Below are positions 1-64,000 of a stretch of 64,000 nt of DNA, piece after piece; the first letter of the stretch is position 1; the number at the start of each line of letters is the position of its first letter. The notes beneath the pieces are model-generated. The model was not told where the DNA came from. It saw only the letters and a program-made list of their open reading frames with translations, and did not search any database. The DNA lies in NCBI GenBank assembly GCA_027574665.1, contig CM050657.1, positions 30,875,408-30,939,407 on the forward strand, given 5' to 3'. The DNA comes from Rhynochetos jubatus. Lineage: Eukaryota; Chordata; Aves; Eurypygiformes; Rhynochetidae. The position numbers and the translations under genes are program-made.

Positions 1-182
1 TCGCATTACAGTGCTGCTTCAGATGTCCGTGTTCGGGCAGACGCTTCAACGAGCCGCGCATTCGAGCCTCTCCGAGCCTGTTAGCACAGAGAAGGTGACC
101 CTGTGGATTTCGACTTTCCCGGGGATACAGAGCTCTGTCTTAAGAGGCATGCAGTGCTCTGCCAAAACAAACAAGGTTTCGC
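1..182 (+). repeat. Partial 472-bp unit at left window edge
   Basis: The window opens 32 bases into subrepeat C. The stretch holds the last bases of the C head, the 70-bp private segment (5-74) and the C tail (75-182), which includes the palindrome cluster at 118-152. The first complete unit begins at 183. The truncation is only the window edge. Confidence 0.95.
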
Positions 183-654
183 TAAGAAATTCCCTCGTAG
201 CTCTTTCCCTGTTGGAGGAAAAGGGAGAGGTTTGTTTCTAAGCTTTGCAAGCGGTCCCGCGCTCTGCCGAAAAGGGAACGAACTGCTAGAGCACAGCGAG
301 AGAAAAGAGCGTAAGCAATTCCTTCCTAGCTCTTTCTGTTGCCGAGGAACTGTGGCACTGTTGGAACTGGAGATTGCAAGCAACACAGCGATCCGGCTGC
401 TCTGGCACGCAGTGCTCTGCAAAGGCGCAGCAAGAAGGGACAAGAAATTCTCTCCTAACTCTTTCTGTTTGGTCGCATTACAGTGCTGCTTCAGATGTCC
501 GTGTTCGGGCAGACGCTTCAACGAGCCGCGCATTCGAGCCTCTCCGAGCCTGTTAGCACAGAGAAGGTGACCCTGTGGATTTCGACTTTCCCGGGGATAC
601 AGAGCTCTGTCTTAAGAGGCATGCAGTGCTCTGCCAAAACAAACAAGGTTTCGC

Positions 655-783
655 TAAGAAATTCCCTCGTAGCTCTTTCCCTTTTGGAGGAAAAGGGAGA
701 GCTTTGTTTCTAAGCTTTGCAAGCGGTCCCGCGCTCTGCCGAAAAGGGAACGAACTGCTAGAGCACAGCGAGAGAAAAGAGCG
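655..783 (+). repeat. Subrepeat A (129 bp) of reference unit
   Basis: A starts with taagaaattccctcgtagct and ends with gagagaaaagagcg. It aligns without gaps to subrepeat B at an offset of 129 bases: about 71 of 129 positions match by hand, far above chance. The strongest matches are the first 20 bases (17 of 20) and the gcaagc core (719-724 in A, 848-853 in B). A holds the hairpin at 675-701. It is the only subrepeat found in nearly unchanged form in both the 472-bp and the 272/268-bp units. Confidence 0.85.
675..701 (+). repeat. Inverted repeat (hairpin) in subrepeat A, reference copy
   Basis: The arms tccctttt (678-685) and aaaaggga (691-698) are perfect inverted complements around a 5-base spacer ggagg. 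The pairing can extend outward by one G-T wobble, one A-T and one C-G pair to 675-701. One copy occurs per unit. Some domain-1 units carry ccctgtt, which puts one mismatch in the stem, or ggggg in the spacer. Several mosaic-zone units carry ccgattgg or ccgcttgg, which destroys the left arm. Whether it extrudes or binds a protein is unknown. Confidence 0.75.
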
Positions 784-912
784 TAAGCAATTCCTTCCTA
801 GCTCTTTCTGTTGCCGAGGAACTGTGGCACTGTTGGAACTGGAGATTGCAAGCAACACAGCGATCCGGCTGCTCTGGCACGCAGTGCTCTGCAAAGGCGC
901 AGCAAGAAGGGA
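784..912 (+). repeat. Subrepeat B (129 bp) of reference unit
   Basis: B starts with taagcaattccttcctagct and ends with gcagcaagaagggac. Its head matches the head of C at 24 of 29 positions. Its last part matches the end of C: the 12-base run gcagtgctctgc lies 32 bases before the next subrepeat start in both, and the 45 bases ending with that run match at about 29 positions. In the short dimeric units no separate B copy is present. B is among the least variable parts of the unit in this window. Confidence 0.83.
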
Positions 913-948
913 CCAGAAATTCTCTCCTAACTCTTTCTGTTTGGTCGC

Positions 949-1018
949 ATTACAGTGCTGCTTCAGATGTCCGTGTTCGGGCAGACGCTTCAACGAGCCG
1001 CGCATTCGAGCCTCTCCG
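949..1018 (+). repeat. 70-bp segment private to subrepeat C
   Basis: The segment runs from attacagtgctgcttcag to gagcctctccg. It is missing from all fifteen 272/268-bp units and has no recognisable similarity to A or B. It is CpG-rich (ccgtgttcgggcagacgc, acgagccgcgcattcgag). Its right edge contains a short direct repeat, cgagcct-ctc-cgagcct, running into the C tail. It could be an insertion that helped create the 472-bp unit, or sequence deleted when the short unit formed. It does not resemble a mobile element that I recognise. Confidence 0.65.
982..998 (-). other. Weak CENP-B-box-like motif in private 70-bp segment
   Basis: On the minus strand the motif reads GCTCGTTGAAGCGTCTG. Against the canonical mammalian box YTTCGTTGGAARCGGGA, with one base gapped, about 11 of 17 positions agree: the block TCGTTG and the block AARCG. 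The canonical CGGG end and one of the leading T residues do not match, so it fails the strict core definition. It occurs once per 472-bp unit and is absent from the short units because it lies in the 70-bp segment. Recorded as a resemblance only. Confidence 0.2.
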
Positions 1019-1061
1019 AGCCTGTTAGCACAGAGAAGGTGACCCTGTGGATTTCGACTTT

Positions 1062-1096
1062 CCCGGGGATACAGAGCTCTGTCTTAAGAGGCATGC
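1062..1096. repeat. Cluster of four perfect palindromes in C tail, reference copy
   Basis: Within 35 bases lie CCCGGG (1062-1067), the 12-base palindrome ACAGAGCTCTGT (1071-1082), CTTAAG (1083-1088) and GCATGC (1091-1096). The cluster recurs once per unit. Units with ggatccag instead of ggatacag lose the outer pair of the 12-base palindrome. Most short units have cccggtgat and lose CCCGGG. The last three palindromes are nearly invariant across the window. Confidence 0.8.
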
Positions 1097-4000
1097 AGTG
1101 CTCTGCCAAAACAAACAAGGTTTCGCTAAGAAATTCCCTCGTAGCTCTTTCCCTTTTGGGGGAAAAGGGAGAGGTTTGTTTCTAAGCTTTGCAAGCGGTC
1201 CCGCGCTCTGCCGAAAAGGGAACGAACTGCTAGAGCACAGCGAGAGAAAAGAGCGTAAGCAATTCCTTCCTAGCTCTTTCTGTTGCCGAGGAACTGTGGC
1301 ACTGTTGGAACTGGAGATTGCAAGCAACACAGCGATCCGGCTGCTCTGGCACGCAGTGCTCTGCAAAGGCGCAGCAAGAAGGGACAAGAAATTCTCTCCT
1401 AACTCTTTCTCTTTGGTCGCATTACAGTGCTGCTTTAGATGTCCGTGTTCGGGCAGACGCTTCAACGAGCCGCGCATTCGAGCCTCTCCGAGCCTGTTAG
1501 CACAGAGAAGGTGACCCTGTGGATTTCGACTTTCCCGGGGATCCAGAGCTCTGTCTTAAGAGGCATGCAGTGCTCTGCCAAAACAAACAAGGTTTCGCCA
1601 AGAAATTCCCTCGTAGCTCTTTCCCTTTTGGAGGAAAAGGGAGAGCTTTGTTTCTAAGCTTTGCAAGCGGTCCCGCGCTCTGCCGAAAAGGGAACGAACT
1701 GCTAGAGCACAGCGAGAGAAAAGAGCGTAAGCAATTCCTTCCTAGCTCTTTCTGTTGCCGAGGAACTGTGGCACTGTTGGAACTGGAGATTGCAAGCAAC
1801 ACAGAGATCCGGCTGCTCTGGCACGCAGTGCTCTGCAAAGGCGCAGCAAGAAGGGACCAGAAATTCTCTCCTAACTCTTTCTGTTTGGTCGCATTACAGT
1901 GCTGCTTCAGATGTCCGTGTTCGGGCAGACGCTTCAACGAGCCGCGCATTCGAGCCTCTCCGAGCCTGTTAGCACAGAGAAGGTGACCCTGTGGATTTCG
2001 ACTTTCCCGGGGATACAGAGCTCTGTCTTAAGAGGCATGCAGTGCTCTGCCAAAACAAACAAGGTTTCGCTAAGAAATTCCCTCGTAGCTCTTTCCCTTT
2101 TGGGGGAAAAGGGAGAGGTTTGTTTCTAAGCTTTGCAAGCGGTCCCGCGCTCTGCCGAAAAGGGAACGAACTGCTAGAGCACAGCGAGAGAAAAGAGCGT
2201 AAGCAATTCCTTCCTAGCTCTTTCTGTTGCCGAGGAACTGTGGCACTGTTGGAACTGGAGATTGCAAGCAACACAGCGATCCGGCTGCTCTGGCACGCAG
2301 TGCTCTGCAAAGGCGCAGCAAGAAGGGACAAGAAATTCTCTCCTAACTCTTTCTGTTTGGTCGCATTACAGTGCTGCTTCAGATGTCCGTGTTCGGGCAG
2401 ACGCTTCAACGAGCCGCGCATTCCAGCCTCTCCGAGCCTGTTAGCACAGAGAAGGTGACCCTGTGGATTTCGACTTTCCCGGGGATACAGAGCTCTGTCT
2501 TAAGAGGCATGCAGTGCTCTGCCAAAACAAACAAGGTTTCGCTAAGAAATTCCCTCGTAGCTCTTTCCCTGTTGGAGGAAAAGGGAGAGCTTTGTTTCTA
2601 AGCTTTGCAAGCGGTCCCGCGCTCTGCCGAAAAGGGAACGAACTGCTAGAGCACAGCGAGAGAAAAGAGCGTAAGCAATTCCTTCCTAGCTCTTTCTGTT
2701 GCCGAGGAACTGTGGCACTGTTGGAACTGGAGATTGCAAGCAACACAGCGATCCGGCTGCTCTGGCACGCAGTGCTCTGCAAAGGCGCAGCAAGAAGGGA
2801 CAAGAAATTCTCTCCTAACTCTTTCTGTTTGGTCGCATTACAGTGCTGCTTCAGATGGCCGTGTTCGGGCAGACGCTTCAACGAGCCGCGCATCCCAGCC
2901 TCTCCGAGCCTGTTAGCACAGAGAAGGTGACCCTGTGGATTTCGACTTTCCCGGGGATCCAGAGCTCTGTCTTAAGAGGCATGCAGTGCTCTGCCAAAAC
3001 AAACAAGGTTTCGCTAAGAAATTCCCTCGTAGCTCTTTCCCTGTTGGAGGAAAAGGGAGAGGTTTGTTTCTAAGCTTTGCAAGCGGTCCCGCGCTCTGCC
3101 GAAAAGGGAACGAACTGCTAGAGCACAGCGAGAGAAAAGAGCGTAAGCAATTCCTTCCTAGCTCTTTCTGTTGCCGAGGAACTGTGGCACTGTTGGAACT
3201 GGAGATTGCAAGCAACACAGCGATCCGGCTGCTCTGGCACGCAGTGCTCTGCAAAGGCGCAGCAAGAAGGGACAAGAAATTCTCTCCAAACTCTTTCTGT
3301 TTGGTCGCATTACAGTGCTGCTTCAGATGTCCGTGTTCGGGCAGACGCTTCAACGAGCCGCGCATTCGAGCCTCTCCGAACCTGTTAGCACAGAGAAGGT
3401 GACCCTGTGGATTTCGACTTTCCCGGGGATACAGAGCTCTGTCTTAAGAGGCATGCAGTGCTCTGCCAAAACAAACAAGGTTTCGCTAAGAAATTCCCTC
3501 GTAGCTCTTTCCCTTTTGGAGGAAAAGGGAGAGGTTTGTTTCTAAGCTTTGCAAGCGGTCCCGCGCTCTGCCGAAAAGGGAACGAACTGCTAGAGCACAG
3601 CGAGAGAAAAGAGCGTAAGCAATTCCTTCCTAGCTCTTTCTGTTGCCGAGGAACTGTGGCACTGTTGGAACTGGAGATTGCAAGCAACACAGCGATCCGG
3701 CTGCTCTGGCACGCAGTGCTCTGCAAAGGCGCAGCAAGAAGGGACAAGAAATTCTCTCCTAACTCTTTCTGTTTGGTCGCATTACAGTGCTGCTTCAGAT
3801 GTCCGTGTTCGGGCAGACGCTTCAACGAGCCGCGCATTCGAGCCTCTCCGAGCCTGTTAGCACAGAGAAGGTGACCCTGTGGATTTCGAATTTCCCGGGG
3901 ATCCAGAGCTCTGTCTTAAGAGGCATGCAGTGCTCTGCCAAAACAAACAAGGTTTCGCTAAGAAATTCCCTCGTAGCTCTTTCCCTGTTGGAGGAAAAGG

Positions 4001-4902
4001 GAGAGGTTTGTTTCTAAGCTTTGCAAGCGGTCCCGCGCTCTGCCGAAAAGGGAACGAACTGCTAGAGCACAGCGAGAGAAAAGAGCGTAAGCAATTCCTT
4101 CCTAGCTCTTTCTGTTGCCGAGGAACGGTGGCACTGTTGGAACTGGAGATTGCAAGCAACACAGCGATCCGGCTGCTCTGGCACGCAGTGCTCTGCAAAG
4201 GCGCAGCAAGAAGGGACAAGAAATTCTCTCCTAACTCTTTCTGTTTGGTCGCATTACAGTGCTGCTTCAGATGTCCGTGTTCGGGCAGACGCTTCAACGA
4301 GCCGCGCATTCGAGCCTCTCCGAGCCTGTTAGCACAGAGAAGGTGACCCTGTGGATTTCGACTTTCCCGGGGATACAGAGCTCTGTCTTAAGAGGCATGC
4401 AGTGCTCTGCCAAAACAAACAAGGTTTCGCCAAGAAATTCCCTCGTAGCTCTTTCCCTTTTGGAGGAAAAGGGAGAGCTTTGTTTCTAAGCTTTGCAAGC
4501 GGTCCCGCGCTCTGCCGAAAAGGGAACGAACTGCTAGAGCACAGCGAGAGAAAAGAGCGTAAGCAATTCCTTCCTAGCTCTTTCTGTTGCCGAGGAACTG
4601 TGGCACTGTTGGAACTGGAGATTGCAAGCAACACAGCGATCCGGCTGCTCTGGCACGCAGTGCTCTGCAAAGGCGCAGCAAGAAGGGACAAGAAATTCTC
4701 TCCTAACTCTTTCTGTTTGGTCGCATTACAGTGCTGCTTCAGATGTCCGTGTTCGGGCAGACGCTTCAACGAGCCGCGCATTCCAGCCTCTCCGAGCCTG
4801 TTAGCACAGAGAAGGTGACCCTGTGGATTTCGACTTTCCCGGGGATACAGAGCTCTGTCTTAAGAGGCATGCAGTGCTCTGCCAAAACAAACAAGGTTTC
4901 GC

Positions 4903-7734
4903 TAAGAAATTCCCTCGTAGCTCTTTCCCTTTTGGAGGAAAAGGGAGAGCTTTGTTTCTAAGCTTTGCAAGCGGTCCCGCGCTCTGCCGAAAAGGGAACG
5001 AACTGCTAGAGCACAGCGAGAGAAAAGAGCGTAAGCAATTCCTTCCTAGCTCTTTCTGTTGCCGAGGAACTGTGGCACTGTTGGAACTGGAGATTGCAAG
5101 CAACACAGCGATCCGGCTGCTCTGGCACGCAGTGCTCTGCAAAGGCGCAGCAAGAAGGGACAAGAAATTCTCTCCTAACTCTTTCTGTTTGGTGGCATTA
5201 CAGTGCTGCTTCAGATGTCCGTGTTCGGGCAGACGCTTCAACGAGCCGCGCATTCCAGCCTCTCCGAGCCTGTTAGCACAGAGAAGGTGACCCTGTGGAT
5301 TTCGACTTTCCCGGGGATACAGAGCTCTGTCTTAAGAGGCATGCAGTGCTCTGCCAAAACAAACAAGGTTTCGCTAAGAAATTCCCTCGTAGCTCTTTCC
5401 CTTTTGGGGGAAAAGGGAGAGGTTTTTTTCTAAGCTTTGCAAGCGGTCCCGCGCTCTGCCGAAAAGGGAACGAACTGCTAGAGCACAGCGAGAGAAAAGA
5501 GCGTAAGCAATTCCTTCCTAGCTCTTTCTGTTGCCGAGGAACTGTGGCACTGTTGGAACTGGAGATTGCAAGCAACACAGCGATCCGGCTGCTCTGGCAC
5601 GCAGTGCTCTGCAAAGGCGCAGCAAGAAGGGACAAGAAATTCTCTCCAAACTCTTTCTGTTTGGTCGCATTACAGTGCTGCTTCAGATGGCCGTGTTCGG
5701 GCAGACGCTTCAACGAGCCGCGCATTCGAGCCTCTCCGAGCCTGTTAGCACAGAGAAGGTGACCCTGTGGATTTCGACTTTCCCGGGGATAGAGAGCTCT
5801 GTCTTAAGAGGCATGCAGTGCTCTGCCAAAACAAACAAGGTTTCGCTAAGAAATTCCCTCGTAGCTCTTTCCCTTTTGGAGGAAAAGGGAGAGGTTTGTT
5901 TCTAAGCTTTGCAAGCGGTCCCGCGCTCTGCCGAAAAGGGAACGAACTGCTAGAGCACAGCGAGAGAAAAGAGCGTAAGCAATTCCTTCCTAGCTCTTTC
6001 TGTTGCCGAGGAACTGTGGCACTGTTGGAACTGGAGATTGCAAGCAACACAGCGATCCGGCTGCTCTGGCACGCAGTGCTCTGCAAAGGCGCAGCAAGAA
6101 GGGACAAGAAATTCTCTCCTAACTCTTTCTGTTTGGTCGCATTACAGTGCTGCTTCAGATGTCCGTGTTCGGGCAGACGCTTCAACGAGCCGCGCATTCC
6201 AGCCTCTCCGAGCCTGTTAGCACAGAGAAGGTGACCCTGTGGATTTCGACTTTCCCGGGGATACAGAGCTCTGTCTTAAGAGGCATGCAGTGCTCTGCCA
6301 AAACAAACAAGGTTTCGCTAAGAAATTCCCTCGTAGCTCTTTCCCTTTTGGAGGAAAAGGGAGAGCTTTGTTTCTAAGCTTTGCAAGCGGTCCCGCGCTC
6401 TGCCGAAAAGGGAACGAACTGCTAGAGCACAGCGAGAGAAAAGAGCGTAAGCAATTCCTTCCTAGCTCTTTCTGTTGCCGAGGAACTGTGGCACTGTTGG
6501 AACTGGAGATTGCAAGCAACACAGCGATCCGGCTGCTCTGGCACGCAGTGCTCTGCAAAGGCGCAGCAAGAAGGGACAAGAAATTCTCTCCTAACTCTTT
6601 CTGTTTGGTGGCATTACAGTGCTGCTTCAGATGTCCGTGTTCGGGCAGACGCTTCAACGAGCCGCGCATTCCAGCCTCTCCGAGCCTGTTAGCACAGAGA
6701 AGGTGACCCTGTGGATTTCGACTTTCCCGGGGATACAGAGCTCTGTCTTAAGAGGCATGCAGTGCTCTGCCAAAACAAACAAGGTTTCGCTAAGAAATTC
6801 CCTCGTAGCTCTTTCCCTTTTGGGGGAAAAGGGAGAGGTTTTTTTCTAAGCTTTGCAAGCGGTCCCGCGCTCTGCCGAAAAGGGAACGAACTGCTAGAGC
6901 ACAGCGAGAGAAAAGAGCGTAAGCAATTCCTTCCTAGCTCTTTCTGTTGCCGAGGAACTGTGGCACTGTTGGAACTGGAGATTGCAAGCAACACAGCGAT
7001 CCGGCTGCTCTGGCACGCAGTGCTCTGCAAAGGCGCAGCAAGAAGGGACAAGAAATTCTCTCCTAACTCTTTCTGTTTGGTCGCATTACAGTGCTGCTTC
7101 AGATGTCCGTGTTCGGGCAGACGCTTCAACGAGCCGCGCATTCCAGCCTCTCCGAGCCTGTTAGCACAGAGAAGGTGACCCTGTGGATTTCGACTTTCCC
7201 GGGGATCCAGAGCTCTGTCTTAAGAGGCATGCAGTGCTCTGCCAAAACAAACAAGGTTTCGCTAAGAAATTCCCTCGTAGCTCTTTCCCTGTTGGAGGAA
7301 AAGGGAGAGGTTTGTTTCTAAGCTTTGCAAGCGGTCCCGCGCTCTGCCGAAAAGGGAACGAACTGCTAGAGCACAGCGAGAGAAAAGAGCGTAAGCAATT
7401 CCTTCCTAGCTCTTTCTGTTGCCGAGGAACTGTGGCACTGTTGGAACTGGAGATTGCAAGCAACACAGCGATCCGGCTGCTCTGGCACGCAGTGCTCTGC
7501 AAAGGCGCAGCAAGAAGGGACAAGAAATTCTCTCCAAACTCTTTCTGTTTGGTCGCATTACAGTGCTGCTTCAGATGTCCGTGTTCGGGCAGACGCTTCA
7601 ACGAGCCGCGCATTCGAGCCTCTCCGAGCCTGTTAGCACAGAGAAGGTGACCCTGTGGATTTCGACTTTCCCGGGGATAGAGAGCTCTGTCTTAAGAGGC
7701 ATGCAGTGCTCTGCCAAAACAAACAAGGTTTCGC
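4903..7734 (+). repeat. Local block duplication of 3-4 units in domain 1
   Basis: Two rare marker sets recur here. A run of seven T residues after gagagg (near 5425 and 6841) and ggtggcatt (near 5192 and 6608) recur at 1,416 bp, exactly three units. The variant gggatagagag (near 5788 and 7676) and the B/C-border form tctccaaactc (near 5642 and 7530) recur at 1,888 bp, exactly four units. The two spacings overlap, so at least two successive unequal exchanges, with three- and four-unit registers, are needed. Confidence 0.7.
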
Positions 7735-9438
7735 TAAGAAATTCCCTCGTAGCTCTTTCCCTTTTGGAGGAAAAGGGAGAGGTTTGTTTCTAAGCTTTGC
7801 AAGCGGTCCCGCGCTCTGCCGAAAAGGGAACGAACTGCTAGAGCACAGCGAGAGAAAAGAGCGTAAGCAATTCCTTCCTAGCTCTTTCTGTTGCCGAGGA
7901 ACTGTGGCACTGTTGGAACTGGAGATTGCAAGCAACACAGCGATCCGGCTGCTCTGGCACGCAGTGCTCTGCAAAGGCGCAGCAAGAAGGGACAAGAAAT
8001 TCTCTCCTAACTCTTTCTGTTTGGTCGCATTACAGTGCTGCTTCAGATGTCCGTGTTCGGGCAGACGCTTCAACGAGCCGCGCATTCCAGCCTCTCCGAG
8101 CCTGTTAGCACAGAGAAGGTGACCCTGTGGATTTCGAATTTCCCGGGGATCCAGAGCTCTGTCTTAAGAGGCATGCAGTGCTCTGCCAAAACAAACAAGG
8201 TTTCGCTAAGAAATTCCCTCGTAGCTCTTTCCCTGTTGGAGGAAAAGGGAGAGGTTTGTTTCTAAGCTTTGCAAGCGGTCCCGCGCTCTGCCGAAAAGGG
8301 AACAAACTGCTAGAGCACAGCGAGAGAAAAGAGCGTAAGCAATTCCTTCCTAGCTCTTTCTGTTGCCGAGGAACTGTGGCACTGTTGGAACTGGAGATTG
8401 CAAGCAACACAGCGATCCGGCTGCTCTGGCACGCAGTGCTCTGCAAAGGCGCAGCAAGAAGGGACCAGAAATTCTCTCCTAACTCTTTCTGTTTGGTCGC
8501 ATTACAGTGCTGCTTCAGATGGCCGTGTTCGGGCAGACGCTTCAACGAGCCGCGCATTCGAGCCTCTCCGAGCCTGTTAGCACAGAGAAGGTGACCCTGT
8601 GGATTTCGACTTTCCCGGGGATACAGAGCTCTGTCTTAAGCGGCATGCAGTGCTCTGCCAAAACAAACAAGGTTTCGCTAAGAAATTCCCTCGTAGCTCT
8701 TTCCCTTTTGGGGGAAAAGGGAGAGGTTTGTTTCTAAGCTTTGCAAGCGGTCCCGCGCTCTGCCGAAAAGGGAACGAACTGCTAGAGCACAGCGAGAGAA
8801 AAGAGCGTAAGCAATTCCTTCCTAGCTCTTTCTGTTGCCGAGGAACTGTGGCACTGTTGGAACTGGAGATTGCAAGCAACACAGCGATCCGGCTGCTCTG
8901 GCACGCAGTGCTCTGCAAAGGCGCAGCAAGAAGGGACAAGAAATTCTCTCCTAACTCTTTCTGTTTGGTCGCATTACAGTGCTGCTTCAGATGTCCGTGT
9001 TCGGGCAGACGCTTCAACGAGCCGCGCATTCGAGCCTCTCCGAGCCTGTTAGCACAGAGAAGGTGACCCTGTGGATTTCGAATTTCCCGGGGATACAGAG
9101 CTCTGTCTTAAGAGGCATGCAGTGCTCTGCCAAAACAAACAAGGTTTCGCTAAGAAATTCCCTCGTAGCTCTTTCCCTGTTGGAGGAAAAGGGAGAGGTT
9201 TGTTTCTAAGCTTTGCAAGCGGTCCCGCGCTCTGCCGAAAAGGGAACGAACTGCTAGAGCACAGCGAGAGAAAACAGCGTCAGCAATTCCTTCCTAGCTC
9301 TTTCTGTTGCCGAGGAACTGTGGCACTGTTGGAACTGGAGATTGCAAGCAACACAGCGATCCGGCTGCTCTGGCACGCAGTGCTCTGCAAAGGCGCAGCA
9401 AGAAGGGACAAGAAATTCTCTCCTAACTCTTTCTGTTT

Positions 9439-12400
9439 GGTGGCATTACAGTGCTGCTTCAGATGTCCGTGTTCGGGCAGACGCTTCAACGAGCCGCGCA
9501 TTCGAGCCTCTCCGAGCCTGTTAGCACAGAGAAGGTGACCCTGTGGATTTCGACTTTCCCGGGGATACAGAGCTCTGTCTTAAGAGGCATGCAGTGCTCT
9601 GCCAAAACAAACAAGGTTTCGCTAAGAAATTCCCTCGTAGCTCTTTCCCTTTTGGAGGAAAAGGGAGAGCTTTGTTTCTAAGCTTTGCAAGCGGTCCCGC
9701 GCTCTGCCGAAAAGGGAACGAACTGCTAGAGCACAGCGAGAGAAAAGAGCGTAAGCAATTCCTTCCTAGCTCTTTCTGTTGCCGAGGAACTGTGGCACTG
9801 TTGGAACTGGAGATTGCAAGCAACACAGCGATCCGGCTGCTCTGGCACGCAGTGCTCTGCAAGGGCGCAGCAAGAAGGGACCAGAAATTCTCTCCTAACT
9901 CTTTCTGTTTGGTCCCATTACAGTGCTGCTTCAGATGGCCGTGTTCGGGCAGACGCTTCAACGAGCCGCGCATTCGAGCCTCTCCGAGCCTGTTAGCACA
10001 GAGAAGGTGACCCTGTGGATTTCGACTTTCCCGGGGATACAGAGCTCTGTCTTAAGAGGCATGCAGTGCTCTGCCAAAACAAACAAGGTTTCGCTAAGAA
10101 ATTCCCTCGTAGCTCTTTCCCTTTTGGAGGAAAAGGGAGAGCTTTGTTTCTAAGCTTTGCAAGCGGTCCCGCGCTCTGCCGAAAAGGGAACGAACTGCTA
10201 GAGCACAGCGAGAGAAAAGAGCGTAAGCAATTCCTTCCTAGCTCTTTCTGTTGCCGAGGAACTGTGGCACTGTTGGAACTGGAGATTGCAAGCAACACAG
10301 CGATCCGGCTGCTCTGGCACGCAGTGCTCTGCAAAGGCGCAGCAAGAAGGGACAAGAAATTCTCTCCTAACTCTTTCTGTTTGGTCGCATTACAGTGCTG
10401 CTTCAGATGTCCGTGTTCGGGCAGACGCTTCAACGAGCCGCGCATTCCAGCCTCTGCGAGCCTGTTAGCACAGAGAAGGTGACCCTGTGGATTTCGACTT
10501 TCCCGGGGATACAGAGCTCTGTCTTAAGAGGCATGCAGTGCTCTGCCAAAACAAACAAGGTTTCGCTAAGAAATTCCCTCGTAGCTCTTTCCCTTTTGGA
10601 GGAAAAGGGAGAGCTTTGTTTCTAAGCTTTGCAAGCGGTCCCGCGCTCTGCCGAAAAGGGAACGAACTGCTAGAGCACAGCGAGAGAAAAGAGCGTAAGC
10701 AATTCCTTCCTAGCTCTTTCTGTTGCCGAGGAACTGTGGCACTGTTGGAACTGGAGATTGCAAGCAACACAGCGATCCGGCTGCTCTGGCACGCAGTGCT
10801 CTGCAAAGGCGCAGCAAGAAGGGACAAGAAATTCTCTCCTAACTCTTTCTGTTTGGTCGCATTACAGTGCTGCTTCAGATGGCCGTGTTCGGGCAGACGC
10901 TTCAACGAGCCGCGCATTCGAGCCTCTGCGAGCCTGTTAGCACAGAGAAGGTGACCCTGTGGATTTCGACTTTCCCGGGGATCCAGAGCTCTGTCTTAAG
11001 AGGCATGCAGTGCTCTGCCAAAACAAACAAGGTTTCGCTAAGAAATTCCCTCGTAGCTCTTTCCCTTTTGGAGGAAAAGGGAGAGGTTTGTTTCTAAGCT
11101 TTGCAAGCGGTCCCGCGCTCTGCCGAAAAGGGAACGAACTGCTAGAGCACAGCGAGAGAAAAGAGCGTAAGCAATTCCTTCCTAGCTCTTTCTGTTGCCG
11201 AGGAACTGTGGCACTGTTGGAACTGGAGATTGCAAGCAACACAGCGATCCGGCTGCTCTGGCACGCAGTGCTCTGCAAAGGCGCAGCAAGAAGGGACAAG
11301 AAATTCTCTCCTAACTCTTTCTGTTTGGTCGCATTACAGTGCTGCTTCAGATGTCCGTGTTCGGGCAGACGCTTCAACGAGCCGCGCATTCGAGCCTCTC
11401 CGAGCCTGTTAGCACAGAGAAGGTGACCCTGTGGATTTCGACTTTCCCGGGGATCCAGAGCTCTGTCTTAAGAGGCATGCAGTGCTCTGCCAAAACAAAC
11501 AAGGTTTCGCTAAGAAATTCCCTCGTAGCTCTTTCCCTTTTGGAGGAAAAGGGAGAGGTTTGTTTCTAAGCTTTGCAAGCGGTCCCGCGCTCTGCCGAAA
11601 AGGGAACGAACTGCTAGAGCACAGCGAGAGAAAACAGCGCAAGCAATTCCTTCCTAGCTCTTTCTGTTGCCGAGGAACTGTGGCACTGTTGGAACTGGAG
11701 ATTGCAAGCAACACAGCGATCCGGCTGCTCTGGCACGCAGTGCTCTGCAAAGGCGCAGCAAGAAGGGACAAGAAATTCTCTCCTAACTCTTTCTGTTTGG
11801 TGGCATTACAGTGCTGCTTCAGATGTCCGTGTTCGGGCAGACGCTTCAACGAGCCGCGCATTCCAGCCTCTGCGAGCCTGTTAGCACAGAGAAGGTGACC
11901 CTGTGGATTTCGACTTTCCCGGGGATACAGAGCTCTGTCTTAAGAGGCATGCAGTGCTCTGCCAAAACAAACAAGGTTTCCCTAAGAAATTCTCTCGTAG
12001 CTCTTTCCCTTTTGGAGGAAAAGGGAGAGGTTTGTTTCTAAGCTTTGCAAGCGGTCCCGCGCTCTGCCGAAAAGGGAACGAACTGCTAGAGCACAGCGAG
12101 AGAAAAGAGCGTAAGCAATTCCTTCCTAGCTCTTTCTGTTGCCGAGGAACTGTGGCACTGTTGGAACTGGAGATTGCAAGCAACACAGCGATCCGGCTGC
12201 TCTGGCACGCAGTGCTCTGCAAGGGCGCAGCAAGAAGGGACCAGAAATTCTCTCCTAACTCTTTCTGTTTGGTCCCATTACAGTGCTGCTTCAGATGGCC
12301 GTGTTCGGGCAGACGCTTCAACGAGCCGCGCATTCGAGCCTCTCCGAGCCTGTTAGCACAGAGAAGGTGACCCTGTGGATTTCGACTTTCCCGGGGATAC

Positions 12401-15400
12401 AGAGCTCTGTCTTAAGAGGCATGCAGTGCTCTGCCAAAACAAACAAGGTTTCGCTAAGAAATTCCCTCGTAGCTCTTTCCCTTTTGGAGGAAAAGGGAGA
12501 GCTTTGTTTCTAAGCTTTGCAAGCGGTCCCGCGCTCTGCCGAAAAGGGAACGAACTGCTAGAGCACAGCGAGAGAAAAGAGCGTAAGCAATTCCTTCCTA
12601 GCTCTTTCTGTTGCCGAGGAACTGTGGCACTGTTGGAACTGGAGATTGCAAGCAACACAGCGATCCGGCTGCTCTGGCACGCAGTGCTCTGCAAAGGCGC
12701 AGCAAGAAGGGACAAGAAATTCTCTCCTAACTCTTTCTGTTTGGTCGCATTACAGTGCTGCTTCAGATGTCCGTGTTCGGGCAGACGCTTCAACGAGCCG
12801 CGCATTCCAGCCTCTGCGAGCCTGTTAGCACAGAGAAGGTGACCCTGTGGATTTCGACTTTCCCGGGGATACAGAGCTCTGTCTTAAGAGGCATGCAGTG
12901 CTCTGCCAAAACAAACAAGGTTTCGCTAAGAAATTCCCTCGTAGCTCTTTCCCTTTTGGAGGAAAAGGGAGAGCTTTGTTTCTAAGCTTTGCAAGCGGTC
13001 CCGCGCTCTGCCGAAAAGGGAACGAACTGCTAGAGCACAGCGAGAGAAAAGAGCGTAAGCAATTCCTTCCTAGCTCTTTCTGTTGCCGAGGAACTGTGGC
13101 ACTGTTGGAACTGGAGATTGCAAGCAACACAGCGATCCGGCTGCTCTGGCACGCAGTGCTCTGCAAAGGCGCAGCAAGAAGGGACAAGAAATTCTCTCCT
13201 AACTCTTTCTGTTTGGTCGCATTACAGTGCTGCTTCAGATGTCCGTGTTCGGGCAGACGCTTCAACGAGCCGCGCATTCGAGCCTCTCGGAGCCTGTTAG
13301 CAGAGAGAAGGTGACCCTGTGGATTTCGACTTTCCCGGGGATACAGAGCTCTGTCTTAAGAGGCATGCAGTGCTCTGCCAAAACAAACAAGGTTTCGCTA
13401 AGAAATTCCCTCGTAGCTCTTTCCCTTTTGGAGGAAAAGGGAGAGCTTTGTTTCTAAGCTTTGCAAGCGGTCCCGCGCTCTGCCGAAAAGGGAACGAACT
13501 GCTAGAGCACAGCGAGAGAAAAGAGCGTAAGCAATTCCTTCCTAGCTCTTTCTGTTGCCGAGGAACTGTGGCACTGTTGGAACTGGAGATTGCAAGCAAC
13601 ACAGCGATCCGGCTGCTCTGGCACGCAGTGCTCTGCAAAGGCGCAGCAAGAAGGGACAAGAAATTCTCTCCTAACTCTTTCTGTTTGGTGGCATTACAGT
13701 GCTGCTTCAGATGTCCGTGTTCGGGCAGACGCTTCAACGAGCCGCGCATTCCAGCCTCTCCGAGCCTGTTAGCACAGAGAAGGTGACCCTGTGGATTTCG
13801 ACTTTCCCGGGGATACAGAGCTCTGTCTTAAGAGGCATGCAGTGCTCTGCCAAAACAAACAAGGTTTCGCTAAGAAATTCCCTCGTAGCTCTTTCCCTTT
13901 TGGAGGAAAAGGGAGAGCTTTGTTTCTAAGCTTTGCAAGCGGTCCCGCGCTCTGCCGAAAAGGGAACGAACTGCTAGAGCACAGCGAGAGAAAAGAGCGT
14001 AAGCAATTCCTTCCTAGCTCTTTCTGTTGCCGAGGAACTGTGGCACTGTTGGAACTGGAGATTGCAAGCAACACAGCGATCCGGCTGCTCTGGCACGCAG
14101 TGCTCTGCAAGGGCGCAGCAAGAAGGGACCAGAAATTCTCTCCTAACTCTTTCTGTTTGGTCCCATTACAGTGCTGCTTCAGATGGCCGTGTTCGGGCAG
14201 ACGCTTCAACGAGCCGCGCATTCGAGCCTCTCCGAGCCTGTTAGCACAGAGAAGGTGACCCTGTGGATTTCGACTTTCCCGGGGATACAGAGCTCTGTCT
14301 TAAGAGGCATGCAGTGCTCTGCCAAAACAAACAAGGTTTCGCTAAGAAATTCCCTCGTAGCTCTTTCCCTTTTGGAGGAAAAGGGAGAGCTTTGTTTCTA
14401 AGCTTTGCAAGCGGTCCCGCGCTCTGCCGAAAAGGGAACGAACTGCTAGAGCACAGCGAGAGAAAAGAGCGTAAGCAATTCCTTCCTAGCTCTTTCTGTT
14501 GCCGAGGAACTGTGGCACTGTTGGAACTGGAGATTGCAAGCAACACAGCGATCCGGCTGCTCTGGCACGCAGTGCTCTGCAAAGGCGCAGCAAGAAGGGA
14601 CAAGAAATTCTCTCCTAACTCTTTCTGTTTGGTCGCATTACAGTGCTGCTTCAGATGTCCGTGTTCGGGCAGACGCTTCAACGAGCCGCGCATTCCAGCC
14701 TCTCCGAGCCTGTTAGCACAGAGAAGGTGACCCTGTGGATTTCGACTTTCCCGGGGATACAGAGCTCTGTCTTAAGAGGCATGCAGTGCTCTGCCAAAAC
14801 AAACAAGGTTTCGCTAAGAAATTCCCTCGTAGCTCTTTCCCTTTTGGAGGAAAAGGGAGAGGTTTGTTTCTAAGCTTTGCAAGCGGTCCCGCGCTCTGCC
14901 AAAAAGGGAACGAACTGCTAGAGCACAGCGAGAGAAAAGAGCGTAAGCAATTCCTTCCTAGCTCTTTCTGTTGCCGAGGAACTGTGGCACTGTTGGAACT
15001 GGAGATTGCAAGCAACACAGCGATCCGGCTGCTCTGGCACGCAGTGCTCTGCAAAGGCGCAGCAAGAAGGGACAAGAAATTCTCTCCTAACTCTTTCTGT
15101 TTGGTCGCATTACAGTGCTGCTTCAGATGTACGTGTTCGGGCAGACGCTTCAACGAGCCGCGCATTCCAGCCTCTGCGAGCCTGTTAGCACAGAGAAGGT
15201 GACCCTGTGGATTTCGACTTTCCCGGGGATACAGAGCTCTGTCTTAAGAGGCATGCAGTGCTCTGCCAAAACAAACAAGGTTTCGCTAAGAAATTCTCTC
15301 GCAGCTCTTTCCCTTTTGGAGGAAAAGGGAGAGCTTTGTTTCTAAGCTTTGCAAGCGGTCCCGCGCTCTGCCGAAAAGGGAACGAACTGCTAGAGCACAG

Positions 15401-16518
15401 CGAGAGAAAAGAGCGTAAGCAATTCCTTCCTAGCTCTTTCTGTTGCCGAGGAACTGTGGCACTGTTGGAACTGGAGATTGCAAGCAACACAGCGATCCGG
15501 CTGCTCTGGCACGCAGTGCTCTGCAAAGGCGCAGCAAGAAGGGACAAGAAATTCTCTCCTAACTCTTTCTGTTTGGTCGCATTACAGTGCTGCTTCAGAT
15601 GGCCGTGTTCGGGCAGACGCTTCAACGAGCCGCGCATTCCAGCCTCTCCGAGCCTGTTAGCACAGAGAAGGTGACCCTGTGGATTTCGACTTTCCCGGGG
15701 ATACAGAGCTCTGTCTTAAGAGGCATGCAGTGCTCTGCCAAAACAAACAAGGTTTCGCTAAGAAATTCCCTCGTAGCTCTTTCCCTTTTGGAGGAAAAGG
15801 GAGAGGTTTGTTTCTAAGCTTTGCAAGCGGTCCCGCGCTCTGCCGAAAAGGGAACGAACTGCTAGAGCACAGCGAGAGAAAAGAGCGTAAGCAATTCCTT
15901 CCTAGCTCTTTCTGTTGCCGAGGAACTGTGGCACTGTTGGAACTGGAGATTGCAAGCAACACAGCGATCCGGCTGCTCTGGCACGCAGTGCTCTGCAAGG
16001 GCGCAGCAAGAAGGGACCAGAAATTCTCTCCTAACTCTTTCTGTTTGGTCCCATTACAGTGCTGCTTCAGATGGCCGTGTTCGGGCAGACGCTTCAACGA
16101 GCCGCGCATTCGAGCCTCTCCGAGCCTGTTAGCACAGAGAAGGTGACCCTGTGGATTTCGACTTTCCCGGGGATACAGAGCTCTGTCTTAAGAGGCATGC
16201 AGTGCTCTGCCAAAACAAACAAGGTTTCGCTAAGAAATTCCCTCGTAGCTCTTTCCCTTTTGGAGGAAAAGGGAGAGGTTTGTTTCTAAGCTTTGCAAGC
16301 GGTCCCGCGCTCTGCCGAAAAGGGAACGAACTGCTAGAGCACAGCGAGAGAAAAGAGCGTAAGCAATTCCTTCCTAGCTCTTTCTGTTGCCGAGGAACTG
16401 TGGCACTGTTGGAACTGGAGATTGCAAGCAACACAGCGATCCGGCTGCTCTGGCACGCAGTGCTCTGCAAAGGCGCAGCAAGAAGGGACAAGAAATTCTC
16501 TCCTAACTCTTTCTGTTT
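9439..16518 (+). repeat. Higher-order repeat of 4-5 units in domain 1
   Basis: A marker haplotype combining tgcaagggcgcag, ggaccagaaattc, ggtcccatta and gatggccgtg occurs in four units only, with ggtcccatta starting at 9911, 12271, 14159 and 16047. The spacings are 2,360, 1,888 and 1,888 bp, that is 5, 4 and 4 units. The following unit is again similar in each case (gagagcttt in the first three). This is a higher-order repeat whose first period contains one extra unit. Outer limits are approximate. Confidence 0.75.
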
Positions 16519-19500
16519 GGTCGCATTACAGTGCTGCTTCAGATGGCCGTGTTCGGGCAGACGCTTCAACGAGCCGCGCATTCGAGCCTCTCCGAGCCTG
16601 TTAGCACAGAGAAGGTGACCCTGTGGATTTCGACTTTCCCGGGGATCCAGAGCTCTGTCTTAAGAGGCATGCAGTGCTCTGCCAAAACAAACAAGGTTTC
16701 GCTAAGAAATTCCCTCGTAGCTCTTTCCCTTTTGGAGGAAAAGGGAGAGGTTTGTTTCTAAGCTTTGCAAGCGGTCCCGCGCTCTGCCGAAAAGGGAACG
16801 AACTGCTAGAGCACAGCGAGAGAAAACAGCGTAAGCAATTCCTTCCTAGCTCTTTCTGTTGCCGAGGAACTGTGGCACTGTTGGAACTGGAGATTGCAAG
16901 CAACACAGCGATCCGGCTGCTCTGGCACGCAGTGCTCTGCAAAGGCGCAGCAAGAAGGGACAAGAAATTCTCTCCTAACTCTTTCTGTTTGGTCGCATTA
17001 CAGTGCTGCTTCAGATGGCCGTGTTCGGGCAGACGCTTCAACGAGCCGCGCATTCCAGCCTCTCCGAGCCTGTTAGCACAGAGAAGGTGACCCTGTGGAT
17101 TTCGACTTTCCCGGGGATCCAGAGCTCTGTCTTAAGAGGCATGCAGTGCTCTGCCAAAACAAACAAGGTTTCGCTAAGAAATTCCCTCGTAGCTCTTTCC
17201 CTGTTGGAGGAAAAGGGAGAGGTTTGTTTCTAAGCTTTGCAAGCGGTCCCGCGCTCTGCCGAAAAGGGAACGAACTGCTAGAGCAGAGCGAGAGAAAACA
17301 GCGTAAGCAATTCCTTCCTAGCCCTTTCTGTTGCCGAGGAACTGTGGCACTGTTGGAACTGGAGATTGCAAGCAACACAGCGATCCGGCTGCTCTGGCAC
17401 GCAGTGCTCTGCAAAGGCGCAGCAAGAAGGGACAAGAAATTCTCTCCTAACTCTTTCTGTTTGGTCGCATTACAGTGCTGCTTCAGATGTCCGTGTTCGG
17501 GCAGACGCTTCAACGAGCCGCGCATTCGAGCCTCTCCGAGCCTGTTAGCACAGAGAAGGTGACCCTGTGGATTTCGACTTTCCCGGGGATACAGAGCTCT
17601 GTCTTAAGAGGCATGCAGTGCTCTGCCAAAACAAACAAGGTTTCGCTAAGAAATTCCCTCGTAGCTCTTTCCCTTTTGGAGGAAAAGGGAGAGGTTTGTT
17701 TCTAAGCTTTGCAAGCGGTCCCGCGCTCTGCCGAAAAGGGAACGAACTGCTAGAGCACAGCGAGAGAAAAGAGCGTAAGCAATTCCTTCCTAGCTCTTTC
17801 TGTTGCCGAGGAACTGTGGCACTGTTGGAACTGGAGATTGCAAGCAACACAGCGATCCGGCTGCTCTGGCACGCAGTGCTCTGCAAAGGCGCAGCAAGAA
17901 GGGACAAGAAATTCTCTCCTAACTCTTTCTGTTTGGTCGCATTACAGTGCTGCTTCAGATGTCCGTGTTCGGGCAGACGCTTCAACGAGCCGCGCATTCC
18001 AGCCTCTGCGAGCCTGTTAGCACAGAGAAGGTGACCCTGTGGATTTCGACTTTCCCGGGGATACAGAGCTCTGTCTTAAGAGGCATGCAGTGCTCTGCCA
18101 AAACAAACAAGGTTTCGCTAAGAAATTCCCTCGTAGCTCTTTCCCTTTTGGAGGAAAAGGGAGAGGTTTGTTTCTAAGCTTTGCAAGCGGTCCCGCGCTC
18201 TGCCGAAAAGGGAACGAACTGCTAGAGCACAGCGAGAGAAAAGAGCGTAAGCAATTCCTTCCTAGCTCTTTCTGTTGCCGAGGAACTGTGGCACTGTTGG
18301 AACTGGAGATTGCAAGCAACACAGCGATCCGGCTGCTCTGGCACGCAGTGCTCTGCAAAGGCGCAGCAAGAAGGGACAAGAAATTCTCTCCTAACTCTTT
18401 CTGTTTGGTCGCATTACAGTGCTGCTTCAGATGTCCGTGTTCGGGCAGACGCTTCAACGAGCCGCGCATTCGAGCCTCTCCGAGCCTGTTAGCACAGAGA
18501 AGGTGACCCTGTGGATTTCGACTTTCCCGGGGATACAGAGCTCTGTCTTAAGAGGCATGCAGTGCTCTGCCAAAACAAACAAGGTTTCGCTAAGAAATTC
18601 CCTCGTAGCTCTTTCCCTTTTGGAGGAAAAGGGAGAGGTTTGTTTCTAAGCTTTGCAAGCGGTCCCGCGCTCTGCCGAAAAGGGAACGAACTGCTAGAGC
18701 AGAGCGAGAGAAAAGAGTGTAAGCAATTCCTTCCTAGCTCTTTCTGTTGCCGAGGAACTGTGGCACTGTTGGAACTGGAGATTGCAAGCAACACAGCGAT
18801 CCGGCTGCTCTGGCACGCAGTGCTCTGCAAAGGCGCAGCAAGAAGGGACAAGAAATTCTCTCCTAACTCTTTCTGTTTGGTGGCATTACAGTGCTGCTTC
18901 AGATGTCCGTGTTCGGGCAGACGCTTCAACGAGCCGCGCATTCGAGCCTCTCCGAGCCTGTTAGCACAGAGAAGGTGACCCTGTGGATTTCGACTTTCCC
19001 GGGGATACAGAGCTCTGTCTTAAGAGGCATGCAGTGCTCTGCCAAAACAAACAAGGTTTCGCTAAGAAATTCCCTCGTAGCTCTTTCCCTTTTGGAGGAA
19101 AAGGGAGAGGTTTGTTTCTAAGCTTTGCAAGCGGTCCCGCGCTCTGCCGAAAAGGGAACGAACTGCTAGAGCACAGCGAGAGAAAAGAGCGTAAGCAATT
19201 CCTTCCTAGCTCTTTCTGTTGCCGAGGAACTGTGGCACTGTTGGAACTGGAGATTGCAAGCAACACAGCGATCCGGCTGCTCTGGCACGCAGTGCTCTGC
19301 AAAGGCGCAGCAAGAAGGGACAAGAAATTCTCTCCTAACTCTTTCTGTTTGGTCGCATTACAGTGCTGCTTCAGATGTCCGTGTTCGGGCAGACGCTTCA
19401 ACGAGCCGCGCATTCGAGCCTCTCCGAGCCTGTTAGCACAGAGAAGGTGACCCTGTGGATTTCGACTTTCCCGGGGATACAGAGCTCTGTCTTAAGAGGC

Positions 19501-22500
19501 ATGCAGTGCTCTGCCAAAACAAACAAGGTTTCGCTAAGAAATTCCCTCGTAGCTCTTTCCCTTTTGGAGGAAAAGGGAGAGGTTTGTTTCTAAGCTTTGC
19601 AAGCGGTCCCGCGCTCTGCCGAAAAGGGAACGAACTGCTAGAGCACAGCGAGAGAAAAGAGCGTAAGCAATTCCTTCCTAGCTCTTTCTGTTGCCGAGGA
19701 ACTGTGGCACTGTTGGAACTGGAGATTGCAAGCAACACAGCGATCCGGCTGCTCTGGCACGCAGTGCTCTGCAAAGGCGCAGCAAGAAGGGACAAGAAAT
19801 TCTCTCCTAACTCTTTCTGTTTGGTCGCATTACAGTGCTGCTTTAGATGTCCGTGTTCGGGCAGACGCTTAAACGAGCCGCGCATTCCAGACTCTCCGAG
19901 CCTGTTAGCACAGAGAAGGTGACCCTGTGGATTTCGACTTTCCCGGGGATACAGAGCTCTGTCTTAAGAGGCATGCAGTGCTCTGCCAAAACAAACAAGG
20001 TTTCGCTAAGAAATTCCCTCGTAGCTCTTTCCCTTTTGGAGGAAAAGGGAGAGGTTTGTTTCTAAGCTTTGCAAGCGGTCCCGCGCTCTGCCGAAAAGGG
20101 AACGAACTGCTAGAGCACAGCGAGAGAAAAGAGCGTAAGCAATTCCTTCCTAGCTCTTTCTGTTGCCGAGGAACTGTGGCACTGTTGGAACTGGAGACTG
20201 CAAGCAACACAGCGATCCGGCTGCTCTGGCACGCAGTGCTCTGCAAAGGCGCAGCAAGAAGGGACAAGAAATTCTCTCCTAACTCTTTCTGTTTGGTCGC
20301 ATTACAGTGCTGCTTCAGATGTCCGTGTTCGGGCAGACGCTTCAACGAGCCGCGCATTCGAGCCTCTCCGAGCCTGTTAGCGCAGAGAAGGCGACCCTGT
20401 GGATTTCGACTTTCCCGGGGATACAGAGCTCTGTCTTAAGAGGCATGCAGTGCTCTGCCAAAACAAACAAGGTTTCGCTAAGAAATTCCCTCGTAGCTCT
20501 TTCCCTTTTGGAGGAAAAGGGAGAGGTTTGTTTCTAAGCTTTGCAAGCGGTCCCGCGCTCTGCCGAAAAGGGAACGAACTGCTAGAGCACAGCGAGAGAA
20601 AAGAGCGTAAGCAATTCCTTCCTAGCTCTTTCTGTTGCCGAGGAACTGTGGCACTGTTGGAACTGGAGATTGCAAGCAACACAGCGATCCGGCTGCTCTG
20701 GCACGCAGTGCTCTGCAAAGGCGCAGCAAGAAGGGACAAGAAATTCTCTCCTAACTCTTTCTGTTTGGTCGCATTACAGTGCTGCTTCAGATGTCCGTGT
20801 TCGGGCAGACGCTTCAACGAGCCGCGCATTCGAGCCTCTCCGAGCCTGTTAGCACAGAGAAGGCGACCCTGTGGATTTCGACTTTGCCGGGGATACAGAG
20901 CTCTGTCTTAAGAGGCATGCAGTGCTCTGCCAAAACAAACAAGGTTTCGCTAAGAAATTCCCTCGTAGCTCTTTCCCTTTTGGAGGAAAAGGGAGAGGTT
21001 TGTTTCTAAGCTTTGCAAGCGGTCCCGCGCTCTGCCGAAAAGGGAACGAACTGCTAGAGCACAGCGAGAGAAAAGAGCGTAAGCAATTCCTTCCTAGCTC
21101 TTTCTGTTGCCGAGGAACTGTGGCACTGTTGTAACTGGAGATTGCAAGCAACACAGCGATCCGGCTGCTCTGGCACGCAGTGCTCTGCAAAGGCGCAGCA
21201 AGAAGGGACAAGAAATTCTCTCCAAACTCTTTCTGTTTGGTCGCATTACAGTGCTGCTTCAGATGTCCGTGTTCGGGCAGACGCTTCAACGAGCCGCGCA
21301 TTCGAGCCTCTCCGAGCCTGTTAGCACAGAGAAGGTGACCCTGTGGATTTCGACTTTCCCGGGGATACAGAGCTCTGTCTTAAGAGGCATGCAGTGCTCT
21401 GCCAAAACAAACAAGGTTTCCCTAAGAAATTCTCTCGCAGCTCTTTCCCTTTTGGAGGAAAAGGGAGAGGTTTGTTTCTAAGCTTTGCAAGCGGTCCCGC
21501 GCTCTGCCGAAAAGGGAACGAACTGCTAGAGCACAGCGAGAGAAAACAGCGTAAGCAATTCCTTCCTAGCTCTTTCTGTTGCCGAGGAACTGTGGCACTG
21601 TTGGAACTGGAGACTGCAAGCAACACAGCGATCCGGCTGCTCTGGCACGCAGTGCTCTGCAAAGGCGCAGCAAGAAGGGACAAGAAATTCTCTCCTAACT
21701 CTTTCTGTTTGGTCGCATTACAGTGCTGCTTCAGATGTCCGTGTTCGGGCAGACGCTTCAACGAGCCGCGCTTTCGAGCCTCTCCGAGCCTGTTAGCACA
21801 GAGAAGGTGACCCTGTGGATTTCGACTTTGCCGGGGATACAGAGCTCTGTCTTAAGAGGCATGCAGTGCTCTGCCAAAACAAACAAGGTTTCGCTAAGAA
21901 ATTCTCTCGCAGCTCTTTCCCTTTTGGAGGAAAAGGGAGAGGTTTGTTTCTAAGCTTTGCACGCGGTCCCGCGCTCTGCCGAAAAGGGAACGAACTGCTA
22001 GAGCACAGCGAGAGAAAACAGCGTAAGCAATTCCTTCCTAGCTCTTTCTGTTGCCGAGGAACTGTGGCACTGTTGGAACTGGAGATTGCAAGCAACACAG
22101 CGATCCGGCTGCTCTGGCACGCAGTGCTCTGCAAAGGCGCAGCAAGAAGGGACAAGAAATTCTCTCCTAACTCTTTCTGTTTGGTCGCATTACAGTGCTG
22201 CTTTAGATGTCCGTGTTCGGGCAGACGCTTCAACGAGCCGCGCATTCGAGCCTCTCCGAGCCTGTTAGCACAGAGAAGGTGACCCTGTGGATTTCGACTT
22301 TCCCGGGGATACAGAGCTCTGTCTTAAGAGGCATGCAGTGCTCTGCCAAAACAAACAAGGTTTCCCTAAGAAATTCCCTCGCAGCTCTTTCCCTTTTGGA
22401 GGAAAAGGGAGAGGTTTGTTTCTAAGCTTTGCAAGCGGTCCCGCGCTCTGCCGAAAAGGGAACGAACTGCTAGAGCACAGCGAGAGAAAAGAGCGTAAGC

Positions 22501-23252
22501 AATTCCTTCCTAGCTCTTTCTGTTGCCGAGGAACTGTGGCACTGTTGGAACTGGAGATTGCAAGCAACACAGCGATCCGGCTGCTCTGGCACGCAGTGCT
22601 CTGCAAAGGCGCAGCAAGAAGGGACAAGAAATTCTCTCCTAACTCTTTCTGTTTGGTCGCATTACGGTGCTGCTTCAGATGTCCGTGTTCGGGCAGACGC
22701 TTCAACGAGCCGCGCATTCGAGCCTCTCGGAGCCTGTTAGCACAGAGAAGGTGACCCTGTGGATTTCGACTTTCCCGGGGATACAGAGCTCTGTCTTAAG
22801 AGGCATGCAGTGCTCTGCCAAAACAAACAAGGTTTCCCTAAGAAATTCCCTCGTAGCTCTTTCCCTTTTGGAGGAAAAGGGAGAGGTCTGTTTCTAAGCT
22901 TTGCAAGCGGTCCCGCGCTCTGCCGAAAAGGGAACGAACTGCTAGAGCACAGCGAGAGAAAACAGCGTAAGCAATTCCTTCCTAGCTCTTTCTGTTGCCG
23001 AGGAACTGTGGCACTGTTGGAACTGGAGATTGCAAGCAACACAGCGATCCGGCTGCTCTGGCACGCAGTGCTCTGCAAAGGCGCAGCAAGAAGGGACAAG
23101 AAATTCTCTCCTAACTCTTTCTCTTTGGTCGCATTACAGTGCTGCTTCAGATGTCCGTGTTCGGGCAGACGCTTCAACGAGCCGCGCATTCCAGCCTCTC
23201 CGAGCCTGTTAGCACAGAGAAGGTGACCCTGTGGATTTCGACTTTCCCGGGG

Positions 23253-25141
23253 TATACAGAGCTCTGTCTTAAGAGGCATGCAGTGCTCTGCCAAAACAAA
23301 CAAGGTTTCCCTAAGAAATTCTCTCGTAGCCCTTTCCCTTTTGGAGGAAAAGGGAGAGGTTTGTTTCTAAGCTTTGCAAGCGGTCCCGCGCTCTGCCGAA
23401 AAGGGAACGAACTGCTAGAGCACAGCGAGAGAAAAGAGCGTAAGCAATTCCTTCCTAGCTCTTTCTGTTGCCGAGGAACTGTGGCACTGTTGGAACTGGA
23501 GATTGCAAGCAACACAGCGATCCGGCTGCTCTGGCACGCAGTGCTCTGCAAAGGCGCAGCAAGAAGGGACAAGAAATTCTCTCCTAACTCTTTCTGTTTG
23601 GTCGCATAACAGTGCTGCTTTAGATGTCCGTGTTCGGGCAGACGCTTCAACGAGCCGCGCATTCCAGCCTCTCCGAGCCTGTTAGCACAGAGAAGGTGAC
23701 CCTGTGGATTTCGACTTTCCCGGGGATACAGAGCTCTGTCTTAAGAGGCATGCAGTGCTCTGCCAAAACAAATAAGGTTTCCCTAAGAAATTCTCTCGCA
23801 GCGCTTTCCCTTTTGGAGGAAAAGGGAGAGGTTTGTTTCTAAGCTTTGCACGCGGTCCCGCGCTCTGCCGAAAAGGGAACGAACTGCTAGAGCACAGCGA
23901 GAGAAAACAGCGTAAGCAATTCCTTCCTAGCTCTTTCTGTTGCCGAGGAACTGTGGCACTGTTGGAACTGGAGATTGCAAGCAACACAGCGATCCGGCTG
24001 CTCTGGCACGCAGTGCTCTGCAAAGGCGCAGCAAGAAGGGACAAGAAATTCTCTCCTAACTCTTTCTGTTTGGTCGCATTACAGTGCTGCTTTAGATGTC
24101 CTTGTTCAGGCAGACGCTTCAACGAGCCGCGCATTCCAGCCTCTCCGAGCCTGTTAGCACAGAGAAGGTGACCCTGTGGATTTCGACTTTCCCGGGGATA
24201 CAGAGCTCTGTCTTAAGAGGCATGCAGTGCTCTGCCAAAACAAACAAGGTTTCCCTAAGAAATTCTCTCGCAGCTCTTTCCCTTTTGGAGGAAAAGGGAG
24301 AGGTTTGTTTCTAAGCTTTGCACGCGGTCCCGCGCTCTGCCGAAAAGGGAACGAACTGCTAGAGCACAGCGAGAGAAAACAGCGTAAGCAATTCCTTCCT
24401 AGCTCTTTCTGTTGCCGAGGAACTGTGGCACTGTTGGAACTGGAGACTGCAAGCAACACAGCGGTCCGGCTGCTCTGGCACGCAGTGCTCTGAAAAGGCG
24501 CAGCAAGAAGGGACAAGAAATTCTCTCCTAACTCTTTCTGTTTGGTCGCATTACAGTGCTGCTTCAGATGTCCGTGTTCGGGCAGACGCTTCAACGAGCC
24601 GCGCATTCGAGCCTCTGCGAGCCTGTTAGCACAGAGAAGGTGACCCTGTGGATTTCGACTTTCCCGGGGATACAGAGCTCTGTCTTAAGAGGCATGCAGT
24701 GCTCTGCCAAAACAAACAAGGTTTCGCTAAGAAATTCTCTCGCAGCTCTTTCCCTTTTGGAGGAAAAGGGAGAGGTTTGTTTCTAAGCTTTGCAAGCGGT
24801 CCCGCGCTCTGCCGAAAAGGGAACGAACTGCTAGAGCACAGCGAGAGAAAACAGCGTAAGCAATTCCTTCCTAGCTCTTTCTGTTGCCGAGGAACTGTGG
24901 CACTGTTGGAACTGGAGACTGCAAGCAACAAAGCGGTCCGGCTGCTCTGGCACGCAGTGCTCTGCAAAGGCGCAGCAAGGAGGGAGAAGAAATTCTCTCC
25001 TAACTCTTTCTGTTTGGTCGCATTAGAGTGCTGCTTCAGATGTCCGTGTTCGGGCAGACGCTTCAACGAGCCGCGCATTCCAGCCTCTCCGAGCCTGTTA
25101 GCACAGAGAAGGTGACCCTGTGGATTTCGACTTTCCCGGGG
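23253..25141 (+). repeat. 1,889-bp four-unit higher-order repeat, copy 1
   Basis: This block runs from one inserted T (gggg-t-atacag) to the base before the next and contains four units (472 x 4 + 1). It shares with copy 2 the private variants gcagcgctttccc, gcataacagtgctgcttta, ccttgttcaggcag, tgaaaaggcgcag (24491) and aacaaagcggtcc. I found only three or four differences from copy 2, including aataagg for aacaagg near 23770 and ggtcgcattagag for ggtggcattacag near 25017. That is more than 99.7% identity by eye. Confidence 0.9.
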
Positions 25142-27030
25142 TATACAGAGCTCTGTCTTAAGAGGCATGCAGTGCTCTGCCAAAACAAACAAGGTTTCCC
25201 TAAGAAATTCTCTCGTAGCCCTTTCCCTTTTGGAGGAAAAGGGAGAGGTTTGTTTCTAAGCTTTGCAAGCGGTCCCGCGCTCTGCCGAAAAGGGAACGAA
25301 CTGCTAGAGCACAGCGAGAGAAAAGAGCGTAAGCAATTCCTTCCTAGCTCTTTCTGTTGCCGAGGAACTGTGGCACTGTTGGAACTGGAGATTGCAAGCA
25401 ACACAGCGATCCGGCTGCTCTGGCACGCAGTGCTCTGCAAAGGCGCAGCAAGAAGGGACAAGAAATTCTCTCCTAACTCTTTCTGTTTGGTCGCATAACA
25501 GTGCTGCTTTAGATGTCCGTGTTCGGGCAGACGCTTCAACGAGCCGCGCATTCCAGCCTCTCCGAGCCTGTTAGCACAGAGAAGGTGACCCTGTGGATTT
25601 CGACTTTCCCGGGGATACAGAGCTCTGTCTTAAGAGGCATGCAGTGCTCTGCCAAAACAAACAAGGTTTCCCTAAGAAATTCTCTCGCAGCGCTTTCCCT
25701 TTTGGAGGAAAAGGGAGAGGTTTGTTTCTAAGCTTTGCACGCGGTCCCGCGCTCTGCCGAAAAGGGAACGAACTGCTAGAGCACAGCGAGAGAAAACAGC
25801 GTAAGCAATTCCTTCCTAGCTCTTTCTGTTGCCGAGGAACTGTGGCACTGTTGGAACTGGAGATTGCAAGCAACACAGCGATCCGGCTGCTCTGGCACGC
25901 AGTGCTCTGCAAAGGCGCAGCAAGAAGGGACAAGAAATTCTCTCCTAACTCTTTCTGTTTGGTCGCATTACAGTGCTGCTTTAGATGTCCTTGTTCAGGC
26001 AGACGCTTCAACGAGCCGCGCATTCCAGCCTCTCCGAGCCTGTTAGCACAGAGAAGGTGACCCTGTGGATTTCGACTTTCCCGGGGATACAGAGCTCTGT
26101 CTTAAGAGGCATGCAGTGCTCTGCCAAAACAAACAAGGTTTCCCTAAGAAATTCTCTCGCAGCTCTTTCCCTTTTGGAGGAAAAGGGAGAGGTTTGTTTC
26201 TAAGCTTTGCACGCGGTCCCGCGCTCTGCCGAAAAGGGAACGAACTGCTAGAGCACAGCGAGAGAAAACAGCGTAAGCAATTCCTTCCTAGCTCTTTCTG
26301 TTGCCGAGGAACTGTGGCACTGTTGGAACTGGAGACTGCAAGCAACACAGCGGTCCGGCTGCTCTGGCACGCAGTGCTCTGAAAAGGCGCAGCAAGAAGG
26401 GACAAGAAATTCTCTCCTAACTCTTTCTGTTTGGTCGCATTACAGTGCTGCTTCAGATGTCCGTGTTCGGGCAGACGCTTCAACGAGCCGCGCATTCGAG
26501 CCTCTGCGAGCCTGTTAGCACAGAGAAGGTGACCCTGTGGATTTCGACTTTCCCGGGGATACAGAGCTCTGTCTTAAGAGGCATGCAGTGCTCTGCCAAA
26601 ACAAACAAGGTTTCGCTAAGAAATTCTCTCGCAGCTCTTTCCCTTTTGGAGGAAAAGGGAGAGGTTTGTTTCTAAGCTTTGCAAGCGGTCCCGCGCTCTG
26701 CCGAAAAGGGAACGAACTGCTAGAGCACAGCGAGAGAAAACAGCGTAAGCAATTCCTTCCTAGCTCTTTCTGTTGCCGAGGAACTGTGGCACTGTTGGAA
26801 CTGGAGACTGCAAGCAACAAAGCGGTCCGGCTGCTCTGGCACGCAGTGCTCTGCAAAGGCGCAGCAAGGAGGGAGAAGAAATTCTCTCCTAACTCTTTCT
26901 GTTTGGTGGCATTACAGTGCTGCTTCAGATGTCCGTGTTCGGGCAGACGCTTCAACGAGCCGCGCATTCCAGCCTCTCCGAGCCTGTTAGCACAGAGAAG
27001 GTGACCCTGTGGATTTCGACTTTCCCGGGG
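25142..27030 (+). repeat. 1,889-bp four-unit higher-order repeat, copy 2
   Basis: This block matches 23253-25141 base for base apart from a few substitutions, in the same order of four distinguishable units. The similarity continues into a partial third copy (27031 to about 27380) and ends near gtcgcattacag, where copies 1 and 2 have gcataacag. The sharp identity points to a very recent unequal crossover or replication-slippage event. Confidence 0.9.
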
Positions 27031-27380
27031 TATACAGAGCTCTGTCTTAAGAGGCATGCAGTGCTCTGCCAAAACAAACAAGGTTTCCCTAAGAAATTCT
27101 CTCGTAGCCCTTTCCCTTTTGGAGGAAAAGGGAGAGGTTTGTTTCTAAGCTTTGCAAGCGGTCCCGCGCTCTGCCGAAAAGGGAACGAACTGCTAGAGCA
27201 CAGCGAGAGAAAAGAGCGTAAGCAATTCCTTCCTAGCTCTTTCTGTTGCCGAGGAACTGTGGCACTGTTGGAACTGGAGATTGCAAGCAACACAGCGATC
27301 CGGCTGCTCTGGCACGCAGTGCTCTGCAAAGGCGCAGCAAGAAGGGACAAGAAATTCTCTCCTAACTCTTTCTGTTTGGT
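27031..27380 (+). repeat. Partial third copy of the 1,889-bp higher-order repeat
   Basis: The block starts with the same inserted T at 27031 and the same gtagccctttccc marker as the first two copies. It then returns to the common form gtcgcattacagtgctgcttcag instead of gcataacagtgctgcttta. The right edge is therefore a recombination point located only to within a few tens of bases. Confidence 0.7.
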
Positions 27381-29391
27381 CGCATTACAGTGCTGCTTCA
27401 GATGTCCGTGTTCGGGCAGACGCTTCAACGAGCCGCGCATTCGAGCCTCTCCGAGCCTGTTAGCACAGAGAAGGTGACCCTGTGGATTTCGACTTTCCCG
27501 GGGATACAGAGCGCTGTCTTAAGAGGCATGCAGTGCTCTGCCAAAACAAACAAGGTTTCCCTAAGAAATTCTCTCGCAGCTCTTTCCCTTTTGGAGGAAA
27601 AGGGAGAGGTTTGTTTCTAAGCTTTGCACGCGGTCCCGCGCTCTGCCGAAAAGGGAACGAACTGCTAGAGCACAGCGAGAGAAAACAGCGTAAGCAATTC
27701 CTTCCTAGCTCTTTCTGTTGCCGAGGAACTGTGGCACTGTTGGAACTGGGGATTGCAAGCAACACAGCGATCCGGCTGCTCTGGCACGCAGTGCTCTGCA
27801 AAGGCGCAGCAAGAAGGGACAAGAAATTCTCTCCTAACTCTTTCTGTTTGGTCGCATTGCAGTGCTGCTTCAGATGTCCGTGTTCGGGCAGACGCTTCAA
27901 CGAGCCGCGCATTCCAGCCTCTCCGAGCCTGTTAGAACAGAGAAGGTGACCCTGTGGATTTCAACTTTCCCGGGGATACAGAGCTCTGTCTTAAGAGGCA
28001 TGCAGTGCTCTGCCAAAACAAACAAGGTTTCACTAAGAAATTCTCTCGTAGCTCTTTCCCTTTTGGAGGAAAAGGGAGAGCTTTGTTTCTAAGCTTTGCA
28101 AGCGGTCCCGCGCTCTGCCGAAAAGGGAACGAACTGCTAGAGCACAGCGAGAGAAAAGAGCGTAAGCAATTCCTTCCTAGCTCTTTCTGTTGCCGAGGAT
28201 CTGTGGCACTGTTGGAACTGGAGATTGCAAGCAACACAGCGGTCCGGCTGCTCTGGCACGCAGTGCTCTGCAAAGGCGCAGCAAGAAGGGACAAGAAATT
28301 CTCTCCTAACTCTTTCTGTTTGGTCGCATTACAGTGCTGCTTCAGATGTCCGTGTTCGGGCAGACGCTTCAACGAGCCGCGCATTCGAGCCTCTCGGAGC
28401 CTGTTAGCACAGAGAAGGTGACCCTGTGGATTTCGACTTTCCCGGGGATACAGAGCTCTGTCTTAAGAGGCATGCAGTGCTCTGCCAAAACAAACAAGGT
28501 TTCGCTAAGAAATTCCCTCGTAGCTCTTTCCCTTTTGGAGGAAAAGGGAGAGGTCTGTTTCTAAGCTTTGCAAGCGGTCCCGCGCTCTGCCGAAAAGGGA
28601 ACGAACTGCTAGAGCACAGCGAGAGAAAACAGCGTAAGCAATTCCTTCCTAGCTCTTTCTGTTGCCGAGGATCTGTGGCACTGTTGGAACTGGAGATTGC
28701 AAGCAACACAGCGGTCCGGCTGCTCTGGCACGCAGTGCTCTGCAAAGGCGCAGCAAGAAGGGACAAGAAATTCTCTCCTAACTCTTTCTGTTTGGTCGCA
28801 TTACAGTGCTGCTTCAGATGTCCGTGTTCGGGCAGACGCTTCAACGAGCCGCGCATTCGAGCCTCTGCGAGCCTGTTAGCACAGAGAAGGTGTCCCTGTG
28901 GATTTCGACTTTCCCGGGGATACAGAGCTATGTCTTAAGAGGCTTGCAGTGCTCTGCCAAAACAAACAAGGTTTCCCTAAGAAATTCTCTCGTAGCTCTT
29001 TCCCTTTTGGAGGAAAAGGGAGAGGTTTGTTTCTAAGCTTTGCAAGCAGTCCCGCGCTCTGCCGAAAAGGGAACGAACTGCTAGAGCACAGCGAGAGAAA
29101 ACAGCGTAAGCAATTCCTTCCTAGCTCTTTCTGTTGCCGAGGAACTGTGGCACTGTTGGAACTGGAGATTGCAAGCAACACAGCGATCCGGCTGCTCTGG
29201 CACGCAGTGCTCTGCAAAGGCGCAGCAAGAAGGGACAAGAAATTCTCTCCTAACTCTTTCTGTTTGGTGGCATTACAGTGCTGCTTCAGATGTCCGTGTT
29301 CGGGCAGACGCTTCAACGAGCCGCGCATTCGAGCCTCTGCGAGCCTGTTAGCACAGAGAAGGTGACCCTGTGGATTTCGACTTTCCCGGGG

Positions 29392-29392
29392 T
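29392..29392 (+). other. Isolated 1-bp insertion making a 473-bp unit
   Basis: The inserted T in ggggtatacag is the same as in the two 473-bp higher-order repeat families. This unit, however, has gtagctctttccc, not the gtagccctttccc that accompanies the insertion elsewhere. The two markers have been separated by recombination or gene conversion here. The spacing from the previous insertion is 2,361 bp, five units plus one base. Confidence 0.8.
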
Positions 29393-32300
29393 ATACAGAG
29401 CTCTGTCTTAAGAGGCATGCAGTGCTCTGCCAAAACAAACAAGGTTTCCCTAAGAAATTCTCTCGTAGCTCTTTCCCTTTTGGAGGAAAAGGGAGAGGTT
29501 TGTTTCTAAGCTTTGCAAGCGGTCCCGCGCTCTGCCGAAAAGGGAACGAACTGCTAGAGCACAGCGAGAGAAAAGAGCGTAAGCAATTCCTTCCTAGCTC
29601 TTTCTGTTGCCGAGGAACTGTGGCACTGTTGGAACTGGAGATTGCAAGCAACACAGCGATCCGGCTGCTCTGGCACGCAGTGCTCTGCAAAGGCGCAGCA
29701 AGAAGGGACAAGAAATTCTCTCCAAACTCTTTCTGTTTGGTCGCATTACAGTGCTGCTTCAGATGTCCGTGTTCGGGCAGACGCTTCAACGAGCCGCGCA
29801 TTCGAGCCTCTCCGAGCCTGTTAGCAGAGAGAAGGTGACCCTGTGGATTTCGACTTTCCCGGGGATACAGAGCTCTGTCTTAAGGGGCATGCAGTGCTCT
29901 GCCAAAACAAACAAGGTTTCCCTAAGAAATTCTCTCGTAGCTCTTTCCCTTTTGGAGGAAAAGGGAGAGGTTTGTTTCTAAGCTTTGCAAGCGGTCTCGC
30001 GCTCTGCCGAAAAGGGAACGAACTGCTAGAGCACAGCGAGAGAAAACAGCGTAAGCAATTCCTTCCTAGCTCTTTCTGTTGCCGAGGAACTGTGGCACTG
30101 TTGGAACTGGAGATTGCAAGCAACACAGCGATCCGGCTGCTCTGGCACGCAGTGCTCTGCAAAGGCGCAGCAAGAAGGGACAAGAAATTCTCTCCTAACT
30201 CTTTCTGTTTGGTCGCATTACAGTGCTGCTTCAGATGTCCGTGTTCGGGCAGACGCTTCAACGAGCCGCGCATTCCAGCCTCTCCGAGCCTGTTAGCACA
30301 GAGAAGGTGACCCTGTGGATTTCCACTTTCCCAGGGATACAGAGCTCTGTCTTAAGAGGCATGCAGTGCTCTGCCAAAACAAACAAGGTTTCCCTAAGAA
30401 ATTCTCTCGTAGCTCTTTCCCTTTTGGAGGAAAAGGGAGAGGTTTGTTTCTAAGCTTTGCAAGCGGTCCCGCGCTCTGCCGAAAAGGGAACGAACTGCTA
30501 GAGCACAGCGAGAGAAAACAGCGTAAGCAATTCCTTCCTAGCTCTTTCTGTTGCCGAGGAACTGTGGCACTGTTGGAACTGGAGATTGCAAGCAACACAG
30601 CGATCCGGCTGCTCTGGCACGCAGTGCTCTGCAAAGGCGCAGCAAGAAGGGACAAGAAATTCTCTCCTAACTCTTTCTGTTTGGTTGCATAACAGTGCTG
30701 CTTTAGATGTCCGTGTTCGGGCAGACGCTTCAACGAGCCGCGCATTCGAGCCTCTCCGAGCCTGTTAGCACAGAGAAGGTGACCCTGTGGATTTCGACTT
30801 TCCCGGGGATACAGAGCTCTGTCTTAAGAGGCATGCAGTGCTCTGCCAAAACAAACAAGGTTTCGCTAAGAAATTCTCTCGCAGCTCTTTCCCTTTTGGA
30901 GGAAAAGGGAGAGGTTTGTTTCTAAGCTTTGCACGCGGTCCCGCGCTCTGCCGAAAAGGGAACGAACTGCTAGAGCACAGCGAGAGAAAACAGCGTAAGC
31001 AATTCCTTCCTAGCTCTTTCTGTTGCCGAGGAACTGTGGCACTGTTGGAACTGGAGATTGCAAGCAACACAGCGATCCGGCTGCTCTGGCACGCAGTGCT
31101 CTGCAAAGGCGCAGCAAGAAGGGACAAGAAATTCTCTCCTAACTCTTTCTGTTTGGTCGCATTACAGTGCTGCTTCAGATGTCCGTGTTCGGGCAGACGC
31201 TTCAACGAGCCGCGCATTCAAGCCTCTCCAAGCCTGTTAGCACAGAGAAGGTGACCCTGTGGATTTCGACTTTCCCGGGGATACAGAGCTCTGTCTTAAG
31301 AGGCATGCAGTGCTCTGCCAAAACAAACAAGGTTTCCCTAAGAAATTCTCTCGTAGCTCTTTCCCTTTTGGAGGAAAAGGGAGAGGTTTGTTTCTAAGCT
31401 TTGCAAGCGGTCCCGCGCTCTGCCGAAAAGGGAACGAACTGCTAGAGCACAGCGAGAGAAAAGAGCGTAAGCAATTCCTTCCTAGCTCTTTCTGTTGCCG
31501 AGGAACTGTGGCACTGTTGGAACTGGAGATTGCAAGCAACACAGCGATCCGGCTGCTCTGGCACGCAGTGCTCTGCAAAGGCGCAGCAAGAAGGGACAAG
31601 AAATTCTCTCCTAACTCTTTCTGTTTGGTCGCATTACAGTGCTGCTTTAGATGTCCGTGTTCGGGCAGACGCTTCAACGAGCCGCGCATTCGAGCCTCTC
31701 CGAGCCTGTTAGCACAGAGAAGGTGACCCTGTGGATTTCGACTTTCCCGGGGATACAGAGCTCTGTCTTAAGAGGCATGCAGTGCTCTGCCAAAACAAAC
31801 AAGGTTTCCCTAAGAAATTCTCTCGCAGCTCTTTCCCTTTTGGAGGAAAAGGGAGAGGTTTGTTTCTAAGCTTTGCAAGCGGTCCCGCGCTCTGCCGAAA
31901 AGGGAACGAACTGCTAGAGCACAGCGAGAGAAAACAGCGTAAGCAATTCCTTCCTAGATCTTTCTGTTGCCGAGGAACTGTGGCACTGTTGGAACTGGAG
32001 ATTGCAAGCAACACAGCGATCCGGCTGCTCTGGCACGCAGTGCTCTGCAAAGGCGCAGCAAGAAGGGACAAGAAATTCTCTCCTAACTCTTTCTGTTTGG
32101 TCGCATTACGGTGCTGCTTCAGATGTCCGTGTTCGGGCAGACGCTTCAACGAGCCGCGCATTCGAGCCTCTCGGAGCCTGTTAGCACAGAGAAGGTGACC
32201 CTGTGGATTTCGACTTTCCCGGGGATACAGAGCTCTGTCTTAAGAGGCATGCAGTGCTCTGCCAAAACAAACAAGGTTTCCCTAAGAAATTCCCTCGTAG

Positions 32301-35300
32301 CTCTTTCCCTTTTGGAGGAAAAGGGAGAGGTCTGTTTCTAAGCTTTGCAAGCGGTCCCGCGCTCTGCCGAAAAGGGAACGAACTGCTAGAGCACAGCGAG
32401 AGAAAACAGCGTAAGCAATTCCTTCCTAGCTCTTTCTGTTGCCGAGGAACTGTGGCACTGTTGGAACTGGAGATTGCAAGCAACACAGCGATCCGGCTGC
32501 TCTGGCACGCAGTGCTCTGCAAAGGCGCAGCAAGAAGGGACAAGAAATTCTCTCCTAACTCTTTCTCTTTGGTCGCATTACAGTGCTGCTTTAGATGTCC
32601 TTGTTCAGGCAGACGCTTCAACGAGCCGCGCATTCCAGCCTCTCCGAGCCTGTTAGCACAGAGAAGGTGACCCTGTGGATTTCGACTTTCCCGGGGATAC
32701 AGAGCTCTGTCTTAAGAGGCATGCAGTGCTCTGCCAAAACAAACAAGGTTTCCCTAAGAAATTCTCTCGTAGCTCTTTCCCTTTTGGAGGAAAAGGGAGA
32801 GGTTTGTTTCTAAGCTTTGCAAGCAGTCCCGCGCTCTGCCGAAAAGGGAACGAACTGCTAGAGCACAGCGAGAGAAAACAGCGTAAGCAATTCCTTCCTA
32901 GCTCTTTCTGTTGCCGAGGAACTGTGGCACTGTTGGAACTGGAGATTGCAAGCAACACAGCGATCCGGCTGCTCTGGCACGCAGTGCTCTGCAAAGGCGC
33001 AGCAAGAAGGGACAAGAAATTCTCTCCTAACTCTTTCTGTTTGGTCGCATTACAGTGCTGCTTCAGATGTCCGTGTTCGGGCAGACGCTTCAACGAGCCG
33101 CGCATTCGAGCCTCTCGGAGCCTGTTAGCACAGAGAAGGTGACCCTGTGGATTTCGACTTTCCCGGGGATACAGAGCTCTGTCTTAAGAGGCATGCAGTG
33201 CTCTGCCAAAACAAACAAGGTTTCCCTAAGAAATTCCCTCGTAGCTCTTTCCCTTTTGGAGGAAAAGGGAGAGGTCTGTTTCTAAGCTTTGCAAGCGGTC
33301 CCGCGCTCTGCCGAGAAGGGAACGAACTGCTAGAGCACAGCGAGAGAAAACAGCGTAAGCAATTCCTTCCTAGCTCTTTCTGTTGCCGAGGAACTGTGGC
33401 ACTGTTGGAACTGGAGATTGCAAGCAACACAGCGGTCCGGCTGCTCTGGCACGCAGTGCTCTGCAAAGGCGCAGCAAGAAGGGACAAGAAATTCTCTCCT
33501 AACTCTTTCTGTTTGGTCGCATTACAGTGCTGCTTTAGATGTCCGTGTTCGGGCAGACGCTTCAACGAGCCGCGCATTCCAGCCTCTCCGAGCCTGTTAG
33601 CACAGAGAAGGTGACCCTGTGGATTTCGACTTTCCCGGGGATACAGAGCTCTGTCTTAAGAGGCATGCAGTGCTCTGCCAAAACAAACAAGGTTTCGCTA
33701 AGAAATTCCCTCGTAGCTCTTTCCCTTTTGGAGGAAAAGGGAGAGGTTTGTTTCTAAGCTTTGCAAGCGGTCCCGCGCTCTGCCGAAAAGGGAACGAACT
33801 GCTAGAGCACAGCGAGAGAAAACAGCGTAAGCAATTCCTTCCTAGCTCTTTCTGTTGCCGAGGAACTGTGGCACTGTTGGAACTGGAGATTGCAAGCAAC
33901 ACAGCGATCCGGCTACTCTGGCACGCAGTGCTCTGCAAAGGCGCAGCAAGAAGGGACAAGAAATTCTCTCCTAACTCTTTCTGTTTGGTCGCATTACAGT
34001 GCTGCTTCAGATGTCCGTGTTCGGGCAGACGCTTCAACGAGGCGCGCATTCGAGCCTCTACGAGTCTGGTAGCACAGAGAAGGTGACCCTGTGGATTTCG
34101 ACTTTCCCGGGGATACAGAGCTCTGTCTTAAGAGGCATGCAGTGCTCTGCCAAAACAAACAAGGTTTCCCTAAGAAATTCTCTCGCAGCGCTTTCCCTTT
34201 TGGAGGAAAAGGGAGAGGTTTGGTTCTAAGCTTTGCACGCGGTCCCGCGCTCTGCCGAAAAGGGAACGAACTGCTAGAGCACAGCGAGAGAAAACAGCGT
34301 AAGCAATTCCTTCCTAGCTCTTTCTGTTGCCGAGGAACTGTGGCACTGTTGGAACTGGAGATTGCAAGCAACACAGCGATCCGGCTGCTCTGGCACGCAG
34401 TGCTCTGCAAAGGCGCAGCAAGAAGGGACAAGAAATTCTCTCCTAACTCTTTCTGTTTGGTCGCATTACAGTGCTGCTTCAGATGTCCGTGTTCGGGCAG
34501 ACGCTTCAACGAGCCGCGCATTCGAGCCTCTCGGAGCCTGTTAGCACAGAGAAGGTGACCCTGTGGATTTCGACTTTCCCGGGGATACAGAGCTCTGTCT
34601 TAAGAGGCATGCAGTGCTCTGCCAAAACAAACAAGGTTTCCCTAAGAAATTCCCTCGTAGCTCTTTCCCTTTTGGAGGAAAAGGGAGAGGTCTGTTTCTA
34701 AGCTTTGCAAGCGGTCCCGCGCTCTGCCGAGAAGGGAACGAACTGCTAGAGCACAGCGAGAGAAAACAGCGTAAGCAATTCCTTCCTAGCTCTTTCTGTT
34801 GCCGAGGAACTGTGGCACTGTTGGAACTGGAGATTGCAAGCAACACAGCGGTCCGGCTGCTCTGGCACGCAGTGCTCTGCAAAGGCGCAGCAAGAAGGGA
34901 CAAGAAATTCTCTCCTAACTCTTTCTGTTTGGTCGCATTACAGTGCTGCTTTAGATGTCCGTGTTCGGGCAGACGCTTCAACGAGCCGCGCATTCCAGCC
35001 TCTCGGAGCCTGTTAGCACAGAGAAGGTGACCCTGTGGATTTCGACTTTCCCGGGGATAGAGAGCTCTGTCTTAAGAGGCATGCAGTGCTCTGCCAAAAC
35101 AAACAAGGTTTCGCTAAGAAATTCCCTCGTAGCTCTTTCCCTTTTGGAGGAAAAGGGAGAGGTTTGTTTCTAAGCTTTGCAAGCGGTCCCGCGCTCTGCC
35201 GAAAAGGGAACGAACTGCTAGAGCACAGCGAGAGAAAAGAGCGTAAGCAATTCCTTCCTAGCTCTTTCTGTTGCCGAGGAACTGTGGCACTGTTGGAACT

Positions 35301-37002
35301 GGAGATTGCAAGCAACACAGCGGTCCGGCTGCTCTGGCACGCAGTGCTCTGCAAAGGCGCAGCAAGAAGGGACAAGAAATTCTCTCCTAACTCTTTCTGT
35401 TTGGTCGCATTACAGTGCTGCTTTAGATGTCCGTGTTCGGGCAGACGCTTCAACGAGCCGCGCATTCCAGCCTCTCGGAGCCTGTTAGCACAGAGAAGGT
35501 GACCCTGTGGATTTCGACTTTCCCAGGGATACAGAGCTCTGTCTTAAGAGGCATGCAGTGCTCTGCCAAAACAAACAAGGTTTCACTAAGAAATTCTCTC
35601 GCAGCTCTTTCCCTTTTGGAGGAAAAGGGAGAGGTTTGTTTCTAAGCTTTGCAAGCGGTCCCGCGCTCTGCCGAAAAGGGAACGAACTGCTAGAGCACAG
35701 CGAGAGAAAACAGCGTAAGCAATTCCTTCCTAGCTCTTTCTGTTGCCGAGGAACTGTGGCACTGTTGGAACTGGAGATTGCAAGCAACACAGCGATGCGG
35801 CTGCTCTGGCACGCAGTGCTCTGCAAAGGCGCAGCAAGAAGGGACAAGAAATTCTCTCCTAACTCTTTCTGTTTGGTCGCATTACAGTGCTGCTTCAGAT
35901 GTCCGTGTTCGGGCAGACGCTTCAACGAGCCGCGCATTCGAGCCTCTCGGAGCCTGTTAGCACAGAGAAGGTGACCCTGTGGATTTCGACTTTCCCGGGG
36001 ATACAGAGCTCTGTCTTAAGAGGCATGCAGTGCTCTGCCAAAAGAAACAAGGTTTCCCTAAGAAATTCCCTCGTAGCTCTTTCCCTTTTGGAGGAAAAGG
36101 GAGAGGTTTGTTTCTAAGCTTTGCAAGCGGTCCCACGCTCTGCCGAAAAGGGAACGAACTGCTAGAGCACAGCGAGAGAAAACAGCGTAAGCAATTCCTT
36201 CCTAGCTCTTTCTGTTGCCGAGGAACTGTGGCACTGTTGGAACTGGAGATTGCAAGCAACACAGCGCTCCGGCTGCTCTGGCACGCAGTGCTCTGCAAAG
36301 GCGCAGCAAGAAGGGACAAGAAATTCTCTCCTAACTCTTTCTGTTTGGTCGCATTACAGTGCTGCTTCAGATGTCCGTGTTCGGGCAGACGCTTCAACGA
36401 GCCGCGCATTCGAGCCTCTCCGAGCCTGTTAGCACAGAGAAGGAGTCCCTGTGGATTTCGACTTTCCCGGGGATACAGAGCTCTGTCTTAAGAGGCATGC
36501 AGTGCTCTGCCAAAACAAACAAGGTTTCCCTAAGAAATTCTCTCGTAGCTCTTTCCCTTTTGGAGGAAAAGGGAGAGGTTTGTTTCTAAGCTTTGCAAGC
36601 GGTCCCGCGCTCTGCCGAAAAGGGAACGAACTGCTAGAGCACAGCGAGAGAAAACAGCCTAAGCAATTCCTTCCTAGCTCTTTCTGTTGCCGAGGAACTG
36701 TGGCACTGTTGGAACTGGAGATTGCAAGCAACACAGCGATCCGGCTACTCTGGCACGCAGTGCTCTGCAAAGGCGCAGCAAGAAGGGACAAGAAATTCTC
36801 TCCTAACTCTTTCTGTTTGGTCGCATTACAGTGCTGCTTCAGATGTCCGTGTTCGGGCAGACGCTTCAACGAGGCGCGCATTCGAGCCTCTACGAGTCTG
36901 GTAGCACAGAGAAGGTGTCCCTCTGGATTTCGACTTTCCCGGGGATACAGAGCTCTGTCTTAAGAGGCATGCAGTGCTCTGCCAAAACAAACAAGGTTTC
37001 CC

Positions 37003-37274
37003 TAAGAAATTCTCTCGTAGCTCTTTCCCTTTTGGAGGAAAAGGGAGAGGTTTGTTTCTAAGCTTTGCAAGCGGTCCCGCGCTCTGCCGAAAAGGGAACG
37101 AACTGCTAGAGCACAGCGAGAGAAAACAGCGCAAGCAATTCCTTCCTAGCTGTTTGTGTTTTGTCCTAGTCTGTTTGAACCACAAGGTGTCCCTCTGGAT
37201 TTCGACTTTCCCGGGGATACAGAGCTCTGTCTTAAGAGGCATGCAGTGCTCTGCCAAAACAAACAAGGTTTCAC
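37003..37274 (+). repeat. Short unit 1 (272 bp, A+D)
   Basis: First short unit, marking the left edge of the mosaic. A occupies 37003-37131 and D 37132-37274. Its D has gtgtccctctggatttcgac and keeps cccgggg, so it is closer to the 472-bp units than most other short units. Confidence 0.92.
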
Positions 37275-37546
37275 TAAGAAATTCTCTCGTAGGTCTTTCC
37301 GATTGGGAGGAAAAGGGAGAGGTTTGTTTCTAAGCTTTGCAAGCAGTCCCGCATTCTGCCAAAAAGGGAACGAACTGCTAGAGCACAGCGAGAGAAAACA
37401 GCGTAAGCAATTCCTTCCTAGCTTTCTGTGTTTTGTCCTAGTCTGTTTGAACCACAAGGTGTCGCTCTAGATTTAGAATTTCCCGGTGATCCAGAGCTCT
37501 GTCTTAAGAGGCATGCAGTGCTCTGCCAAAACAAACAAGGTTTCCC
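37275..37546 (+). repeat. Short unit 2 (272 bp, A+D)
   Basis: D has the diverged form gtcgctctagatttagaat and cccggtgatcc. A has tttccgattggg, which removes the left hairpin arm. It directly follows short unit 1, so two dimers are in tandem. Confidence 0.92.
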
Positions 37547-38018
37547 TAAGAAATTCCCTCGTAGCTCTTTCCCTTTTGGAGGAAAAGGGAGAGGTTTGTA
37601 TCTAAGCTTTGCAAGCAGTCCCGCGCTCTGCCGAAAAGGGAACGAACTGCTAGAGCACAGCGAGAGAAAACAGCGTAAGCAATTCCTTCCTAGCTCTTTC
37701 TGTTGCCGAGGAACTGTGGCACTGTTGGAACTGGAGATTGCAAGCAACACAGCGATCCGGCTGCTCTGGCACGCAGTGCTCTGCAAAGGCGCAGCAAGAA
37801 GGGACAAGAAATTCTCTCCTAACTCTTTCTGTTTGGTCGCATTACAGTGCTGCTTTAGATGTCCGTGTTCGGGCAGACGCTTCAACGAGCCGCGCATTTG
37901 AGCCTCTCCGAGCCTGTTAGCACAGAGAAGGTGTCCCTCTGGATTTCGACTTTCCCGGTGATCCAGAGCTCTGTCTTAAGAGGCATGCAGTGCTCTGCCA
38001 AAACAAACAAGGTTTCCC

Positions 38019-38290
38019 TAAGAAATTCTCTCGTAGGTCTTTCCGATTGGGAGGAAAAGGGAGAGGTTTGTATCTAAGCTTTGCAAGCGGTCCCGCGCTC
38101 TGCCGAAAAGGGAACGAACTGCTAGAGCACAGCGAGAGAAAACAGCGCAAGCAATTCCTTCCTAGCTCTTTGTGTTTTGTCCTAGTCTGTTTGAACCACA
38201 AGGTGTCCCTCTGGATTTCGACTTTCCCGGGGATCCAGAGCTCTGTCTTAAGAGGCATGCAGTGCTCTGCCAAAACAAACAAGGTTTCAC
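38019..38290 (+). repeat. Short unit 3 (272 bp, A+D)
   Basis: D has gtgtccctctggatttcgac as in short unit 1, with ggggatccag. Units 37275-38018 (272 + 472) separate it from short unit 1, so the 272-272-472 order repeats at 37003 and 38019 with a period of 1,016 bp. Confidence 0.9.
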
Positions 38291-38562
38291 TAAGAAATTC
38301 TCTCGTAGACCTTTCCCTTTTGGAGGAAAAGGGAGAGGTATGTTTCTAAGCTTTGCAAGCAGTCCCGCGCTCTGCCGAAAAGGGAACAAACTGCTAGAGC
38401 ACAGCGAGAGAAAACAGCGCAAGCAATTCCATCGTAGCTTTTTGTATTTTGTCCTAGTCTGTTTGAACCACAAGGTGTCGCTCTAGATTTAGAATTTCCC
38501 AGTGATCCAGAGCTCTGTCTTAAGAGGCATGGAGTGCTCTGCCAAAACAAACAAGGTTTCCC
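38291..38562 (+). repeat. Short unit 4 (272 bp, A+D)
   Basis: D has ttccatcgtagctttttgta and the gtcgctctagatttagaat form, with cccagtgatcc. GCATGC is altered to gcatgg here, a rare loss of that palindrome. Confidence 0.9.
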
Positions 38563-39034
38563 TAAGAAATTCTCTCCTAGCTCTTTCCCTTTTGGAGGAA
38601 AAGGGAGAGGTTTGTTTCTAAGCTTTGCAAGCGGTCCCGCGCTCTGCCGAAAAGGGAACGAACTGCTAGAGCACAGCGAGAGAAAACAGCGTAAGCAATT
38701 CCTTCCTAGCCCTTTCTGTTGCCGAGGAACTGTGGCACTGTTGGAACTGGAGATTGCAAGCAACACAGCGATCCGGCTGCTCTGGCACGCAGTGCTCTGC
38801 AAAGGCGCAGCAAGAAGGGACAAGAAATTCTCTCCTAACTCTTTCTGTTTGGTGGCATTACAGTGCTGCTTTAGATGTCCGTGTTCGGGCAGACGCTTCA
38901 ACGAGCCGCGCATTCAAGCCTCTACGAGTCTGGTAGCACAGAGAAGGTGACCCTGTGGATTTCGACTTTCCCGGTGATCCAGAGCTCTGTCTTAAGAGGC
39001 ATGCAGTGCTCTGCCAAAACAAACAAGGTTTCAC

Positions 39035-39302
39035 TCAGAAATTCTCTCGTAGCTCTTTCCGATTGGGAGGAAAAGGGAGAGGTTTGTATCTAAGCTTTGC
39101 AAGCAGTCCCGCGGTCTGCCGAAAAGGGAACGAACTGCTAGAGCACAGCGAGAGAAAACAGCGCAAGCAATTCCATCGTAGCTTTTTGTATTTTGTCCTA
39201 GTCTGTTTGAACCACAAGGTGTCGCTCTAGATTCAGACTTTCCTGGTGATCCAGAGCTCTGTCTTAAGAGGCATGCAGTGCTCTGCCAAAACAATGTTTC
39301 AC
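39035..39302 (+). repeat. Short unit 5 (268 bp, A+D)
   Basis: First of the 268-bp class: aaaacaatgtttcactccg replaces aaaacaaacaaggtttc, a net loss of four bases. Unlike the other 268-bp units it has agattcagactttcctggt. The D head has ttccatcgtagc, as in short unit 4. Confidence 0.9.
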
Positions 39303-41190
39303 TCCGAAATTCTCTCGTAGCTCTTTCCCTTTTGGAGGAAAAGGGAGAGGTCTGTTTCTAAGCTTTGCAAGCGGTCCCGCGCTCTGCCGAAAAGGGAACG
39401 AACTGCTAGAGCACAGCGAGAGAAAACAGCGTAAGCAATTCCTTCCTAGCTCTTTCTGTTGCCGAGGAACTGTGGCACTGTTGGAACTGGAGATTGCAAG
39501 CAACACAGCGATCCGGCTGCTCTGGCACGCAGTGCTCTGCAAAGGCGCAGCAAGAAGGGACAAGAAATTCTCTCCTAACTCTTTCTGTTTGGTCGCATTA
39601 CAGTGCTGCTTTAGATGTCCGTGTTCGGGCAGATGCTTCAACGAGCCGCGCATTCGAGCCTCTCCGAGCCTGTTAGCACAGAGAAGGTGACCCTGTGGAT
39701 TTCGACTTTCCCGGGGATACAGAGCTCTGTCTTAAGAGGCATGCAGTGCTCTGCCAAAACAAACAAGGTTTCACTAAGAAATTCTCTCGTAGCTCTTTCC
39801 CTTTTGGAGGAAAAGGGAGAGCTTTGTTTCTAAGCTTTGCAAGCGGTCCCGCGCTCTGCCGAAAAGGGAACGAACTGCTAGAGCACAGCGAGAGAAAACA
39901 GCCTAAGCAAGTCCTTCCTAGCTCTTTCTGTTGCCGAGGAACTGTGGCACTGTTGGAACTGGAGATTGCAAGCAACACAGCGATCCGGCTGCTCTGGCAC
40001 GCAGTGCTCTGCAAAGGCGCAGCAAGAAGGGACAAGAAATTCTCTCCTAACTCTTTCTGTTTGGTCGCATTACAGTGCTGCTTTAGATGTCCGTGTTCGG
40101 GCAGACGCTTCAACGAGCCGCGCATTCGAGCCTCTCCGAGCCTGTTAGCACAGAGAAGGTGACTCTGTGGATTTCGACTTTCCCGGGGATACAGAGCTCT
40201 GTCTTAAGAGGCATGCAGTGCTCTGCCAAAACAAACAAGGTTTCCCTAAGAAATTCTCTCGTAGCTCTTTCCCTTTTGGAGGAAAAGGGAGAGGTTTGTT
40301 TCTAAGCTTTGCAAGCGGTCCCGCGCTCTGCCGAAAAGGGAACGAACTGCTAGAGCACAGCGAGAGAAAACAGCGTAAGCAAGTCCTTCCTAGCTCTTTC
40401 TGTTGCCGAGGAACTGTGGCACTGTTGGAACTGGAGATTGCAAGCAACACAGCGATCCGGCTGCTCTGGCACGCAGTGCTCTGCAAAGGCGCAGCAAGAA
40501 GGGACAAGAAATTCTCTCCTAACTCTTTCTGTTTGGTCGCATTACAGTGCTGCTTTAGATGTCCGTGTTCGGGCAGACGCTTCAACGAGCCGCGCATTCG
40601 AGCCTCTCCGAGCCTGTTAGCACAGAGAAGGTGTCCCCCTGCATTTCGACTTTCCCGGGGATCCAGAGCTCTGTCTTAAGAGGCATGCAGTGCTCTGCCA
40701 AAACAAACAAGGTTTCCCTAAGAAATTCTCTCCTAGCTCTTTCCCTTTTGGAGGAAAAGGGAGAGGTTTGTTTCTAAGCTTTGCAAGCGGTCCCGCGCTC
40801 TGCTGAAAAGGGAACGAACTGCTAGAGCACAGCGAGAGAAAAGAGTGCAAGCAATTCCTTCCTAGCTCTTTCTGTTGCCGAGGAACTGTGGCACTGTTGG
40901 AACTGGAGATTGCAAGCAACACAGCGCTCCGGCTGCTCTGGCACGCAGTGCTCTGCAAAGGCGCAGCAAGAAGGGACAAGAAATTCTCTCCTAACTCTTT
41001 CTGTTTGGTCGCATTACAGTGCTGCTTCAGATGGCCGTGTTCGGGCAGACGCTTCAACGAGCCGCGCATTCGAGCCTCTCCGAGCCTGTTAGCACAGAGA
41101 AGGTGACCCTGTGGATTTCGACTTTCCCGGGGATACAGAGCTCTGTCTTAAGAGGCATGCAGTGCTCTGCCAAAACAAACAAGGTTTCGC

Positions 41191-41462
41191 TAAGAAATTC
41201 CCTCGTAGCTCTTTCCCTTTTGGAGGAAAAGGGAGAGGTTTGTTTCTAAGCTTTGCAAGCGGTCCCGCGCTCTGCCGAAAAGGGAACGAACTGCTAGAGC
41301 ACAGCGAGAGAAATCAGCGTAAGCAATTCCTTCCTAGCTTTTTGTGTTTTGTCCTAGTCTGTTTGAACCACAAGGTGTCGCTCTAGATTTAGAATTTCCC
41401 GGTGTTCCAGAGCTCCGTCTTAAGAGGCATGCAGTGCTCTGCCAAAACAAACAAGGTTTCCC
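41191..41462 (+). repeat. Short unit 6 (272 bp, A+D)
   Basis: First unit of the later 272-bp subclass, recognised by tagaatttcccggtgttcc and agctccgtc. It is followed directly by a 268-bp unit. Its A is of the common domain-1 type, so A and D differ in apparent age. Confidence 0.92.
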
Positions 41463-41730
41463 TAAGAAATTCTCTCGTAGCTCTTTCCGATTGGTAGGAA
41501 AAGGGAGAGGTTTGTTTGTAAGCTTTGCAAGCAGTCCCGCGTTCTGTCAAAAAGGGAACGAACTGCTAGAGCACAGCGAGAGAAAACAGCGCAAGCAATT
41601 CCTTCCTAGCTCTTTGTGTTTTGTCCTAGTCTGTTTGAACCACAAGGTGTCGCTCTAGATTTAGACTTTCCCGGTGATCCAGAGCTCTGTCTTAAGAGGC
41701 ATGCAGTGCTCTGCCAAAACAATGTTTCAC
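41463..41730 (+). repeat. Short unit 7 (268 bp, A+D)
   Basis: 268-bp subclass with tagactttcccggtgatcc and acaatgtttcactccg. A has ttccgattggtagg, gtttgtttgtaag and gttctgtcaaaaag, private to this pairing. Confidence 0.92.
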
Positions 41731-42202
41731 TCCGAAATTCTCCCGTAGCTCTTTCCGCTTGGGAGGAAAAGGGAGAGGTTTGTTTCTAAGCTTTGCCAGC
41801 AGTCCCGCGCTCTGCCGAGGAGGGAACGAGCTGCTAGAGCACAGCGAGAGAAAACAGTGCAAGCAATTCCTTCCTAGCTCTTTCTGTTGCCGAGGAACTG
41901 TGGCACTGTTGGAACTGGAGATTGCAAGCAACACAGCGATCCGGCTGCTCTGGCACGCAGTGCTCTGCAAAGGCGCAGCAAGAAGGGACAAGAAATTCTC
42001 TCCTAACTCTTTCTGTTTGGTCGCATTACAGTGCTGCTTCAGATGTCCGTGTTCGGGCAGACGCTTCAACGAGCCGCGCATTCCAGCCTCTCCGAGCCTG
42101 TTAGCACAGAGAAGGTGACCCTGTGGATTTCGACTTTCCCGGGGATACAGAGCTCTGTCTTAAGAGGCATGCAGTGCTCTGCCAAAAGAAACAAGTTTTC
42201 CC

Positions 42203-42474
42203 TAAGAAATTCTCTCCTAGCTCTTTCCCTTTTGGAGGAAAAGGGAGAGGTTTGTTTCTAAGCTTTGCAAGCGGTCCCGCGCTCTGCCGAAAAGGGAACG
42301 AACTGCTAGAGCACAGCGAGAGAAAAGAGCGCAAGCAATTCCTTCCTAGCTTTTTGTGTTTTGTCCTAGTCTGTTTGAACCACAAGGTGTCGCTCTAGAT
42401 TTAGAATTTCCCGGTGTTCCAGAGCTCCGTCTTAAGAGGCATGCAGTGCTCTGCCAAAACAAACAAAGTTTCAC
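42203..42474 (+). repeat. Short unit 8 (272 bp, A+D)
   Basis: Same subclass as short unit 6 (cccggtgttcc, agctccgtc), followed by a 268-bp unit. Belongs to copy 1 of the 2,696-bp higher-order repeat. Confidence 0.92.
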
Positions 42475-42742
42475 TCAGAAATTCTCTCGTAGCTCTTTCC
42501 GATTGGTAGGAAAAGGGAGAGGTTTGTTTGTAAGCTTTGCAAGCAGTCCCGCGTTCTGTCAAAAAGGGAACGAACTGCTAGAGCACAGCGAGAGAAAACA
42601 GCGTAAGCAATTCCTTCCTAGCTCTTTGTGTTTTGTCCTAGTCTGTTTGAACCACAAGGTGTCGCTCTAGATTTAGACTTTCCCGGTGATCCAGAGCTCT
42701 GTCTTAAGAGGCATGCAGTGCTCTGCCAAAACAATGTTTCAC
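42475..42742 (+). repeat. Short unit 9 (268 bp, A+D)
   Basis: Same subclass as short unit 7, in copy 1 of the 2,696-bp higher-order repeat. It starts with tcagaaattc after aaagtttcac. Confidence 0.92.
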
Positions 42743-44158
42743 TCCGAAATTCTCCCGTAGCTCTTTCCGCTTGGGAGGAAAAGGGAGAGGTTTGTTTCTA
42801 AGCTTTGCCAGCAGTCCCGCGCTCTGCCGAGGAGGGAACGAGCTGCTAGAGCACAGCGAGAGAAAACAGTGCAAGCAATTCCTTCCTAGCTCTTTCTGTT
42901 TCCGAGGAACTGTGGCACTGTTGGAACTGGAGATTGCAAGCAACACAGCGATCCGGCTGCTCTGGCACGCAGTGCTCTGCAAAGGCGCAGCAAGAAGGGA
43001 CAAGAAATTCTCTCCTAACTCTTTCTGTTTGGTCGCATTGCAGTGCTGCTTCAGATGTCCGTGTTCGGGCAGACGCTTCAACGAGCCGCGCATTCCAGCC
43101 TCTCCGAGCCTGTTAGCACAGAGAAGGTGACCCTGTGGATTTCGACTTTCCCGGGGATACAGAGCTCTGTCTTAAGAGGCATGCAGTGCTCTGCCAAAAC
43201 AAACAAGGTTTCACTAAGAAATTCTCTCGTAGCTCTTTCCCTTTTGGAGGAAAAGGGAGAGGTTTGTTTCTAAGCTTTGCATGCAGTCCCGCACTCTGCC
43301 GAAAAGGGAACGAACTGCTAGAGCACAGCGAGAGAAAAGAGCGTAAGCAATTCCTTCCTAGCTCTTTCTGTTGCCGAGGAACTGTGGCACTGTTGGAACT
43401 GGAGATTGCAAGCAACACAGCGATCCGGCTGCTCTGGCACGCAGTGCTCTGCAAAGGCGCAGCAAGAAGGGACAAGAAATTCTCTCCTAACTCTTTCTGT
43501 TTGGTCGCATTACAGTGCTGCTTTAGATGTCCGTGTTCGGGCAGACGCTTCAACGAGCCGCGCATTTGAGCCTCTCCGAGCCTGTTAGCACAGAGAAGGT
43601 GACCCTGTGGATTTCGACTTTCCCGGGGATACAGAGCTCTGTCTTAAGAGGCATGCAGTGCTCTGCCAAAACAAACATGGTTTCCCTAAGAAATTCTCTC
43701 GTAGCTCTTTCCCTTTTGGAGGAAAAGGGAGAGGTCTGTTTCTAAGCTTTGCAAGCGGTCCCACGCTCTGCCGAAAAGGGAACGAACTGCTAGAGCACAG
43801 CGAGAGAAAACAGCGTAAGCAATTCCTTCCTAGCTCTTTCTGTTGCCGAGGAACTGTGGCACTGTTGGAACTGGAGATTGCAAGCAACACAGCGATCCGG
43901 CTGCTCTGGCACGCAGTGCTCTGCAAAGGCGCAGCAAGAAGGGACAAGAAATTCTCTCCTAACTCTTTCTGTTTGGTCGCATTACAGTGCTGCTTTAGAT
44001 GTCCGTGTTCGGGCAGACGCTTCAACGAGCCGCGCATTCGAGCCTCTCCGAGCCTGTTAGCACAGAGAAGGTGTCCCCCTGCATTTCGACTTTCCCGGGG
44101 ATCCAGAGCTCTGTCTTAAGAGGCATGCAGTGCTCTGCCAAAACAAACAAGGTTTCAC

Positions 44159-44426
44159 TAAGAAATTCTCTCGTAGCTCTTTCCGATTGGTAGGAAAAGG
44201 GAGAGGTTTGTTTGTAAGCTTTGCAAGCAGTCCCGCGGTCTGCCGAAAAGGGAACGAACTGCTAGAGCACAGCGAGAGAAAACAGCGCAAGCAATTCCTT
44301 CCTAGCTCTTTGTGTTTTGTCCTAGTCTGTTTGAACCACAAGGTGTCGCTCTAGATTTAGACTTTCCCGGTGATCCAGAGCTCTGTCTTAAGAGGCATGC
44401 AGTGCTCTGCCAAAACAATGTTTCAC
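44159..44426 (+). repeat. Short unit 10 (268 bp, A+D)
   Basis: A solitary 268-bp unit, not preceded by a 272-bp unit, which closes copy 1 of the 2,696-bp higher-order repeat. It has cgcggtctgccg in A. Confidence 0.92.
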
Positions 44427-44898
44427 TCCGAAATTCTCCCGTAGCTCTTTCCGCTTGGGAGGAAAAGGGAGAGGTTTGTTTCTAAGCTTTGCCAGCAGTC
44501 CCGCGCTCTGCCGAGGAGGGAACGAGCTGCTAGAGCACAGCGAGAGAAAAGAGCGTAAGCAATTCCTTCCTAGCTCTTTCTGTTGCCGAGGAACTGTGGC
44601 ACTGTTGGAACTGGAGATTGCAAGCAACACAGCGATCCGGCTGCTCTGGCACGCAGTGCTCTGCAAAGGCGCAGCAAGAAGGGACAAGAAATTCTCTCCT
44701 AACTCTTTCTGTTTGGTCGCATTACAGTGCTGCTTCAGATGTCCGTGTTCGGGCAGACGCTTCAACGAGCCGCGCATTCGAGCCTCTCCGAGCCTGTTAG
44801 CACAGAGAAGGTGACCCTGTGGATTTCGACTTTCCCGGGGATACAGAGCTCTGTCTTAAGAGGCATGCAGTGCTCTGCCAAAACAAACAAGTTTTCCC

Positions 44899-45170
44899 TA
44901 AGAAATTCTCTCCTAGCTCTTTCCCTTTTGGAGGAAAAGGGAGAGGTTTGTTTCTAAGCTTTGCAAGCGGTCCCGCGCTCTGCCGAAAAGGGAACGAACT
45001 GCTAGAGCACAGCGAGAGAAAAGAGCGCAAGCAATTCCTTCCTAGCTTTTTGTGTTTTGTCCTAGTCTGTTTGAACCACAAGGTGTCGCTCTAGATTTAG
45101 AATTTCCCGGTGTTCCAGAGCTCCGTCTTAAGAGGCATGCAGTGCTCTGCCAAAACAAACAAAGTTTCAC
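44899..45170 (+). repeat. Short unit 11 (272 bp, A+D)
   Basis: Counterpart of short unit 8 at +2,696 bp, with the same cccggtgttcc and agctccgtc markers. Confidence 0.92.
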
Positions 45171-45438
45171 TCAGAAATTCTCTCGTAGCTCTTTCCGATT
45201 GGTAGGAAAAGGGAGAGGTTTGTTTGTAAGCTTTGCAAGCAGTCCCGCGTTCTGTCAAAAAGGGAACGAACTGCTAGATCACAGCGAGAGAAAACAGCGT
45301 AAGCAATTCCTTCCTAGCTCTTTGTGTTTTGTCCTAGTCTGTTTGAACCACAAGGTGTCGCTCTAGATTTAGACTTTCCCGGTGATCCAGAGCTCTGTCT
45401 TAAGAGGCATGCAGTGCTCTGCCAAAACAATGTTTCAC
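45171..45438 (+). repeat. Short unit 12 (268 bp, A+D)
   Basis: Counterpart of short unit 9 at +2,696 bp. It carries ctagatcacagcg in place of ctagagcacagcg, a private change. Confidence 0.92.
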
Positions 45439-46854
45439 TCCGAAATTCTCCCGTAGCTCTTTCCGCTTGGGAGGAAAAGGGAGAGGTTTGTTTCTAAGCT
45501 TTGCCAGCAGTCCCGCGCTCTGCCGAGGAGGGAACGAGCTGCTAGAGCACAGCGAGAGAAAACAGTGCAAGCAATTCCTTCCTAGCTCTTTCTGTTGCCG
45601 AGGAACTGTGGCACTGTTGGAACTGGAGATTGCAAGCAACACAGCGATCCGGCTGCTCTGGCACGCAGTGCTCTGCAAAGGCGCAGCAAGAAGGGACAAG
45701 AAATTCTCTCCTAACTCTTTCTGTTTGGTCGCATTACAGTGCTGCTTCAGATGTCCGTGTTCGGGCAGACGCTTCAACGAGCCGCGCATTCCAGCCTCTC
45801 CGAGCCTGTTAGCACAGAGAAGGTGACCCTGTGGATTTCGACTTTCCCGGGGATACAGAGCTCTGTCTTAAGAGGCATGCAGTGCTCTGCCAAAACAAAC
45901 AAGGTTTCACTAAGAAATTCTCTCGTAGCTCTTTCCCTTTTGGAGGAAAAGGGAGAGGTTTGTTTCTAAGCTTTGCATGCAGTCCCGCGCTCTGCCGAAA
46001 AGGGAACGAACTGCTAGAGCACAGCGAGAGAAAAGAGCGTAAGCAATTCCTTCCTAGCTCTTTCTGTTGCCGAGGAACTGTGGCACTGTTGGAACTGGAG
46101 ATTGCAAGCAACACAGCGATCCAGCTGCTCTGGCACGCAGTGCTCTGCAAAGGCGCAGCAAGAAGGGACAAGAAATTCTCTCCTAACTCTTTCTGTTTGG
46201 TCGCATTACAGTGCTGCTTTAGATGTCCGTGTTCGGGCAGACGCTTCAACGAGCCGCGCATTCGAGCCTCTCCGAGCCTGTTAGCACAGAGAAGGTGACC
46301 CTGTGGATTTCGACTTTCCCGGGGATACAGAGCTCTGTCTTAAGAGGCATGCAGTGCTCTGCCAAAACAAACATGGTTTCCCTAAGAAATTCTCTCGTAG
46401 CTCTTTCCCTTTTGGAGGAAAAGGGAGAGGTCTGTTTCTAAGCTTTGCAAGCGGTCCCACGCTCTGCCGAAAAGGGAACGAACTGCTAGAGCACAGCGAG
46501 AGAAAACAGCGTAAGCAATTCCTTCCTAGCTCTTTCTGTTGCCGAGGAACTGTGGCACTGTTGGAACTGGAGATTGCAAGCAACACAGCGATCCGGCTGC
46601 TCTGGCACGCAGTGCTCTGCAAAGGCGCAGCAAGAAGGGACAAGAAATTCTCTCCTAACTCTTTCTGTTTGGTCGCATTACAGTGCTGCTTTAGATGTCC
46701 GTGTTCGGGCAGACGCTTCAACGAGCCGCGCATTCGAGCCTCTCCGAGCCTGTTAGCACAGAGAAGGTGACCCTGTGGATTTCGACTTTCCCGGGGATCC
46801 AGAGCTCTGTCTTAAGAGGCATGCAGTGCTCTGCCAAAACAAACAAGGTTTCAC

Positions 46855-47122
46855 TAAGAAATTCTCTCGTAGCTCTTTCCGATTGGTAGGAAAAGGGAGA
46901 GGTTTGTTTGTAAGCTTTGCAAGCAGTCCCGCGGTCTGCCGAAAAGGGAACGAACTGCTAGAGCACAGCGAGAGAAAACAGCGCAAGCAATTCCTTCCTA
47001 GCTCTTTGTGTTTTGTCCTAGTCTGTTTGAACCACAAGGTGTCGCTCTAGATTTAGACTTTCCCGGTGATCCAGAGCTCTGTCTTAAGAGGCATGCAGTG
47101 CTCTGCCAAAACAATGTTTCAC
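46855..47122 (+). repeat. Short unit 13 (268 bp, A+D)
   Basis: Counterpart of short unit 10 at +2,696 bp, closing copy 2 of the higher-order repeat, with the same cgcggtctgccg. Confidence 0.92.
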
Positions 47123-48066
47123 TCCGAAATTCTCCCGTAGCTCTTTCCGCTTGGGAGGAAAAGGGAGAGGTTTGTTTCTAAGCTTTGCCAGCAGTCCCGC
47201 GCTGTGCCGAGGAGGGAACGAGCTGCTAGAGCACAGCGAGAGAAAACAGTGCAAGCAATTCCTTCCTAGCTCTTTCTGTTGCCGAGGAACTGTGGCACTG
47301 TTGGAACTGGAGATTGCAAGCAACACAGCGATCCGGCTGCTCTGGCACGCAGTGCTCTGCAAAGGCGCAGCAAGAAGGGACAAGAAATTCTCTCCTAACT
47401 CTTTCTGTTTGGTCGCATTACAGTGCTGCTTTAGATGTCCGTGTTCGGGCAGACGCTTCAACGAGCCGCGCATTCGAGCCTCTCCGAGCCTGTTAGCACA
47501 GAGAAGGTGTCCCCCTGCATTTCGACTTTCCCGGGGATACAGAGCTCTGTCTTAAGAGGCATGCAGTGCTCTGCCAAAACAAACAAGGTTTCCCTAAGAA
47601 ATTCTCTCCTAGCTCTTTCCCTTTTGGAGGAAAAGGGAGAGGTTTGTTTCTAAGCTTTGCAAGCGGTCCCGCGCTCTGCCGAAAAGGGAACGAACTGCTA
47701 GAGCACAGCGAGAGAAAACAGCGCAAGCAATTCCTTCCTAGCTCTTTCTGTTGCCGAGGAACTGTGGCACTGTTGGAACTGGAGATTGCAAGCAACACAG
47801 CGATCCGGCTGCTCTGGCACGCAGTGCTCTGCAAAGGCGCAGCAAGAAGGGACAAGAAATTCTCTCCTAACTCTTTCTGTTTGGTCGCATTACAGTGCTG
47901 CTTTAGATGTCCGTGTTCGGGCAGACGCTTCAACGAGCCGCGCATTCGAGCCTCTCCGAGCCTGTTAGCACAGAGAAGGTGACCCTGTGGATTTCGACTT
48001 TCCCGGGGATCCAGAGCTCTGTCTTAAGAGGCATGCAGTGCTCTGCCAAAACAAACAAGCTTTCCC

Positions 48067-48338
48067 TAAGAAATTCCCTCGTAGCTCTTTCCCTTTTGGA
48101 GGAAAAGGGAGAGGTTTGTTTCTAAGCTTTGCAAGCGGTCCCGCGCTCTGCCGAAAAGGGAACGAACTGCTAGAGCACAGCGAGAGAAAACAGCGCAAGC
48201 AATTCCTTCCTAGCTTTTTGTGTTTTGTCCTAGTCTGTTTGAACCAGAAGGTGTCGCTCTAGATTTAGAATTTCCCGGTGTTCCAGAGCTCCGTCTTAAG
48301 AGGCATGCAGTGCTCTGCCAAAACAAACAAAGTTTCAC
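48067..48338 (+). repeat. Short unit 14 (272 bp, A+D)
   Basis: 272-bp subclass with cccggtgttcc. It has gaaccagaagg where the other short units have gaaccacaagg. Confidence 0.92.
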
Positions 48339-48606
48339 TCAGAAATTCTCTCGTAGCTCTTTCCGATTGGTAGGAAAAGGGAGAGGTTTGTTTGTAAGCT
48401 TTGCAAGCAGTCCCGCGTTCTGTCAAAAAGGGAACGAACTGCTAGAGCACAGCGAGAGAAAACAGCGCAAGCAATTCCTTCCTAGCTCTTTGTGTTTTGT
48501 CCTAGTCTGTTTGAACCACAAGGTGTCGCTCTAGATTTAGACTTTCCCGGTGATCCAGAGCTCTGTCTTAAGAGGCATGCAGTGCTCTGCCAAAACAATG
48601 TTTCAC
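48339..48606 (+). repeat. Short unit 15 (268 bp, A+D), last of the mosaic
   Basis: 268-bp subclass paired with short unit 14. No further short unit occurs to the right. The next full unit (48607-49078) still has the left-arm change tttccgcttggg. Confidence 0.92.
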
Positions 48607-51422
48607 TCCGAAATTCTCCCGTAGCTCTTTCCGCTTGGGAGGAAAAGGGAGAGGTTTGTTTCTAAGCTTTGCCAGCAGTCCCGCGCTCTGCCGAAAAGGG
48701 AACGAACTGCTAGAGCACAGCGAGAGAAAACAGCGTAAACAATTCCTTCCTAGCTCTTTCTGTTGCCGAGGAACTGTGGCACTGTTGGAACTGGAGATTG
48801 CAAGCAACTCAGCGATCCGGCTGCTCTGGCACGCAGTGCTCTGCAAAGGCGCAGCAAGAAGGGACAAGAAATACTCTCCTAACTCTTTCTGTTTGGTCGC
48901 ATTGCAGCGCTGCTTCAGATGGCCGTGTTCGGGCAGACGCTTCAACGAGCCGCGCATTCCAGCCTCTCCGAGCCTGTTAGCACAGAGAAGGTGACCCTGT
49001 GGATTTCGACTTTCCCGGGGATACAGAGCTCTGTCTTAAGAGGCATGCAGTGCTCTGCCAAAACAAACAAGGTTTCACTAAGAAATTCTCTCGTAGCTCT
49101 TTCCCTTTTGGAGGAAAAGGGAGAGGTTTGTTTCTAAGCTTTGCAAGCGGTCCCGCGCTCTGCCGAAAAGGGAACGAACTGCTAGAGCACAGCGAGAGAA
49201 AACAGCGTAAGCAAGTCCTTCCTAGCTCTTTCTGTTGCCGAGGAACTGTGGCACTGTTGGAACTGGAGATTGCAAGCAACACAGCGATCCGGCTGCTCTG
49301 GCACGCAGTGCTCTGCAAAGGCGCAGCAAGAAGGGACAAGAAATTCTCTCCTAACTCTTTCTGTTTGGTCGCATTACAGTGCTGCTTTAGATGTCCGTGT
49401 TCGGGCAGACTCTTCAACGAGCCGCGCATTCGAGCCTCTCCGAGCCTGTTAGCACAGAGAAGGTGACCCTGTGGATTTCGACTTTCCCGGGGATACAGAG
49501 CTCTGTCTTAAGAGGCATGCAGTGCTCTGCCAAAACAAACAAGGTTTCACTAAGAAATTCCCTCGTAGCTCTTTCCCTTTTGGAGGAAAAGGGAGAGGTT
49601 TGTTTCTAAGCTTTGCAAGCGGTCCCGCGCTCTGCCGAAAAGGGAACGAACTGCTAGAGCACAGCGAGAGAAAAGAGCGTAAGCAATTCCTTCCTAGCTC
49701 TTTCTGTTGCCGAGGAACTGTGGCACTGTTGGAACTGGAGACTGCAAGCAACAAAGCGGTCCGGCTGCTCTGGCACGCAGTGCTCTGCAAAGGCGCAGCA
49801 AGAAGGGACAAGAAATTCTCTCCTAACTCTTTCTGTTTGGTCGCATTACAGTGCTGCTTCAGATGTCCGTGTTCGGGCAGACGCTTCAACGAGCCGCGCA
49901 TTCCAGCCTCTCCGAGCCTGTTAGCACAGAGAAGGTGACCCTGTGGATTTCGACTTTCCCGGGGATACAGAGCTCTGTCTTAAGAGGCATGCAGTGCTCT
50001 GCCAAAACAAACAAGGTTTCCCTAAGAAATTCTCTCGTAGCTCTTTCCCTTTTGGAGGAAAAGGGAGAGGTTTGTTTCTAAGCTTTGCAAGCGGTCCCGC
50101 GCTCTGCCGAAAAGGGAACGAACTGCTAGAGCACAGCGAGAGAAAAGAGCGTAAGCAATTCCTTCCTAGCTCTTTCTGTTGCCGAGGAACTGTGGCACTG
50201 TTGGAACTGGAGATTGCAAGCAACACAGCGATCCGGCTGCTCTGGCACGCAGTGCTCTGCAAAGGCGCAGCAAGAAGGGACAAGAAATTCTCTCCTAACT
50301 CTTTCTGTTTGGTCGCATTACAGTGCTGCTTCAGATGTCCGTGTTCGGGCAGACGCTTCAACGAGCCGCGCATTCGAGCCTCTCCGAGCCTGTTAGCACA
50401 GAGAAGGTGACCCTGTGGATTTCGACTTTCCCGGGGATACAGAGCTCTGTCTTAAGAGGCATGCAGTGCTCTGCCAAAACAAACAAGGTTTCCCTAAGAA
50501 ATTCCCTCGTAGCTCTTTCCCTTTTGGAGGAAAATGGAGAGGTTTGTTTCTAAGCTTTGCAAGCGGTCCCGCGCTCTGCCGAAAAGGGAACGAACTGCTA
50601 GAGCACAGCGAGAGAAAAGAGCGTAAGCAATTCCTTCCTAGCTCTTTCTGTTGCCGAGGAACTGTGGCACTGTTGGAACTGGAGATTGCAAGCAACACAG
50701 CGATCCGGCTGCTCTGGCACGCAGTGCTCTGCAAAGGCGCAGCAAGAAGGGACAAGAAATTCTCTCCTAACTCTTTCTGTTTGGTCGCATTACAGTGCTG
50801 CTTCAGATGTCCGTGTTCGGGCAGACGCTTCAACGAGCCGCGCATTCCAGCCTCTCCGAGCCTGTTAGCACAGAGAAGGTGACCCTGTGGATTTCGACTT
50901 TCCCGGGGATACAGAGCTCTGTCTTAAGAGGCATGCAGTGCTCTGCCAAAACAAACAAGGTTTCGCTAAGAAATTCTCTCGCAGCTCTTTCCCTTTTGGA
51001 GGAAAAGGGAGAGGTTTGTTTCTAAGCTTTGCAAGCGGTCCCGCGCTCTGCCGAAAAGGGAACGAACTGCTAGAGCACAGCGAGAGAAAACAGCGTAAGC
51101 AATTCCTTCCTAGCTCTTTCTGTTGCCGAGGAACTGTGGCACTGTTGGAACTGGAGATTGCAAGCAACACAGCGATCCGGCTGCTCTGGCACGCAGTGCT
51201 CTGCAAAGGCGCAGCAAGAAGGGACAAGAAATTCTCTCCTAACTCTTTCTGTTTGGTCGCATTACAGTGCTGCTTTAGATGTCCGTGTTCGGGCAGACGC
51301 TTAAACGAGCCGCGCATTCCAGACTCTCCGAGCCTGTTAGCACAGAGAAGGTGACCCTGTGGATTTCGACTTTCCCGGGGATACAGAGCTCTGTCTTAAG
51401 AGGCATGCAGTGCTCTGCCAAA

Positions 51423-54254
51423 ACAAACAAGGTTTCGCTAAGAAATTCCCTCGTAGCTCTTTCCCTTTTGGAGGAAAAGGGAGAGGTTTGTTTCTAAGCT
51501 TTGCAAGCGGTCCCGCGCTCTGCCGAAAAGGGAACGAACTGCTAGAGCACAGCGAGAGAAAACAGCGTAAGCAATTCCTTCCTAGCTCTTTCTGTTGCCG
51601 AGGAACTGTGGCACTGTTGGAACTGGAGACTGCAAGCAACACAGCGATCCGGCTGCTCTGGCACGCAGTGCTCTGCAAAGGCGCAGCAAGAAGGGACAAG
51701 AAATTCTCTCCTAACTCTTTCTGTTTGGTCGCATTACAGTGCTGCTTCAGATGTCCGTGTTCGGGCAGACGCTTCAACGAGCCGCGCATTCCAGCCTCTC
51801 CGAGCCTGTTAGCACAGAGAAGGTGACCCTGTGGATTTCGACTTTCCCGGGGATCCAGAGCTCTGTCTTAAGAGGCATGCAGTGCTCTGCCAAAACAAAC
51901 AAGGTTTCCCTAAGAAATTCTCTCCTAGCTCTTTCCCTTTTGGAGGAAAAGGGAGAGGTTTGTTTCTAAGCTTTGCAAGCGGTCCCGCGCTCTGCCGAAA
52001 AGGGAACGAACTGCTAGAGCACAGCGAGAGAAAAGAGCGTAAGCAATTCCTTCCTAGCTCTTTCTGTTGCCGAGGAACTGTGGCACTGTTGGAACTGGAG
52101 ATTGCAAGCAACACAGCGATCCGGCTGCTCTGGCACGCAGTGCTCTGCAAAGGCGCAGCAAGAAGGGACAAGAAATTCTCTCCTAACTCTTTCTGTTTGG
52201 TCGCATTACAGTGCTGCTTCAGATGTCCGTGTTCGGGCAGACGCTTCAACGAGCCGCGCATTCCAGCCTCTCCGAGCCTGTTAGCACAGAGAAGGTGACC
52301 CTGTGGATTTCGACTTTCCCGGGGATACAGAGCTCTGTCTTAAGAGGCATGCAGTGCTCTGCCAAAACAAACAAGGTTTCCCTAAGAAATTCTCTCGTAG
52401 CTCTTTCCCTTTTGGAGGAAAAGGGAGAGGTTTGTTTCTAAGCTTTGCAAGCGGTCCCGCGCTCTGCCGAAAAGGGAACGAACTGCTAGAGCACAGCGAG
52501 AGAAAAGAGCGTAAGCAATTCCTTCCTAGCTCTTTCTGTTGCCGAGGAACTGTGGCACTGTTGGAACTGGAGATTGCAAGCAACACAGCGATCCGGCTGC
52601 TCTGGCACGCAGTGCTCTGCAAAGGCGCAGCAAGAAGGGACAAGAAATTCTCTCCTAACTCTTTCTGTTTGGTCGCATTACAGTGCTGCTTCAGATGTCC
52701 GTGTTCGGGCAGACGCTTCAACGAGCCACGCATTCCAGCCTCTCCGAGCCTGTTAGCACAGAGAAGGTGACCCTGTGGATTTCGACTTTCCCGGGGATAC
52801 AGAGCTCTGTCTTAAGAGGCATGCAGTGCTCTGCCAAAACAAACAAGGTTTCCCTAAGAAATTCTCTCGTAGCTCTTCCCCTTTTGGAGGAAAAGGGAGA
52901 GGTTTGTTTCTAAGCTTTGCAAGCGGTCCCGCGCTCTGCCGAAAAGGGAACGAACTGCTAGAGCACAGCGAGAGAAAAGAGCGTAAGCAATTCCTTCCTA
53001 GCTCTTTCTGTTGCCGAGGAACTGTGGCACTGTTGGAACTGGAGATTGCAAGCAACACAGCGATCCGGCTGCTCTGGCACGCAGTGCTCTGCAAAGGCGC
53101 AGCAAGAAGGGACAAGAAATTCTCTCCTAACTCTTTCTGTTTGGTCGCATTACAGTGCTGCTTCAGATGTCCGTGTTCGGGCAGACGCTTCAGCGAGCCG
53201 CGCATTCGAGCCTCTCCGAGCCTGTTAGCACAGAGAAGGTGACCCTGTGGATTTCGACTTTCCCGGGGATACAGAGCTCTGTCTTAAGAGGCATGCAGTG
53301 CTCTGCCAAAACAAACAAGGTTTCCCTAAGAAATTCTCTCGTAGCTCTTCCCCTTTTGGAGGAAAAGGGAGAGGTTTGTTTCTAAGCTTTGCAAGCGGTC
53401 CCGCGCTCTGCCGAAAAGGGAACGAACTGCTAGAGCACAGCGAGAGAAAACAGCGTAAGCAATTCCTTCCTAGCTCTTTCTGTTGCCGAGGAACTGTGGC
53501 ACTGTTGGAACTGGAGATTGCAAGCAACACAGCGATCCGGCTGCTCTGGCACGCAGTGCTCTGCAAAGGCGCAGCAAGAAGGGACAAGAAATTCTCTCCT
53601 AACTCTTTCTGTTTGGTCGCATTACAGTGCTGCTTTAGATGTCCGTGTTCGGGCAGACGCTTCAACGAGCCGCGCATTCCAGACTCTCCGAGCCTGTTAG
53701 CACAGAGAAGGTGACCCTGTGGATTTCGACTTTCCCGGGGATACAGAGCTCTGTCTTAAGAGGCATGCAGTGCTCTGCCAAAACAAACAAGGTTTCGCTA
53801 AGAAATTCCCTCGTAGCTCTTTCCCTTTTGGAGGAAAAGGGAGAGGTTTGTTTCTAAGCTTTGCAAGCGGTCCCGCGCTCTGCCGAAAAGGGAACGAACT
53901 GCTAGAGCACAGCGAGAGAAAACAGCGTAAGCAATTCCTTCCTAGCTCTTTCTGTTGCCGAGGAACTGTGGCACTGTTGGAACTGGAGACTGCAAGCAAC
54001 ACAGCGATCCGGCTGCTCTGGCACGCAGTGCTCTGCAAAGGCGCAGCAAGAAGGGACAAGAAATTCTCTCCTAACTCTTTCTGTTTGGTCGCATTACAGT
54101 GCTGCTTCAGATGTCCGTGTTCGGGCAGACGCTTCAACGAGCCGCGCATTCCAGCCTCTCCGAGCCTGTTAGCACAGAGAAGGTGACCCTGTGGATTTCG
54201 ACTTTCCCGGGGATCCAGAGCTCTGTCTTAAGAGGCATGCAGTGCTCTGCCAAA
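51423..54254 (+). repeat. Local five-unit duplication in domain 4
   Basis: The succession ccagactctcc (near 51322 and 53682), then gagactgcaagcaacacagcgatcc, then ggggatccag (near 51851 and 54211) recurs at 2,360 bp, exactly five units. The second copy lacks the cttaaacgagc variant that the first shares with 19871. Limits are approximate. Confidence 0.7.
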
Positions 54255-57200
54255 ACAAACAAGGTTTCCCTAAGAAATTCTCTCGTAGCTCTTTCCCTTT
54301 TGGAGGAAAAGGGAGAGGTTTGTTTCTAAGCTTTGCAAGCGGTCCCGCGCTCTGCCGAAAAGGGAACGAACTGCTAGAGCACAGCGAGAGAAAAGAGCGT
54401 AAGCAATTCCTTCCTAGCTCTTTCTGTTGCCGAGGAACTGTGGCACTGTTGGAACTGGAGATTGCAAGCAACACAGCGATCCGGCTGCTCTGGCACGCAG
54501 TGCTCTGCAAAGGCGCAGCAAGAAGGGACAAGAAATTCTCTCCTAACTCTTTCTGTTTGGTCGCATTACAGTGCTGCTTCAGATGTCCGTGTTCGGGCAG
54601 ACGCTTCAACGAGCCGCGCATTCGAGCCTCTCCGAGCCTGTTAGCACAGAGAAGGTGACCCTGTGGATTTCGACTTTCCCGGGGATACAGAGCTCTGTCT
54701 TAAGAGGCATGCAGTGCTCTGCCAAAACAAACAAGGTTTCACTAAGAAATTCCCTCGTAGCTCTTCCCCTTTTGGAGGAAAAGGGAGAGGTTTGTTTCTA
54801 AGCTTTGCAAGCGGTCCCGCGCTCTGCCGAAAAGGGAACGAACTGCTAGAGCACAGCGAGAGAAAAGAGCGTAAGCAATTCCTTCCTAGCTCTTTCTGTT
54901 GCCGAGGAACTGTGGCACTGTTGGAACTGGAGATTGCAAGCAACACAGCGATCCGGCTGCTCTGGCACACAGTGCTCTGCAAAGGCGCAGCAAGAAGGGA
55001 CAAGAAATTCTCTCCTAACTCTTTCTGTTTGGTCGCATTACAGTGCTGCTTCAGATGGCCGTGTTCGGGCAGACGCTTCAACGAGCCGCGCATTCCAGCC
55101 TCTGCGAGCCTGTTAGCACAGAGAAGGTGACCCTGTGGATTTCGACTTTCCCGGGGATACAGAGCTCTGTCTTAAGAGGCATGCAGTGCTCTGCCAAAAC
55201 AAACAAGGTTTCGCTAAGAAATTCCCTCGTAGCTCTTTCCCTTTTGGAGGAAAAGGGAGAGGTTTGTTTCTAAGCTTTGCAAGCGGTCCCGCGCTCTGCC
55301 GAAAAGGGAACGAACTGCTAGAGCACAGCGAGAGAAAACAGCGTAAGCAATTCCTTCCTAGCTCTTTCTGTTGCCGAGGAACTGTGGCACTGTTGGAACT
55401 GGAGACTGCAAGCAACACAGCGGTCCGGCTGCTCTGGCACGCAGTGCTCTGCAAAGGCGCAGCAAGAAGGGACAAGAAATTCTCTCCTAACTCTTTCTGT
55501 TTGGTCGCATTACAGTGCTGCTTCAGATGTCCGTGTTCGGCCAGACGCTTCAACGAGCCGCGCTTTCGAGCCTCTCCGAGCCTGTTAGCACAGAGAAGGT
55601 GACCCTGTGGATTTCGACTTTCCCGGGGATACAGAGCTCTGTCTTAAGAGGCATGCAGTGCTCTGCCAAAACAAACAAGGTTTCACTAAGAAATTCCCTC
55701 GTAGCTCTTTCCCTTTTGGAGGAAAAGGGAGAGGTTTGTTTCTAAGCTTTGCAAGCGGTCCCGCGCTCTGCCGAAAAGGGAACGAACTGCTAGAGCACAG
55801 CGAGAGAAAAGAGCGTAAGCAATTCCTTCCTAGCTCTTTCTGTTGCCGAGGAACTGTGGCACTGTTGGAACTGGAGATTGCAAGCAACACAGCGATCCGG
55901 CTGCTCTGGCACGCAGTGCTCTGCAAAGGCGCAGCAAGAAGGGACAAGAAATTCTCTCCTAACTCTTTATGTTTGGTCGCATTACAGTGCTGCTTCAGAT
56001 GTCCGTGTTCGGGCAGACGCTTCAACGAGCCGCGCATTCGAGCCTCTCCGAGCCTGTTAGCACAGAGAAGGTGACCCTGTGGATTTCGACTTTCCCGGGG
56101 ATACAGAGCTCTGTCTTAAGAGGCATGCAGTGCTCTGCCAAAACAAACAAGGTTTCGCTAAGAAATTCCCTCGTAGCTCTTTCCCTTTTGGAGGAAAAGG
56201 GAGAGGTTTGTTTCTAAGCTTTGCAAGCGGTCCCGCGCTCTGCCGAAAAGGGAACGAACTGCTAGAGCACAGCGAGAGAAAAGAGCGTAAGCAATTCCTT
56301 CCTAGCTCTTTCTGTTGCCGAGGAACTGTGGCACTGTTGGAACTGGAGACTGCAAGCAACAAAGCGGTCCGGCTGCTCTGGCACGCAGTGCTCTGCAAAG
56401 GCGCAGCAAGAAGGGACAAGAAATTCTCTCCTAACTCTTTCTGTTTGGTCGCATTACAGTGCTGCTTCAGATGTCCGTGTTCGGGCAGACGCTTCAACGA
56501 GCCGTGCATTCGAGCCTCTCCGAGCCTGTTAGCACAGAGAAGGTGACCCTGTGGATTTCGACTTTCCCGGGGATACAGAGCTCTGTCTTAAGAGGCATGC
56601 AGTGCTCTGCCAAAACAAACAAGGTTTCCCTAAGAAATTCTCTCGTAGCTCTTTCCCTTTTGGAGGAAAAGGGAGAGGTTTGTTTCTAAGCTTTGCAAGC
56701 GGTCCCGCGCTCTGCCGAAAAGGGAACGAACTGCTAGAGCACAGCGAGAGAAAACAGCGTAAGCAATTCCTTCCTAGCTCTTTCTGTTGCCGAGGAACTG
56801 TGGCACTGTTGGAACTGGAGATTGCAAGCAACACAGCGGTCCGGCTGCTCTGGCACGCAGTGCTCTGCAAAGGCGCAGCAAGAAGGGACAAGAAATTCTC
56901 TCCTAACTCTTTCTGTTTGGTCGCATTACAGTGCTGCTTCAGATGTCCGTGTTCGGGCAGACGCTTCAACGAGCCGCGCATTCCAGCCTCTCCGAGCCTG
57001 TTAGCACAGAGAAGGTGACCCTGTGGATTTCGACTTTCCCGGGGATACAGAGCTCTGTCTTAAGAGGCATGCAGTGCTCTGCCAAAACAAACAAGGTTTC
57101 CCTAAGAAATTCTCTCGCAGCTCTTTCCCTTTTGGAGGAAAAGGGAGAGGTTTGTTTCTAAGCTTTGCAAGCGGTCCCGCGCTCTGCCGAAAAGGGAACG

Positions 57201-57988
57201 AACTGCTAGAGCACAGCGAGAGAAAAGAGCGTAAGCAATTCCTTCCTAGCTCTTTCTGTTGCCGAGGAACTGTGGCACTGTTGGAACTGGAGATTGCAAG
57301 CAACACAGCGATCCGGCTGCTCTGGCACGCAGTGCTCTGCAAAGGCGCAGCAAGAAGGGACAAGAAATTCTCTCCTAACTCTTTCTGTTTGGTCGCATTA
57401 CAGTGCTGCTTCAGATGTCCGTGTTCGGGCAGACGCTTCAACGAGCCGCGCATTCGAGCCTCTGCGAGCCTGTTAGCACAGAGAAGGTGACCCTGTGGAT
57501 TTCGACTTTCCCGGGGATACAGAGCTCTGTCTTAAGAGGCATGCAGTGCTCTGCCAAAACAAACAAGGTTTCGCTAAGAAATTCTCTCGCAGCTCTTTCC
57601 CTTTTGGAGGAAAAGGGAGAGGTTTGTTTCTAAGCTTTGCAAGCGGTCCCGCGCTCTGCCGAAAAGGGAACGAACTGCTAGAGCACAGCGAGAGAAAACA
57701 GCGTAAGCAATTCCTTCCTAGCTCTTTCTGTTGCCGAGGAACTGTGGCACTGTTGGAACTGGAGATTGCAAGCAACACAGCGATCCGGCTGCTCTGGCAC
57801 GCAGTGCTCTGCAAAGGCGCAGCAAGGAGGGACAAGAAATTCTCTCCTAACTCTTTCTGTTTGGTGGCATTACAGTGCTGCTTCAGATGTCCGTGTTCGG
57901 GCAGACGCTTCAACGAGCCACGCATTCCAGCCTCTCCGAGCCTGTTAGCACAGAGAAGGTGACCCTGTGGATTTCGACTTTCCCGGGG

Positions 57989-59405
57989 TATACAGAGCTC
58001 TGTCTTAAGAGGCATGCAGTGCTCTGCCAAAACAAACAATGTTTCCCTAAGAAATTCTCTCGTAGCCCTTTCCCTTTTGGAGGAAAAGGGAGAGGTTTGC
58101 TTCTAAGCTTTGCAAGCGGTCCCGCGCTCTGCCGAAAAGGGAACGAACTGCTAGAGCACAGCGAGAGAAAAGAGCGTAAGCAATTCCTTCCTAGCTCTTT
58201 CTGTTGCCGAGGAACTGTGGCACTGTTGGAACTGGAGACTGCAAGCAACAAAGCGGTCCGGCTGCTCTGGCACGCAGTGCTCTGCAAAGGCGCAGCAAGA
58301 AGGGACAAGAAATTCTCTCCTAACTCTTTCTGTTTGGTCGCATTACAGTGCTGCTTCAGATGTCCGTGTTCGGGCAGACGCTTCAACGAGCCGCGCATTC
58401 GAGCCTCTCCGAGCCTGTTAGCGCAGAGAAGGTGACCCTGTGGATTTCGACTTTCCCGGGGATACAGAGCTCTGTCTTAAGAGGCATGCAGTGCTCTGCC
58501 AAAACAAACAAGGTTTCCCTAAGAAATTCTCTCGCAGCTCTTTCCCTTTTGGAGGAAAAGGGAGAGGTTTGTTTCTAAGCTTTGCAAGCGGTCCCGCGCT
58601 CTGCCGAAAAGGGAACGAACTGCTAGAGCACAGCGAGAGAAAAGAGCGTAAGCAATTCCTTCCTAGCTCTTTCTGTTGCCGAGGAACTGTGGCACTGTTG
58701 GAACTGGAGATTGCAAGCAACACAGCGATCCGGCTGCTCTGGCACGCAGTGCTCTGCAAAGGCGCAGCAAGAAGGGACAAGAAATTCTCTCCTAACTCTT
58801 TCTGTTTGGTCGCATTACAGTGCTGCTTCAGATGTCCGTGTTCGGGCAGACGCTTCAACGAGCCGCGCATTCGAGCCTCTCCGAGCCTGTTAGCACAGAG
58901 AAGGTGACCCTGTGGATTTCGACTTTCCCGGGGATCCAGAGCTCTGTCTTAAGAGGCATGCAGTGCTCTGCCAAAACAAACAAGGTTTCGCTAAGAAATT
59001 CTCTCGCAGCTCTTTCCCTTTTGGAGGAAAAGGGAGAGGTTTGTTTCTAAGCTTTGCAAGCGGTCCCGCGCTCTGCCGAAAAGGGAACGAACTGCTAGAG
59101 CACAGCGAGAGAAAACAGCGTAAGCAATTCCTTCCTAGCTCTTTCTGTTGCCGAGGAACTGTGGCACTGTTGGAACTGGAGATTGCAAGCAACACAGCGA
59201 TCCGGCTGCTCTGGCACGCAGTGCTCTGCAAAGGCGCAGCAAGGAGGGACAAGAAATTCTCTCCTAACTCTTTCTGTTTGGTGGCATTACAGTGCTGCTT
59301 CAGATGTCCGTGTTCGGGCAGACGCTTCAACGAGCCGCGCATTCCAGCCTCTCCGAGCCTGTTAGCACAGAGAAGGTGACCCTGTGGATTTCGACTTTCC
59401 CGGGG
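57989..59405 (+). repeat. 1,417-bp three-unit higher-order repeat, copy 1
   Basis: Three units between two inserted T residues (472 x 3 + 1). Markers are gtagccctttccc, gagactgcaagcaacaaagcggtcc, gttagcgcagagaagg and aaggagggacaag. Private differences from copy 2 include caatgtttccc and ggtttgcttc near 58040 and 58099. Similarity extends upstream to about 57.0 kb, so a partial earlier copy is likely. Confidence 0.85.
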
Positions 59406-60822
59406 TATACAGAGCTCTGTCTTAAGAGGCATGCAGTGCTCTGCCAAAACAAACAAGGTTTCCCTAAGAAATTCTCTCGTAGCCCTTTCCCTTTTGGAGG
59501 AAAAGGGAGAGGTTTGTTTCTAAGCTTTGCAAGCGGTCCCGCGCTCTGCCGAAAAGGGAACGAACTGCTAGAGCACAGCGAGAGAAAAGAGCGTAAGCAA
59601 TTCCTTCCTAGCTCTTTCTGTTGCCGAGGAACTGTGGCACTGTTGGAACTGGAGACTGCAAGCAACAAAGCGGTCCGGCTGCTCTGGCACGCAGTGCTCT
59701 GCAAAGGCGCAGCAAGAAGGGACAAGAAATTCTCTCCTAACTCTTTCTGTTTGGTCGCATTACAGTGCTGCTTCAGATGTCCGTGTTCGGGCAGACGCTT
59801 CAACGAGCCGCGCATTCGAGCCTCTCCGAGCCTGTTAGCGCAGAGAAGGTGACCCTGTGGATTTCGACTTTCCCGGGGATACAGAGCTCTGTCTTAAGAG
59901 GCATGCAGTGCTCTGCCAAAACAAACAAGGTTTCCCTAAGAAATTCTCTCGCAGCTCTTTCCCTTTTGGAGGAAAAGGGAGAGGTTTGTTTCTAAGCTTT
60001 GCAAGCGGTCCCGCGCTCTGCCGAAAAGGGAACGAACTGCTAGAGCACAGCGAGAGAAAAGAGCGTAAGCAATTCCTTCCTAGCTCTTTCTGTTGCCGAG
60101 GAACTGTGGCACTGTTGGAACTGGAGATTGCAAGCAACACAGCGATCCGGCTGCTCTGGCACGCAGTGCTCTGCAAAGGCGCAGCAAGAAGGGACAAGAA
60201 ATTCTCTCCTAACTCTTTCTGTTTGGTCGCATTACAGTGCTGCTTCAGATGTCCGTGTTCGGGCAGACGCTTCAACGAGCCGCGCATTCCAGCCTCTCCG
60301 AGCCTGTTAGCACAGAGATGGTGACCCTGTGGATTTCGACTTTCCCGGGGATACAGAGCTCTGTCTTAAGAGGCATGCAGTGCTCTGCCAAAACAAACAA
60401 GGTTTCGCTAAGAAATTCTCTCGCAGCTCTTTCCCTTTTGGAGGAAAAGGGAGAGGTTTGTTTCTAAGCTTTGCAAGCGGTCCCGCGCTCTGCCGAAAAG
60501 GGAACGAACTGCTAGAGCACAGCGAGAGAAAACAGCGTAAGCAATTCCTTCCTAGCTCTTTCTGTTGCCGAGGAACTGTGGCACTGTTGGAACTGGAGAT
60601 TGCAAGCAACACAGCGATCCGGCTGCTCTGGCACGCAGTGCTCTGCAAAGGCGCAGCAAGAAGGGACAAGAAATTCTCTCCTAACTCTTTCTGTTTGGTG
60701 GCATTACAGTGCTGCTTCAGATGTCCGTGTTCGGGCAGACGCTTCAACGAGCCGCGCATTCCAGCCTCTCCGAGCCTGTTAGCACAGAGAAGGTGACCCT
60801 GTGGATTTCGACTTTCCCGGGG
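59406..60822 (+). repeat. 1,417-bp three-unit higher-order repeat, copy 2
   Basis: Same three-unit order and markers as 57989-59405. Differences include ggatacag for ggatccag in the last unit, agaagggacaag for aggagggacaag, and gagatggtgacc for gagaaggtgacc near 60318. A third, partial copy begins at the inserted T at 60823 but has gagattgcaagcaacacagcgatcc. The next inserted T (62712) is four units on. Confidence 0.85.
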
Positions 60823-63714
60823 TATACAGAGCTCTGTCTTAAGAGGCATGCAGTGCTCTGCCAAAACAAACAAGGTTTCCCTAAGAAATTCTCTCGTAGC
60901 CCTTTCCCTTTTGGAGGAAAAGGGAGAGGTTTGTTTCTAAGCTTTGCAAGCGGTCCCGCGCTCTGCCGAAAAGGGAACGAACTGCTAGAGCACAGCGAGA
61001 GAAAAGAGCGTAAGCAATTCCTTCCTAGCTCTTTCTGTTGCCGAGGAACTGTGGCACTGTTGGAACTGGAGATTGCAAGCAACACAGCGATCCGGCTGCT
61101 CTGGCACGCAGTGCTCTGCAAAGGCGCAGCAAGAAGGGACAAGAAATTCTCTCCTAACTCTTTCTGTTTGGTCGCATTACAGTGCTGCTTCAGATGTCCG
61201 TGTTCGGGCAGACGCTTCAACGAGCCGCGCATTCCAGCCTCTCCGAGCCTGTTAGCACAGAGAAGGTGACCCTGTGGATTTCGACTTTCCCGGGGATCCA
61301 GAGCTCTGTCTTAAGAGGCATGCAGTGCTCTGCCAAAACAAACAAGGTTTCCCTAAGAAATTCTCTCGTAGCTCTTTCCCTTTTGGAGGAAAAGGGAGAG
61401 CTTTGTTTCTAAGCTTTGCAAGCGGTCCCGCGCTCTGCCGAAAAGGGAACGAACTGCTAGAGCACAGCGAGAGAAAAGAGCATAAGCAATTCCTTCCTAG
61501 CTCTTTCTGTTGCCGAGGAACTGTGGCACTGTTGGAACTGGAGATTGCAAGCAACACAGCGATCCGGCTGCTCTGGCACGCAGTGCTCTGCAAAGGCGCA
61601 GCAAGAAGGGACAAGAAATTCTCTCCTAACTCTTTCTGTTTGGTCGCATTACGGTGCTGCTTCAGATGTCCGTGTTCGGGCAGACGCTTCAACGAGCCGC
61701 GCATTCCAGCCTCTCCGAGCCTGTTAGCACAGAGAAGGTGACCCTGTGGATTTCGACTTTCCCGGGGATACAGAGCTCTGTCTTAAGAGGCATGCAGTGC
61801 TCTGCCAAAACAAACAAGGTTTCCCTAAGAAATTCCCTCGTAGCTCTTTCCGTTTTGGAGGAAAAGGGAGAGGTTTGTTTCTAAGCTTTGCAAGCGGTCC
61901 CGCGCTCTGCCGAAAAGGGAACGAACTGCTAGAGCACAGCGAGAGAAAAGAGCGTAAGCAATTCCTTCCTAGCTCTTTCTGTTGCCGAGGAACTGTGGCA
62001 CTGTTGGAACTGGAGATTGCAAGCAACACAGCGATCCGGCTGCTCTGGCACGCAGTGCTCTGCAAAGGCGCAGCAAGAAGGGACAAGAAATTCTCTCCTA
62101 ACTCTTTCTCTTTGGTCGCATTACAGTGCTGCTTCAGATGTCCGTGTTCGGGCAGACGCTTCAACGAGCCGCGCATTCGAGCCTCTCGGAGCCTGTTAGC
62201 ACAGAGAAGGTGACCCTGTGGATTTCGACTTTCCCGGGGATACAGAGCTCTGTCTTAAGAGGCATGCAGTGCTCTGCCAAAACAAACAAGGTTTCCCTAA
62301 GAAATTCCCTCGTAGCTCTTTCCCTTTTGGAGGAAAAGGGAGAGGTCTGTTTCTAAGCTTTGCAAGCGGTCCCGCGCTCTGCCGAAAAGGGAACGAACTG
62401 CTAGAGCACAGCGAGAGAAAACAGCGTAAGCAATTCCTTCCTAGCTCTTTCTGTTGCCGAGGAACTGTGGCACTGTTGGAACTGGAGATTGCAAGCAACA
62501 CAGCGATCCGGCTGCTCTGGCACGCAGTTCTCTGCAAAGGCGCAGGAAGAAGGGACAAGAAATTCTCTCCTAACTCTTTCTGTTTGGTCGCATTACAGTG
62601 CTGCTTCAGATGGCCGTGTTCGGGCAGACGCTTCAACGAGCCGCGCATTCCAGCCTCTCCGAGCCTGTTAGCACAGAGAAGGTGACCCTGTGGATTTCGA
62701 CTTTCCCGGGGTATACAGAGCTCTGTCTTAAGAGGCATGCAGTGCTCTGCCAAAACAAACAAGGTTTCCCTAAGAAATTCTCTCGTAGCCCTTTCCCTTT
62801 TGGAGGAAAAGGGAGAGGTTTGTTTCTAAGCTTTGCACGCGGTCCCGCGCTCTGCCGAAAAGGGAACGAACTGCTAGAGCACAGCGAGAGAAAAGAGCGT
62901 AAGCAATTCCTTCCTAGCTCTTTCTGTTGCCGAGGAACTGTGGCACTGTTGGAACTGGAGATTGCAAGCAACACAGCGATCCGGCTGCTCTGGCACGCAG
63001 TGCTCTGCAAAGGCGCAGCAAGAAGGGACAAGAAATTCTCTCCTAACTCTTTCTGTTTGGTCGCATTACAGTGCTGCTCCAGATGTCCGTGTTCGGGCAG
63101 ACGCTTCAACGAGCCGCGCATTCGAGCCTCTCCGAGCCTGTTAGCACAGAGAAGGTGTCCCTGTGGATTTCGACTTTCCCGGGGATACAGAGCTCTGTCT
63201 TAAGAGGCATGCAGTGCTCTGCCAAAACAAACAAGGTTTCCCTAAGAAATCCTCTCGTAGCTCTTTCCCTTTTGGAGGAAAAGGGAGAGGTTTGTTTCTA
63301 AGCTTTGCAAGCGGTCCCGCGCTCTGCCGAAAAGGGAACGAACTGCTAGAGCACAGCGAGAGAAAACAGCGTAAGCAATTCCTTCCTAGCTCTTTCTGTT
63401 GCCGAGGAACTGTGGCACTGTTGGAACTGGAGACTGCAAGCAACACAGCGGTCCGGCTGCTCTGGCACGCAGTGCTCTGCAAAGGCGCAGCAAGAAGGGA
63501 CAAGAAATTCTCTCCTAACTCTTTCTGTTTGGTCGCATTACAGTGCTGCTTCAGATGGCCGTGTTCGGGCAGACGCTTCAACGAGCCGCGCATTCCAGCC
63601 TCTCCGAGCCTGTTAGCACAGAGAAGGTGACCCTGTGGATTTCGACTTTCCCGGGGATACAGAGCTCTGTCTTAAGAGGCATGCAGTGCTCTGCCAAAAC
63701 AAACAAGGTTTCCC

Positions 63715-64000
63715 TAAGAAATCCTCTCGTAGCTCTTTCCCTTTTGGAGGAAAAGGGAGAGGTCTGTTTCTAAGCTTTGCAAGCGGTCCCGCGCTCTGCC
63801 GAAAAGGGAACGAACTGCTAGAGCACAGCGAGAGAAAAGAGCGTAAGCAATTCCTTCCTAGCTCTTTCTGTTGCCGAGGAACTGTGGCACTGTTGGAACT
63901 GGAGACTGCAAGCAACACAGCGGTCCGGCTGCTCTGGCACGCAGTGCTCTGCAAAGGCGCAGCAAGAAGGGACAAGAAATTCTCTCCTAACTCTTTCTGT
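63715..64000 (+). repeat. Partial 472-bp unit at right window edge
   Basis: Contains complete A (63715-63843), complete B (63844-63972) and the first 28 bases of C (63973-64000). The window ends inside the array. Confidence 0.95.

Follow-up and report, generated by a model that had tools for sequence, protein, structure and literature searches.

How two unit lengths come to coexist within a single satellite array, and which of them is the older, is the question raised by the 64-kb stretch of DNA analysed here (the window; C12:30875408-30939407, in a genome of 1,331,379,947 bases, or 1.33 Gb, in 148 contigs). The whole window is one satellite array, built of 472-bp-type units of 471-474 bp each, apart from a mixed block in which 272-bp and 268-bp units also occur (Table 1). 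The answer that we consider probable is that the short units represent a single old length allele, which would have arisen once by loss from an ABCX-like ancestor and has since exchanged sequence with long units, loss as the direction of change being the conditional part of this reading.

Anchors placed along the window comprised 142 A monomers, 127 C monomers and 15 short-unit tails, with 15 of 15 tails inside the block. In the phase used by the first-pass annotation, with the start moved 3 bp to 37006, the block (37003-49078) does resolve into 32 units: 17 measure 472 bp, and the other 15 are short, eight of them of 272 bp and seven of 268 bp, the latter being those with a 4-bp deletion. The two forms had been said to alternate, which is too strong: their order is SSLSSLSLLLLSSLSSLLLSLSSLLLSLLSSLL, giving 18 runs against a shuffle mean of 17.3, and the unit types show no second-order periodicity in this block. 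Pairwise identity is 94.3% among its 15 short units and 96.2% among its 18 long units. The first part of the block reappears 42,288 bp further on, with 99.45% identity over a 2-kb window, and the windows preceding that match score 98.3-98.5%.

Table 1. Features of the window, in window positions; short-unit coordinates are given in the phase starting at AAGGTG.
Feature	Position	Strand
Pure 472-bp-type (long, ABCX) array ahead of mixed block	1..36911	+
Short unit (A+B+X')	36912..37183	+
Short unit	37184..37455	+
Short unit	37928..38199	+
Short unit	38200..38471	+
Short unit	38944..39215	+
First of seven 4-bp-deletion sites, in long unit after short one	39281..39300	+
Short unit	41100..41372	+
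Short unit	41373..41643	+
Short unit	42112..42384	+
Short unit	42385..42655	+
Short unit	44068..44339	+
Short unit	44808..45080	+
Short unit	45081..45351	+
Short unit	46764..47035	+
Short unit	47976..48248	+
Short unit, final one of block	48249..48519	+
Other six 4-bp-deletion sites, each in long-after-short unit	starts 41709, 42721, 44405, 45417, 47101, 48585	
Pure 472-bp-type array behind mixed block	48520..64000	+

Beyond the window, samples along C12 place the start of the array between 30.40 and 30.52 Mb and its end at about 31.105 Mb, on a contig of 31.63 Mb with TTAGGG repeats at its high end. What we take to be CR1-like sequence in L041 points, with the sizes of the contigs, to a bird; a search of the assembly for cytochrome b found none. 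Genome-wide, a 27-base C-monomer tag for long units gave 66,253 matches and a 24-base short-unit tag gave 2,511 at up to 3 mismatches, on both strands and many contigs (reversed control pattern for the short-unit tag: 0 forward and 1 reverse match). The claim that short units occur nowhere else therefore holds within the window but misleads for the genome, in which the long-to-short tag ratio is about 26 to 1 and long units total about 31 Mb by arithmetic. The satellite is present on at least 10 of the 148 contigs (C1, C2, C4, C5, C7, C8, C12, C13, C21 and C32), and short units are known from at least seven. On C12, exact short-unit tags among the matches listed span 30.9126-31.0197 Mb, restarting about 31 kb past the last tag of the block, beyond the window; one further short unit at about 31.10 Mb was recognised by its length, and none occurred in 101 units of five 10-kb samples from 30.635-30.875 Mb. 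Because the stretches taken from C4, C5, C7, C8, C13 and C32 were picked for holding short-unit tags, their short fraction is unrepresentative.

Cut at the motif CTGTT, the long unit resolves into A129+B129+C129+X85 (472 bp) and the short unit into A128+B129+X'15 (272 bp; hand count on the consensus). The head-to-tail junction of the short unit is as first described, with its positions 1-249 matching long 1-249 (94.8%) and no counterpart to about 250-452 of the long unit, and the short form does equal the long one minus a 129-bp subrepeat and about 70 bp of linker, together 200 bp by hand count on the consensus. Between the two tails, a 17-base piece of the short one agrees with the long one in 14 of 17 positions, a score reached in 0 of 500 shuffles. 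By hand counts on the consensuses, X' can be written as one deletion (B/C start plus the last 10 bp of X) or in two parts (X 1-10 plus X 81-85), so that one 200-bp loss and two steps fit about equally well. Since every monomer ends in a near-identical motif, CTCTTT(C)TGTT, in-register exchange would be easy.

Higher-order organisation is evident at two levels. Monomers are diverged (A-B 54%, A-C 63%, B-C 54%) and 177 core units are 98.5% identical pairwise (3,000 random pairs), and the long-unit core is, by this sequence measure, apparently young. Elsewhere on C12, at 31.0126-31.0197 Mb, an SLSSL block repeats with a period of about 1,760 bp, units at lag 5 being of the same type in 20 of 23 cases with a mean identity of 96.8%. 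As the 472-bp consensus, folded as DNA, was not more stable than its shuffles (z -0.48), no structure-based function is claimed.

The history of the two forms can be read from how single sites associate with unit type. Among 236 units from mixed zones, sites 7-36 track the type of the previous unit (V 0.33-0.79) and their own unit's type little (0.03-0.21), and sites 221-245 track their own type (V 0.50-0.98) with values of 0.04-0.05 for the previous unit. In a repeat on 178 deduplicated units and 19 sites, site position correlated with V for the previous unit at a Spearman coefficient of -0.66 (p 0.002) and with V for the own unit at +0.72 (p 0.0006), the 95% permutation limits for V being 0.13-0.16 and a few sites lying weakly above the limit for the other label as well. 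Linkage to the previous unit still amounts to 0.40-0.45 at sites 162-171, and own-type linkage at some middle sites slightly exceeds the permutation limit; exchange was therefore not free.

Divergence is likewise concentrated at the junction. Between 99 short junctions (97 of them in mixed zones) and 139 mixed-zone long junctions, with 172 core junctions for comparison, net divergence reaches 0.085 over the 25 bp just past the junction and 0.049 over the 24 bp just ahead of it, falling to 0.001-0.013 from 50 bp downstream and to at most 0.006 from about 50 bp upstream. Against the core, dxy in the first 25 bp past the junction reaches 0.184, where core pi is 0.006. In the windows flanking the junction, the diversity of short units equals or exceeds that of long ones; within the private short segment, only about 28 bp long, pi over 23 bp is 0.02, a value biased downwards by the choice of stretches through tail matches, and the private sequence of long units has 0.036. 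Together, the gradients of linkage and divergence indicate that short and long units behave as two old length alleles trading sequence wherever they are homologous, and for this exchange we infer crossing-over as opposed to conversion.

Trees of the same sequences agree with such a separation. The junction-flank tree of 263 rows (99 short, 139 mixed-zone long and 25 of the 172 core units), from which sites 241 and 245 and the private sequence were omitted, sets short apart from long units: it takes 5 label changes, whereas shuffled labels take 62. In a second set of 209 rows (99 short, 90 of the 139 mixed-zone long and 20 of the 172 core units), 4 changes suffice near the junction and 30 and 27 are required for blocks far off. 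Both junction trees have few columns and only two well-supported branches each, which alone require at least 2 label changes in the 263-row tree and 1 in the 209-row tree. A single short clade was not rejected in the 263-row tree (AU p 0.546), one identical-row set common to short and long units having been left free in the test. That the short units of the seven sampled contigs form one lineage is thus supported but not proven. They also group by site (26 changes against 45.5 when shuffled), in a grouping far from complete, and 5 identical-row sets occur at more than one of the 8 sites, C32 contributing two.

What a fresh loss looks like is illustrated on C21. A genome-wide search at up to 2 mismatches for B joined straight to an intact X returned 2 matches, which lie on C21 at a distance of 3,175 bp from each other, each a 343-bp ABX unit without exactly one monomer. 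With that monomer taken out of the core consensus, the unit that was measured agrees with it at 99.1%. This form is a real recent one-monomer loss, and the short units look different from it. No half-way unit of the old type appeared in this search, the 343-bp units being core-like. Four B-then-X look-alikes in the sampled loci, at 3 mismatches, yielded no confirmed B-X unit on checking: two lie in short units and one in an end that could not be classified but has a short-type tail, all three with C at site 245, and the fourth lies in a normal long unit.

Against this background, an origin of the short units by recent deletion from the 472-bp core as it now stands is strongly disfavoured and, in our judgement, very unlikely. 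The 15 short units of the window do have one junction type in common, and the C21 units demonstrate that such events occur; however, the fresh C21 case is core-like and, at up to 2 mismatches, matched on one contig only, whereas short units lie on at least seven and differ from the core at the junction by far more than the core pi, so that a third array donating a diverged junction by conversion would be needed. The first-pass annotation had named nesting of the short units within one 472-bp subfamily, with a shared breakpoint, as the mark of recent deletion. The breakpoint is shared, but alleles, diversity and the junction-flank tree reveal no such nesting, and short units hold alleles that are absent from, or at low frequency in, the homogenised long core. 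More remote is the possibility of several independent origins by slippage at the monomer-end repeat: nearly the same motif ends every monomer, and the well-supported branches of the 263-row tree force label changes, yet the 25 commonest junction types listed have a nearly identical 15-bp linker and the AU test leaves one short clade standing. Least credible of all is assembly collapse or chimerism. Satellite arrays are hard to assemble, but the short-unit tag recurs on both strands of many contigs, and a graded linkage is not something that an assembler would create.

The more substantial alternative, which we take seriously while holding it unlikely, is an ancestral A-B-X' dimer. The 472-bp unit would then have gained C and 70 bp of linker and taken over the cores, leaving short units as relics in less homogenised parts. 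On C12, likeness to the core consensus, which was built from proximal units, is 98.8-99.5% at 30.63-30.90 Mb, where the bins contain no short units, 98.4-98.8% in distal bins that also lack them and 94.9-98.2% for long units in bins with at least 3 short units, so that short units do occupy the more diverged distal part; this layering concerns one side of one array, its proximal edge being sampled by 1.2 kb only. The diversity of short units beside the junction also accords with such a dimer. Polarising the 18 differing sites by paralogous monomers that are only 54-63% alike decided 5 of them, 3 as short-derived (site 245 included) and 2 as long-core-derived (sites 36 and 118, where short units retain apparently ancestral bases), with 13 undecided; the three apparently derived sites count against the dimer. 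The two retained bases and the distal position on C12 fit either direction. Weighing further against it, in the sampled loci short runs do not exceed 4 units and no pure short array occurs, and the divergence of C from A and B is about as large as that between A and B themselves, so that late duplication of C within a dimer is hardly possible and C would have to have been imported. Tentatively, and as a rather doubtful extension, the short units may be what is left of an older, dimeric satellite which formerly occupied these probable centromeres and was replaced by a trimer spreading between chromosomes, with the 200-bp gap acting as a local exchange barrier; the older lineage would in that case be readable as a divergence peak in a homogenised array, and the junction would be a built-in clock for centromere replacement. 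Between an old loss and the ancestral short form originally suggested, we lean towards loss on account of the age of monomer C and the one-monomer loss on C21.

Under the preferred reading of an old loss, homogenisation of today's long-unit core would have come after the single event in which the short unit arose by losing monomer C together with about 70 bp of linker X. Unequal crossing-over and conversion over the common 249-bp block may then have scrambled the order of short and long units, and the junction would have stayed diverged because private sequence cannot be exchanged. Ready-made mixed junctions may finally have been copied along the array and between chromosomes. The 4-bp deletion bears on this last step: it is found in 20 units, 19 of which are long units right after a short one (15 on C12, 3 on C13, 1 on C5), including 7 of the 9 short-to-long transitions in the window. 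As this recombinant junction is common to transitions on three contigs, at least one such junction has probably been copied between chromosomes.

Concerning function, the satellite is probably centromeric, as suggested by its compact run on C1, where exact C-monomer tags among the matches listed all lie inside 46 kb, by sites near contig ends (short-bearing sites among the matches listed lie about 0.25-0.85 Mb from the ends of C4, C5, C7, C8, C12 and C13) and by its total of about 31 Mb; on C32, short units occur at two sites separated by 2.3 Mb. Searches of phage and plasmid sequences with 36900-38500 (blastn), of Rfam with 34000-50000, and exact-pattern scans of viral contigs and prokaryote genomes gave no match, and a literature search by title and abstract start, with full text of openly licensed papers, found no description of this 472-bp satellite.

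The wider value of the locus lies in what two coexisting length alleles make visible. Concerted evolution is usually read from uniformity; here it has a direct readout. As in ordinary population genetics, single-nucleotide variants are less tightly linked to a structural allele the further they lie from it, which makes the reach of exchange in a probable centromere array measurable. The C21 loss, in the same genome, provides a yardstick for age.

Among birds, centromeric satellites of 190 bp in duck, 101 and 192 bp in goose and 290 bp in swan are partly CNM-related and lie on macro- and/or microchromosomes; it has been proposed that they are homogenised between chromosomes (PMC6435179, in part). 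Compared with these by description as opposed to sequence, the present repeat is likewise tandem and differs in unit length (PMC6435179, in part). In itself, it looks like an ordinary bird-type repeat.

In alpha-satellite HOR arrays, shorter variants without whole monomers are interspersed among full units. The 343-bp unit on C21 is exactly such a monomer-deletion variant, whereas the 272-bp form also lacks the 70-bp linker, has a diverged junction and occurs on many contigs, linker loss and diverged junction making it look old. The sequence of this satellite is presumably unrelated to alpha-satellite. Human and ape HOR arrays consist of units of diverged monomers with a homogenised interior and a more diverged periphery, for which unequal crossing-over and conversion are named as drivers (PMC9859433, in part). 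Multimeric units and a homogenised core recur here, and the more diverged part sampled on one side of the C12 array may correspond to such a periphery (PMC9859433, in part). Unlike alpha-satellite, however, this satellite combines 129-bp monomers with a non-monomer linker, and in place of the largely chromosome-specific units of human arrays one dominant unit is found on many contigs.

The orientation of the satellite arrays was assessed on those contigs with short-unit tags among the matches listed, and in all six (C4, C5, C7, C8, C12 and C13) the A-to-X direction of the unit points to the nearest contig end. Such a shared orientation toward ends is as expected if arrays exchange between chromosome ends. 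Opposite orientation is seen at the C32 site at 3.97 Mb, as well as in the long array at C2:5.74 Mb, provided that the low end of C2 is its nearer end. C32, a contig of 7.18 Mb, bears a further short-containing satellite site at 1.65 Mb, and the satellite is absent from a 1.2-kb sample taken at 2.80 Mb, between the two sites; the pair represents either two arrays or an assembly join.

Coordinates of unit features and of the repeat at the C12 terminus
Feature	Location	Description
TTCGnnnnNnnCGGG motif	unit positions 17-33	window long units
Inverted repeat	unit positions 115-135 (approximate)	TCCCTTTT-GGAGG-AAAAGGGA, 8-bp arms; window long units
Linker X	long-unit positions 374-458	CTGTT at its start and again directly after it
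61-bp tandem repeat	L030 (locus sampled at the high end of C12) 8833-9769	15 copies, immediately internal to the terminal TTAGGG repeats

Within the long unit, linker X is without a match to the monomers in a BLAST comparison of the unit with itself, and the CTGTT copies at its start and directly after it could be the trace of an insertion.

The exact inverted repeat is present in 88% of core units, the homogenised long units (n = 177), in 61% of units preceded by a long unit in mixed zones, where short and long units are interspersed (n = 54), and in 25% of units preceded by a short unit (n = 99). The corresponding frequencies of TTCGnnnnNnnCGGG in these three sets are 98%, 76% and 15%, respectively. 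Its consensus differs by a single base from the CENP-B core motif, a near-match for which we estimate a chance expectation of about 0.1 per unit.
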